DNA of 64,000 bases, taken from NCBI GenBank assembly GCA_902728285.1, contig CACVBU010000893.1, positions 149,863-213,862 of the forward strand, in the 5' to 3' direction. The DNA is from Clytia hemisphaerica. Its lineage: Eukaryota > Cnidaria > Hydrozoa > Leptothecata > Clytiidae. A program made the translations under genes and the position numbers. Positions 1 through 64,000 of this stretch are shown here, piece after piece (the stretch's first letter is position 1; each line of letters begins with the position of its first letter). The notes under the pieces were generated by a model, which saw only the letters and a list, made by a program, of their open reading frames with translations, made no database searches and had not been told where the DNA came from.

Positions 1-1636
1 GTACTATATGGACGGCCCCTAAGTAACAACAAAGTTCTATTTGAAACACTAATTTTTTAGCATAAAAGAACCACTTTATATACTGTGCTATCTGCCCAAA
101 TTAGTTTTTGCCAAAATTAAAAATTGGATTTCTCTTCAAAACCACATTTATAAAAAATTCTATTTTATTTAGCTCCTTGCCGAAATAAGTTCTCTCCAAA
201 GTAATTGTATTCCCCAAATTCTTATTTTTTCGCAATTTTTGCCTCTTGCTGATTTCACCATTTTATCTCTCCAATTGTCCCTTTTCGTTAAATAATTGTT
301 TTTCAGTGAAGTGAAAGTAACAAAGATCAAGCATTTTCACTCTTAATTGTTACACAGTCCATAAAGTGTCCATCAATCTTTTCTTTCTTATTATTTAAAC
401 CAGTTAAACATCATAACAGTGGCCAAATGTTTAAGATTAACTTCAACTGACACTGATATGACTGAGCAATGCATTTAGTTATTTAGCATCCTGGAAAACC
501 AGGGCTAACAAATAGTGCAATCTCTCAGAGTTTTTATAGCTCATGCTTATTCCAATCAGCCAATTCGTCACAAAAGCAAGATGCAATGATGATGTTGAGG
601 ACATGATACTTTTCATGTTTTTACACTCAAAAACATTATGTTGTTGTACAAAAATCTGATTGAATTCATCCTACTGCTACTGTCACTATGTTCATCGTTC
701 CCAGCTGTGGTGACATGATATGGGTGGACAATTGGAGTTTACGTTCTTGAGGCTGGATATAAAAATTCTATCAGCTACTTTTTGGATGAGCAGCATCAGC
801 AGAGTCAGCAGCAAAGCATGCATTAGAGCTGTTGAAAATGTTTTATTTATTTTTCACATAGTCTAAAAGTGAGAAAGAAAGCAATAATTTCAAGGTTGAA
901 ATTTCTTTAGATTTGCTGAGTGTGTTTTAACTTAAAGCCAGTTAATTTATAGCTTTAACTGTTTAAGACCAGTTCACAGCAGTTTTCTGCACCAACCCTA
1001 AAACTTCACCACAAAAAAATATCCATATCAGAGAGCCAAATTTAAAAAACAGTAATTGATGGATGTTGAGACTTATTGCAAGGCTACTAATTTATTTTGA
1101 GCCAGTAAAAAAACATTAAAAGACAGAGGAAAGCCATTCTCTATTCCAAACACACAGTCATTTTCAACTTGCATTTCCCTTCCAAGTCCAAATCAACATT
1201 ATTTTCTTTTCCCATGCCAAATGGTCATACGGAGAAGAACTATTTACAGCATTTTGATATAAATTATTTTAGTAAGTGTGCTCGCAGCTCGGCTGTACTT
1301 GTCTTCGCAACATATTGCCCACACTCAAGCTGCCAGAGTCCAAAGGTCGAAAAATATCAAGATTCTTGATATTTTCTCTTCTAAAGTACCAGGGCCCTAA
1401 ACGATTCCTCCAATTATACGGTACTGGCCTCTTTAAGTCGCAGAATCGTTTATCGGCCCTGGTTGCGAGGGTGCTCGTTACTTGCACGATAATATCATGG
1501 AAACTTTTTATTTTGGAATCTACATATACTAATTCGCGAGTTTCCACCAAAAAAAGTTAGTTCTAAGAGGTGTATCACAAAAATCATTTTCTAGCCATTT
1601 TTTCGACCTCAGCCGCGCAACTATGTCAGGAGTAGA

Positions 1637-1980
1637 CAGTTAGGCAAATCCTTGAATTTGCAACGTCAAAAACTAAAGTAACTAAAGTAACACGAATACT
1701 CGTTGCAAATACACTGAGCAGAGATTTATCAAAACTATTTTGCTTGATTAAAAAAAGATTGAATAGATGGAATTTTTTTCAACAGACAAAATCCCTTTAT
1801 TAACAAATTAAGAATCTTGTAAATAAAAATTGAAAAACCCCTTTATCTTCATTTTCCCCTGTTTTCACTTTAAAGTTAAAATTTGAGTATTTGCCTAACG
1901 TGTTCTAGCTCATTTGCACAGTGTCGGGAAAAAGCGTTGCAAATGCACACTGCGTGCAAATGCAAGGATTTGCCTAACTG
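1637..1980. mobile_element. MITE-like inverted-repeat element
   Basis: The ends are inverted copies of CAGTTAGGCAAATCCTTG, at the left from 1637 and at the right ending at 1980. The interior is AT-rich and carries further CGTTGCAAATGCAC-like motifs near both ends. No target duplication is clear and there is no coding sequence. The 1.6 kb to its left shows nothing I can call a gene. Confidence 0.6.
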
Positions 1981-2114
1981 GTAATGCTCTGCATTAATCT
2001 CCTATCCGTACCAATAAGTCTGTAAGTAATCCCAATCATATTGATCTTGAGGGCCTTGATTTTAGAATGCCTCAAATATAATGGGCTCTTCCAGTGCAGT
2101 TTTAGTCCATTACT

Positions 2115-2320
2115 CCTAGTGGATGACATGGAATTTCAGTAGCAAAAAGTTTGGGAAAAAAAATTGCGGAATTTCCGTTGCAAAATCCAAAAATTCCCAA
2201 AAATATCACAGAATTCCGATACTTTGGCCACAATATTAGGTGAAATTTATGGAATTCTGATACCTTTTGCTGAAAATTTTGTAACAAATTTTTATTTTTA
2301 AAATTGTGTCATCCACTAGG
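2115..2320. mobile_element. Short MITE, TIR CCTAGTGGATGACA
   Basis: A 206-bp unit is bounded by perfect 14-bp inverted repeats CCTAGTGGATGACA. The interior has repeated GGAATTTC/GGAATTC-like words. No target-site duplication is obvious. The small open frame on the minus strand inside it looks like chance. Confidence 0.6.
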
Positions 2321-2446
2321 GGATAATGCTTTTTTTATGCAATGGCCCAATATCAGGACTGACTACCTAATTTTAGGACTCTCCTATATGCTTGCGAGAG
2401 TCCTGTCATTAAATCTCATCTTTTTGTAATGTTTTTTTAGGACCAC

Positions 2447-3404
2447 ACTGCCGTCCTTTGGTAAAAATACGTATGTGACACTCAAAGTCAATACAAAAAA
2501 CGCCAGAAATGACCAAAACTTTTTGGAGTTCGTATGTTTTGATACAGTTGGTCTTAAAGGATGTTTTTTGCACAGATCGACTCAGTTAGTATATGTAATC
2601 ACATGATAACGAGTGCAATTTGAGATTAATTGCACGAGTGTTTTTTTTTGTTATTAATTTTCCGAGTCCGAAAGGACGAGGAAAATTCGAAACAAAAAAA
2701 TCACGAGTGCAATTTTCGAATTGTACGAGTTATCATGTGATTACGAGCTAATCGCACAATCGGTTTCACTGCTTTTTCCCTGTTAAGAAAATAAATTACA
2801 CTGAAAGTTTTATATTTTTGATATTTTTCTCTTCTCTTTATGTTTTTCTCTTTATTGCTGTTTATAGATTTTCTTTCTCACAAAATTAATTTCGAATGCA
2901 AATTAGAACGTTCGATAAAAAAAATGTAAGAAAAAACATTAAAATCAATTTTGTAAACATTGGTCAGTCACTGAAGAGTGTGATTAACGATTAATTGCTC
3001 TCTACAGGATGCAATTAACGATTAATTGCTCTCTTTGAAGGGGCGCCAAATGAGAAAAAATAACTAATCGTGCGATTACTGTTAAAAACTGTTACTTATG
3101 TCTTTTAGAAAAACGTAAAATAGAGCATTTTTTTATTTTTATGTTACATATGTCTATTTTTGCATAACATACGTCCTTTTAAGTCTTTCAGGACGTCATT
3201 TTTTAACAAAGATAGATTGGAGACTTGCCTATGTTTTGTAACATACGTCTTTTTTCCAAAACTGAAGCAAAAAAATGCATTTTCCAATTCGATTCCAGTC
3301 TTAGCAATCAAACCATTCATCCTTGAAAACATAAATTACGCAAAAAAAAAAATGTTTTAAAAAATTTGTCACATACGTCTTTTTACCAAAAAATGGCAGC
3401 ACAG
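2447..3404. mobile_element. Large inverted-repeat element with nested palindrome
   Basis: About 35 bp near 2447 (CTGCC..TTTGGTAAAAA.ACGTATGTGACA) reappears inverted near 3370-3404, so about 960 bp is bounded by imperfect TIRs. It contains a second, compact palindromic unit starting at 2596, and two near-exact direct copies of a 25-bp word (AATTAACGATTAATTGCTCT core) at about 2985-3035. Probably an element inserted inside another. No coding capacity is seen. Confidence 0.55.
2596..2746. repeat. Imperfect palindrome / foldback unit
   Basis: GTAATCACATGATAAC at the left returns as GTTATCATGTGATTAC at the right, with inner matching blocks (ACGAGTGCAATT, CACGAGTG with an A/T run) converging on a centre near 2670 (CGAGTCCGAAAGGACGAG). 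It could extrude as a hairpin or cruciform about 75 bp per arm. It is most likely a small foldback transposon; no gene is associated. Confidence 0.6.
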
Positions 3405-3433
3405 ACAGTCCAGACAATCTGACAATGTCTGTA

Positions 3434-3702
3434 CACTTTTTTTTTATAAGAACCAGTAAAATTTTCCTGAGGCTCAGCTGTTCTTATTCTTTTGGCAGTT
3501 TGAGCCTCAAATTGTTCTTATCCTGTTCTTATTTTTAGGCTGTAGAGGTATTTTAGTCGTTATACCCAATTTTTACTGCTTTTGCCCCTGAATTGCTTGA
3601 AATTCAGTATTTCAGGCTCAGCACAGCTCAGCATTGTTCTTATTTTTTGGCGATTTTGAGCCTCATTGTTCTTATAAAATTGTTCTCATATAAAAAAAAG
3701 TG
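3434..3702. mobile_element. TA-flanked MITE, TIR CACTTTTTTTTTATAAGAAC
   Basis: The ends are inverted CACTTTTTTTT.ATA sequences, flanked by TA on each side (3432-3433 and 3703-3704), as expected for Tc1/mariner-type insertion. Inside, GAGGCTCA and TTCTTATTCTTTTGGC words recur in both orientations, so the arms pair for much of their length. Confidence 0.6.
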
Positions 3703-5256
3703 TATGTCTGTATGTATATGTCTGTCCAAAAACTTTGGGTAACCTGGAGACTTCAATTGTTCATTTTGCTGAAATTTTGCACACTTGTTCCTTGGTTGAA
3801 TATCTGGGACTGTTTTTTTCATTTTTCAAAAATTTAGATTTTTAGGGCCTGGGGACAAGTATCTGCTATAGTTCAATCTGAACATCTACAATAATTGGGC
3901 CTCTAAATAGTTCGGAAAATACTGAAGTTGAGCCCAGTGCGTTGTGCACATTCAACTATTTGTGATTATGGCCTTACAGGTAAAAACAATAGTTGTTTGG
4001 GAGAATGTGACATTCTTTTGAATTACTAATTTCTCCACAGCAGTTACCTAAAGACAAGATAATCTATCAGGTTTTTACTGGCTGAGGGAAAGTTATATTT
4101 TGATTTGAAATTTAAGTCTTGTTTGAAGTAAAGCTATTTGACACAGTTTTAGGGTTATAATCCTTATAGTTAGATCATTAATAATTACAAAAAGTTTGAA
4201 TACCTCAAAAAAATTTGCTTGCTTCGCTTGCATAAGTTTGACACTTCAATCCAACCAGATCCAACACAATACTGGTAGCATTGTGTACCTTAAGGGAAAA
4301 AATTTTGTGGAACATTAAATTCGACCAATCACAATTATTCTCAGGTTTAATTTTAGAAACTCAAAATTGGTCTTTCTACAGCTTTCTAGGGCAAAATAGA
4401 CTTTTTAAACAAAAGTTTTTTCCCTTACTAAGGTTGCTGTGTAAAACAAATCTTTATGAAACAACCCTAGTAACTACAGAGTAACTATTGTATAATTATG
4501 TTCAACTGCTTAATCAACAGTAGATTTACTAAACATGCTTTTTTTGTAGTAGCTGGTTGCTCCAATGAATCTGGAAACTCCAATGGGTCTGGAAGCTCCA
4601 ATGGTTCTTATAGTGGTGGTTTTGGTCAGCTTTCTATAGAAAGATCTTTGGCTATTGCAAATGAATTCAAAACTGCATTTCCAGGAATGTCTAAAGAAAA
4701 GAGTGGAAAAGAACTACAACTGAAGCTGAAAAACACTCGCTTTAAACGCAATGATCCTTATAACACAACAAAACCCTCCAAGAAAGATGCTACATGGACA
4801 CATTCTTTTATTTGTCTGAGTCAACCTGAAGAGTTCACCCCAGATCAAGAACAAACAAATAGTTTAAACAAAGCTGGTCTTGGGTAAAAAAAAGTTGTTT
4901 TTAACAAAGAAGGGAATCACATGCATATCAAGGATGTGTTAGAAGAACATTTTCCTAGGTAATATTCTTTGCTTATATTTTGGTTCAAAACACTTTGATG
5001 ATAATTTTCAAACATTTATGAAAATTTTAGTAAACTGTAGTATTAAGATTTTATCAGTTTATTACAGATTATTACATTATCACTGACATTTATTGAAAGA
5101 GCCACTGTGAAAAATACATCTCAAAAAAGCTATTAGAATAATTTTTGAATAAAAACAGCAGGGTGCAGTTGTTGGTACCAGACATGGCAATTAGCACTGA
5201 TGGTTCCTATTTGATTTTTGGATTTTGCCGTCAGTACATTCAGTTAGTACCTTGTG

Positions 5257-5798
5257 CAGGGGGGGGGGTGAAGCAGTTAGTACAAGACATCATGCCTACT
5301 AACTGCTTTCTCGGAAGAAGTTAGTAACACCACCACCTTGGTACACTTAGTACAGTTAGTACTAACTGAATTTAGCCTTGAAAAAGGCTTTTGACCTTCA
5401 TAAATTCAATAAAATCAAATAAAATAAAATTTAATATCTTTAAAATTGATTCAATTTTCCATAGCTTTCAATAGGAAAAAACAACATTTTAGAAAATCAA
5501 ATTTCTATTGCAACCAGCAAATTGTTTTTAAGATTTTAAAAAAAAATTTCGAAAATTTGAAAAAAAAATATACTTCCCAAAAAATTTTTTTGGTAAAATA
5601 TGGTCTTTTTTTTTAATTTTCTCACAAAATCCTATTTTTTACACAGTTAGTACCAAAATTTGGCAAATTTTTAGCAGGGGACCACCCTTTTTTGCAGTTA
5701 GTACACCTGAGTACTAAGTGATTTTATCCAATTCATATGGCACACCACCACGGTACTAACCGGCATGATGTCTTGTACTAACTGCTTCACCCCCCCTG
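5257..5798. mobile_element. hAT-like MITE, copy A (CAGGGG..CCCCTG ends)
   Basis: The element begins CAGGGGGG and ends CCCCCCTG, with inverted blocks GTGAAGCAGTTAGTACAAG next to each end. It is flanked by a direct repeat CCTTGTG (5250-5256 and 5799-5805). GTTAGTAC words recur throughout. CAGGG ends and a 7-8 bp duplication suit a non-autonomous hAT element. It lies in the first intron of the HECT pseudogene. Copies B (30210) and C (7949) share the layout. Confidence 0.7.
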
Positions 5799-6866
5799 CC
5801 TTGTGGGTACTATCTGCTGTTACTATCCGCTGTAATGGGGTTGTGTTTTATAAATTTCAACCTAATTAAATGGTACTTTTGGGGTACTAACTGTTAAAAA
5901 AGGCTAGTCTTATCTATAACAAAACCTTAAAGAAACTAATTTTTTTGCAGTAATTAATTTTAGTGGTACTAGTACCTGCAAAAATTAGTTCCCTAAGATA
6001 AGCCTCATTTGTTTTACTCTCCAGACTTACCAAATCAGCTTGAATATGAAATCCCATGTCAAAGATTGCTCGTTTTAAAACTGCTAACTTTTTGTTTTAT
6101 TGCCGCAGCACTGCAACGTCTACTTAGCTAACCTTTCACTTCCAGATTGAACCAACTGCTAAGAATATCTCACCCTTGGCCAAAAATTTTTATTCTTTAA
6201 AAAAATTTAATACAGTATTTGAAATTATACTATTTTAAGATTTTGATGTCATTCATCTTTCAGATTGAAATCCCAAAATGGGGCATTCGAGTTGCGCAAG
6301 GCAACATTTGGTGGAGTTGGCTCCCGACCATTAACAGCATTTTCCTCAACCTCTCGTGGATATAGCGTAACAGGACTTAAAGAAGAAGCAAAGTCCTCAA
6401 CTGTATACGTTGTACCGTTGAATTGTCATATATCGACAGAACCCTTGAAGGAGGAAGATCTCCAAGATTCTTCAGATGTAGAATTTGTTATTTGTAACGC
6501 ATGCAGAAGAAAAATACCTCTTCTAACTTTTAAAGACCATAAAGACTTATGCCAAATAGGTAAGTTTTCTTTAACTAAAAAGTTTAGCCTTGCTATTTCC
6601 ACATGAGATCTATTTTATTCATTTTCACCAATTTTTAGAGTTTCTGAAAGCTTATTTGTGAAATTAGATCCATTCCAGTCCATTCAAAGCTTTTTCAAAG
6701 CAGTGCTCCCCTTTTCAAAAACAGCATTTTCCAAAGTTTTTAGTCCAAAAATTTAATCTTGTACCTATCTTACTATAATAAATGGATTTATGAAAAATGT
6801 AACGCTACAGTCCAGTGGATATATATTATAATATATAAGGAATAAATATGAAAAAACCTACTCATC

Positions 6867-6975
6867 CATAGTTTGCAGAGGGGTATGAACCCCCCTAGGT
6901 ATATTTTATCCCCCTACATACCCACTCCCCCTTTTGAAATGAAACCTTTATCTCCCCCTTCTTTTTTGCAAAATG
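6867..6975 (+). mobile_element. Fragment of the CATAGTTTGCA MITE family
   Basis: This starts CATAGTTTGCAGAGGGGTA and continues with runs of CCCCC, matching the left end of the complete copy at 24910-25308 for about 100 bp. The right half is not seen here, so the copy is truncated. It lies in an intron of the HECT pseudogene. Confidence 0.6.
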
Positions 6976-7948
6976 CATTTTTAAATTTACCATTTTATCT
7001 TGACGTGTCAAAATTTAAAACATCCGTGCATTGAAGGTTTTTGATAATAATACAGAAAATGATTTTGAAAACTTTGATATAAGGTTGATTGTTCTTACTG
7101 ACATCGATTTATCATGATTGCTTTTTTAGTGATCAATGTAGACGACACAAAAGAGATCCACGAGATGAACCCAATAGAAAGGCTAAAAGAAATGTTTCCA
7201 GACAAACCTGATAATGTACTGGAAGAAGCACTTGAGCAACGTGATGGTGATCTTAACAATACAGTTGCTGATATAATATCTGGTTTGTAATACGTTTTTA
7301 CATTCTCCTATAAGAGCGATTTCACCTAAGAAAAACCCTGCAATTGCTCTCATTTCTTATATGGTCCTATTGCAAAAATTGTTGAACTTTCCTAAAATAT
7401 CCTTTCTTTCAAAGTGTGCTTCTTCAGAAATCCAGAGAAATCTTATCATCTGTATCACCTGTAAAAATCAACTTTTTAGAGGAACCCTGTTCACATGACG
7501 ACGAAGATCCAGTTGTTCTCGAATACCCCAGTATTATATCTCAAGGTAATTTATTATACATTATGTCTCGGTGACGTGCTAAAGCCCTAGGATTAGTGCA
7601 ATTTCCCATCCAAAAATGAATGATAGTCGTCCTCCGTTGTGCCGCATCCCAAGACAAGTTCAACTGTCTTTTCTAGAAAAAGTTTTTCAAGGACTTTTTA
7701 AATTCACCCTTTTGAATTCATTCAACTTAACGTCATATTCATGTTTTCCTTGGTTTTCACTTTAGAAAAGCCTAAGCGACGTATACATTTTGACTTTAGG
7801 GGGGGGGTGATAGAAAGGAAAGGTGTTTTGGAAATAGGCAGGCCATTTCATAAATTACAGTAATCAGGGGGCTGGACAATAAGAAGGGATGATTAACTTT
7901 TCATTTCTTTTGTTAAATTTTCATTTTTATTTAAACATGATAATGAAG

Positions 7949-8469
7949 AAGGGGGGTAGGTAGTAAAATCTCAGACATATATGAGTAGTAAAAGGATTTT
8001 TATGAATGTTTACACACCACCACCCAGATTCTTGGAAGAGGTATTTTACTACCCTGGTAGTTAAGTTTTTTGGGACAATTTGACATAGAGACCACCTATT
8101 TTTTGGTTGCTTTTCGTACCTATTTTACAAAAAACACTAAAAAATCATTATTTTTGTGATGCATTTTTCTCTTACTGCAACAGTTAATGTTTAGCCCTTA
8201 TCTTTTTAATATTTACAAAAAATTTGCAGCAAAGAACTTTTCAACAGAAATTAAAAAAAAAACATACGAAAATAGCTAAAATTAGCAAATTTTACTAGTT
8301 TTTACTACCCAGGTAGTAAAAGTTTTTTAAAGATTGACACTTAGATACCGCCTATTTTGGTATTTTACTATACCCTAGGTAGTAAAAGTTGTTTTCCATT
8401 TTTTATCACACCACCACCGTAGTAAAGGTCATTATTATGTTTGAGATTTTACTACCGACACCCCCCCTG
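7949..8469. mobile_element. hAT-like MITE, copy C
   Basis: Inverted GGTAGTAAAATCTCA blocks lie behind G-run and C-run ends; the right end is CCCCCCCTG, while the left CA appears mutated to AA. The direct repeat AATGAAG flanks it (7942-7948 and 8470-8476). Inner GGTAGTAAAA words match the AGTTAGTAC-rich interior of copies A and B in style. It sits in an intron of the HECT pseudogene. Confidence 0.6.
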
Positions 8470-10520
8470 AATGAAGTTTTTGTGTTGTTTTTGCTCCTGC
8501 AGTGCCAAAATTGTTATAAGTAAGGTGGTATTTTGAGTAAATTTGGTAAACTGTAGGGGTAGAATGTGTGGGTTTCTCTAGTCGAAAAAACAGAGGAGAA
8601 TTTTCCTTGGAAGAAAACCATATACATAAAATATCACCATATCGAGACAGTCGAGACCTCTAATTATCCTGCTCCGTTCTCTTTTAGATAACGATCATAG
8701 ATGCACTCCAGAAGCATCCCTTTCGTTAATCCAGCGGAGGATATCAGGTGAAGAATTCAAACTTAAAGTAGACGAGGAAGATGTTTTTGCTGATGCACTG
8801 ACTCTATATAAAGATGGTGATTTTGATCCGTGTAAACCATATTTTGTGCGATTTAATGGGCAACCAGGTATAGACCAAGGTGGTGTCATGAAACAATATT
8901 TTGCTGGTATTTTTACACAAATGGTTACTGGTGCAGATGGATTGAAACCTATATTCGAAGGAGAACCTGGTTATCTATTACCTGTGTACGACTCGTCATT
9001 GATATCCTCCAAAATGATGGAATATACAGGCAAGATATTTGCACACGGTATTGCCATGGCAAGCACTGGTCCAAGACTTTTTTCAAAAGTAATATTCAAT
9101 TACCTTTGTACTGGTGAGTTGGATTATACACTGGTTTCTCTAAATGACGCAACATCGAAGACCCGTCACTTTGTTCAAGAGGTAAGTTTAGAGAAAAAAT
9201 TAAGTCTCGCTGCAACACGTGAGATTGCTGACTCGCAAAATTAAATCCACGTCGTAAAATTTTTGATTATTTTTATTTTATTTTTTTCGTTAGATGAAAC
9301 GTCAAAATCTGACAAAAAGTAGCTATTTTCAGGCTCATTTGCGAAATTAAATCCACGAAAAATTTTTCATATCGCTGACTCACGAAATCAAATCCACAAA
9401 AAGTTTTTTTTTTAATCCGATTAAAAGTATATGGAAGTTTGGTTTATCTATTCCCGAACCGGAACGCGGATATCGTGATTGGCTCTCGGGCCTCGCGCGT
9501 TTGCAGCATCGCAACGGAACCTCCAGTGCGCAATTTAAACTTCGTTAACATTTTGATCTTGAGATATCAAGCAAGACTAAAATTACTTACATTAATCATA
9601 GTTTTCGCCCAAGTTATATCATTCGTATCATCATTATTCGAAACAAAAAGGTTAAAACTGCTCACGAGCAAAGAAACAAAAGATTACAACAGTTTTCTGT
9701 ACGACGTTTCGACAGCTTACGTGTCTTTCTCAAGTGATTTTTTTCGAATGCAACACCCCTATTTTACTTGACAAAGTTTGAAAATTTCTAAGCAATAAAA
9801 GATAGTTACACTTGGGAAATAAAAAATGACAAGACAATGGGAAATAAGAAAATTCGTATCATTATTGTATCATTCGTTCACTAAAAAAAAGCTCTTGTCA
9901 ATTTTTTTTTGAAATTATTCAACAAAATAACAACGAAAATGGCGTTTCCAGCTATTGTCAAAATAAATTTATTTAATTCATCTGTTGCTATTTCAGTTGG
10001 AAAATCTTGATTCAAATGAAATATCCGGAGAACTTGTTGAAGTTTGTGAAGAAGCAGGCATTACCATTTCAATCACAGTAAGTTGAAATTTTCTAGCCTT
10101 TCTGCTGCCTTTATCAGCGCATATTTACCTTACTCTTAGGTTTCAAATAAACGGAGGATTTGAGCAAATATAAATCCTAATAAGGTCGGGGGTTGAAAAT
10201 TTTCGAAAAATTGACAAGCTGGGGCCGTTCATTCAGGTTCATTTGGAACCTAAGAGTAGTTAGGTAAGTAGTTAGGTACACATATAGGTACACGTTTTTG
10301 CTCGTGTTAATATTCGTATTCAGGCCAATTCTCTCTCAAACTTGAAGCTATTTTTTATAATCAAATCGAATATTCACTGAAGTAATAATATTCGTGTTTT
10401 GCTGAATTTAATTTTGTGGATTTGTCGAAAAAATTAGAGCTCTCCATAAATTTTCATTTTTTATTGCTCTCTGATGTAAGACAAGATATAATTGAAAGTA
10501 ATACATTGTTGGAAAGATAG

Positions 10521-10984
10521 GGAGTGGTCAGAAAGTATCTACTAGGGGGTGTGGAGGATTCTAGGGGGAGGGGGGTGTTCCAAAATTTTTTCGAGGATTT
10601 AGAGGGGGCTCCAAATTTTTTTAGAGGTTTTATGGAGGGGGTTCCAATTTTTTTTGGGTAGCTCAAGAGAAAATATAGGAAGTCTAATTTCATAGTTTTA
10701 CGTTTCAAGATTTCAAAAAAATTTTGGCATGGCGGCCGACAACTCATAATTGATTTTATTGGATTTATGTACATGTCATATTGGCATTATTTGGGCATCA
10801 TATAGCCTTGTCCGCATCTTTATGAATTCTTTTTCGTGTAAAAATTTCTCTCGTAGGGGGGGGGGGGAGTGTGAAAAAATATTGGACCTTTTGCGAAATT
10901 TTTTTGCAGGTTAGGGGAGGGGGTGCGAAATTATTTTTCAAAATATCCTCCACTCCCCCCTAGTAGATACTTTCTGACCACTCC
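10521..10984. mobile_element. MITE with 29-bp perfect TIRs
   Basis: GGAGTGGTCAGAAAGTATCT followed by ACTAGGGGG is repeated inverted at the right end. The interior is a series of G-rich lines (AGGGGG..TTCCAA.TTTTTT) on the same strand. No target duplication is clear. It lies in the intron before the last HECT exon. The open frame on the minus strand inside it is a repeat product. Confidence 0.7.
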
Positions 10985-12379
10985 GTAACTTTCAAGTGGA
11001 TTATTTATAATATTGAAAAATTTGTGAAAAGTAAAAACTGGGTCAAAAGTCTTGGATTTTCACTTTTCTAAAACTTCGAACTTCGCTGTTTTTAAATTGT
11101 TTTTTATATCTCTTTAGGAAAACTTAGGGTCCAAAGTAGGGCATTTTTAAAATTAGCTGGCATTAAAATGACAAATGTGAATAACTTTTGATAGGATTTA
11201 AATTATATAGAATTATGACCCGTTTACATGAATTTTCGGTACGGTCTGAGCTCTAGTCTGAGATCTAATTTTTTTCTTTCAATTCCAACTTCTTGCAGCC
11301 AGAAAACAAAGCAATGATATCAGAGCAACTGGTCATCCACGACATTTGTTGAAAAAGAAAGGTAATGCTGGATCAGTTAAGGAATGGTTTAAAACTTAAA
11401 TATCTTAGATGAGATGCAAAAGTATCAAGAATTCTACGAAAGATTTTTTGTTCCAACGAAAACAACACCCGAAGACGTCCTAAACGTGATTAAATTTAAA
11501 CAAAACCATGAAGATCTTCCAGCAGCAAAGCATTTGATTAAGTTCATCAAAGAAAGTAACCCGCAAGATATTGCACAGTTTACATCATTCACTCTTGCAA
11601 CACAGGTCCTTTTACCGAGTACCAAAATACTTGTAAATGTCGACAAAAATTTTTGCAGCAATACTTGCTTCCATAAACTAACCATCGCCGATATGGATGA
11701 CTATGGTAAATTTAAAGTTTCTCTCCAGGCAGCAATGAAGCCTGGAAAGAAATCCTTCACTATGGCTTGATAGCAGTCAATTTTACTTGAACATTTAGCA
11801 TATGTACGTTGGTATTAAACATTAAACCATTCAAGTATTTTTTCTTTGTTTCACGTTCTTCTGTTCTTTCTACTCCCTCTTAATATGACTCGAGTAAATC
11901 ATCAAACGTATCAAAACTCTTTGTTTTAATTTTTTTTTTCTTGACAATTATGTTTTAAGGTTGTACGGTTGGAATGATAAAGTGGTTAAAAATGAAAGAT
12001 TTTGTTTAAAATATGTTTAAAATCCATGCCTCTTTTGGTCGCTTTTTATCTTTGCCTCAAGATAACATCTTAAGTTTTTGTTTTTTAACATGTAAATATT
12101 TGCCTCAAGATAACTACTTAATTTTTGGTTTTGTTAACATGTAAATAATTTTATCCGATAGTTTATTTTTTTAAAGAGACTATCAATAGACGTTCTTCAA
12201 TTTATATCATGTATCCACATTCGTTTTGATTAGTTTAAAGGTCGTTTTCGAATGCAGTGAACTTTGCAACTTTATAAAAGGTGTACAAACTTTGGCGAGC
12301 AGAAACTTTCGAATTTTGGCCTTTTTCGCGAAAGTAAATGTCTTAGAAAATTCTTAACAGAGTGATTCGCGAAAGTTTA

Positions 12380-13013
12380 CAGTATGTGGCCCCCAAAACG
12401 GCGATCAAATTTGAAATTTCTCTCAAATCTAGAGAGAAAGAGATTTTACAAAAATTTTTGCTGCATGAAATAACATCTCTACTTTATTTCCTGGAAGTTC
12501 TTTTTCAAAATTTTCAATTTCAACAATATTTTTCAATCGCTTAAAGATAGGTAGCTTTTTTCTAATGGCCCCCAAAACGGAGGTTTGAAATTTTAGCGAT
12601 TTCTCGAGATATCTTTAAGATATGAATACAAAATTTTGACCATAGTTTTGAAATATGATTTAGAGGGTTTTGGGCATAGATTTATTTGATAAAATTTTTA
12701 CAGTATACCCCTGGTTGTCAAAATGCAGGTTTGGGGCCCCAAAACGGAGGTGTAGTTAAAATCAAATTATTAGGCCCAGTGGTAATAGGGGGAAAAACTA
12801 TGAACATATTTGTGTTTCCCATTAAATTTACGACCCGATGGATGTAAAATTTATGATTTTTATGAAATATTTCAAGATTTTCGATATTGCAAAGTCCAAA
12901 CTGAAAATTTAGAAATTTTCAAAATGACAATTTTGATTTAACAACGTCTTAATCGAGTTTTTGAAAACAAATCTCGTTTTGGGGGCCGTCTCCGTTTTGG
13001 GGGCCATATACTG
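12380..13013. mobile_element. TA-flanked MITE, TIR CAGTATATGGCCCCCAAAAC
   Basis: CAGTATGTGGCCCCCAAAAC at the left and its inverse at the right are flanked by TA (12378-12379 and 13014-13015). GGCCCCAAAACGG recurs inside at about 12566 and 12738. A truncated relative lies at 40785-41630. The TA site suggests a Tc1/mariner-type mobilising enzyme. It fills the space between the HECT pseudogene and the integrase gene. Confidence 0.72.
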
Positions 13014-13506
13014 TATTCCCGAAAAATTCTTCAAAAAAATAGGAAATCTATAAAACCTCGAAATCGTAATAAATATCCAATTTTCAGCATATTCTTCTCG
13101 CCTGTTAATGCAGGGGTCTTATTTTGGCCCGGCGAACGGCGAATTTCGCCGGCCTAACGACCAGTGGCGTTGTGGGAAAATTTTTCTGGATGGGCCAAAG
13201 TCAATTTTTTTCAAATGGCGCCCCCAATTTCCCACTAGTTTCTGAGCTTTTATTACTAATTCGTTTGCCTAGGCATAATGAGGCAGGAAATATTTAATGG
13301 ATAAGAGTAGATATATTTATATAATTATTTCGTATATGCGTGCTATAACGATGTATGCTAATTACTACCATAGTTTGAAACGAATTGAACTTGAATTTCA
13401 ACTCAATTAGTTCTTCCGATATTCGAAAAAAACGAGCGACTAAAATCAAATTGTCATTTCTATGGCCCTCTGTAAGAATCTGCAAAAAATATCGATTCCA
13501 AAACTA

Positions 13507-15604
13507 TCAGAGGGACTCAAAACATTTTGTTCGTTCGTTAAGAATCCGTATAACCTGATCTTGATCAAGTATTTCAGGGATTCTCTCTGGATGTATTCCA
13601 TCATTATCATCATCGGTTGGTAGTGGTCCATTGAAATCGACTCCAAAATAATCATCAGCAAAGTCATCTTCTTGAATAGGTCGATAGTTCATTTGACCTA
13701 GAATCCACAATTGATTTGGCGATCGATTTGCAGCACTTGAAAGGGAATGTTGATCCCACCCGGATTTGAATAATTCAAGATGTCTATTAATTCTTGGTAA
13801 AAAGACAATTTGTAATACCTGCATGTGAAGAGAATTCGATATATCAAGAATATCGGTGTTCTCCATGTACCAAAAAGCGGTGTAATAGGTGGATAGACAC
13901 GAAGTAAAAACATCCCTCCAGAGACGTTCTATTCGTTGATTATGACAAGACTTCCCGGCAATGAAACTCTTACGACCCGGGCCACGCAAAACATGGTTGA
14001 GCATAAATCTTGCTACTTGAACATTTTCCACTCCCTGGTCAGCTCTAACTCGTGATGGTAAACCAAAGTTACCAATTGCTTTCAAAAACAAAGACTGTAC
14101 AGATTCTGCTCGATTGTTATTGTTACACTTTAAATACATAATTTTGCGTGAAAAACCATCAATGCCGCCATGAACAACGAATCCCCATCGGATCAATTTG
14201 TGGTTGCCGTCTATGTGCCACAATGCAAGTGTTCCGGGTACATTGTAGACACGACGACGAATCAACCTCCTATGGATGGATCGATTTAAAATACCTTCTG
14301 GGTCTGTTCTCCACAAAGAAGCACGAACTCTCTCCCATGTAACTCTGATACCATTAGCTGTAAGGTGTCCTTTCATTGTTCGAATACCAGAGCTCGGAAA
14401 ATTCATTGTTATTCCTTGCACCATCGTGTCTAGTTCATCATCTGTTATATCAGTATACCTATTGAAACGCAGTCCAAATTCATCCATTCTACGTCGTATT
14501 GTTTGATCAGAAACACCAAAAAGCTTCGCAATGTCTACCTGTTTAAGGGCTCTGACCATAGTGAATTTTTCATAATTGCCGTGTTTAAAATGTGTTTTCT
14601 GACTGATGTAACCAACAAAACTATGGCATGTTATACATTTTCTGTTAGACAAACTATTCCTGAATCTGAAAATTCAAAAATTGCATTGAAAAAATTTGAT
14701 GAAGAAGAAAATGAAGACTTTTGCGAGAAAGAGTATTTCAACTTTGAAGAGCTTAGTTTCGGCGAAGAAAAAACATTTTGAAAAATTTTTCGCAGTAGTT
14801 GGTGTATCTTTTACCGAACAATAAAAACTTTTGCGGAAAATTTTTGTAAATGCTTCTTTGTCTCGAAATCTTCAAAATAGTGGTTTTTCGTCAATTTTTC
14901 ATCTGGATTTTGCTTAAAAAAACAGTCATAACTTTTGACACATCTTTTTAGAAAAATTTTCCGCAAAATTTAAAATAGTTCAATCCTTTGCGGACAGTTT
15001 GAAAAAAGTTCGAAACAAAAAGGTTAATTACCCATTAAAACTTAGCACTTTTCATAAAAGAAAGTGATGCAACATATTATTAACGTCTTTTTAAAGTTCA
15101 TAACCTCATTTTTGCAATTAAGTTCTTAATTACTCTTAAGGGGTTTGATTAAAAAGCAATTTATAAAGGCAATTCTTTGTTAAAAGTATTAAAGAATCTA
15201 AAACATAACTTTTATGTTCAGATACTAAAATCAATTTTCTGACTATGGTCAGAGCCCTTAAAACCATTTTCGAGAAAAAATATAAGTTGTTCTTCTGAAA
15301 CCTTGACGCGTGGTCTACCAACTTCTCCGGTCCTTTCTAAGGTTGGCAAGTTTCTCTCCTCATCACGATTGTCTCGAATACAACGCGTCATAGCCCTCCA
15401 GGCAGAGTGAAGTGAATCCAGTATTCCTATCTCAAACCCGTAAACGATACATCCTTGTATCACGACATGGATCAACTGTTCTATACCATCTAGATGAAAC
15501 TCCAAAATATTGATATTTTCATTCTCTTCCAAAGTTGTATAAATTCTGTTGACATTTTCTTCTACAAAACTCAAAAAGACTTCACGTGTTCTCAGTTGAG
15601 CCAT
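13507..15604 (-). pseudogene. DDE integrase-core gene interrupted by a TTAA-flanked insertion
   Basis: Coding parts are 15604-15258 (ATG at 15604-15602) and 14542-13507, about 460 residues if joined across the insertion at 14547-15257. The first part is a helical N-terminal region; the second opens with a helix-turn-helix ([16 protein letters not shown]) and then the rve/DDE core. Visible catalytic residues are D in [12 protein letters not shown] in [10 protein letters not shown] (56 residues later) and E in [10 protein letters not shown] (36 residues later). Proteins of this architecture are abundant in cnidarian and fish genomes and look like DNA-transposon or domesticated integrases; which of these I cannot say. 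All DDE residues are intact, and no TIRs of its own were found. As it stands the insertion breaks the frame unless it is spliced out. Confidence 0.78.
14547..15257. mobile_element. 711-bp TTAA-target element inside the integrase gene
   Basis: Perfect 16-bp inverted ends GGGCTCTGACCATAGT are flanked by TTAA on both sides (14543-14546 and 15258-15261). TTAA targets and clean removal are the hallmark of piggyBac-type elements. Removing the insert and one TTAA joins FLENGFK directly to QVDIAKLF in one frame. The interior is AT-rich with no transposase; a short acidic plus-strand open frame (14588-14781) is not recognisable. The TIR starts with GGG, whereas typical piggyBac ends start with CC, so the exact superfamily is open. 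Confidence 0.85.
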
Positions 15605-15782
15605 TATTATCAAAAAGAAAATTTTAGAAAAAACGGTGTGTAGTCAAAGCATACGAATATATACAATAAACAGACCAGACAAGCCAAATTAAAGACCCAA
15701 AAGGACCTGGGGTCTAGTAAAAATAATATTAGAATGTGTACCATCAATTAATTATTGGCCATTATTAATTCAATCGATATAC

Positions 15783-16130
15783 GAGTTGACTATCAAATTG
15801 AAGATTGAACTATCAAATTGAAGAGTCGACTATCGAATCGAAGGATCAACTATCAAATTGGAGAGACGTTTATCGAATCAAAGCCGGCTGTCAAATTGAA
15901 GGGTCGATTTGTCAAATTGAAGGGTCGATTTGTCAAATTGACAAGCCGACCATCAAATTGAAGGGTCAAATTGACAAATTGAAGGGTCGATTTGTCAAAT
16001 TGAAGGGTCGATTTGTCAAATTGAAGGGTCGAATTGACAAATTGAAGGATCGATTTGTCAAATTGAAGGGTCAAATTGACAAATTGAAGGATCGATTTGA
16101 CAAATTGAACCATCAAATTGAAAGGTCGAA
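15783..16130 (+). repeat. Minisatellite (TCAAATTGAAGGGTCGA units)
   Basis: About twenty degenerate units based on TCAAATTGAAGGGTCGA, alternating with TTGTCAAATTGAAGG variants, run from 15783 to 16130. Units become most regular between 15890 and 16080. The array is open in a forward and a reverse frame, giving low-complexity predicted peptides that I do not regard as genes. It lies just upstream of the integrase start. Confidence 0.85.
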
Positions 16131-16200
16131 TTTTGTAAGGTATCTAACTTCATAAATATTTATCAAATTATTTATTTTGATTCATAATAAAAGCTTTTTT

Positions 16201-16480
16201 GGACCTATTTTAAGGGGGTCCTATAATTAACATGTGTCCGTCCGTCCGTCCGTCTGTTATTAGGTTTTCTCGGGATTGGCTCATTAGTTTTTCAGATCTT
16301 TTTTTCACAATGATGCAAATCATAATGCCCAAAATGTGACGAAACCCGATTTTTTTTTAGGGGGGGGGGCAATTCCAGCCAAAAAAACAGCTAAAAAGGG
16401 TTTTTTGGATTTAGTAGAAAATTGGATCATTTGTCCTGATTCTTTCCTCGAAATTAAGGTACCATCATCGGTAAAAGCTG
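16201..16480 (+). mobile_element. Partial copy of the GGACCTACC-ended repeat family
   Basis: It starts GGACCTATTTTAAGGGGGTCC, followed by ATAATTAACATGTG, tandem GTCC/GTCCG units and CTGTTATTAGGTTTTCTCGG. The same order, forward or inverted, occurs at 31536-32560, 55438-55563 and 58898-61267. Similarity can be followed to about 16480; the far end was not found. The next 700 bp hold nothing I recognise. Confidence 0.65.
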
Positions 16481-17171
16481 GTTGAAGCAGATTTTCATAA
16501 AAAAAAAAATTGAAAAAAAATTAATCTTTATCCATAGGATTTAGATTATAAGCATACATGCATTAGCCAAATTACTCAATTTTTTGATGAGATAGATATT
16601 TTTTTCATTCCAATCCCCTCCCTTAATACCACCCCAATTCAAGAAACGGACTCCCGAGAGAAAAATCGAGGTTTAGTCAAAGTCTTTGGTTTAGTTAGCC
16701 GATGAAAACTTTGGAGAGGATAAGTTTTGTCATCTGCCTAGAGATGCTTTGATAATTTTTTTCATAAAAAAAAAAAGTTTTGGAAAGAGTATTTTCCCAT
16801 TTTCTACCCATCAGAGGAAAGAAGCCTAGTTTTGCGATTCTTCTTGATGAGAAGAATGCAAAAAAATTTAAAATCAGGTAAAGTTTTTGCCAGGGAAAAA
16901 TGAAATTTGGGAAAGCTCTGTCGTGTGATGAAATGTTGGCAGATTTCTTTGACGGGGGAAATTGTATGTCACTCCTTCACGACTTATTTTGTAATGAAGC
17001 TTTTCAACCTCTGATCTTTGTAAATAGCTGTAAAAATTGAACAACGAAAAGGAGCCCTAATTTTCTCTTCGATGCTCATTAGATGAACATTCGTATAACG
17101 ACAACGATAAGCATGAATCAGAATTTAAAGTCGTCTCCAGTTACTATTACCCAGTGTTTATAGTAAATTTA

Positions 17172-17504
17172 CACACCCCTGTCTCAGCTACCTACCCGGT
17201 TAGGTTTGGGTTTGATTTTGAGATCACTAGGGTAAGAACGAGGGATGTGAAAATCCCGGAATGGGAGTAGAAAAAAGTAGATTTTCCCGTTTTCGCCGGG
17301 GTAGGATAAAAATCTTCAAGCTGGTTGACCGGCAATACAATTATTGACCGGAGTAAGACCATAACTTTCCCAGTTCTGATCGAGGTAGAGAATTATAATC
17401 AAGTTTGACCAGGTTTACTCTTTATCCTACCGGAAGTTAAAATTGAGCCATTTTTGGCAATTTTTTTGTCATCGGGTGAATCTGACCGGGTTAATGATAC
17501 AGGG
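17172..17504. mobile_element. TA-flanked MITE, TIR CACACCCCTGT
   Basis: Inverted ACACCCCTGT ends are flanked by TA. Several ACCGG/CCGGT words inside occur on both strands (about 17195-17500), extending the pairing. No coding sequence. Confidence 0.5.
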
Positions 17505-18013
17505 GTGTATGTCTTCTTCTTAAAAAAGCAAATCTTACGGCAGAAGTGGAGGCCTTAAGTAATGGATCAAATTTGCAAAAGAAATGCCAAGCATGTTATT
17601 TTTCACCGAGTTTTCTTATCCGAGTGTCAAAAAATTAATGCTATTTTTACACGAAACTAATAAATAATATTGCAATAAAAAATAACTACGTAAAAACAAT
17701 AATAACTGTTTGTAAGTAGTTCCACTTTCAAAAGATCATCTTGATTGCGTATCAAATATGATATGTCGTCCAAGGTCCTTGAATTATCGCAAAATTCCAA
17801 AAATTGATTTTCTAAATTGGATTGATTCGTAAACAGTGAAATATGAGTAAAACAGTGACAGTAAGTAAAAACTGCCTTAAAAAGCCTAAAATACCCTAAA
17901 AGCAAAAGTTATTTCGTTAATTTTATACAAAAATTATCTTAGAATCTAAAAAAAAGAACGCTTAGTATAATCTAAAAGAGTCTTCTATCCTAATTAATTA
18001 AATTTGTATAAAA

Positions 18014-21000
18014 CTATACGACTTCTTCATTTTTTTGTTTTTTACGCGCTAATTTGAACCACTCGGGTTCTGAAGAGTTCGACGTTGTATTTTCAATATT
18101 TCTTTGTACACGAGAACCAGAACGAGTCGGCGAAACTGTTGTTTGTACCGGTTTCTTAGCAACGATCGGTGGTCTGGGACTAACTTCTGGTTTTTGACCA
18201 ATGGGTGGACGTGGACTGATTTTAGGTTTTGGTTTGGTCGGTGGTGATAAAGGTCTGCTGTTTGCCTGAAAAAGAAGAGATCGGGAATCGGAATTAATTT
18301 CAATCAATGTTTTGAGCTTTTTTGGTCATTTATTAACAAAGTATAGAAAACTAAAACCTCTTTCATTTAAGGCTTTTACCTAGATTCGCAGGTGATGCAA
18401 GTGAAAACAAGTATCCGATTAGTTTGGACGGAATGTCCCCCATTTTTCTTTGCTTATTTTTGACTAGAGCGGCTAAAAAGATTTCAACAAGCATCAAAAG
18501 TATACCCCATACGAAAGAAGAACTGAGAAATTTTTCTTACCTCATTCGTCGAACCATTGTTTTTGTCTTCGTCGGTCTCTTGTTTTTGTCGAGCCAATCG
18601 GAACCATTCAGGTTCAGCGTTGCTAGGAGATGATGCGAGGTTTTCTTTCGAAGAAGCGGCGTCTCCCAACCTCTTCTGTTCTTTACTTCCCAACGATTTC
18701 GAACGCTGAATAACATCACTACTTTGAAACGAAAAGTCTTTACTTGGTGACCCATGAACTGTAGGGCGGTTTTTAGCTAATGGGCGGGGCGGGCGGTCCA
18801 TCTGTTCTTCCACTTCTGGTTTGACGTCTCGATTTGAAGGTAGAGAAAACGATTTGGCTTCACCTGTTAAAGAGGGTGGATCAACTTTCTTTAACGAATG
18901 TCTTTTCATTTCTAAGGGTGATTCGACAGAGTCTTCAACAGGGGCGTGTTGTTCGAAGGAATTTCGGTCGATTTTCTTTAAAGAATGCCGTTTGAATTCA
19001 AGACTTTCGACAACTTTCGGTTTTTCATCGATAGTTTTCCAAGAAGCTCGTTTTACGTCGTGTCGTGGCTTTTCTTCGAAAGATTTCTCGTTAAAGGAAC
19101 TCGTATTCAAATCGATGCTCGATAATTTGGCGCTGTCAAACGCCATACAGTTTGTTTCAATGTCTTCAGACTTACGGACGGGGCTCAAAACCTTTTGGTA
19201 AGAGGACGTACTCGCGTTCGGTGTACGAGAGAACGATTTCCGTTGATTGGTAACGGGTTCGTCAAGGTTCATTTCACTATTAACAAAATCTAAAATATCG
19301 TTCGATGAGGTCGTTGAAGTGTTATGAGATTCGTTCGCCTTCTCGACAGTCTCCTTGCTGCTCATATAGTCCTCAGCTTTTGGAACACTTCTCAACGAAA
19401 TACGCTTGAACTCAAACGGTTTTTCCTCTTCATCTTTATCTGGACGGTGAAGCTTCCGAGGACTTGTAGCTGGCCTCTGACGAACGACCGGTGGCGATTT
19501 AGCGCCTGTTTGGTTAAGATAGCCAACACTCTTTGAATTAGTACTAGAATATGAACTATTTTCTCGGTTTTCTAGTTTCTCAGAATAAGATTTTGATCGA
19601 GACATGTTCGATAAGGGAGGGCTGGATTCGATCTTTCGATCTTGTCGTGGGCTGGTCAACGCCATTGCCAACATACCATAAGAATCTCCCTCTTGGGATT
19701 TGGGGAAAACAAGTTCTTTCTCTTCATGAACACTTTTACGCTGCTGAGAAATATCTTCTTTGCTTCGATAAAAACCCTCTTGGTTTTTTATTGTAGTGGT
19801 TTCAGGCGATGGCTTCTTTTCTGGTGACTCCCTGTTCAAAGAAGTGCGACTTCGAGATAAACCAGGAACAGAATAAGACTGTATTGTCACCGAGCCTGAG
19901 TTTCGTTTTTCATCAATTTCAAAAGATTTTCCCGTCAAGGAGTTTCGGCTTCCGTACGAAACTTTTGAAAGGCGTTTTCTTCGACAGGTGTTGTATCGAC
20001 CGAAGATAATCGTTTCTCTCCGAAAGATTGTCGTTTCTCTCCAAATGATTGTCGCTTCTCTCCGAACGATTCTCGCTTATCTCCGAAAGATTGTCGCTTT
20101 TCGGGGGATGAGGTTTGATTGTCACCGGGTGATTCTCTTTCATAACCGTAAGATTGTCGTTTTTCGGGAGCTGATTTCTCCTTCTCATCAATTGAAGCCC
20201 GACTACCGAAAACTTGATCTCTTGAGATTCGTTTCTCGTCGTCGTTCTTTCCGAAAGATTCGGAATAAAATAATTTACTTTTCAATTCACCCAACGAGAA
20301 TTTCTTAACCGGGAGATCTTCATTGTCGTCTAAGCTTTGTATGGATGAATTGGCGCTTCGGGGCGGTTTAATAGGTGGTTTTGGGCGGTTGACATTCTCT
20401 CGAGAATTGGTCGAAAAAGATCGCTGGGCCATGGTTCTCTGCTTTTGAGGTTGAAAATCGTCGGCTGTCGAGAACGAATGTTTATTTCGTAATGCTTTCG
20501 GGACAGCATCGTTGAAATTCGGTTCAGTATTATCAAACGAAGATCGATTTGTCATTTCCGAGTTATTTCGTGAATAGGAGGGCATTGAATCCCAGTCAGA
20601 GTTCCGGCTGACGTTTGATGTATGTCGGCTGACATTCGTAGTTTGACGACTTTCGAAATTATCGGAATCTTCATCGATTTTCGTTAAAAACGAGTCTTCC
20701 TTAAAGGAAAACGAACTCGTGGAGCGAGCGGGTTTCGGTGGAGCGTTTCCGGTGCGATATCGGGATGGTTTCCGACGGTTTTGTGGCGCGACACGGATAC
20801 GGTCCTTAGCAACGGTATTTTCAATTTGTGGGGTTGTCGGCTTGATGTCTCCTAGTTTGACAGGAGCTGAAAATGTAAAAGACGGATATAAAAAATAGTT
20901 CTAAAATGAAATTAAACCTAAGGCGAAAGGAGAAATGTAATTTTTATTAAATAATGCAGTGAATACTCGGGCTTCCCTTAGCCGTCTGGGGAAGCAAGAC

Positions 21001-24000
21001 ATAAAATGGAAAATTTTGTAGACAACAAATGAAAAAAGAGCTTTAAAGCATTACACGAATACGTCGATGTCGCTTGTGAAGAAGAAGAAGAAACAGTTAT
21101 CGGTTTATCGTGAGCTGGCTTGTCCAATGTGACTTTCTTCTTATGTAGAAATTCCAAGTCTTTTCGAATGTTCGCAGCATTGCCACTCGTGGCAGTTGTT
21201 AAACTTTTGACTGGACTGAAAGTTTTGGCTGTATTGTAACTCTTAGGAGTGTGCAAATTATTATTAGCATTGACATTATTGAATTTGCTGAAAGCGTCTT
21301 TAAAGTTGAATTTTTCCTCCTCTATATTATTGTTGTTGTTATCGTTATTTGTGTGAAGACAAATCACAACCATTTCGATCCAAACTCAATTTTGAGCCTA
21401 AAAACCCCCTTCCAATATATCGCACAGAAAGTTAAAGATACTTTTACATTTGATAACGACAAATTTAGTGTTGTTTCCTTCTCTTTATCTATTTCTTATG
21501 AAAATTATATTTTGCAATAAATCTAGAAATGAAAACAAACTGTTAGACATTGTATTATGGCAAGCATAAACATGCATTATATGACGTTTCCAGAACGTTC
21601 AAAAGTCGTCTCCCGTTAAAAAACACTGCAATAAGATCTCAGGCAACCTGAGGAGCTTTGATTAACTTTGAACCTTGAAACCTCCCATTACCTTCGAAAG
21701 TTAACATCATCGTAACATAAAGTCAAAAAAGACACATTAATGATGTAAGAAAGATCTTGACGATATAATCTGATATAATTCGTTACGTAAAGTATCTATA
21801 AGTAGTTCCATTGATAAGCATCCAAATAACAGAATTTACTTTTATTTTCAAACCACAAACTCAAAACGATAGTATTCTAAAATCAGATACAAGAATTAGA
21901 ATTATAGAAGGATTCGAAAAATATAGTAGTTCGAATGAGGAAGAGTCCGGTAAAAAACCCTTTTTATTACTTTGGTGTCCCCTTTTTAGGTCTTCACAAA
22001 GGTTTCAAAATCCAAGTTAGCCGCCTTTCAACAAGAATAACCATTTGGAAATCTCATATCAAGAAGTTGACAGAACTAAATTTCATGCCTTTTCAAGTTA
22101 AAGAGAATTGCTTTTTGGTCATAATCAAATACAAAAATCTCTGCAAACACCCAAACATAAAATGGTAATTATATAAGCCAAAAACAACATGGCAAGATGA
22201 AAGTTGGTCAACTGTCTCATTCTTGATTGCTTAAAGCAGAAAATGCTGACACTCAGAAATAGCAATGACAATAAAACAAGCTTAAACATATCATTTTAAT
22301 TTGAAAAACACTATGAACAAAAGCTCAGTGACTTTCTAGTGTATGTATAATATCAAATCAATTCAACATACAAAGTCAATCCGATAGTCTATATCAAAAT
22401 ACAGGATTCTTTTATAAGAAATTTTAATAAAACGATCTTAAGTCATTTCAATATTCAACATTTAATTTCAACAGGCCGGTAGAAAACACTTAAGTCAGGC
22501 ATGGATTAGGATTTTTGTAAGTTTTTCGTAGCACCTAAACAAATAACGAGGTAAACAGTTCTTAGGCCTGCTTGGACAACCCAGAAAGTCTTGTTATAAG
22601 GTATCAAATGCCTATAAGTTTTTCTTTCTTATTCGAAAAAGTAATCTACCACAAGATTACATAAAAAGAGAGAAATTATCAAGTATATTGGATCACCATC
22701 TAACAGCTCTTCAAGGCGACTTATGAGCTAGCTATGTACTTCAAGGAGCCATAGTAATGAACAAACTATAGCAAACAAATTTTCAACAAACATTTCCATA
22801 ACTTCTCTAAACAACAACACCTTCACCTGAAGACATGCGTTTATGAGAGCTATCTAATTTAAAGCAAAAACCAAAAACACTTTAAAAGAAGCTTAGAGAC
22901 TGAAAACGTCATAAACAATCACTAACAGTCATTCACCGATTTGAAAAACTTTGTAACATACAGATAAAGGGTTTTTCATAAAATTGAGCTCATCTCTACA
23001 TCAACCCATGACGTCAGAACGTTAAAGCACATGAAAGCTGACATAAACGTAGGCCAGATCACGTAGTAATATGTGCCTACGAGGATGGAATGAAAATATC
23101 TTGACAAGGAGTGCTTTGTCTTTCGTCTCCATTGAAATCAACACAAAGCAACAAGGTTCTATGCTATAGAAGGTCCAGCAAACGCGTAACCTGAATATTA
23201 GTTGAGGCTTCTTGGAGTTTTCTAGTCAAACATTATCCTTTGATTAAATTGAAAAAACCTTTGAAAAGTCAGAGCAGATTCAAAACAAGATAGAAATTCA
23301 TTTTCACAGAAACTTGTACAGTAGACCAAATAAGAAACATTAAAGAATTCCATGCTAGCAAAACGGAAAAAAATGAAAAAATGTGTAACACCAGTGCTAA
23401 GACATTTGAAAAAGGTAAAACAACACTATACTAACGAAATAAGACAACAAATTATGATAATTATTCATCATATCGCGTTTGTTTAAAATCAATCATATGT
23501 ATTTGGGAAAATTTCTTTCCAACAAAACATCCCAATGGATAAATACTGTGCAAAGAGTTTAATAATTCATGATGGAACCGTTTCTTTCGATTGATTACTA
23601 TAGTAACCAAATGAACAGTTTACTATCCCTCATTTGAACAGTTGAGGTCTGTATAGCTGGAAGTAGAATGATCAATAATTACGCAATTCAACCCTTTGAG
23701 AGATCCGATAAAATGACTAAACCTTGACAAAAGAACAGCCCTTAAACCTTTTTAATCAAAAAAATAACTAAAGTAAACCAATGTAGGACAATGGATAATT
23801 GCAGTGAAAAATCAAAAGGAATCTTTCTGAGGGAAGCCAAATAGAAGACTATGATGGATAAGAAACTCATAGAAAATTGAGGGCTCGATAACGATAGTAT
23901 GGAACCATCAACCCTACTATTACTATGTAAACTGGATGCGAAAAGATCCCAAGATTCAAACTGCTATAAAGCACATCATTATTCACAAAAAAGTCACTGT

Positions 24001-26742
24001 ATCGGTCACGCAACTGTCAATTCTCTGTCAAATACACAAATACTCATACAAAAACTTCGTATCCATTTAAGGGGTCGTCCGACTTTTTATGACCATTTCC
24101 CTTGCTTCGGTGTTACTAACAACATGATACCCTCATCCAAAATAAACATCCTGATCTATTGTCATTTCCGTTATATTGGTTTCCCGTATTGGTGACACAA
24201 ATCAACGGGAAGTGGTGAGGCATTCTGATTGTAAATAACAGATTCGTTAAATACCTTTTGGAAGGTGAAACTGATAGTTTAAGTTGTTATTACGTATATA
24301 AGGAAAGATTAGAAGTGAAGTCTTCATTAGCTTGGAAATCTTTCCTTCACAACTCAACCTACATACAACACTTAACATGAATGGAAACAAGTTGGCAAAT
24401 TTCAACAGCAGAATGACTGTAATTTGGTTCATTTTTCGCATAAGAAAAATAATTCTCTCAAATCAGTAATATTCCCCTGAAATAGGCAATAATTCACTGA
24501 TGATACTTTGCAATAAATAAAAAACAATCTTCACTTCCAAAACAAACAACTGACGCTCTCCGAACGGCCTAATCAAACCTATAAGTCAGTAAATGGCTGA
24601 AAACACATCAAAAACCGACCTCAACCAAACGTTTTTTTTAACTTTTAAAGCCCTAAAGATTATCGTCAAAACAGCACTATCGACTCAACACAAGCCAATA
24701 CAAAGACTTATTATAAGTTCTGAGATTTCAGTTTAAATGGTAAAAGACAGGAGTACAGTATACCATCAACCAGCTGACGACAACTTCTGGTAGTCAAGTA
24801 AACATTTTATTTCTCAGCAGAAATACAAAACAAAAACCACAGCTTCGCTAATTTCAATGAATAATGTATATTTCAAACTTTCCTGATTGCAATCATGAGA
24901 AGCCAATCACATAGTTTGCAGAGGGGTATGAACCCCCCTAGGTTTATTTCATCCCCCCCTATATACCCATCCCCCCCTTTTGTAATGAAATCTTATCCCC
25001 CCTTTTTTTTTACAGAAAATCTGTTTCGAAGGAAACTCGCTTTCCCACCTACCAGCAAAATTATCAACAAGAAAGAGTATGAAGTATTATAGTCACGAGC
25101 CAACAATGACAGAATATAACTGTGACAATTTGTATTTGATTAGAAAATTGACCAAAATTTCCAAACCCCCCCTTTTTTATTTGATCCCCCCCTACATTCC
25201 CATCCCCCCTAGTTTTTTCGGCAGATCTTGGTACCCCCCCCTACAAAGGCCCTCCAGAAAGTTGGCATCCCCCCCTATTAAAAAGGGGGGGGGGGGGTGC
25301 AAACTATGAATCAATTTCCTTAATTGCTTTGAGAATATCGCTAATGGATTGTTTCATTTGGCAAGATTGTATATTCTGATAAGAGACACTGAAAAAGAAC
25401 CTAATTGAAACAACTAAGCTTCAGTTCAATCCACGAAACAATCAATGAAAACGTTTGTTTATGATGACTAGTTAGGGTGACTTGCGGCGAATATTTATCT
25501 GAATTCTACTCAGAGCTTATGCAGTGTTTTAAGATTCCACAGGGACTTAATTTTATGCTTTGACATCCAAATCCGCGAATCCGCCAAATTTAATTCCTGC
25601 GAAATTTTATCTAGTTTAAAAGTACATAGGGCTTTAAAGAAATTTGGTCTCATACCAGGCTTTGAACGTTAATATTGATAGAGATTTTAAGGGAAGGTTC
25701 TTACCGGAAGAGTGATTGCCGAACTGGTCAGTGCTTTCTTCTGCTAACGTCTTGGAGAAAAAATCGTCGTTGAAACTACTGTTCCCCAACGAAGAAGTGG
25801 ATCTCGCACGACTCGAAGTATCAAGCTTGGGTTCAGAATCCATTGATTCTACTGTTGTATCCAAATCGTTTTTATCTCCTTTCTTGCTTTTCAGCTTCCT
25901 GAGTGAACTTCGAATATACTGTTGAGCGTCTTTCAAGGAGTTCTTCTTTTCAGAGTTCTGCAGAAAAAGAAGATAGAATGATAAATAAAACATCACATCA
26001 AGTACAATTAAACTTTGGGAGGAGAGCTTTACTAAGTTGGTGATAGTGAAGACCGGGTCTACCGAGTGGACTGGGTTGCCAGATAAGTGTATAGACAACA
26101 TAATAAGAATGGAAAGACGATTACGTTTGAATTGAACTGAACCATGATAATGGTGGAAAACCAAAGATTTCCATGCAGGACAGTTGAAACTATATAGAGA
26201 ATGTACAAGAATTCCAATAAGGGAAGAACTCAATAGTCGCACCCCATATCACAGGACATACAAAAGCTTTTTCTTACATTATCATCATCTTGGTTGATGG
26301 GTGATTTCGATCGTTTGGATGTCAACGAAGAACCATCAGAATTCAATCTCCTCAAATGATCGTCATTTCTATTCCCTCCCGAACCCCCACCGACCATGAT
26401 ATCGTCTTGCGATCGTGATTTGTATTGCTCTTGGAGTGACCCCTCACCATCCTGACTCTTTCTTTTCGATTTCTTCCTAAAAATGTTCTTGAATCCTTTG
26501 AAGAAATTCCCAGCTTTCTTTTTCTTTGATTTGGAGTTAGAATTAGTTGACGTGTCCATTTGGTCCGCACTTTCTCGTCCCGAGTCCCCTAACTCGTCTG
26601 CACTATGGCGTCTTGTGAAGTGATGCTCCGCTCTACTCTCTTCAACATTGAGGTCTTCAATGTTGTGTATGCCTGAATCTGAACGTTTTCTTTTACTGAT
26701 TCGACTTGAGAGTTCATCAAAGGCATCAGTGGGTTGCGCCAT
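18014..26742 (-). CDS. CRACD/KIAA1211-like actin-regulatory protein, five exons
   Basis: Exons: 26742-26278 (ATG at 26742), 25957-25705, 21321-21055, 20866-18541, 18265-18014 (stop TAG). Phases agree; the acceptor at 21321 is the least certain. The product is about 1,190 residues, Ser/Arg/Lys-rich and probably disordered. Exon 1 has a basic stretch (KKKAGNFFKGFKNIFRKKSK) like the basic N-terminal block of CRACD. Two W motifs, AEPEWFRLARQKQ (end of exon 4) and SEPEWFKLARKKQ (end of exon 5), resemble the C-terminal PxWLxLAxRK motif of CRACD, a capping-protein inhibitor that promotes actin assembly. Exon 4 holds tandem SFGEKRQ repeats; exon 5 is rich in PRPP. Exon 4 needs one extra base near 19976-19990 to stay open. 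The family call is a motif-level inference; another disordered scaffold is possible. Confidence 0.6.
20020..20160 (-). repeat. Tandem SFGEKRQ-coding repeat in exon 4
   Basis: Within exon 4 of the CRACD-like gene, consecutive 21-base units encode SFG(E/D)KR(Q/E/L). Five to six units can be counted between about 20020 and 20160. The repeat keeps frame within itself; the apparent frameshift lies just downstream in coding direction, at about 19976-19990. Confidence 0.8.
21322..25704 (-). other. Large intron 2 of the CRACD-like gene
   Basis: About 4.4 kb separates exons 2 and 3. Apart from the MITE at 24910-25308 I see no exon, RNA gene or repeat structure in it. Short open frames in both strands have no recognisable content. 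A poorly conserved exon of the same gene could be hidden here. Confidence 0.6.
24910..25308. mobile_element. MITE with CATAGTTTGCA ends and AATCA duplication
   Basis: The ends are inverted CATAGTTTGCA, followed by G-runs and C-runs, flanked by the direct repeat AATCA (24905-24909 and 25309-25313). The interior contains repeated CCCCCCTA..CCCATCCCCCC lines. A truncated copy is at 6867. The 5-bp duplication does not fit Tc1/mariner; the superfamily is uncertain. Confidence 0.7.
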
Positions 26743-26914
26743 TGTTTGTTTATGCGTTGTTTATTTATTTTTCACGACATTAGTAGATCTTTCCCACGGA
26801 TTTCCAAGTGATTTTGTTATGTTTACGCATTTTGGTTGATGCCACTTAGAAAATGTTACATTGTTATTTTGTGTTGTTTTTTAGTGTTTCTAAATAAAGC
26901 AATGTAGAAACGTA

Positions 26915-27988
26915 CAATGCCGGGCAAAAGGTTGTAGACAAATGAAATTTCAGTGAAAAATGATGAGAAATAGAGCAAAATGACTCTTCTATGTGTCTGA
27001 AAGGGGATGGAAGTTAAGAAAAACACTTTTGAAGTCGTTGCATTGCTTTTGAATTGCTTTTGAGGGAACCACAAGCAAAAAATCAGCGTTTTGATACTGG
27101 TGTAAGCCAGTTAATCAAGCCCTTGTGGTTTGCCCTTGCGGTTAGACTGCAGTGGGTGACTTTCAAAGACTTTGAATGGGTTTGGAAAGCACCCAGAGCC
27201 TCTTGGGAACTTGTTTTTGATCGATATTGAAGTATTTTGCAAATATTGCAGAAGTCTACCAACCTTTTGTCCAGCATTGTCTGAGAATTCTGAGACTCAG
27301 TGTATTTTCCAGCTCAAATTTTTGGGAATATCAATGGTAGTTTCAGATTGAAATTGTCTCTATTGTAGTTGAGGATCATTCCTGAGTCTCAAAATTTATT
27401 TTTGCTGCTTCAGCATTTTATATTGCTCCACATTTGAGTCTATTTGAGGGGGGGGGTCTCAATACTTCTGAAAATGGCTGATTTTTTGATTTTTTTGGTA
27501 TAACTCCTGCTGTGATGGTCGAAATAATTAGAAATTTCTTCTGGTTGTTCGATTTGAGATACTTTGATGGAAAATTGCCACTTCAGAGAAGACCCCTGTT
27601 CAAATTTTTCTTAAAAATTTAGACAATGCCGGACAAAAGGTTGTAGACAAATGAAATTTCAGTGAAAAATGATGAGAAATAGAGCAAAATGACTCTTCTA
27701 TGTGTCTGAAAGGGGATGGAAGTTAAGAAAAACACTTTTGAAGTCGTTGCATTGCTTTTGAATTGCTTTTGAGGGAACCACAAGCAAAAAATCAGCGTTT
27801 TGATACTGGTGTAAGCCAGTTAATCAAGCCCTTGTGGTTTGCCCTTGCGGTTAGACTGCAGTGGGTGACTTTCAAAGACTTTGAATGGGTTTGGAAAGCA
27901 CCCAGAGCCTCTTGGGAACTTGTTTTTGATCGATATTGAAGTATTTTGCAAATATTGCAGAAGTCTACCAACCTTTTGTCCAGCATTG
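26915..27988. mobile_element. Composite of two near-identical 365-bp units around a 344-bp spacer
   Basis: Unit 1 is 26915-27279 and unit 2 is 27624-27988, in direct orientation; by eye they differ at one base (CCGGGC versus CCGGAC near the start). Each unit has inverted ends CAATGCCGG.CAAAAGGTTG. TA flanks the outer ends only (26913-26914 and 27989-27990), so the whole block looks inserted as one. The spacer shows no coding sequence. It could be a composite MITE, or a very small LTR-type element; the inverted ends of each unit favour the former. It lies just upstream of the CRACD-like start codon. Confidence 0.75.
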
Positions 27989-27990
27989 TA

Positions 27991-30201
27991 ATCATTAAAA
28001 ATTTGGCCAATGTTGGTCTAGCCATTAACCCTTCCAAACAGGCACTGAATAGTTATAATGTCATAAAGATTCTATTATCAAATGGTTAAAAAACTTAAAT
28101 TATGAAAACGCAACAATAATCGTTAGACATCAGTTCGTACCACTAGCTATCATTAATTACCAACCATCGTGTAGAAAAACTCATTAAAGTAGATATAAGA
28201 AAACAAGAAATTAAAACAATTAGTGGATAATGAGATTTGGTTGAGAGAAAATAGAGCGTCTAGAATGCGTTATTTTTTCATCTTGCATATACAATCTAAT
28301 GTATTTCGAAACTCCATCTAAAGCAAATTATAGCATTGATGTAAGAAACTATCGTTTTTTTCAACTATAAACTGAAAATCTTACATACATGACGAATTTT
28401 TTAATTAGATTTTTTCTCGTAAATTACATTACCACTAAAAAAAACTAATTGATAGATTGGTTGCTATGAGTGATTTGAACGAGGAAATAAAAAAAATTTA
28501 AAATCCATTTTTATGAAATATGGTATTATGCTCATAAAACATGGATTATTGAGGGTTGACAACTTTACGATTATCAACATACAATTCTCATATAATCCAT
28601 TGAAAAATTGGAAAAAAGGATATTACAAAACGGACAAGAGGATTCTTTAAGTAATAACATACTTTTTTCTGACAAAATGAAATCCATGTGCTCCAGCTTC
28701 AAACTGGTCTTGACGAGGATTTTCTTATCACTTCAAAGTAAAAGTATTTCCCAAGTATTGTGTATTATAACATGTAAAAAATAAAATTTGATTTTGACAT
28801 CATTATTCATACTACTTACTTCAATAAATTTGCACAAAAAAACCACAGAGAATTATTAGTTCAAAATAAAAGGAATCAGCTGGTCTCTATGCAAAAACCA
28901 TGAGCCAACAGCAAAAGAATTTTTCAAAAGCAAATTGCCTTATAAACAAATAGTCCTCAAGATCAATGTAAATAATATTCAAATTTTCATAGCGGATTTT
29001 TCAAAAATGGTTCCTTTAGAAACTGGAACTATAAATCTAAATTACTGCTTGATGTCAGTGCTTTTGTGAAATTTTGTCTGTCCATCTAGTACAAAAATTG
29101 TATCAGATATTAGATTTTAAGCTAACCAAAGCAAGTTCCTTGACCCAACCAACAAACATCTCGAAACAAAAAGTATGCTCATTTTTAGTCCGAATCTCTA
29201 CTCAAAATCCAAGAAGACAACAAAAAAAACACTCCCACAATATTTTTTTTGGAAAATCTTTTCATGGAAATAGAAAAAATTACAAAAAAAATGAAGATAG
29301 AAGATATTGAAAAGATAAGGTAGCTTTGATTTTGAATGGGACACGAGATTTTTAAAACAAATTCGACATAAATAAATAATATACATCATTGAGGAACTTT
29401 TTTTTTGAACAACACAAGAAAAGAGTTCTTTCCATCAAAACCCAATAAAATATTCAAACTATTCAAGAAAAATAGGCAAAAGAGAAAGAACAGTTCTATG
29501 GTGTGTATGGAGAAATTCTTTCAATTAGTTGACCTTTTTCTCAACTGTAAAAGTACTCCGAAATATGTTGGCCTCTTCTCGATTGTCTAAAAAAGAAGAA
29601 ATACGAAAGCAATGAATTCGAAAAGATTTTAAAAGAAGAAATTTAATACGACTCAACATACAGTACAAAACATTTCGTGAAATTCAACACATCACACAGC
29701 TCTGCTAAAACATTTTAAATTACAAACAATGTTTAATAAAACCCATCAATTTTCGCTCAGACCTTTCAAGAAAGTGTGAAATAGTGTTAGCTAATCTGGA
29801 TAAGATTATAATGCGACAACATTAATCATTTTTTAATAAAGATTTAAAAAATCTCAGTTCACAAAAGTTCTCAAGAAATTGTTGCATTTAGAACAGCACA
29901 CAAAAATTGTATTCAATGAAAACAAAATTAGATGGTCATATATTGTTATCTAAAATACTCACGTTGTCCTTATTGGCAGACAGATTATAAAAAGTGAAAT
30001 TTCAAGTCAAAAATTTCAAAAGATTGAACTTGGAAAGTTAACATTTGGATCCCTAATGTGGCCTAAAATCATTATTTCTCTAATAACTTGTGAAGCACAC
30101 AAGCTACTTGTGAAGCACACAAGCTTTTGCCTTGAAAATTAAGTAATGATATTGGGGTAGTTATTTCCCTAATTGTTTGCAAAAACTTTTCAAGATTGTA
30201 G
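27991..30201. other. Intergenic, nothing recognised
   Basis: About 2.2 kb of AT-rich sequence with no open frame of recognisable content, no repeat structure and no RNA gene that I can identify. It could include 5' untranslated exons or promoter of the CRACD-like gene, whose coding start is at 26742 on the minus strand. Confidence 0.5.
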
Positions 30202-30209
30202 CACTTGTG

Positions 30210-30797
30210 CAGGGGGGGGGGCACGCAGTTACTACAAGACATGATGTGTAGTAAGTGCTTTTTCAACACTTTTTTTCAGGACCACCACCCTTTGCAGTTA
30301 CTACACCTTGGTAGTAACTGTTTTCAGAAAAGATTTCCAGGTACCACCCCTGTTTTTGAGTGATATCATCAAAAACATGCTCGAAATTACCCTAAATTGC
30401 AATTATTTTTCAACCTAAAGCCATTTTTGTGCTAGATTTTCTTTTAATTTACTTGTTTAACAGCTGTTGAGAACATTTTAATGATAATTAGGGAAAGCAT
30501 AATTTCAAAGTTGGGTCTGAGAAAAAAAATTTTTTTCGTCCATTTAACAAAAATATTTTTTTTAACAAAGAATTTTTTCACCAAAAAATTCATTTTTGGT
30601 GAAAAATTTTGAAAGTTCTTTAAAAAGAATTAAAATATAAGCACTTACTACACCAAAAGTGCTAGCGTTAGTGTTTGGCACCACCCCCAAACAGCAGTTA
30701 CTACACTGTGTAGTAACTGTTTTCATAACTTCTGAATACAGTACCACCACGGTAGTAAGTGTCATACTGTCTTGTATTAACTGCGTGCCCCCCCCTG
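30210..30797. mobile_element. hAT-like MITE, copy B, with 8-bp duplication
   Basis: It begins CAGGGGGGG and ends CCCCCCCTG. The inverted subterminal blocks GCACGCAGTTA.TACAAGACA match. The exact 8-bp direct repeat CACTTGTG flanks it (30202-30209 and 30798-30805). This is the cleanest copy and supports hAT assignment for the family. Confidence 0.8.
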
Positions 30798-31535
30798 CAC
30801 TTGTGTGTATTTTACAGACAAGAATGATATATAGACAGCTTATGGTCTGCAAATAAAACAAACGTTTATCAAATTCAATAAAATTAAATCTAAGTCGAAC
30901 AGATTATTTATAGAAATTTCAGCTTGATCAGTACATTCCTTCAGATTCAAGTGTATTTTTAGCAATTTACAGATCAGATCATAAATTTAGGCTGGTCTAT
31001 TGTACCGAGTGTTTCAAAAAAAGTGTACAAGTTTGACTTGAGATTGTGTAAGTGAGAAAACTAAAAGTATTATAAATCTAAACTTAAATCTTAAGGCTAA
31101 CGTAAATTTTAAGCTATCATATCATACTTTAATTTGCTCCACACATTCTTGAGTTTTGAAGAAAAATTGAAAAAATTCTCTTACAAAAAAAACGCCATTT
31201 TTGAGAAAAAAGAAAAAGAATCATTCCCAGAAGCTCATTTAGGACTCAAATAAAGCATTTCACATAGAATAAGATTTAGTCTAGGCAGATATTTTTTTGA
31301 TTTTTTGACTGACTCTGGCTATATAATAAATGTAGAAAAGTGTTGAGTTTAATGTTAAGTTTTTCTGGCTTGTAACAGTAACCCCAAATGATGGTAAAGC
31401 AAACAATGAAGAAAGAAGCAAACAAGGAAGCAATATGCTGAATGAACCTACCTGAAGATTGATGTTATAAAAAAATAGAAAAGAAATGACAACAATAGTA
31501 AGAGAATGCATACTAAAACAAGCTAGATGCTGAAT

Positions 31536-32560
31536 GGACCTACCTGATGATGAAAGTTAGATAGCAAGGCGAGGTGAAAAATGAAAAAAATCAGTCAGAA
31601 AATATAGCGCTTAGCAAAAATGCATAACACAATAAATTCATCATTGATTGTTGATGGGGAGGGGAAGGGTTGTAGGGAAAAAATAAATAGAAAGTTCTGG
31701 TGGCAAAAATCAGTTTTATTGACAATTGAATCATGCTTGATGGTGAGCATTGTTATCAATAATGTTTTTGTGTGAAAAACATAGAAATATAAGGAAAAAA
31801 TCCAATGAAAATCTGCAAAAATGGCGATTTCCGGCATTTTCAACCGGAAAAAGTTTTTTTCTCAAAAATTTAACTCGGCCATGTTTTGAGCATTGCAAAT
31901 ACGCATCTTTCTGCAAAAAATCAATGTTTTTCCAAAATCAGGCTCCGTTACATTTTAGGTATTGTCCTTTTGCATCAGTGTGCAAAATTTCTTTAAAAAA
32001 ATATAAAGTACAGCTCGAGAAATTCAAGAAATACGTTGTCTTTCCAGCAAAAATAGGTTGTCCCGGCGATTTTTAAATAGTTCTGGCTTCAAAAATCAAT
32101 TTTATTGAAAATTGAAACATGCTTGATGGTGGGCATTGCTATTAATAATGTTTTTTAATGAAAAAACAACCAATTATAAGGAAAAAGTCCAATGAAAATC
32201 CAGAAAAACGGCGGCCGGAAAAAATTTTTTTCTCAAGAATCGACTCGCCCATGTTTTGGGCATTGTTTAAAATATGCATCTTTGAGCAAAAAATAAGAAA
32301 AAACTAATGATAAAATCTCGAGAAAATGCCAAAAAAACAGTTTTTCTGGCATATTTCCGGCATTTTCAACCGGAAAAATTTTTTTTTCGAAAATCGGGCT
32401 CCGTCACTTTTTAGGTTAATCATCATTTTGCATCATTGTGCCAAAAAACAGAAAAAAGTTATGAGCCAATCCCAAGAAAAGCTGGTAACAGACGATCAAA
32501 CAAACGGACGAACATGGGTTAATTTAAAGGACCTCCACAGGGGTACCCGGAGGTAGGTCC
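31536..32560. mobile_element. GGACCTACC-ended element with internal tandem duplication
   Basis: The left end is GGACCTACCTGATGATG and the right end is CCCGGAGGTAGGTCC. Inside, a block of about 370 bp is present twice (from about 31735 and 32110), sharing CTTGATGGT..CATTG, AAGGAAAAA.TCCAATGAAAAT and CCGGAAAAA.TTTTTTTCTC. Near the right end are AACAGACGA.CAAAC, GTTAATTTAAAGGACCTCC, the inverse of the order at 16201 and 55438. No transposase is seen. Confidence 0.65.
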
Positions 32561-32606
32561 AAAAATAAAACTTTTTAAGCACTTTCCAATCATGAAATAT
32601 CATTTA

Positions 32607-33755
32607 AAATGAGGCCTGGAAAACCTGAGTTACAAAAACTTGAGTTACAAAAACTCGAGTTACAAAAACCCGAGTTACTACAAATGTGACGTCATAAGTC
32701 TCAAATTATGACGTCATAATCATTTTGTAACTCAAAAAAAGTTGATTTTGTTTATCTATCTAACTTGATTTTTTTTTGCAGGTTTTGGTTTTCGAGCTGC
32801 CAATGCTATTGATTAACTAAAAATTGATTCACTTGAAAACTGCAGGAGATTCGAAGGGCACATTTTTTTTGTCAATTCTACACCCTATAGGAGCATAATA
32901 TCAAAAATTTGCACTGATCTAAGGGGTACCCTACGAAAACCATTTTTAAGGCCTTTTCTGAATCTCGGACGCTGGTCTAATAATTCATTATATGATTTCT
33001 TTGTGCAACATCAAAAGGTCATAACGCAATTGTGAATATCTTTTGATTGAGCGAAAACATAGAGAAACTGCATGGTCTAGCGAACAAAGATTATAAAGCA
33101 CCATTTGTAAAAAGAAAAAGCCTACTCTGAAATTTTTGGCTAACTTGGTCGCTCTTAAGATTGTTCATGTTAAGTAAATTGCAACCTCATTCCCGTGTAT
33201 ACCAGGCTTTATTTACCTTACTGATTGACGCCAGAGAATGCCCTGGTGTTGGCTGATGTGAGCTCCCCCTCTCAGAGGGGATCTTCTCAAAACGATATGT
33301 CATAACAAAATCTGACGTTACAAAGTTACACTGCAATGCGATGGTTTCAAATCCAGGAACAAATAAAATCTGACGTTTGTTTACGTAATCTTACGCGTTC
33401 GAAAAAAGACAATGCCAGAGTATTATCTAGCGCTATCAGTAGGCATAAAAAAGCTGATAATATGCAGGGACCGATGTTGTGTAAATTGAACATTCATTTT
33501 TCTTTTTCTTTTCGAGTTACGTAACTCGAAAACATAATTTTGGAAAAAAATTCGAGTTACATAACAACGGTAAATAACTTTTGAGTTAAATAAAAAGTCC
33601 CCTTTTATGATGTCACATTCGTTGTAACTCGGGTTTTTGTAACTCGGGTTTTTGTAACTCGGGTTTTTGTAACTCGGGTTTTTGTAACTCGGGTTTTTGT
33701 AACTCGGGTATTGAAACTCGAGTTTTTGTAACTTGGGTTCTCCGGGCCTCATTTA
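32607..33755. mobile_element. Foldback element with 15-bp tandem repeats in its TIRs
   Basis: Left arm: ATGAGGCC(T)GG followed by about 3.5 units of GAGTTACAAAAACCC, then ACAAATGTGACGTCATAA. Right arm: the inverse, with about eight units (33620-33735) and the same ATGTGACATCAT inner edge. Arms differ in unit number, as Foldback-type elements do. TA-like sequence flanks both ends but does not align exactly. The long minus-strand frame of SYKNP repeats is the array read in one frame, not a gene. The interior has no transposase. Confidence 0.75.
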
Positions 33756-34540
33756 TGGGTTGAGAGGTTTTGTTATTTTAAAAGCATTACACTAAACCCT
33801 CTAATAGATCCTGGTCAGTAAGATACCAAAAAACTAGGTGAGTAGGTCAAAATAATAAAGTTTAAGTTATTTTATTGCTATCTATCACTGGTCAAAATTT
33901 AAAGTTCATAGCATTTTCAAATCATTAAATTTTCGAAATTTTACTAAACAAGGGGGGGACCTAACTGCTGAGGGGTTGGAAATTGTACATTGGAAAACCC
34001 AAAAATAAGGTAAATATAGGCTAAAATCAGGCTATTTAGAGAAAAATAAGGGACCTTCTCTTTGACAGCTGGAAATATGCTTAAAAATTAATAAACGGGG
34101 GGTCCTAATAAGGTCCGGGTGGGTTGGAAAATTAACAAGCGGAAGGGGGCCGTTTATTTGGAACCTAAGAGTAGCCCTATCTTTCTTCCAAAAATCAGAG
34201 AAAACTAATGAAGCAATGTCGCACACAAAGTCCAAAAAACCTTATTTTTAGGCACTTTTTGGCCCAAATTTCCCCAAAAAAATTTCCTTGAAAATCAGGC
34301 TCACTCCCTCCCTCAAGCAATGGCTAGGGTGTGCTTTTAAGTAGTGTACTTTTCACTAATAGCTAAGCAGTAAGATAAAAATTAAACGACTAGAAATTGA
34401 TCTACTATCAGGCTATCGTGTGGAGTGTCTACATAACCTTTTCGCCAACAATTATAACGAGCAGACTGGAGATGAAATGGTAACGCGCCTAGCAGTGTAG
34501 ACCTAACTCTTAGAAGATCTTTCAAATTCAGTATGTGAAT

Positions 34541-35613
34541 CGGTTTGTGTAAACCGCAGGTTAAAGGTCACAGGTTACAGGTCAGTGATGACAGGTTGAC
34601 TCTAATCAATGTCATTGCAGAGGAAAATGTTTTGAAAACACAAAGAATTAACAAAAACATATAAAACCGTTTCAAACATCAAAATTTAACCATTTTATCG
34701 ATCTTTCGCAGTTTGCGCCGTGTATAACGCAGACCAGAAAATATTTGAAACCATATTATACGTATAACAGGTATATTACATATTGTAATGTTTGTAATGT
34801 TATATGATGGTTACATATAACAAAACACGTCGCTCTAAAACTACCTTCTCAGAGAAATCACGAGCTTCTGATTGGTGTAATTTTATATCCAGCCATATTG
34901 TTATCATCACATTCGGTATGCTAAATATTTTTGGTGTTTTTCTCTTGTAAGACATGATATTTTGTGATTCTGTCAATATTTTTGTCAAAAATTGTCATTA
35001 AAGCCATTGACCTTTTACATAGTTATAATGTATGTTGATTCAGCAGATTGAAATAAGTAGAATCTTTTGTAATGAATAAAGAAAAATGTGGAGCAAGATT
35101 TTTTTCTTCCTTTTATTTACAAATTTGAAAGGACTCTTTTATTAAAATTTTGCTGACATCAGTTTCAGACGAGTCGGGTGTATATATAACACTGTATCAT
35201 TCCTTTAAAGTCATTAAAATAACAATTGAATGATTAATTAGTTTCTAAAACCACTCTCTTAGGGACCTCACAAGCTTCTGATTGGTGCCGTTTTATATCC
35301 ATTCACACTATCAACATCACATTTTGCATGATAAATATTTTCCGTGCTTTTGTCTTGTTAGGCATCATATTTTATGATTTTGTCATTATTTTTGTAAGTA
35401 AGTGTCACTAGGTTGTTTTTCTATTCAATTGTCATTTTATAATATCCAAATAACATGTGTTACTTTTTTGTAATTTAATGCGTTATGTATTGATGTTATG
35501 TTATGTATATGTTATGATCTTATTATCTTTTTTCGGTCTGCACTTTGTTGACCTGTAACCTGTGACCTGTGACCTGTAACCTGTAACCTGTAACCTTTGG
35601 TTTACACAAACTG
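34541..35613. mobile_element. Foldback/MULE-like element, 7-bp tandem repeats in TIRs, 10-bp duplication
   Basis: The ends C(G/A)GTTTGTGTAAACC are inverted; behind each lie CAGGTTA/CAGGTCA 7-mers (about four at the left, six or seven at the right). The direct repeat GTATGTGAAT flanks the element exactly (34531-34540 and 35614-35623). A 9-10 bp duplication fits Mutator-like elements. Internal blocks near 34850-34950 and 35265-35390 are direct near-copies (TCTGATTGGTG, TTTTATATCCA, CATGATATTTT). No transposase gene. Confidence 0.78.
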
Positions 35614-36642
35614 GTATGTGAATAGAGCAGTAAAAAATACAACTTTTCTATTTATCCTTTTTTTTGCAAAAGTTCTAGAAATGAAAATAAAAGGATAATG
35701 ATAATTGAATACTATCCACTGATAATCTGAGGCGTCATCGCAAAGCTAGAATCGCTTCGCGTACTCTTCGCTTGAGAAAATGATTGACAGATTAAATTTT
35801 TCACCCGCGCGGGAGTTTGCGGGCGTTCTGCGAGCGGACTGCGAGCGGACTGCGAGCGCTCTCGGCTCAATCCTCGGACCGTGTTAAAAATGGTAGACTC
35901 AGCTGTGACAGATCATTTTGATGGAAGTTGTTGGAATGTTTACAAGACTCTTGACAAAAAATCTTTTGTTTTATTGTCAATGATGACAGTGCCGTTATTA
36001 ATTTTGTTAGATCTGATATATTGATGTTTGTAAGTGCACTTTATAGTTTTGATTCCCATTGAAGAATCATATTCTGGTTTTCATGTTATTAGATGCTGTT
36101 TTAGAGCTTTAGAGCTACACTGCTTAGCAATAGGTCTATTAATTATTAATGTGTCATTGTTTTAAGACTGGAGTTTTGAATTATTCAACATGACATCCTG
36201 ACTAGCAAAAGGTCTATATATAATGACTTGGCAGCCTAGACTATAAATCATTTCTAAGGATTAGAAACTAGGCTAATCTAACCTCTTTTATCTTGCCCTT
36301 TGCAACAATACAATGCTGACAAGTTGACACAACACATTGACAAGTAATCCCTATAAGAAGCTTATATCAAAATCTGCAACAAAAATGAAAGTGGTCTCTG
36401 TTACTGATTGCTTTGAAACTGAAACCATTGAAAACGGAAATAAAATTGGTCTGCACTCGAAATTTTTTATTTTCATTTTTTATTCTTATATTTTTTAAAT
36501 AACTCCCGTTTAGTACAGAAATCGGCCATACTTGCTTAAAAGTCTTCTATAATATAGTTTTTCGGGAGCTTTCAGATTCTGTAATTGGTTTTGGCCTAAA
36601 ATGAGTTTGAAACTTCCATAAAAAATGGGCCATTAGGCTCTA

Positions 36643-36840
36643 CCGTAACTTGGTCTAATGTCGACACCTCTCCTCTAATTCCGACACCCTTTTTATCAGC
36701 TGAAATTTATAGAAGAATTGAAACTGTTTTTCTTTGCTTAGTGGTCAGAGAGTAGAGGAATAATCCTTTTTCAATCTTTCATATTATTCCTTAGGCTGTC
36801 AGAATTAGACGAGGGATGTTGATATTAGACCAACTTACGG
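36643..36840. mobile_element. TA-flanked MITE, TIR CCGTAA(C/G)TTGGTCTAAT
   Basis: A 198-bp element has inverted ends CCGTAA.TTGGTCTAAT.TC.ACA and TA on each side (36641-36642, 36841-36842). Its ends resemble those of its immediate neighbour at 36862, so the two belong to related families. Confidence 0.7.
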
Positions 36841-36861
36841 TAATTAATCCATAGGGTATTA

Positions 36862-37327
36862 CCGTGAGTGGTCCTAAATCCGACAGCCCTGCCTAATTCC
36901 GAACCCCCAAATAAAGGTTACGAAAAAAAATTCTATGTTTACAAACACTCCTTCTCCAAGTTGAACGATAAACTATTGCAAGAATTCTCAAAACAAATTC
37001 AAAAAACATCTAACAAGATGGCTATAATGTCAAAATGTCAATAATGTAATTAAAAAGTGTGAGTTATAAAAGTCTGAATGTAATTACCTTTTATATTGTC
37101 ATTTACTGTATGATGTTTGGCATATTGCAAAAAAAATGTTTCGTATAAGAAGCAATTATTGTTAATTATTTGGTTCAACTGGTTTACTGTATGTATCAAA
37201 TTCCCTAGTTTAGTTGACACTTTGGTATTTTCGTTGCGTCACAGCAAAAGGTTTTTTTATTTTAGTTTGTATCTTTGAAAGACCACGTCAGATTTAGGCA
37301 GGCTGTCGGATTTAGGACCACTCACGG
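36862..37327. mobile_element. TA-flanked MITE, TIR CCGTGAGTGGTCCTAAATCC
   Basis: Perfect inverted ends of more than 20 bp (CCGTGAGTGGTCCTAAATCC, then GACAGCC) are flanked by TA. The element starts 21 bp after the previous MITE ends. The terminal CCGTRAGT and the GACA word behind it are shared with that neighbour. Confidence 0.75.
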
Positions 37328-37343
37328 TATGTATTAGGCATGC

Positions 37344-37617
37344 CAGGACCCTGCCGACGAACCGGACTTAACGAACACCGGACACGCGAAAGTCCAGTGT
37401 AAAATGAGAATTTTTTTTACCACCGGACAATCTCTACACCGGACTTAAGAAGTCGGATGTCCGGTGTCGGAGAAGGATATTTTTTCCACCGGACAATCAA
37501 AACACCGGACATGACCAGTCCGGTGCGTCCGGTGTTTCTTAATTTTGTGTTTCAAAATTCCCTGTATGCAACACCGGACTGACACAGGACTTATTGCGTC
37601 CGGTGTAGGAGCAGGAT
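37344..37617. repeat. Cluster of ACACCGGAC / GTCCGGTGT sites
   Basis: About eleven copies of CACCGGAC or its inverse GTCCGGTG occur in 270 bp, in both orientations and with irregular spacing. Some pairs face each other (GGACATGACCAGTCCGG near 37505). Such clustered short palindromic-half sites could be a transposase-binding subterminal region or a foldback core. No coding sequence. Confidence 0.75.
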
Positions 37618-37826
37618 TAAGATTTTTTCAGATTTGGAAAGAAAAATCATTTTTACCATGAAATTGGGTAACTGCATAAGGGAAACTTGTACAAAAGAAT
37701 TGGTCTAACTATGTAGTTCATGATTCTTACCTAGAATACATAGCTAAATTTACAACTGTTACAAAATGAACAAAAAGATGACACACCCACACTTTTTCTC
37801 ACCCTGCAGATTTGGTCTGGATGCTC

Positions 37827-38364
37827 TTATATCGGATGGCCAATAGTCACTTTCATTTTTTAATTTTATTTTTTTATCCACGGATCGCTGATAGTCACTT
37901 TTCCGGGGGTTAGGTAGGGTCAGGGTTGCTAGTAACGGCTTGTCACTGTGCCGGGTGCATACTCGGCGCCTTGGGCCCCGCAGGGTTGCTAGTAACGGCT
38001 CGAATTTCAGTCAGGTTTAAAAAAGGGGTACTGTTACCCATATTATAATAATATTACCCCCGTCTTTTGCCAGTTCGGTATAATATGTTATGAATTGCAT
38101 GGTTTTGCTGTGCGGCGATGGCTCAACGGATAGAGCGCTGGCTTCCGAATCTGAAGGTCTTTCTTTGGTGGTGGTTCGAATCCCACTCGGTGCGAAAATT
38201 AGACTGGTCGAAATTGATGGACAAATGATTGACAGGTATGAAAACTCAGTCAGAAATGAGAAACTAAGTCTCAGAAACTCAGACAGTCAGAAAAGAGAGA
38301 AATAGGATAAGAGATAGGAAAGAAAAAAAAAGAAGGTGAGGTGACTTTTGGCCATCCGATATAA
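37827..38364 (+). mobile_element. 538-bp MITE carrying a tRNA-like module
   Basis: Inverted 24-bp ends (TTATATCGGATGGCCAA.AGTCAC, one mismatch) bound the element. A 13-bp direct repeat ATTTGGTCTGGAT lies outside (37810-37822 and 38373-38385), a few bases from each end. The interior has GTTGCTAGTAACGGCT twice (about 37925 and 37985), a tRNA-like segment at 38112-38193 and a purine-rich A tail. It mixes features of a DNA element and a retroposed SINE. Confidence 0.7.
38112..38193 (+). ncRNA. tRNA-like (tRNA-derived) sequence
   Basis: An A-box-like TGGCTCAACGGATAGAGCG and a perfect B box GGTTCGAATCC are correctly spaced, and the D arm (GCTC/GAGC) and T arm (GTGG/CCAC) pair. The anticodon arm does not form a clean 5-bp stem, and it lies in a repeat element, so it is more likely a tRNA-derived SINE head than a working tRNA. 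Confidence 0.55.
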
Positions 38365-38692
38365 CATTTTCCATTTGGTCTGGATTGAATCACTGACTAC
38401 CTGAATATAGATCTTGTTCTATCCAAGTCAAAGGCGAGCACAAATTCATTCTAACTACAGTGATGGTAAAATCGCTACAAATTGTTCAAAAGACGAATAA
38501 TTTGTTAGGTAATACCGCCCAAGTATGGAAATCAAGAGCCGCAAAAATGTGAATAACAATTTTTATAAATATTTTCTCTGAAAACTTGAGCTTTCTGATA
38601 GCCAGGGTACCCCCGGGCGCAGCCCGATGATGCACTGGACGCGTGGCAATAATTGCATGCATTGTGGAAAAGAATATAAACGTGCTATTATA

Positions 38693-38808
38693 TTTATGGA
38701 TTATTAACCGAAAAGCCGGTCTCTCTGAGGAAATATTGACCGAGGGCACGTGTGCCCGAGGTCAATATTTTCCAGAGAGACAGGCTTACTGAGGTTAATA
38801 ATCCATTT
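38693..38808. repeat. Long palindrome centred on GGGCACGTGTGCCC
   Basis: ATGGATTATTAACC at the left returns as GGTTAATAATCCAT at the right. Arms of about 55 bp pair with few mismatches through GTCTCTCTG.GGAAA.TATTGAC.  to the perfect centre GGGCACGTGTGCCC near 38750. The palindrome could form a hairpin or cruciform. It contains a CACGTG E-box core. Most likely a small foldback insertion. Confidence 0.7.
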
Positions 38809-39928
38809 ATAGCCAAGCAAAATAAAGTTATAATAAAGTAATGAAAGTAATTAACAAGTGTATTGTAAAAATTAACATTCTAAAGATGTCAATTTCCAAC
38901 TGGTCACTATGGGGAAATATTAACCGGCCACGTGACATCAATTATCCAATCAGTTTTCTCAAAAATGATTGACAGTTGTATTGCAGGGCTATAATGACAG
39001 GTACCGACCTAAAAACTAACATAACGATTTGCAAATTACTACTGGTACTGCGCGGTGCAGAAGTAGCCAGCGGAGAGATTTTTTAGAAATATGTGTTCTT
39101 ATCTTCTAGGAGATCACATGTTATTATCTTCAAATTTTTATACAAATGATGTGTTCTGATTTCTAGGAAACCTTTATTGCACTATTTGTCTCCCTAAGCT
39201 TTTCACCACTTTATGGTTTGATGTTTTCTACAAACTAGAAAAAACAATTTGCCAAGAAAAACTTGTAAGATATTTGCTTTTCTCCACGAAAGATATGTTC
39301 TGAAGCTTTATAGGGTTACCTAGACCACAAGAACACGTTAGATGACTTTGATTATACTTCTGTCTCGTCAGAGCACATCATTATTTCGAAGATCTGATCA
39401 GAACAGATCAAAATTTCTACTCTAGCTGAAATATGCTCTCAGAACACATCGGAAAAAAGGTCGCCTCGTCGGCTGCTTTCGACTGAGGTCACGTCAGATT
39501 AACTTTTTATCGAGAGCTGTACAGAACCCCTAATAATCTTTGAATATATCTTAATTTTTGAGAGCTGTTTTTCAGGTAAAAATCGTTTACATACACACAA
39601 AGCAGCCGTCACTAGCGACTTGTCAAAGTATGGAGGGCGATGAAAAAAATTTATCAGCAGACTTTGCGAAAGCAAGTTCAAAAGCTTGAAATCAATGGGA
39701 TGGTGGTCCAAATAAAAATCTATAAAGCCTGATAAGGGCGACATAACGTACTTTGGCTGGACTGTGTACCCTGAGTATCAGAGGTTAAGTTTTCAAAGAA
39801 TATATTAACCTCTGAAGACCAATGATTGAAATTTTATCGCGCATGTGTCAATCTAATCACTGTAGAAAGAATCAAAGATGAAGAGCAAATATTACCTTAA
39901 TGTCTAGCAGACTGTAAACGAATTCCCC

Positions 39929-40538
39929 AGAAACCTCCAAGTGTAATTAAAATGAGTTTCTTTCGAAAGAAATCTTTTACATGATCCCCAAATGTATAAC
40001 AGTAATTACTAAACTTTTAATTATGGAAATGTCACTTTAATTGAATCGAAATAATAGACAGACTATATGTTATGATTCTCATCACTGACTCTTTTTAAAA
40101 AGCATTGATGATATTTTTGAGTTGTGTTTTCAACGACGGGAATAAAAATGTCAGCTTTGAACTTCATCCAAGATCTTGGATGGTCGTCATGGTTACTTTT
40201 CTCTGCGTTGATTGCGCGCTGGAATAGAATCTCAGAAACCTCCAAGTGTAATTAAAATGAGTTTCTTTCGAGAGAAATCTTTTACATGATCCCCAAATGT
40301 ATAACAGTAATTACTAAACTTTTAATTATGGAAATGTCACTTTAATTGAATCGAAATAATAGACAGACTACATGTTATGATTTTCATCACTGACTCTTTT
40401 TAAAAAGCATTGATGATATTTTTGAGTTGTGTTTTCAACGACGGGAATAAAAATGTCAGCTTTGAACTTCATCCAAGATCTTGGATGGTCGTCATGGTTA
40501 CTTTTCTCTGCGTTGATTGCGCGCTGAATAGAATCTCG
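39929..40538. repeat. Tandem duplication of a 305-bp block
   Basis: The block from AGAAACCTCCAAGTGTAATT to GCGCTG(G)AATAGAATCTC is present twice head to tail (39929-40233 and 40234-40538) with very few differences (for example GAAAGAAATC versus GAGAGAAATC). The near identity implies a recent event or an assembly duplication. The identical minus-strand open frames in each copy have no recognisable content. Confidence 0.85.
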
Positions 40539-40784
40539 ATTGGTCGGCACAGGTCAATATATGATATCGGCCTGTGCTTTTCACGGTATGATATGAACTG
40601 TGCCCTGATCACGTGACATTACAATCAGAATTTCAGCGCCTGACCAATCAAAAGCCTTGCGGATTTCCGAATTTGAAGCCAACAAATCCTATCAAAGTTG
40701 ATTTTTGCACAAATGCCAGATTTAAACTAAAATTTATCGCTAAGTTTCGGAAAAAAATATCACACAAAAACAAAGGAGTCGCTA

Positions 40785-41630
40785 CAGTGTATGGCCCCCA
40801 AAACGGAGGTTTTCATTAGAAGATCTCTGACTTGTAGATTTATCAGAATTAAACGATTTTTGTTTATTTTGAAAGAATGATGGTTATACTTAAAAATGAG
40901 CATGTTTTTGCTGGTTTGAGACAGATTCAAAATAACATATTTGCGTCTAAAGGAAATATTTTAACACCAAAATTAGATAAAAATTGCATATAACTCACTC
41001 TAGCTCCTTGGATATTGAAAATAAGTTATGAAAACGGGGTATAGGAAGCTTTCTACACCTAATGCCGTTCAGAAAATGCAAATATATCTGAGACTTTAGA
41101 GGCTGGGTAAAAGATATAGCATCTTGAAGGTCAACCAGTATTTTGGAGCCCTAGAATCAGCATTGACAAAACCGAAAATTCTAAATATGAGAAAAAGCAA
41201 AAAATCTTGGAATTCTATTCCTATCACCTTCAGTTAATAGTTTATTATATATAAAATTTTTCGCTGAATCAGCAAAAGCGGCAAATTCTGTCATTTTTTT
41301 GCAAAATATAGGAGAAAAATATCTTTAAAGCTTAATATTTTCATTTTCAGCTAAGCTTTTTTTCTAAAATTTTCACAGCTTATTCCATACATGAATGGAA
41401 CTATTTTCAAAAGAGATTTATTTTCAAAGACTTGATTGAGACGTTGGTAAATCAAAATTGTCATTCTGAAAATTTCTAAATTTTCAGCTTAGACTTTGCA
41501 ATATGGAAAATCTTGAAATATTTCATAAAAACCATAAATTTTACATCCATCGGGTCGTAAATTTAAGGGAAAACACAAATATGTTAATAGTTTTTCCCCC
41601 CTATTACCACTGATCCGATAGATTAGAAAG
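40785..41630. mobile_element. Truncated relative of the CAGTATATGGCCCCC MITE
   Basis: It begins CAGTGTATGGCCCCCAAAAC, like the element at 12380. Between 41440 and 41620 it matches the interior of that element in inverse order (TTTGCAATAT, AAATATTTCATAAAAACCAT, CATCCATCGGGTCGTAAATT). The other terminus is missing or replaced near the element at 41727. Confidence 0.6.
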
Positions 41631-41726
41631 TAGAAAGCTTGAAAATGTCGTTCTCGCCCGAAATTTAAATTCTGCAAAACGCTAAATACCCAGAAATGCC
41701 AACATATTCTGACCACCACCATTGTA

Positions 41727-42172
41727 AAGTCTGTCTCAAAACAATTTGCAGCTGAGACAAAAATGACTGTTAATCATCACTGTGAAAAAAATTATCAAAA
41801 ATATTCATTCAATCAAAAGATATCAAACAAAAATTGACTCTAAAGTATTAAAAAACGACAAAAAAACAGCCTATTGTCAATCAACCAATAACAAAACTTA
41901 GTGTGATATCTTTTGATTGAATGAATTTGAATTTTTTTTTCACAGTGATGATGGTCAAAGAGTGAAGAATCATTCCTGTAAAATGGTAATCATACCACAA
42001 TTCTACAAGAAGTTGATTTTTTTATTTTTCATTTTCATTTTTCCTTTTTTTTTGCTTGATAATATTCCACTCAAAAATATCTTTTCAACGAGCACAAAAT
42101 CGTTTTTTGTCAAATTTTATCATAAGTTACAGCCATTTTTGTCTCAGCTGCAAATTATTTTGAGACAGACTT
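41727..42172. mobile_element. TA-flanked foldback MITE, TIR AAGTCTGTCTCAAAA
   Basis: Inverted ends AAGTCTGTCTCAAAA.AATTT then GCAGCTGAGACAAAAATG, flanked by TA (41725-41726, 42173-42174). Inner blocks CATCACTGTGAAAAAAA and CATTCAATCAAAAGATATC also occur inverted, so most of the 446 bp can fold on itself. Confidence 0.78.
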
Positions 42173-42969
42173 TAGTTGATTTCATTCAAACTTTGAGTTT
42201 CAGGGCCGACGCGCCGACGGTTGGTTTATTTTCAAAACTATTTTCAGTTGTTAAATACCAGTTGATTTTTTTCTCTTAATAGCCCGATTTTAGTTTTATT
42301 TGCCTTGTTTGAAGTTTTAACTAGAATATCCAGAATTTGTTTTTGATACCTAAGAGTAGAAGAAAGTGACGCGAAAGTTTAAGGTGATGATTCCTCTCAA
42401 GGAATTCTAATTAAATACATATACACGTTATCATATAATATTTGGAAATAATGTACTAGAAATATAACACGAATTATAATGTCTACTAAAGATTAAAATT
42501 TCTATGTAAAATTTTGATATAAAACATCCATGATATAAAGATTTAAATTACAAAGTAAAGGTTCCCTTACGGGGGCCGAATAGAATCTCATTCAAATTTA
42601 AATTTTAGGAATTGAAGTTTCCACTCACAAAAAATCCAAGCTCGATTGTGTTACTGCAGTAATTATACAGTCAACTTTAGGGTGAGGTAGATGAGAAAAT
42701 AAGCCCCATTAGAAATCCTTCTCTGTAAAATCCATATAAATACTAAATGAAAAAGTACAATAGAAAGTATAGTATCACTTTGACTGCATCTAAAAATGAC
42801 GAGCAGTTAAAATCACATTTATAAAATCTTTCATATACTCTAAATCTATAAAATAATTTTCTGTTTTATTGTTCAAAAAAAACTTGACGGAAACATAACT
42901 TCACGGAGACATTAGCTGTTCTTGGCTACACATTGAGCATTTGGTAAATTACAAATAGTGTGACATTCT

Positions 42970-45925
42970 TTAATACATGGGGTACCCTGGGTAGGTTGGG
43001 TAAAATGTATTGACTGGAACGAGATAACCACCAGTTGGAGGATAATTGCTAGGAGCTGAATGATTCTGATACATAAGTTGGGAAGGATAGCCAGCGTTCA
43101 TAGGCTGATTGATGTAAGCTGGCGTGGCAGGGGCTTGAGTGACAGGTGTCATCATTTGAGAGGTGGGTTGTGTAGGTCCGGTTATTGTGGGAGTGTAGTA
43201 TCCTCCTTGTTGGGCCATGGAGGGTTGACGAGACACCTAGAGAGAAAGACGAGTTGTTTAGACGCAAGCTATTTTAGAAAATGATTTTAAGTAAGAAGTA
43301 TTTTAATGGTGTGTTAGGTTTAGAGGTTTTGAGGTTCTTAACTAGGAAAGCTTTTCAGGTTTTCTTGCAGCCGTTTGAAATTTTCAAGATTCCTTAGAAA
43401 AAGACGATGTTCAGTTTCTGAGGGAAAGTACACGAGTTTTTTTAAACTGATTATATCCAACCACTGAGGAGAGTCAAACCTCTTGTGAACCCTAGAGCAA
43501 AAGGTCTTGAATATGTAAAAAAAGTTCACTCACGTAAGGACTTCCACCATAATACACATTTCCAGGAAACAATAAAACAGGTTCGTTAGGAGAATTCTTC
43601 ATCAGCAATTCATCAGACGGACGACTTGGTTGGAATAAAACAGCTGAATCAGACCAACTTTTCCCACCACCACTACTCTTGTTGCTGGAAGATGATCCTG
43701 AATAATTGATCAAAAAGTTAAAAAAGTTTACGCAAAAGATGTCTCGAAATCTTGAATATTTTTTCTTCACTTTAGAAAGAAAAGTAAACAAATTCGGTTT
43801 CTTTCATCTTTTTGTCAAAAAAAAAACCCCGAAAGATTCAAAGATTTTTCATTTTAACATTTCGACATGATACAGACTGCAAAGTGTCTAGTTTAAATTG
43901 TAGACCTCCTATGAGTATATACTTCCTGTATAGAAACCTTTTACCAGAGGATGAGCAAAAGTCTAGCAAGTGTCTGGTTTGCAGAAACTGAATGTGGACT
44001 AGACTAATAATCTAGACGTTATCCAGCTGAATCTTATTTTTGAACAGCAGAAAATTATGACTCATGAGACATTAGGAGATATACTGACCTGAAGAAGCGC
44101 TTTCAGGCGAGCTTTTGCCATCATTGTTTACAAATTGAGAAGAATTTCTTCGAACAGCTTTTCGAACGCGCATTTTCTTTCCTTTCATCATAATGGTATC
44201 GTTGGAAAGAAGGTTGCTGATATCCTCATTCTCGTCAAATGTCACAAACCCATAACTAAAATTAATTTGATACATATTTAAAACTGGAGCATAGCAAATA
44301 AGCGAGTCAATGAGTTTTTCGAAGCGTTTGTAGCAATAACCAAAATCAAAGCAGATAAATTTAAGATTCTCTGATATGTAAAATTTTTCAGAGGGAAACC
44401 GAAATTACAGAGGAAAATAACTAAATATTACTAAAATAATGGATTGGGCAGAAGATAAAAGTTAAAAATATTGTATCTTATAAATTTTTTTGCATTTTCA
44501 AAGCGCCTGAATACACCTTTCCCGTAATTCGTAAAACTAATGCGCGCGCATTATTTTGATGCTCTCCACCGTTTGGTCTCTGGAGGTAAACAAACCCGTT
44601 TTTGCCTGCGTTCCCTTAGAGAAAGTTGGTTTTTTGAGCTTTTCTTAAGTTCTGTCGAACAAAATCCCCTCAAATTTTAGTATGTTCAATCTATTCATGA
44701 TATTATACCACCCTGAAAATATTTTGCCAAAAGAAGGTCGCTGTCAAAAGTTAGAGGCTCAAATCCCACTTTCCCTAACCCCTCGCAGGCAAAAACGCGT
44801 TTTTTACCTCCCAAACAATTTTATACACAACGGTGGAGCACACATTTTCCCGGGCCATTTCTGAGAAATTTGAATTACGGGAAAGGTGTATTAATTTTCG
44901 AAACAAAATCTTTCACTTTCGTTTTTGCAAAGCGCCTAAGCGAAGGAGCGCACAAAAAATGTTTCAAAAACGTCACTCAGTTTAATTCACAGACTGTCAG
45001 TGCAACATTTCGTCCCGAATGGCGACGGAAGAAAAACAGAAAAAAATCAAAACAAACAACGCAAGCAGATCTTTTGGAACAACGCTTTGTTTGGAAAGAA
45101 ATTTGTTTGAAGTCTTTATTGTTCCATGAAAGACAGAAAGGTCAAAATTTGAAACAGCGCTATTGTTAGAATGAAAAATATGTTTGAATTTTCTATTGTT
45201 TTCCCATAAATAAGATCACGAAATACTATACTAAACCCCTAGGGTGCTGGGAGGGGTTTTTCAAAAATGAAATCAATTATAAAATGAAAGTGAAATATTA
45301 CCCTTTCGAGTCTCCAGTAATTCGATCCGTTACAATTCTCACATCTTTGACGAGCCCATAGTCGCAAAAGAACGTTTCCAATTCTAATTCTGTAGTCTAA
45401 AACGAAAGTCACTATATTTTAGCAAAAACTGAAAAGATAAAAAGTTCTTTAAATTAACTTGCCAAAAAATTTTTTTTTAACGCACCAAATTCCTCCGAAA
45501 AATGAATAAATTTTACCTCGCTTGGAATTCCTCCCAAGAAGACACGGTTCGGTATCTCTAATCCTCCGTCAGCTGTGGGAATACCAACAGGAACTTTGAT
45601 GTGAATTGCCTAAACGAAATATAAATCTTGCCGAAGTTTGACTTTAATACGCTTTCGAGGGTTAAATCACTTCCAGGAGAGTGTGCGAGATAAATTATGA
45701 ACAAAAGCCCCCATCAACCATAGAGGACACGAAGCTCTATTGTCTCAACAATTATCTTTATGGCATGTTAAAATCCGCTTACATCTGACAAAAGCTAACC
45801 CCTAACTCAAGTCTCAAAATCATGAAAAGTCAACAAAAGATAATTCTGTACAAAATACCTACCTTGATCGGCCCCCTGGAAGTTTGAATATAAGTGGTGT
45901 TTGCTGAAGTCTGCGAGGGAATCAT
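42970..45925 (-). CDS. boll: Boule (DAZ-family RNA-binding protein), complete
   Basis: Exons: 45925-45863 (ATG), 45609-45517, 45396-45302, 44255-44089, 43697-43534, 43236-42970 (stop). The phases agree and the predicted length is 282 residues, close to human BOLL. A single RRM spans exons 2-4: RNP2 is RVFLGGIP, followed by ETFFCDYGLVKDVRIVTDR, and RNP1 KGYGFVTF is split across the exon 3/4 junction (G codon shared). After the RRM come a basic segment (MRVRKAVRR), a Ser/Gly-rich stretch, and a Tyr/Pro/Gln-rich tail typical of DAZ-family proteins. Boule acts in germ cells as a cytoplasmic regulator of mRNA translation needed for meiosis. Intron 3 (44256-45301) holds a foldback element. I see no lesion. 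Confidence 0.9.
44514..44888. mobile_element. TA-flanked foldback MITE in a boule intron
   Basis: Inverted ends CACCTTTCCCGTAATTC are flanked by TA (44512-44513 and 44889-44890). Inner inverted blocks (GCTCTCCACCGTT / AACGGTGGAGCAC; GTTTTTGCCTGCG / CGCAGGCAAAAAC) extend the arms to about 150 bp. It lies within intron 3 of boule. Confidence 0.75.
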
Positions 45926-47056
45926 TTTCAGACGAAATAAAAAGATGTAAGCCAACAAGCAACAAAGTACGTAACGTAAGGTAAAACACAGATATAAAAA
46001 GTAAAAACTTTGTTAAAAAATTAAAATCTAAAACTGTCTGCACATCGAAGTAAGCACAGCGACCTCTCTGTGTCAAGAGTTCTGGTGTGTGTTGAAAACG
46101 TGGATAAAAGTTATGCATCTTGTAGAGTTGTAATAGACACTCCATTGTTTCATTCAAACGGCCAGACAACAACGAGCCAATCAGATTATGTATCGGAAAC
46201 GACTGAACACTCCCTCACAAATAAAAACAATGAATAAATTATTTTTCTTGAAAGCAAATCAACCAATCAGAGAGCGTGTTGATTTCATCGTTTTGGGAAT
46301 TAGGTTAGATGAAAATGATTTTTATAACCCCATCGGGAATAGGAGGAGAAAATTTTATTACCATAAACATATTTTTTTTAGCCAATTAAATTTGTACAAA
46401 AAAAGAAAAATAAGAGAACTATTCAGTGATGCATAAGAAAAATAAAAGGGCGGTTTTTGGTCTACTACAAAAAAGAAATTACTTTATACAAATAATACAG
46501 AGGATATAAAATTTCTAAGGGGGAAAAATGACAAAATTTAACAAAAAATTCATTAAAAATGTTCGGAGTGAAAAGTAAAAAAAAAATCGTTGGGAAAAAA
46601 CTAATTATTGCGCCAATTCATTGATTTATTGTTTCGAGTAGAAGGCATAGAAAATTATTCGTAGAAAATCTTAGAAAAATTCTAATTCAATAAACCACTA
46701 AACCCCAATAAGAAAATTAAATACCTAAACTAACTCTGATTGTACTTGGAAGCGAGAACCCTGTTTATAATACAGGACACTAAATTTTCGTCGCGTTTCA
46801 ATCAACCATGTTATTAATTTAAAAGGGACAAAAATCTAAATTTAATATAAATGATGGAAAAACTTGCCGAAAAAAGTGTATTATCAACCAGCAAAATATT
46901 CTAAATTTGCACTCGGTGTGTAGAAATAGTAAGAAATATCTATATAATGTTTTTATCTAATAAAATACTTATAAAACGTGTATCCGTCTATTATTCATAA
47001 TATTATTTCAGAGCAAATAAATCTACAAAAACATTTATTCATACAGTTCGATCAAT
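45926..47056. other. Intergenic between boule start and DOCK stop
   Basis: About 1.1 kb upstream of the boule ATG (minus strand) and downstream of the DOCK stop. An AATAAA on the minus strand near 47030-47038 could be the DOCK polyadenylation signal. No core promoter motif, gene or repeat element was identified. Confidence 0.4.
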
Positions 47057-50000
47057 TCAATGACCACCACCTTTCTTTGTTGGCAATGGTGGAGGTGCAC
47101 CGTCAGCCTCATCCTGTAACAATAAAAAGAAAACAGCATTTGAAACCCCGCCTTGAAAATTATTTCAATCTGGTAGGACGAAAAAATAAGGGTTCTCTAA
47201 TAGTTACACCGATGAAGTAAGTACTCCATGGATGGGGGTCCATGTTTTCAACTGATCCCAATTTTTAAGTCATCTTTCAAGGTATTTGGGTTGAAGTACA
47301 TGCTTCATACCTGCGGCGGCTTTTTCCCTAAAAAATATTTTTGCAATTTTGCCCCCAAATAAATTCGTCGCTACACCTATATGACGAGTTTATTTACCGA
47401 AAAAAGAAATATAAAATGACTGAATAGCCGGTACTTTTTGGACTTGCTTTAAGGCCGCTACCCACTCAGCATTTTATGGTCGGCGAACAAGACACACGGC
47501 TCGGACGTTTTGGTCGCTGAACGCTTTTCCCATTCCACTGATCCAAAATAAAGGGGACATATGCTGCACATTTTTCTTTTTTCTATTGTTGATATTTTTT
47601 TGCACATGGTACAAGAGAGTTAAATGTCTCTTTTGATTGGTTAATTAAAAAAGAACAATAGGGAAGCTGCACAGCTTAGCGAAAAAAGTTGAAAAGTTTC
47701 AAATCTTGTTGCGCTCAAAGCGACAGCCTTTGAAGGCTTAATTTATGTAATTCATGCAATAATTAAGCCATGCGCCTTGTTCGCCGACCATAAAATGCTG
47801 AGTGGGTAGCAGCCTTTAGGCGTACAAGCTTTTGCGAGCTTTTGCTATTTTCATTCTTGCCAACTAAATTCCCTTTTGGTTTACCCTTTCCTCAAATTTG
47901 TATGCCTTAAAAGTATAGGGCTATTCCTTAGGACCCGTAACAAGAATAGTATTTTTAGAGACAATCTTTTGATACGGGAATACGGAAATTTGAAGCTTAA
48001 ACCCTGTTAGACTTAGAGCAGTTTAGAGGAAATTTGACGTCAATCGAATTCAAACCTTTGATTGTCGTCCATTTTCAACGCACTTTTTCCCCTTAAAGTT
48101 ATGTCGGCAACGTCAGTCTTCCGACCGTGAAAAGTCTTTACGGGGCTAAATTCGCATACTCAAACTCAAAAACGCCTCAAAATGCGTAGACTAGCAAACT
48201 AGTCTGTTAATTAATCATGTCCAGGAATCAATAAATTATTTTCGTGATTTGGTTTATTGCGGTATATAACTTGTGAAAAATAGAAATCATTGTCTGGAAA
48301 ATCGTAAAACTCGCGGAACTTCAAAGGTTCCATGTTTTGTCACAAACAAGGAAATACAAAACAATGGGAATGTGTTTCATACAAATTCGGTCCAGCCAAA
48401 GGCCTGAATTATTGCGTGTCAGAAAGAAGAGATGGGAGCGGAAAAGAAGAAACTGATTATCAAAGAAAAACATTCGAATATTTCCCCAAATTTTCGTGAC
48501 AACCTTATAAAAATAAATCACGGAAAACGTGAAGCCAGACCAAGAACTGCCAAGAAGGGAAATCATTATCACGAAAGGAAACTTGTAAATATTTTATTGT
48601 GACTAGTTTTTGTACATATAATTTAAATGTTTTGAGTCCTCCCGACTGGCAGGGATGTTCTGGAATTTTTATAAGATACTTCAGTAATTGGTCATTTGAA
48701 GTAATAAAAATGACGCATTCTTTAGAAAAAGCAATAAAATTGTTGTATTACTGGTTAAAGACCAACCAAATCAAGAAAGAGCTTGTAAAAACTCCAGCTT
48801 GTCCCGACTGGCATTGGAACCCTTAGAAGAGGAATTGAAATCGGGAGGCAAGCCGAAATTGGTGTCGCTACAAAAAGGATACCTGTAAAAGCGGATCATC
48901 TCTGTACCTTTCATTAGTCTAGGTATCCCCGGTGTAGCTTAACCCCCTGCAAATGTTGACTCTTCTAATCAAAATTAACAAGGACCCGTAAATCTGTACA
49001 TCCAGTGCCCTTTTAGCGTTCCATTAGAAGATCAAGAAAGATCGAGGAATGGTTAAATCTATAGACTGAACAATAGCCTAGCAAACAGAGAGAGAGTTTT
49101 CGAAACATCAAAGAAACTTTAAACCATGAGGTGTGCAATTTGAATGCAAAAAACCTACATTTGATTCCTCGTCTTCTCGAGTTGGCTCCAAAGAACTCGT
49201 GGATCCAAATGGCATCGGAGGTGGCACTGCTTGCGGCCGCGGGCTCGCTTGGGGTGGTAACGTTTTAGAGGACTTTTGCGGAATAGCTGGAGCTTCTTCA
49301 TTTTGTAGCTGTTGTGATGGCAAGGGTGGTTTGGGCGGTAAAACTGGCGAACCTTTCGCATTGCCCCTATAAGGTCTTGGCGCAGCTGGCATGTTGGGTG
49401 CACGTCTTGGGATTTCAAGAGGTGGTTGTGGACTGACGTCACGTGATGGCATATTGGGAATTGTATCGTAGCCTTGACGTGGTGAAGGCGATGGACCCTT
49501 CGGTGGTAATGGTGCGGGTAGCTGAAGGGAAAGAAAACACCAGGTTAAATGTTTATGTTTCCCCATGTTGAATCTCTCTAATATGATTTCAAGGAAACAA
49601 AAGTTTTCTTCGAATTCTAGAAAGATTCAGATTCAGACGGGAAGTATTTTATACGACTTTCCAATTATTCATTGATAAAATCAATACTAATCATTTCATG
49701 CTTAATGTGACCCTCAAAGGTATCTATTCAAATATAAATTTGTGTTTAAGGGGTAATAATGAGTAAGAATAACGTGTCTTTCTAAAATTTACCCAAAGCA
49801 TGAAACACTTACCGTATTTGTGGAGCCACTGATAGAATTGTTTGAAGGTGACTTGTTCAGTGTTCGTTTATCACGCCCAGGTAAAGGTGGAGGCGGGGCG
49901 TTACTATCCGTTGGCGTTAAATCAAGATTGGGTGGTGAAATCATTGAGTGGATTGGTGAACTCGGTCCAACGATTGTAGTGTGGCGGTTCGATCTTTCAC

Positions 50001-50104
50001 TCATATGTGGTGAGCCTGGTGACGGGTGTGGAATATGCGTGGTGATACGTTTGTTGATCGGACTGTTGTTATGGAAACCATGTGCTTCAGATTGTGGCCG
50101 GTCG
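47057..50104 (-). other. Proline-rich C-terminal tail of DOCK
   Basis: Three exons (50104-49813, 49521-49159, 47113-47057) encode a Ser/Pro-rich tail of about 240 residues with many PxxP motifs: [30 protein letters not shown] and the terminal [12 protein letters not shown]. Class II SH3-binding sites (PxLPxK/R) are evident. DOCK1-4 tails bind the adaptor Crk through such motifs, so adaptor recruitment is the likely role. Confidence 0.8.
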
Positions 50105-53100
50105 CTGATTAAAATTAAGAAATAATTATTTGCCAATCTTTCAAAACTATTGTGTACATTTTCTACGAAATCATTGATTTTTTTTATTGTTCGGAATAAT
50201 TAAATGGGGATTCTGACACTTCTAGCCCAAAGGCCGAATAAATCAAGTAAATTAAAATTTTAAAAGTTATCTTTCATCATAAACAAAGTAAATAGTACAC
50301 TACTCCGAGTTTCATGCTTACTGCACTTGTCAAATGTACAAATAAAATGAATCTGTTTTGAAATTCTCATTTAAAAAGCTAAAAAATGTTAAAAAGTTGA
50401 AATAATTAGTGCGATAAAAAATTGATGTGCGTATAAAAGGGTAATAAAAGGTAGATAAGTAAATTACTGTAACGTTTTAACGTTTTCATGTTATATATTT
50501 GTGGGAATTTAAGAAAAGTCGATTCTCTCGAAAGGAATACTTATACAAAGGGGGATACTACTAACCCAGTCATGTCGAATTCAGAACGTATTCTTCTTGC
50601 GACAGGAGCCTGGGCAGCGAAGCCATTCTCTGAGAATATGGTGCGCCGATTGTGAATTTCATTCTACAAATAAATATGCAAAAACATAACATTTAATTAA
50701 GATCTGTTAAGATTGTCAGTTTTTATAAATCAACTTTGAATTTCAAAATCTAGAAATACGATATCAAATTAATTTAGTAGGACGGCCATACATGGCCCCT
50801 CTATTAACTCTATAGGGGGTATTTAAAGTAGATAATGTCCAATTTGTGGAGTCTTCTTTGAGTGGCAACCATCAAATAATCGGGTTAACTAATAACGCGG
50901 CTAGAGCAAGAAAAAGGTCATATCATTCTCCGTAATCTTCCTCATCTCGTTGGAAACAAAAAATAACAATTTTTTGTAAAGAAGATCTTGTTTGCGATTT
51001 TTCATTGTGAAAGGATTCAGAAGACATTGGCTTGAAACTTCAGCGAGGCTTCGTTCGTGTTCAAATGTATTCGATTTGCTCAGATAAAAACTTTCATATT
51101 CCCGAAAGACAAAATAAATCAAGCGGTAAAACGCTACCTGTTTCTTTCGATAAGGAGCTGCTTTAGCTTTATTTTCTTTCATCAGTTTTTCCATTTTCTC
51201 GTGCAGAGGTTGTAATTGAGGTGTGACTACGCCCTTGTGTATTTTCAACCCTCTTTCACAGTGATCGACCTAAAATAACAAGAATACATTACAAATGATT
51301 TCTATGAGAACAAAGTATATCAGAACATAAAATTTTGAGACTAAATATAAAAGAACATAAGAGCATCTCAAGGCTTTATGGGATCTACAACATGCAATTT
51401 ATTCGAAAATTACAGCAAAATACTCAAAAATGCAGGAGAACATTTTAAAACCAACAAAAGTTTCAAAACCTTTCGATGTTCTTATAAAAACAGTATATTT
51501 CATTTGCTGAATGGATGAACTCAAGTACGATCTACTACCGTTAGCCAGTATAAAGTGACTGTTCACGTTTGCTAACGTTTGCGGACTTATCAGCAATAAA
51601 AAACGAAGAGGTTTTTCAAAGTCAGTAACGTTCGAAGAGAAACCACGAAACTTCAAGTAAAACATAAGGGTTAAAAGTAAACATAAAGAGTAGTAATTCC
51701 AAAGAGGGTGGTGCACAGAAGGTGTATCATGTCCGAAAGAGTGTCGAACGAAATGAAAAACATAGTACCTGTTCAACAATGAGGTCTTTGATTTGGTCGA
51801 TGTACATAGAATGTTCAGGATTCAACTCCATGTAGTCTCGTGAAAAGAAGATCTACGAGAAATTTACACATAGCATGATCAAAATCTAAAATCTAATACA
51901 GATAGTAGTGTTGAGTGTCCCTTGAAAATGTCACCTACCCATCTACAGATTCTACCGATCAACCAAGGCTTGTGAACAAAACCTTATTTATTAAACCATT
52001 TATTTAATCTAGCTTCAAATCGGCTCAGAAATTAGAAAGAAATTAACCCCCTCTTTTGACGAGGTCAATTATCCAGTCAATTATGAGCATTATCCAGTCT
52101 AAGTATAACTAATCGAACAACTTCCAAGCGTCATATTTCAGTATTCTGATTCCGAGCGTTATTTAGCATTCCTTATTGCTTCCGATGAGTCCTTCTTCCC
52201 GTATCTGATCGAGTTAGGTATTTATATATTTTATACACACAGCATATACACTATATTAACACTTCTCTTGTAAGAAGAACCAATATTTTTGGATTTGGGT
52301 CAAATTTCCCTGGATAGTTTCCGTCCGACCTTAGATTGGGTTAGTTTGGCGTGAAACTTTTTTATAAAGTTTACTATGATTAAAAGCATTCGGAAAGAAG
52401 AAAATATATATGAGCAACTAACTAACACACAAAACCTACGTACCTTTTCGTAATTGGAAATGCCACCCATAACAGCTGCATCAATGACACCATTTAACAA
52501 CATAGTGAATGGGTTCAAATCAATCTTGGGGTTGGCTGCGTACCGATTACACATGGTCAATATCTCTTTGTTCTTCATCGTCAATGTGTCAATTGCTGTT
52601 TCTATGGGTGATAGCTCCACCTGAAAATAATCACTCGAATAAAATACTGAAACCTTTAAAGGTCAGAGTTTTATTTCCCACCTTTTTACAAAATAAGGTT
52701 ATGAGGCTTACGGAGAAGCAAATCTCGACATTTCTTAAAAGTGAAACGATTTTCTATTTTCTAAACAATGGAAAGAGAAAAACTTGATGCTTGGTACTTG
52801 TCCCTTATCCCTGAAATTTCCAAAAATATTTGCTTTCCATAGCATATACTTGACGTCAAGGCTATTCCACGTCCACACTTTTTCTAATAATATGTTTAGA
52901 GCATACTTTAAAGATACAAAGCTTTTGCAGTAGCAAAAAAATCGAATTTGCGTCAGAACACTTGAAAAGTTTCTTATTCCCGAAAATCATAAAAGTGGAA
53001 CTCCCAAGAAACGGAATAAAAAAATCCCAGTTTATTGTTAGGCTTATCTTAGCAATGCTTTCCAGAGAAATCATGCTTTATTCAGGGTCCACAACTATAA

Positions 53101-56100
53101 ACTTAAAAAAAGAGAGCTAAAAACTTACAGAACTTCGTGATTTGACTTCGAACCAACGAAGTTTACCAGGGAAACTGTCTTTAGTCGTCATGCTTGTTCG
53201 TTCAATCCATAATGTCTGATGAGAAATCGAGGAAAAGAGAAGCTTTCAGAAACACTATAATCAAATCCTTTGTGTTTGGAGGGCATCTTCGAATTGTACT
53301 AGATTCTTTTTCTAAGCATCCTCAAAAAGTCCGTACCTGTATTTTACATTAGGTAGTCACATCATATCATAGAGTATGATGGAGGGGGAGAGTTCCGTCC
53401 TCTTGAAGCGGTGAAGGCATAAGATAAAAGAGAGCTACTAGGTTTCGCCACTGACGATCGAGGTAGTGAAAGTCGTGGGATCTTAGTAAGTTTACAAATA
53501 TATCTCAATTGGCAACTTACAGCGAATTCATTTTCTTTATCTTTCTTTCCTTTATGAAAAGGACGACTCAATGTGAATTCACTGACATCGTTCACTTCGT
53601 AAAACCTGAAAAAAGGTGGAAAATAATGATTCTGTATTCAGGCCCATTCAATTTATCAACAACCAATCACCATCAACCCAAGTGGAAAATATAAGCTTTT
53701 TATTGTTCCCCATGGTAAACTCAGGAATGGAAGATAGAGTCGATATTTAACATGAATAGCCCAGTAATCTAGGACTTTTAGACGTCCTTGAGATTGTTGG
53801 TCAGCCTAAGCTGAGCATTCAAATAGGTAAAATTCAGTTCCATAAGACGACAAAAAAAAAATCCGATCTTCCGATCTCACTTTGATTTCTAAACTTTCTT
53901 CCGATCGGGTTAACTTTTTGTGTACTTTTAGCGTGCGTTGTTTTTACAGATCATAATGTAGTGTTTCAAGATGGCAGCTCAAGCGATATAAGTCAGATGT
54001 GATAAGTCAGTGTTGTACCAAAGTATTTCCAGTGTAAATCTGTTGCAAGCTTCAATTTCTGACATTTATTTTTTTAATTCAGCAAATCAAACACATGATT
54101 TTCATCAAGGGGATTCTTTTTCTACGTCTTTTGAAAGTTTAAAGCCGTTTGCTCAAGTTTTTGTTTATGTTGAATTTTCTGATATTTTTTATTGCTGCTT
54201 TTTAATAGTTTTTGCAATAAAAACATATTTTTCTTGTTTGCCTCTAGGGGATTGATGGTGTTATAATGTTATTGGAATTTGATAAAGTTTACAAAAGTAC
54301 AGCTACTGTATAAATTTGACAAAGACTGGATGCAATCGTGCTTTTTTGGACTTGGACATGTTTGATAAGGCGAATCGTAAAAAATTTTTTGGTTCTCGTC
54401 ATTTCTACTTTAAAAGTGAGAGTCGTTCGTTCGGTTGAAAATATTTTTCTGTTAAGAAGCAGCTACATCTTGTTGAAAGGGAATCCGTGTGGACTGATCC
54501 GAATTTTAAAATTGAGAAACCGTGGATAAACTGGTGTTTTCGGTTTAAATTAGCATGCGGCTCTCTACTTCGATTTGAAAACTTGTTTAAACACAGAGCG
54601 TGCAGAGGTCGACAGTGGAAATCTAGCAAAGCAGCGGAAAAGCTTTCCGACTCTCCAACTCTACCTGCTGACCGTAAATCAGGGTCGGTCAGATGACGGG
54701 AACCAAATGATGACATCACATCTCCTATCATTGGACTTTTTTTATGACAAATGGTCTTTGGAATTTGATCGTTTATATTAATATTAATATATACAGTTCT
54801 TGTTGAAATTGATCAAACTATTTTTCACACAGTTCCGGACGCAGATTGTGTTTTTCTAACCTTTTCTAACCTTGGCGCACGTTTTGACTGAATGATGGAA
54901 TGGAATGAATGGCGATAACAGTTTATATATATCTCTTATCAGACTTGCAGAAAGCGGGCTGGCGTCAAGTTACACAACATGCACACTCTCATCACAACTT
55001 GCACAGCCATAACAAACAGATCAATCTGGTCTTCATTTAACATTGTTTTAAAGTTTAAAAAACACTGCCAGTGCTTGGCACAGAAGAGAGGACTCCCAGT
55101 TGAAATTAATTGCTACACTGCTGCCCTGTTGAATTTATTTGTGTGTTTATTCCGCCAAGGCGGTAAATCAATCGCCCAAATTCATAGACCAATCAAAAGC
55201 GAGTTTAAAGCAAAATGGGGGAAAAATGAGCTTCCCCGCATAGTTATGAATTTTAAGTTTTGCTTTCGATTATCATTTGCGACCAGCAAAGTCTTCAAGA
55301 TGGTTGTGTGCATGTTGTGTAACTTGACGGTACTAAACTACAAAATTTATTTACGCAGACTGGATGCAAATTGTGTTTTACAAGATTTTGTGATTTTGCT
55401 TCAAGTGCAAAGTAGGACAATGATCAGTCACATTTTTGGACCTACCTGGAGGTCCTATAAATTAACCTGTGTTGGTCCGTCCGTCCGTTCGTCTGTTACC
55501 AGCTTTTCTCGGGATTGAATCATAGGAATTGTTCATGTGTTCATTTTTCATTCAGGTAGGTCCATAAATGTATCACTTGTTTTTAATGGAATCGCAGAAA
55601 GTTACGACAAATGGCTTTTTGACTTTGAATAATTAAAAAACTAAACAATTTGTTCAACAGTTCTGGACGCAAATTATGTTTGCCTTGACAAATTTTGGCT
55701 TTGACTGAATAGCAGTCAGTTTTTACGTACCTCATTGAGTAGTTGTATTTTAATGACCAACCAGGTCATTCATTTGAGGGCTATGCATGTTAGCCTCCAC
55801 TGATGCAAGTTACCCGATCTCACGGTATGAACTACGTTTTGCAAAGTTTTTGATGCAAATTGTGTTTTTCTGGAGTTTGCGCTTTGTGACTTAAAGCTTG
55901 TATGTAGCTTGTTAGTTGAAAGTTTTATTGGAGTTTTATCAAGTAAAACAAAAAGTACAGTTTCTATGGATATTTGATGGATATCTTTATTTTGGTTCTG
56001 ACGTTTTGGCAATTTTCTTATTTATTTTTAATAAAACTTTGGTCAGATAATGGATTGTCTACCTTAAAGGAAGAAATTTCAGAGGGAATTTAATTTGGCG

Positions 56101-59100
56101 GATGGACGAAAAAACTAAATTTGGCGGGAATTTAATTTGGCGGTCGCTTAAAAATTTAACATTAGGATGGCGTCAAAACAGCGAAAAAATAGCAAGAACA
56201 CCTTAAAACATAAAAGAGATCATATTTTCAAAATGTTTGATTTGTCCGGAATTTAATTTGGCGGATGGCGGAAAAAAGAAATTTTGGCGGGAACTTAATT
56301 TGGCGGATTTCAGTCAAATCCGCAAAATCCGCCAAATTTTCTTTCCGCCAAAATTTCTTCCTTTAAGGTACATCCAACAGAAAAAATGTATCATAACTGA
56401 CTGGAATGAAATTAACAAAATGTTTAATTACACTATGTTTCTCTTTTATTTTGTAGTAATGAACTATAGCTTAATTGTTTGATGTTTGGAGGAGCTCTCA
56501 GGCTTGTTTTAAAATTTAAATAATTTTAAATCAAGTTATCAAATGTTTCACATTTTGTACATTATTCAACATTTTTAGTCTACTCTGTTTCAGTACATCT
56601 CTTACATCTGTTAACCTACTTATTAAAGCTATCTAGCTAAGCTCTATTGGCTGACCTTCCAGCCTCGGCTGGTTTATTGTTTTTAGGGGATCCACTGCCA
56701 GCTGGCTCGGTTATCTATGAATTGAAGGAGACATTGGAAGGAGCAGGGATTCAAACTACGAACCCCTGTTTTGTAACGCTGACGCCTTTGACCAATTGAC
56801 CATCGCTCCTCAAGGTGTTGCAGACTCTATTGAAGACCGGAAATCAATCGAAAATTTCTTACACAACTTACTTAGTGATTTGATCAGCAATATTTTTGCC
56901 TTGGAATTTTCTTCGTTCCACTGGTTTCGCATCCACTTTGCATACTTGGATCCCTGTAATAGGAGCATTCCCAAAAATAAAGAATTATTACTTTACACAT
57001 TACACCAACAACCATGTGATATAATCTTGGAGACGAGTTTAGAAGTGTTGAATGAGATTAAAGCCACTACATCGATTCACTCAAAAATCATGACATCATC
57101 CGACCTTGGTTAGTTTAAACCAAGCCCATAGTTTATTATTCCCCTCCCGTACTCATAACTGACGATTAGAACAAAAAAGGTCAACTTACATTGGCGTAGA
57201 GATTCTGTTGTTTCAGGTCCTGGTGGTGTCAACTTTTGTAGAAACTGAAAAGAGAGAAACATTCTTTAGAAAGGACCCCGTTTGTGTATTTTCAAGTCTT
57301 TCAATACTGCAATAGTTTTTTCATAGTTTTCAATATCTTCCCGAAACTAGATGAGGGACCCACCAGTTCACCCTGAGTTCTTCCTTTTACCTTGATCCTT
57401 CTTTTTCATTGTGGAATACTAATCAGAAGGAAATCAAAGTTTTTAGTCGGTCAGGTATAAAACAAGTGAATTTTTAGATTGCAGCTGAGTGCTCTACCTT
57501 CAGAAGTGAGTACGAGTCTCATAAAGTATAACAAACCTGTGCTCCTGGAAACTGTATTTGGAGCCTCATTTTGAATCCATTCAATTGCTCAAACTCGTTG
57601 CCACGGTAAATGTAAACTTTATTCTGAAAACATGAAAATAGAGAAAGCTTTTTTTGTTTCATATCGTCAACCAGCCGTGAAGATCTCAAAACTGCAAGTA
57701 TATACTCGCTCAAAACAAAATAATAGGGTGTGACAGAGAGAACAAAATACCTTCAAAAACGTTGGAAATCCTTTTCCATAATAACCAACTCGGAAATAAG
57801 TAGGTTCTGGACGGACTGCTGTTTTGATGATATTGTCGAAAAACTTGGCTTGCTTTTCCTAAAAGGGAGGGATATAAAAAAGAATAACAAAGTCTGCGAA
57901 AATGAATAATTGTAAGAATTTTAAGATCTACCATGGACCTTGACCTGTTCAAATCAAGCAACCTTTTGGTGCGCAGAAAAGGTATAGAATGTTTATAAAT
58001 AGACTGAAGATTTGTAATAATCTAATCTCAAAATCTTTTAGAGGGACAAGAGGCCCGCAATACTAACTACCGAAATTCAAGCGTACTCAGTAATACCAAC
58101 TTGGAAAGAAAAAGAAAACTTACCAATATTTGACTGAGTTTAATGTAATCATAAGTTTCACTTTCGTATTGGTCAGCCAGCTCTTTACACCGCCTGATAC
58201 CATACTCCCACATCTGAAAATACGGGTTAAGTCATTATTCATTAAAGTTGAAAATTACACTGCTGTGTCAATCTGAAAGTCCTGTTTTCCTGGATACACT
58301 TTGGCTCTAAGTATTACCATAATCGAGATAATAATTGACGATTTTCGTGACTAATTTCATACCTTTCCTTTGTCGAAATATTCGATAATATCTTTGTAGA
58401 GATTTTCTTTTAGCTCTCGTTGTGTTTTGGCGTCGTATCGCGACGTGTTGATGCCGGGTACCGACGAGCTGATCGGCGGTTCTTCTGACCACTATTCAGT
58501 AAAGAAGAAAGGAGGGTAAGAATAATATTCGAGGCCTTAGTTCATGTTCATCTACGATGCATATTCAAACAATATTTTCTTGTATCAAAATCTGACTGAA
58601 AAGAACATTGGGTTTCGTCAAATGAAATTAAAATATTCGTAGTCATTATGACTGGTGCTCTTTTTCGCATTTAACCTGATTCGATCCTTAAATCTTAATA
58701 TGCCCTTCCGATTTATATTCATACATGGGGTGTACAAACATTTCGAGGGAGTAATCCAAGAACTTCGAGCGGGGTTAAAGAGCGTTTTTTTCAGGGGATA
58801 AAAAGTTATCCTAAAACTTCCAAGAGGTAAAAGACTGATTTAAGTTCGCCCCCTAAATTTAACTTATAAGGCGAAAATAAACAAGTGATACTTTTATGGA
58901 CCTACCTGGTTATGCATTTAACAAATATAATTGATATCTACGTGAGCATGACCGTTAAACAATCATTCAGAACACAAATAGTGACGATCTCTCAAAATTA
59001 GTCGTTTGTTTCTTATAAAAAACGTTTAGAAACCAAAATTTCATGCTCTTGAAGTAATCTTTCATATTCAAGACTTCGTGAGCAAAAAAAAAAACATCTA

Positions 59101-62100
59101 TCTCATTAAAAAATTGAGTAATTTGGCTAATAACATTGATGTATGCTTATTGATAGTGATTCTTATAAATAAAGATGCGTTTTTTGAGCTGAAAAATTCT
59201 TTTTTCACAAAAATCTGCTTGAGCCATCTTTTACCTACTTTCATGTAAAAAATCAGAAAAAAACAATGATCCAATATTTCACAAAGTCCAAGAAACCCTT
59301 TTTTTAGCCGTTTTTTGGCCCAAATTTGCCCATAAACATTTTTTTTCAAAAATCGGGCTCCGTCACATTTGAGGGTTTAAAGTTATGCATCTTTGTGCAA
59401 AAAATCATAAAGAATGAAAGAGCCAATCTCGAGAAAAGCTATTACCTAAGTAATTGATAATGTGCTTATAAAAAATATCGAATTTGGCCAGTTTTTCTAT
59501 AAAAACACGCTAAGCAACCAAAATTTCATGTCTAAACACACATACTCTCTAAAAGTAAGCCCTCATGAGCAAAAAAAACATCTATCTCATAAAAAAATTG
59601 AGTAATTTGACTAAGAACATTGATGTATGCTTATTAATAGTGATTCTTATAGATAAACATGCGTTTTTTGAGCCAACAAAATTTTTTTGCAAAAATCTGC
59701 TTGAACCATCTTTTACCTATGATGGTACCCTACTTTCGTACAAAAAATAAGAAAAAATTAATGATCCAATTTTTCACAAAGTCTAAAAAACCCGTTTTTT
59801 AGCCGTTTTTTGGCCCAAATTGGCCCGAAAATTTTTCGAAAATCGGGCTCCGTCACATTTTGGCCACCACCATTTTGCACCTTTGTACCAAAAATCAAAA
59901 GATTCCTATGATTCAATCCTGAGAAAAGTTGGTAACAGACGAACGAACGGACGGACGGACGAACAAACACAGGTTAATTTATAGGACCTCTATGAGGGGG
60001 GGGGGTTCGGCTCATAATGCCGGTCCGGACTAGTCGTCGTGGGTCGGGGCGGCGCCCTTCGAGAGTCGTCGTCCGACCAGGAAGTCGTTGGGAGGGACAT
60101 CGTGGGAGCCTCTCTTTCATTTTATCCGTCCTCAATTTAAATCTAACTAATTAATCTGGTCTTTAAAATATTGGTGCGTCGTTGGCCCGCCGTCCCTCGA
60201 GAGTCGTCGTCGGTCCGCCGTCCCTCGAGAGTCGTCGTCAGTCCACCGTCCCTCGAGAGTCGTCGTTGGTCCGCCGTCCTTCGAGAGTTGTCGTTGGTCC
60301 GCCGTCCTTCGAGAGTCGTCGTTGGTCCACTGTCCTTCGAGAGTCGTCGTCGGTCCGCTGTCCTTCGAGAGTCGTCGTTGATCCACCGTCTAAAGGCTAA
60401 ATGAGTCTTACAAGCTAGTTTATCACACTTCTTTCTTTCGAATCTGAGCAACCACGAGACAAGACAAAAATAGACAAACAGAAACTGCTAAATTCACAAG
60501 ACATCGTAAAGAGCTTATTGGGGAATAAAGTACAAAGTATAACGCAGTTTTTTAGAATGTCAATATAGAAAGCGGGAGACAGTTCAAATTGAATCAAAAC
60601 TTCTTTTGTTCTTCTTCTTTAATTACATACGAACAATCCCCTCAAAAGAAATCATTTATATTACTTAAAAAAACAAGTTATATATAAGGTTTTCTTTTTT
60701 TGAACCTTTGGGTTCAATCTTAAGGTAAATTGTTGGGCTTGGCACGGTCCACATGGTTTACATGCAGACGCCGGATGAGAATTAAAATTTACCAAAAACA
60801 AAGAAACCGCTAGATTCAATCAATCTGTCATCTAAAAAACACTCTAAAAATGAAACATGCCTCTTTTAACCCGACGACTCTCGAAGGACGGCGGACCAAC
60901 AACGACTCTCGAAGGACGGCGGACCAACGACGACTCTCGAAGGAAGGCGGACCAACGACGACTCTCGAAGGAAGGCGGACCAACGACGACTCTCGAGGGA
61001 CGGCGGCCCAACGACGACTCTCGAAGAATATGACAGATATTTTAAAGACCAGATCTAATTAATTAGATTAAATTGAGGACGAATAAAATGAAAGAGAGGC
61101 TCCCACGATGTCCCTCCCAACGAGTCCCTGGTCGGACGACGACTCTCGAAGGGCGCCGCCCCGACCCACGACAACCTTCGAAAGTCGGTGACCCGACCCA
61201 CGACGGCTAGTCCGGACCGGCATTATGAGCCGAACCCCCCCTCATAGACCTCCACCGGGGTAGGTCCAAAAAATGTAGTGTTTCCGGAAACCGGCCGGGT
61301 GAAAGTAAATTTTTTTCTGACCCGGCCGCAAACTCGTTAGTAGTTGATACATTAGTATTCAGGGCTTACTTCATACTGTTTGTACATAAAAGTTATCTTT
61401 AAAGTTCTATTTCAATGATCTTAAGTTATCATAAATAGCATAATAAAGATTTTTTCCGGCCGGCCGCATGAGAGCTTTTTTCTTTCACCCGCATTCCGGA
61501 AACACTACATTTTTTTTATTTTCGCCTGACAACCAATTTTTCCGAAGGTTTTTAGCAAATTCCCATTTTCCAGAGGGTATCTAAACATTCTAAAGGTTTG
61601 AAGGGGTTTGTCCGACTCTTGTGTATGGATATTAACTGAAACAGTCCAATCCAAATCTCTTTCTACTTCTAGCGTTTTATGATTTATAGGCGTTTTCGGC
61701 GGAAAAGTTTGGTCTTCCAATCATTCTTCCGATAAGCATACAAAAGGTGGGGACGTCAGATAACTTTCTTGTAGTAATAAAGCAATAAGAATACCTTCAA
61801 GATTTCTGCATGCTGAAGGAGAGTGAACGCAGCCTCTGTAAAGTTTTGTTGGCTGAGATGAAGGTCACATAATTTGTAAAGGTATCTCTGTTTCATGTCT
61901 TCACGCCTGATCTCTTGGTAGAAATTCTAAGAAAATATTGATCCATAATTTTGTAAATCAGACCTATGATTCAACTATCTGTAAGGCGTTTCGCAAGGAA
62001 TAAAACAATTTTATAGATAATTATAAATGCCATAAATGACATAAATGCCCCATAAATGAAAGTAGTCAGAAAATAGACCATTAAAATTCATCAAACAGTG

Positions 62101-63938
62101 TCTTGGGTTTGGAGCAATCCAAATCCACATTTCAGATCATGGGAGGATTTTATGGATTTACTTCACCAAACCCAGAGATGAATCAATAATATGGTAGAAA
62201 CTCACCAAGATATTGACAGTGCAATTCATTCGGTTATTGATGTTGTCTTCCGACTGAATGACTGATCGATAATCGAGCAACCTCGATAACAACCGAGAAA
62301 TTGTCTCCACAAAAATCAACCCTACTTCACAAAGCCTCGGAAATGATATGCGTTGTTGGTTGAATTTATCCATCAAGCTAAATGAAACATAGGGAACCAA
62401 GTAAAGCTTACAACACTACTGTCAGATGTTTTAGCAAGCATTCGTATCTCTGTAATTTGCGTGACCAAAATGTGCGTCGGATATTTCGCGACGAGTCTTT
62501 TAACTTTTAGGAACCGAAACCTTCGATATTGCCCGTTTTGAATATGGACTACCGAGTGGCGAAGTTTCAATCCATTAAATTTTTCTCTCTTATACATAGC
62601 TTAATGTAATTGCTGATGGAATTAAAAATGTAAAGTGTCTTTCTGCGAGTGTTTGACTGACTAGTAACAAGAAAAACATGCGAACATCTTACATTTGTTG
62701 GAAGAGTTCTTTGTATTCTTCGTCGCCTTTAAGACCACTTTCAATCAGCGTGTCCAAATGCATAATCAATTCTGATTCAACCTGCCAACCGAATAAAAAT
62801 GATTTTAAAGAAAACCAAAACATATTCTTATAAATAAAATAAAATCTTTCAATGTATGAGCGATGGTAAGTTATGGAAACATTACCTGTTTGAAATGTTG
62901 TCGATTTTTGAATTCACATTCGATCATATCAAAGAAAATGGGGAGAGTGATTTTACGGAGATCAGTTTCTGGTACTAGTGTCATTTCCAGGAATGGTTTC
63001 ACCATGCTTTGGATGAGGCGAATCTTGTTGATTCCTGAACAATGAAAATGGTTTATTCGATCAAAGGTATTGACATATCATAGGTACTTGAGGATCAAAG
63101 GAAGAAATAATCAAACGAAGAAGAGTGAACTAAAAGTCGGTGTTGCCCATGTTATTGATCAACATTTGGTTAGTACTCTAGTAAAAAAGATAATAGCACA
63201 CATATTTTTAGGCATCAATGATAAATGCAAATCAAAATCATCATCCTATTCAGAAAGGATGTGAAACTGTTAAACAATCCAAGAATCCAGTAACTAATTG
63301 ATGTCAACAAAAGAAAGAAGGAAAATTTTTTTTTTACCCAACCATTGCCACATATCAAAAACACGCTTGGCAAGTGTGATTCGCATATCCGAATACCTAA
63401 AACAAAAGAACAAGTCTTTATGAATGATTCTAAATCAAAGATTGGTGGTTGATCCGCGATCCTGCTTGAGGGACACTGTGGTGTACAAAACATTGGATGG
63501 ATAAGACATAACTTTCTTGTAGAGTAACTATGAAACTAGACTGGTTTTAACATGCTAAGGATGGTTAAATCCAGTTTAACGATATTTAAATCGAGGCCAG
63601 ACTCTCTACAACAAAATGCTAAGATTGTATGTATAGATTGGCTTCATAATTACCTTTCAAACACTTTTCTTCGTTTAGCTTCCGAAAAAGATTCCAACTG
63701 AAGCGAATCTTGCGTGATGAAAATGACGGACAGTTGAAAAAACGTACTCCAAATCTAAAGAACAAAATTGAATTGGTGCTAAAAACTCTGAGGTCTGGAA
63801 AAAACCCCAACTTTATTGAATAAAGCAACGAAGCAATCTAAATAAACTTTCTAGATCACCTGAAATTGAAAGCTGTCACCGACGAGGAAGCGGTCATATA
63901 AAACCTCGGAAAACTTCTGCAATGCCCCTAATATCACA
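47057..63938 (-). CDS. DOCK3/4-class guanine nucleotide exchange factor, 3' half
   Basis: Exons, 5' to 3': 63938-63860, 63754-63654, 63396-63338, 63034-62886, 62781-62693, 62377-62206, 61926-61795, 58491-58363, 58213-58124, 57858-57751, 57623-57537, 57244-57190, (one exon not found), 53605-53521, 53215-53129, 52620-52444, 51852-51769, 51269-51138, 50663-50566, 50104-49813, 49521-49159, 47113-47057 (stop 47059-47057). Phases agree at every junction except across the missing exon. DOCK proteins activate Rho-family GTPases at membranes through the DHR2 domain, with ELMO as partner. [14 protein letters not shown] and [11 protein letters not shown] favour the DOCK3/4 (DOCK-B) class over DOCK1/2/5. 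The upstream SH3 and DHR1 parts lie beyond the right edge. No stop or frameshift is seen in the exons found. Confidence 0.9.
47451..47817. mobile_element. MITE in the last DOCK intron
   Basis: Inverted 38-40 bp ends AAGGC.GCTACCCACTCAG then CATTTTATGGTCGGCGAACAA, with one mismatch. No target duplication is certain (T-rich on both sides). It sits in the 2-kb intron between the last two DOCK exons. Confidence 0.75.
55438..55563. mobile_element. Minimal 126-bp copy of the GGACCTACC family
   Basis: GGACCTACCTGGAGGTCC at the left and CAGGTAGGTCC at the right bound the copy. Between them are TATAAATTAACCTGTG, GTCCGTCCGTCCG and CAGCTTTTCTCGGGATTGAA, the same motifs found at one end of the larger copies. 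It appears to be an internal-deletion derivative keeping both termini. Confidence 0.7.
56062..56368. mobile_element. TA-flanked MITE with GGCGGA-rich interior
   Basis: Inverted ends CCTTAAAGGAAGAAATTT are flanked by TA (56060-56061, 56369-56370). Inside, GAATTTAATTTGGCGG(A) recurs about five times, mostly on one strand, and inverted near the right end. Confidence 0.72.
56600..56810 (-). mobile_element. tRNA-derived SINE
   Basis: On the minus strand, 56810-56739 reads as a tRNA-like head: acceptor-like AGGAGCG..TGCTCCT ends pair, TGGTCAATTGG fits an A box and GTTTGAATCC a relaxed B box. A body with CAGCCGAGGCTGG follows, then the sequence fades near 56600. The T arm carries extra bases, so this is not a working tRNA gene. 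Confidence 0.55.
58898..61267. mobile_element. GGACCTACC-ended element split by a nested foldback insertion
   Basis: The left end is GGACCTACCTGG, the right end CACCGGGGTAGGTCC. Without the insertion at 59991-61246 it is about 1.1 kb. Two copies of a block of about 480 bp lie in tandem (from about 58990 and 59480), sharing GCAAAAAAAA.CATCTATCTC, AACATTGATGTATGCTTATT, TGCGTTTTTTGAGC and AATCGGGCTCCGTCACATTT. Its CCGTCC/GGACGG tetranucleotide stretch is at 59941-59961. It lies in a DOCK intron. Confidence 0.72.
59991..61246. mobile_element. 1256-bp foldback element with 28-bp minisatellite arms
   Basis: Inverted ends TATGAGGGGGG..TTCGGCTCATAATGCCGG are flanked by the exact direct repeat GACCTC (59985-59990 and 61247-61252). 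Each arm is about 400 bp: a GC-rich outer part, GGGAGGGACATCGTGGGAGC, then a tandem array of 28-bp units (GTCCGCCGTCC(T/C)TCGAGA and GTCGTCGTTG), about eight in the left arm (60176-60395) and six in the right (60871-61025). The unique centre is about 450 bp. GC content contrasts with the AT-rich surroundings. All long open frames in the arms are the arrays read in shifted frames. Confidence 0.85.
61274..61509. mobile_element. Small GC-rich palindromic MITE
   Basis: Perfect 16-bp ends TGTAGTGTTTCCGGAA, extended by A-runs outside and by CCGG/GGGTGAAAG blocks inside. It abuts the right end of the GGACCTACC element, so it either inserted at its edge or shares its A-rich flank. CCGGCCGG words occur near both ends. 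Confidence 0.65.
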
Positions 63939-64000
63939 CTGAAAAAAAAAAGGTTATTGTTAAATTTTCAATCGAAACAAACCGGCAAAGCCATCGGATC

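Follow-up and report, generated by a model that had tools for sequence, protein, structure and literature searches.

The window analysed here, a 64-kb stretch (64,000 nucleotides) of the genome of the hydrozoan Clytia hemisphaerica, contains at positions 59991-61246 an exactly delimited element of 1256 bp that starts with TATGAGGG and finishes with CCCTCATA (Table 1). Read from either end towards the centre, the element has a terminal segment some 40 bp long, then 32-bp units (one on the left, two on the right), then about 100-110 bp of inverted sequence that is mostly non-repetitive, and lastly an array of 28-bp units; a loop of 481 bp separates the two arms. The tandem arrays resolved by TRF are in opposite orientation, with units that are reverse-complementary to one another, so that the first-pass annotation of this DNA, which had described terminal inverted repeats (TIRs) made of 28-bp units in unequal numbers, was correct on this point, the arrays being the inner portions of the TIRs.

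Table 1. Features of the foldback element, its flanks and the transposase frame of the same window (window coordinates).
Feature	Position	Strand	Remarks
rva_4 transposase frame, second to that on C77	13507-14673	-	388 aa stop to stop, uninterrupted; Pfam rva_4 E 5.5e-79
Left flank, invaded repeat	59701-59990	+	homologous to 32287-32545 and, inverted, to 55433-55529
Target-site duplication GACCTC, left copy	59985-59990		single in two paralogous empty sites
Left terminal segment, TATGAGGGGGGGGGG...GGACTA	59991-60032	+	inverted counterpart at right end, minus three G
Left outer 32-bp unit	60033-60064	+	homologous to array unit
Motif TTCGAGAGTCGTCGT	60058-60072	+	68 bp from left end; begins inside left 32-bp unit, overruns it by 8 bp
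Remainder of left outer arm	60065-60176	+	motif end, then mostly non-repetitive; inverted match on right
Left 28-bp array, consensus CGTCGTTGGTCCGCCGTCCTTCGAGAGT	60177-60390	+	TRF: 7.6 copies, 90% matches
Loop, left part	60391-60490		94% match to C77 left inner segment, L026:1141-1235
Loop, right part	60490-60871		match to C77 right inner segment, L025:6850-7017 (76%) and 7149-7313 (92%)
Right 28-bp array, inverted	60872-61026	-	TRF: 5.5 copies, 94% matches
Right outer arm, mostly non-repetitive portion	61027-61143	-
Two right outer 32-bp units (61144-61175, 61176-61207)	61144-61207	-	intact motif 97 bp, degenerate motif 65 bp from right end
Right terminal segment, final letters CCCCCCCTCATA	61208-61246	-
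Target-site duplication GACCTC, right copy	61247-61252
Residual end of invaded repeat, CACCGGGGTAGGTCC	61253-61267	+

The inverted matches between the arms extend over 153 nt at 92%, 108 nt at 96% and 74 nt at 88% identity, and in a gapped alignment of the outer arms 176 of 182 positions are identical, the right arm having one 32-bp unit more. The ungapped TIR score of the element is modest (12/16) because the G-runs are unequal, 10 versus 7. The arms have a GC content of 52-65%, and the loop has 32.8% compared to 35.2% for the whole window; the earlier argument that a deviating GC content points to an active partner elsewhere is weak, given that only the arms are GC-rich. All open reading frames of at least 60 codons in the element enter an array, with the exception of one 67-codon frame in the loop, and Rfam returned zero matches at gathering scores for the 64-kb window. 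The raw folding energy of the element is -450.4 kcal/mol. These observations confirm that 59991-61246 is a real, well-delimited, non-coding element of foldback structure. Foldback denotes a structural type and not a clade; what defines the type, long TIRs with tandem repeats whose copy number varies between arms and between copies, is present here.

The element lies within another repeat, as had been proposed from the letters alone. When the flanks were joined minus one GACCTC, matches across the junction were obtained at 55433-55529 (85%, 109 columns) and at 32287-32545 (72%, 267 columns), and since each of these two paralogous places carries GACCTC once, the proposed duplication and restored empty site were both upheld. 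Three further longer matches of the joined flanks (59234-59438, 16236-16486 and 34163-34302) stop short of the junction. The host of the insertion is thus a dispersed repeat with paralogues in the window, and the insert lies about 20 bp from the repeat's GGTAGGTCC end; where the repeat finishes, a short inverted-repeat stretch (61268-61515) adjoins it. From the window by itself, a 4-bp duplication (ACCT flanking CTATGAG..CTCATAG) could also be read, and it is the other copies of the family, described below, that settle the reading at 6 bp.

A scan of the whole window for pairs of TA..TA ends with an exact 6-bp duplication, an ungapped TIR score of at least 11/16 and a length of up to 3 kb yielded four pairs: the element itself (12), 3432-3704 (13) and two that scored 11. 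The pair at 3432-3704 delimits a small element with TACACTTTTTTTTTAT ends and the 6-bp duplication TGTCTG, a second TA..TA/6-bp candidate in the window. Two other elements have inverted minisatellite arms and different ends: at about 32609-33752, 15-bp units (GAGTTACAAAAACCC) are present in 3.9 left and 7.9 right copies, with outer ends ATGAGGCCYGG, and at 34541-35613 tandem 7-bp units of the ACCTGTA type occupy both arms (the right by TRF, the left by eye), with the TIR CRGTTTGTGTAAACC and a 10-bp duplication, GTATGTGAAT, of Mutator-like length. The elements at 30210-30797 and 5257-5798 have CAGGGGGG ends and duplications of 8 bp (CACTTGTG) and 7 bp (CCTTGTG), respectively, and we take them to be hAT-like. 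A 305-bp unit is present in two tandem copies at 39928-40537 (98% matches). Pfam scans of host frames in the window were mostly without matches; a frame on the minus strand (50904-51269) resembles DHR-2 lobe C below the threshold (E 2.3e-4, 21.5 bits versus 26). This domain is characteristic of DOCK proteins, and the match points to a eukaryotic, probably animal, host. A proline-rich frame lies on the same strand at 49108-49626.

The first 160 bp of the element were used as the query for a search of the genome (417,433,876 bases, 951 contigs). With 40 of 116 candidates scored, at least 72 element-end matches were obtained on at least 26 contigs, so that the further genomic copies anticipated by the first-pass annotation do exist. 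Twenty-nine stretches were retrieved, and one later, and two-ended copies were called by a lenient end pattern, by which 10 of the 29 stretches contained no end and 8 a single end. Fifteen two-ended copies resulted, 14 of them inside single stretches (the window's own included) and one on a contig designated C77; a cross pair in stretch L031 (606-3504, 0/6 duplication match) was left out because it spans another pair. The 6-bp duplication is exact in nine of the 15 copies (GACCTC, GGTTAG, GAAATT, CTAATC, CCAGAG, GATAAC, GGTTTA, ATATCG and ATCTTA), matches at 5/6 positions in four (L018, L019, L033 and L040), at 4/6 in one (L036) and at 3/6 in one (L016). Outside the duplication, the base before it agrees in 0/8 and the base after it in 1/8 of the exact pairs other than C77, which had been chosen for their exactness. 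In six of the nine exact copies the first and last base of the duplication are non-complementary, and a shorter palindromic duplication is therefore impossible there. The termini are TATGAGG in the window element and at most of the ends listed; the variants TATAAGG (L016) and TACGAAGG (L040) retain the TA, which the search pattern itself demanded. In public collections, an 18-base TIR pattern occurred at one place in viral_contigs and five in genome_contigs, matches that we rejected as chance, about seven being expected by arithmetic in 257 billion bases. At those six loci the end match covers at most 24 bases, and two further matches to the loop cover 22 and 19 bases; a 24-base array pattern had zero matches in viral_contigs.

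We further analyzed the arrays and their relationship to the outer TIR. The outer 32-bp units can be aligned end to end with the 28-bp unit if a single 4-base gap is allowed, at scores of 37, 33 and 21 compared to maxima of 16, 15 and 14 among shuffled sequences; none of 2000 shuffles, which preserve base composition only, reached any of these scores. This comparison establishes, at the level of sequence, a derivation of the 28-bp array unit from the 32-bp outer TIR unit. The motif YTCGARAGYYGTYGT occurs 8 times in the left and 6 times in the right arm of the element and at no other place in the window, the first copies lying 68 bp from the left end and, in degenerate form, 65 bp from the right end. 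In keeping with the earlier expectation that array lengths might differ between copies, the 14 within-stretch pairs have 1-30 motifs per arm (left/right 8/6, 7/7, 13/14, 8/10, 2/6, 5/7, 8/11, 5/30, 6/1, 4/9, 2/1, 8/6, 7/6 and 1/1). The most unequal arms seen, with 5 and 30 motifs, belong to L021:567-2651, which has an exact CCAGAG duplication. The copy at L031:2028-3504 has just 2 motifs in one arm and 1 in the other, and its ATATCG duplication is exact; it lies downstream of another left end (606) and may be an array-poor form that sits inside another copy. Copies with one or two motifs per arm, including this exactly duplicated one, imply that long arrays are unnecessary for insertion. Concerted evolution within arms was not detected in a test on 7 left and 5 right full units, from which the divergent eighth left unit and the partial right units were left out (mean differences 2.95 within left, 1.80 within right and 2.66 between; permutation p 0.36). 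The array units differ from the consensus at 18 places, of which 15 are transitions and 6 are CpG changes, numbers too small to infer CpG decay.

What the arrays do is a question separate from that of the family. In Galileo, the first transposase site lies about 70 bp from the end, more sites are found in the TIR repeats, and the isolated THAP domain bound them (PMC3688188). By analogy, the arrays of the element may provide additional transposase sites. The competing explanation, that they grew neutrally as minisatellites in a TIR that is palindromic and rich in GC, and play no role in transposition, we rate at not quite an even chance, with the two explanations about equal in weight. Neutral growth is favoured by the wide spread of motif numbers (1 to 30 in an arm), by the transposition of copies that have only one or two, by the lack of arm-specific homogenisation and by the two window elements with different ends that likewise have inverted minisatellite arms. 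Against it, the amplified unit contains the same motif as the outer TIR, located 65-68 bp from both ends, an agreement that may reflect descent only.

The first-pass annotation had also suggested that a long relative with the same ends might encode a transposase of the P/Galileo, MULE or another type. Such a relative was found at C77:7868-29804 (21,937 bp), with TATGAGG ends as in the window element, an exact ATCTTA duplication and arms that are 90% alike over 495 columns. The P and MULE types did not appear among the nine frames scanned with Pfam. Instead, two frames of the C77 element match an integrase-type transposase, rva_4 (L025:4076-4915, E 3.5e-6, and L025:4960-5649, E 2.9e-65), the gene being spread over both frames through an intron or damage. 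A further frame of the element, L025:3-866, has a HECT match barely past the Pfam cut-off (24.1 versus 23.9 bits, 25 residues); the start of this HECT-like frame, a possible cargo gene, is also present in a second long copy on contig C904 (L028:7982-8095). The C77 element also holds an endonuclease and reverse-transcriptase frame pair, the latter frame lying within L026:2006-4688, and because this stretch is absent from the C904 copy it is probably a nested insertion. Starting at its left end, the C904 copy tracks C77, with gaps, as far as the beginning of the HECT-like frame, where the resemblance stops; the 10 kb that follow yielded neither a transposase nor a right end, and the transposase has therefore been seen in one copy only, that of C77.

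The short and the long element are connected through the loop. Loop positions 4-100 correspond to the C77 left inner segment, adjoining the left array, and positions 100-233 and 319-481 to the two right inner stretches given in Table 1 (L025:6850-7017 and L025:7149-7313, respectively), adjoining the right array. The window loop is composed of the left and right inner segments of C77 fused to each other, with an internal-deletion joint near 60490. Judged by these alignments, the window element proves to be an internally deleted relative of a C77-type element. The loop is nearly complete, at 84-94%, in six of the 29 stretches (L015, L016, L017, L021 and L036, loop 4-481; L034, loop 6-449), from which it follows that one internally deleted form has been amplified. 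Movement in trans would give just such an amplified single deletion form.

To which superfamily this family belongs can be judged from its ends, duplication and enzyme. Complete IS3EU families are described as having TA..TA termini always and 6-bp duplications usually, and GingerRoot, which forms one lineage with IS3EU, as having 6-bp duplications and mostly TA..TA (PMC10045372). The present family has TA..TA termini, a 6-bp duplication and a same-ended relative, in one copy, with an integrase-core (IS3/IS481-like) transposase. We consider it likely, at roughly 80%, that the window element is a non-autonomous internal-deletion derivative belonging to a multicopy family of IS3EU/GingerRoot type and of foldback structure, mobilised in trans by an integrase-type enzyme (rva_4) like that of C77. 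It is the ends, the duplication and the type of enzyme that suggest this name. Under this reading, the C77-type rva_4 protein would act as the trans-acting enzyme, the repeated motif would be a transposase site, and the arrays would have been made by slippage or unequal exchange. The single transposase-bearing copy, whose transposase gene may itself be nested and is spread over two frames, the departure from the TAYGG ends of rust families and the poor duplications of L016 (3/6) and L036 (4/6) speak against it.

The single transposase-bearing copy also leaves some room for some other superfamily, described or not, that has TA..TA termini and duplicates 6 bp, in which the rva_4 gene of C77 would be a passenger or a nested insertion: the gene is missing from C904 as far as that copy was read, and the reverse-transcriptase stretch, likewise absent from C904, indicates that nested insertions occur in C77. 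We hold this to be unlikely, since the rva_4 gene lies inside the duplication, flanked by family-specific inner segments, and ends, duplication length and integrase-type enzyme jointly fit the IS3EU description. A foldback of the P/Galileo or Mutator type (FB or Tm1-like) resembles the element in architecture, namely in long TIRs that contain tandem repeats and in arrays of varying length, and in this respect the likeness to Drosophila FB and Galileo that had been noted earlier stands; kinship does not follow, and we regard it as very improbable, because nine of the 15 copies have exact 6-bp duplications as opposed to 7, 8-10 or 9 bp and the long relative carries an rva_4 transposase. Among the Pfam matches of the seven longer C77 frames that were scanned, there was no THAP-domain P-type transposase. 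The same seven frames had no Pfam match to DNA polymerase B or capsid. Polintons possess a gene set and terminal letters of their own; the 6-bp length of the duplication fits theirs, and the C77 element measures 21.9 kb. That the palindrome is an assembly artefact has a negligible probability, given that unit number and sequence are not the same in the two arms, that the duplication and the empty sites are clean, and that relatives are found on many contigs.

The window's own rva_4 frame (Table 1) is about 44-45% identical to the C77 frame L025:4076-4915 over 121 aa and about 56% to L025:4960-5649 over 161 aa. No convincing element ends were found around it (starts 11501-13507, ends 14673-17599): the best 25 pairs with exact duplications had 13-15/20 TIR matches and were mostly AT-rich, and the 14 TA..TA pairs whose 6-bp duplications differed at no more than one position reached 11-13/20. 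The frame has five weak matches in plasmids (30-33% identity, E 1e-3 to 9e-3), three of which are annotated as IS3 family transposase; a search of viral_contigs for related loci gave two pattern matches and zero relatives, and the PDB two integrase matches at E about 0.6. The frame is a relative of the C77 transposase, a relationship that does not imply action on the foldback element.

Foldback transposons give rise to inversions and can be the seed of satellite DNA; those cited here belong to the P or Mutator superfamily or lack a known enzyme. A foldback on IS3EU-type ends would, if true, make the architecture convergent, and the presence in a single genome of a candidate autonomous copy and of derivatives whose arrays differ greatly in length would make the role of the arrays directly testable. 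In a broader and more tentative scenario, which we think possible although somewhat less probable than its negation, an IS3EU-type lineage arrived at the foldback architecture on its own, separately from the P and Mutator superfamilies. It would comprise a form of about 22 kb that carries a HECT-like (ubiquitin-ligase) frame as cargo, together with amplified deletion forms in which the arms lengthen and shorten as minisatellites built of a motif that the transposase binds. Foldback arms may have originated repeatedly in this host, as the two other inverted-minisatellite elements with different ends in the same 64 kb suggest.

Compared to known systems, the family shares with IS3EU/GingerRoot the TA..TA ends, the 6-bp duplications, TIRs of more than 30 bp and, in the C77 relative, an integrase-core transposase. 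It differs in its inverted minisatellite arms and in its TATGAGG ends: IS3EU of rust fungi has 6-bp duplications, TIRs of more than 30 bp and TAYGG ends, the latter given for Pucciniales only (PMC12730594), whereas the fifth base of the window element is A, at variance with TAYGG..CCRTA. Among the papers searched, IS3EU and foldback were found together in PMC8268682 alone, in passages where 'foldback' stands in a reference title and two oyster satellite families are tabled as IS3EU. Galileo, of the P superfamily in Drosophila, has 7-bp duplications (PMC3573991) and a P-type THAP transposase, and Galileo-G has four long direct repeats in a 1.2-kb TIR (PMC3688188). Tetris, a foldback element of Drosophila virilis, has units of about 220 bp and duplications of 8-10 bp, and in the account cited no complete transposase-bearing element was found for it; its TIR is, like that of the present family, composed of a flanking domain and a tandem-repeat domain, with an array unit that shares sequence of the flanking domain (PMC4079207). 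Tm1, a Mutator/foldback element of root-knot nematodes, differs in its duplications of 8-10 bp, mostly 9 bp, and in its asymmetric terminal motifs, and resembles the present family in having composite TIRs with a motif of about 14 bp in varying number and in comprising both MITE-like and transposase-bearing forms (PMC3169594).
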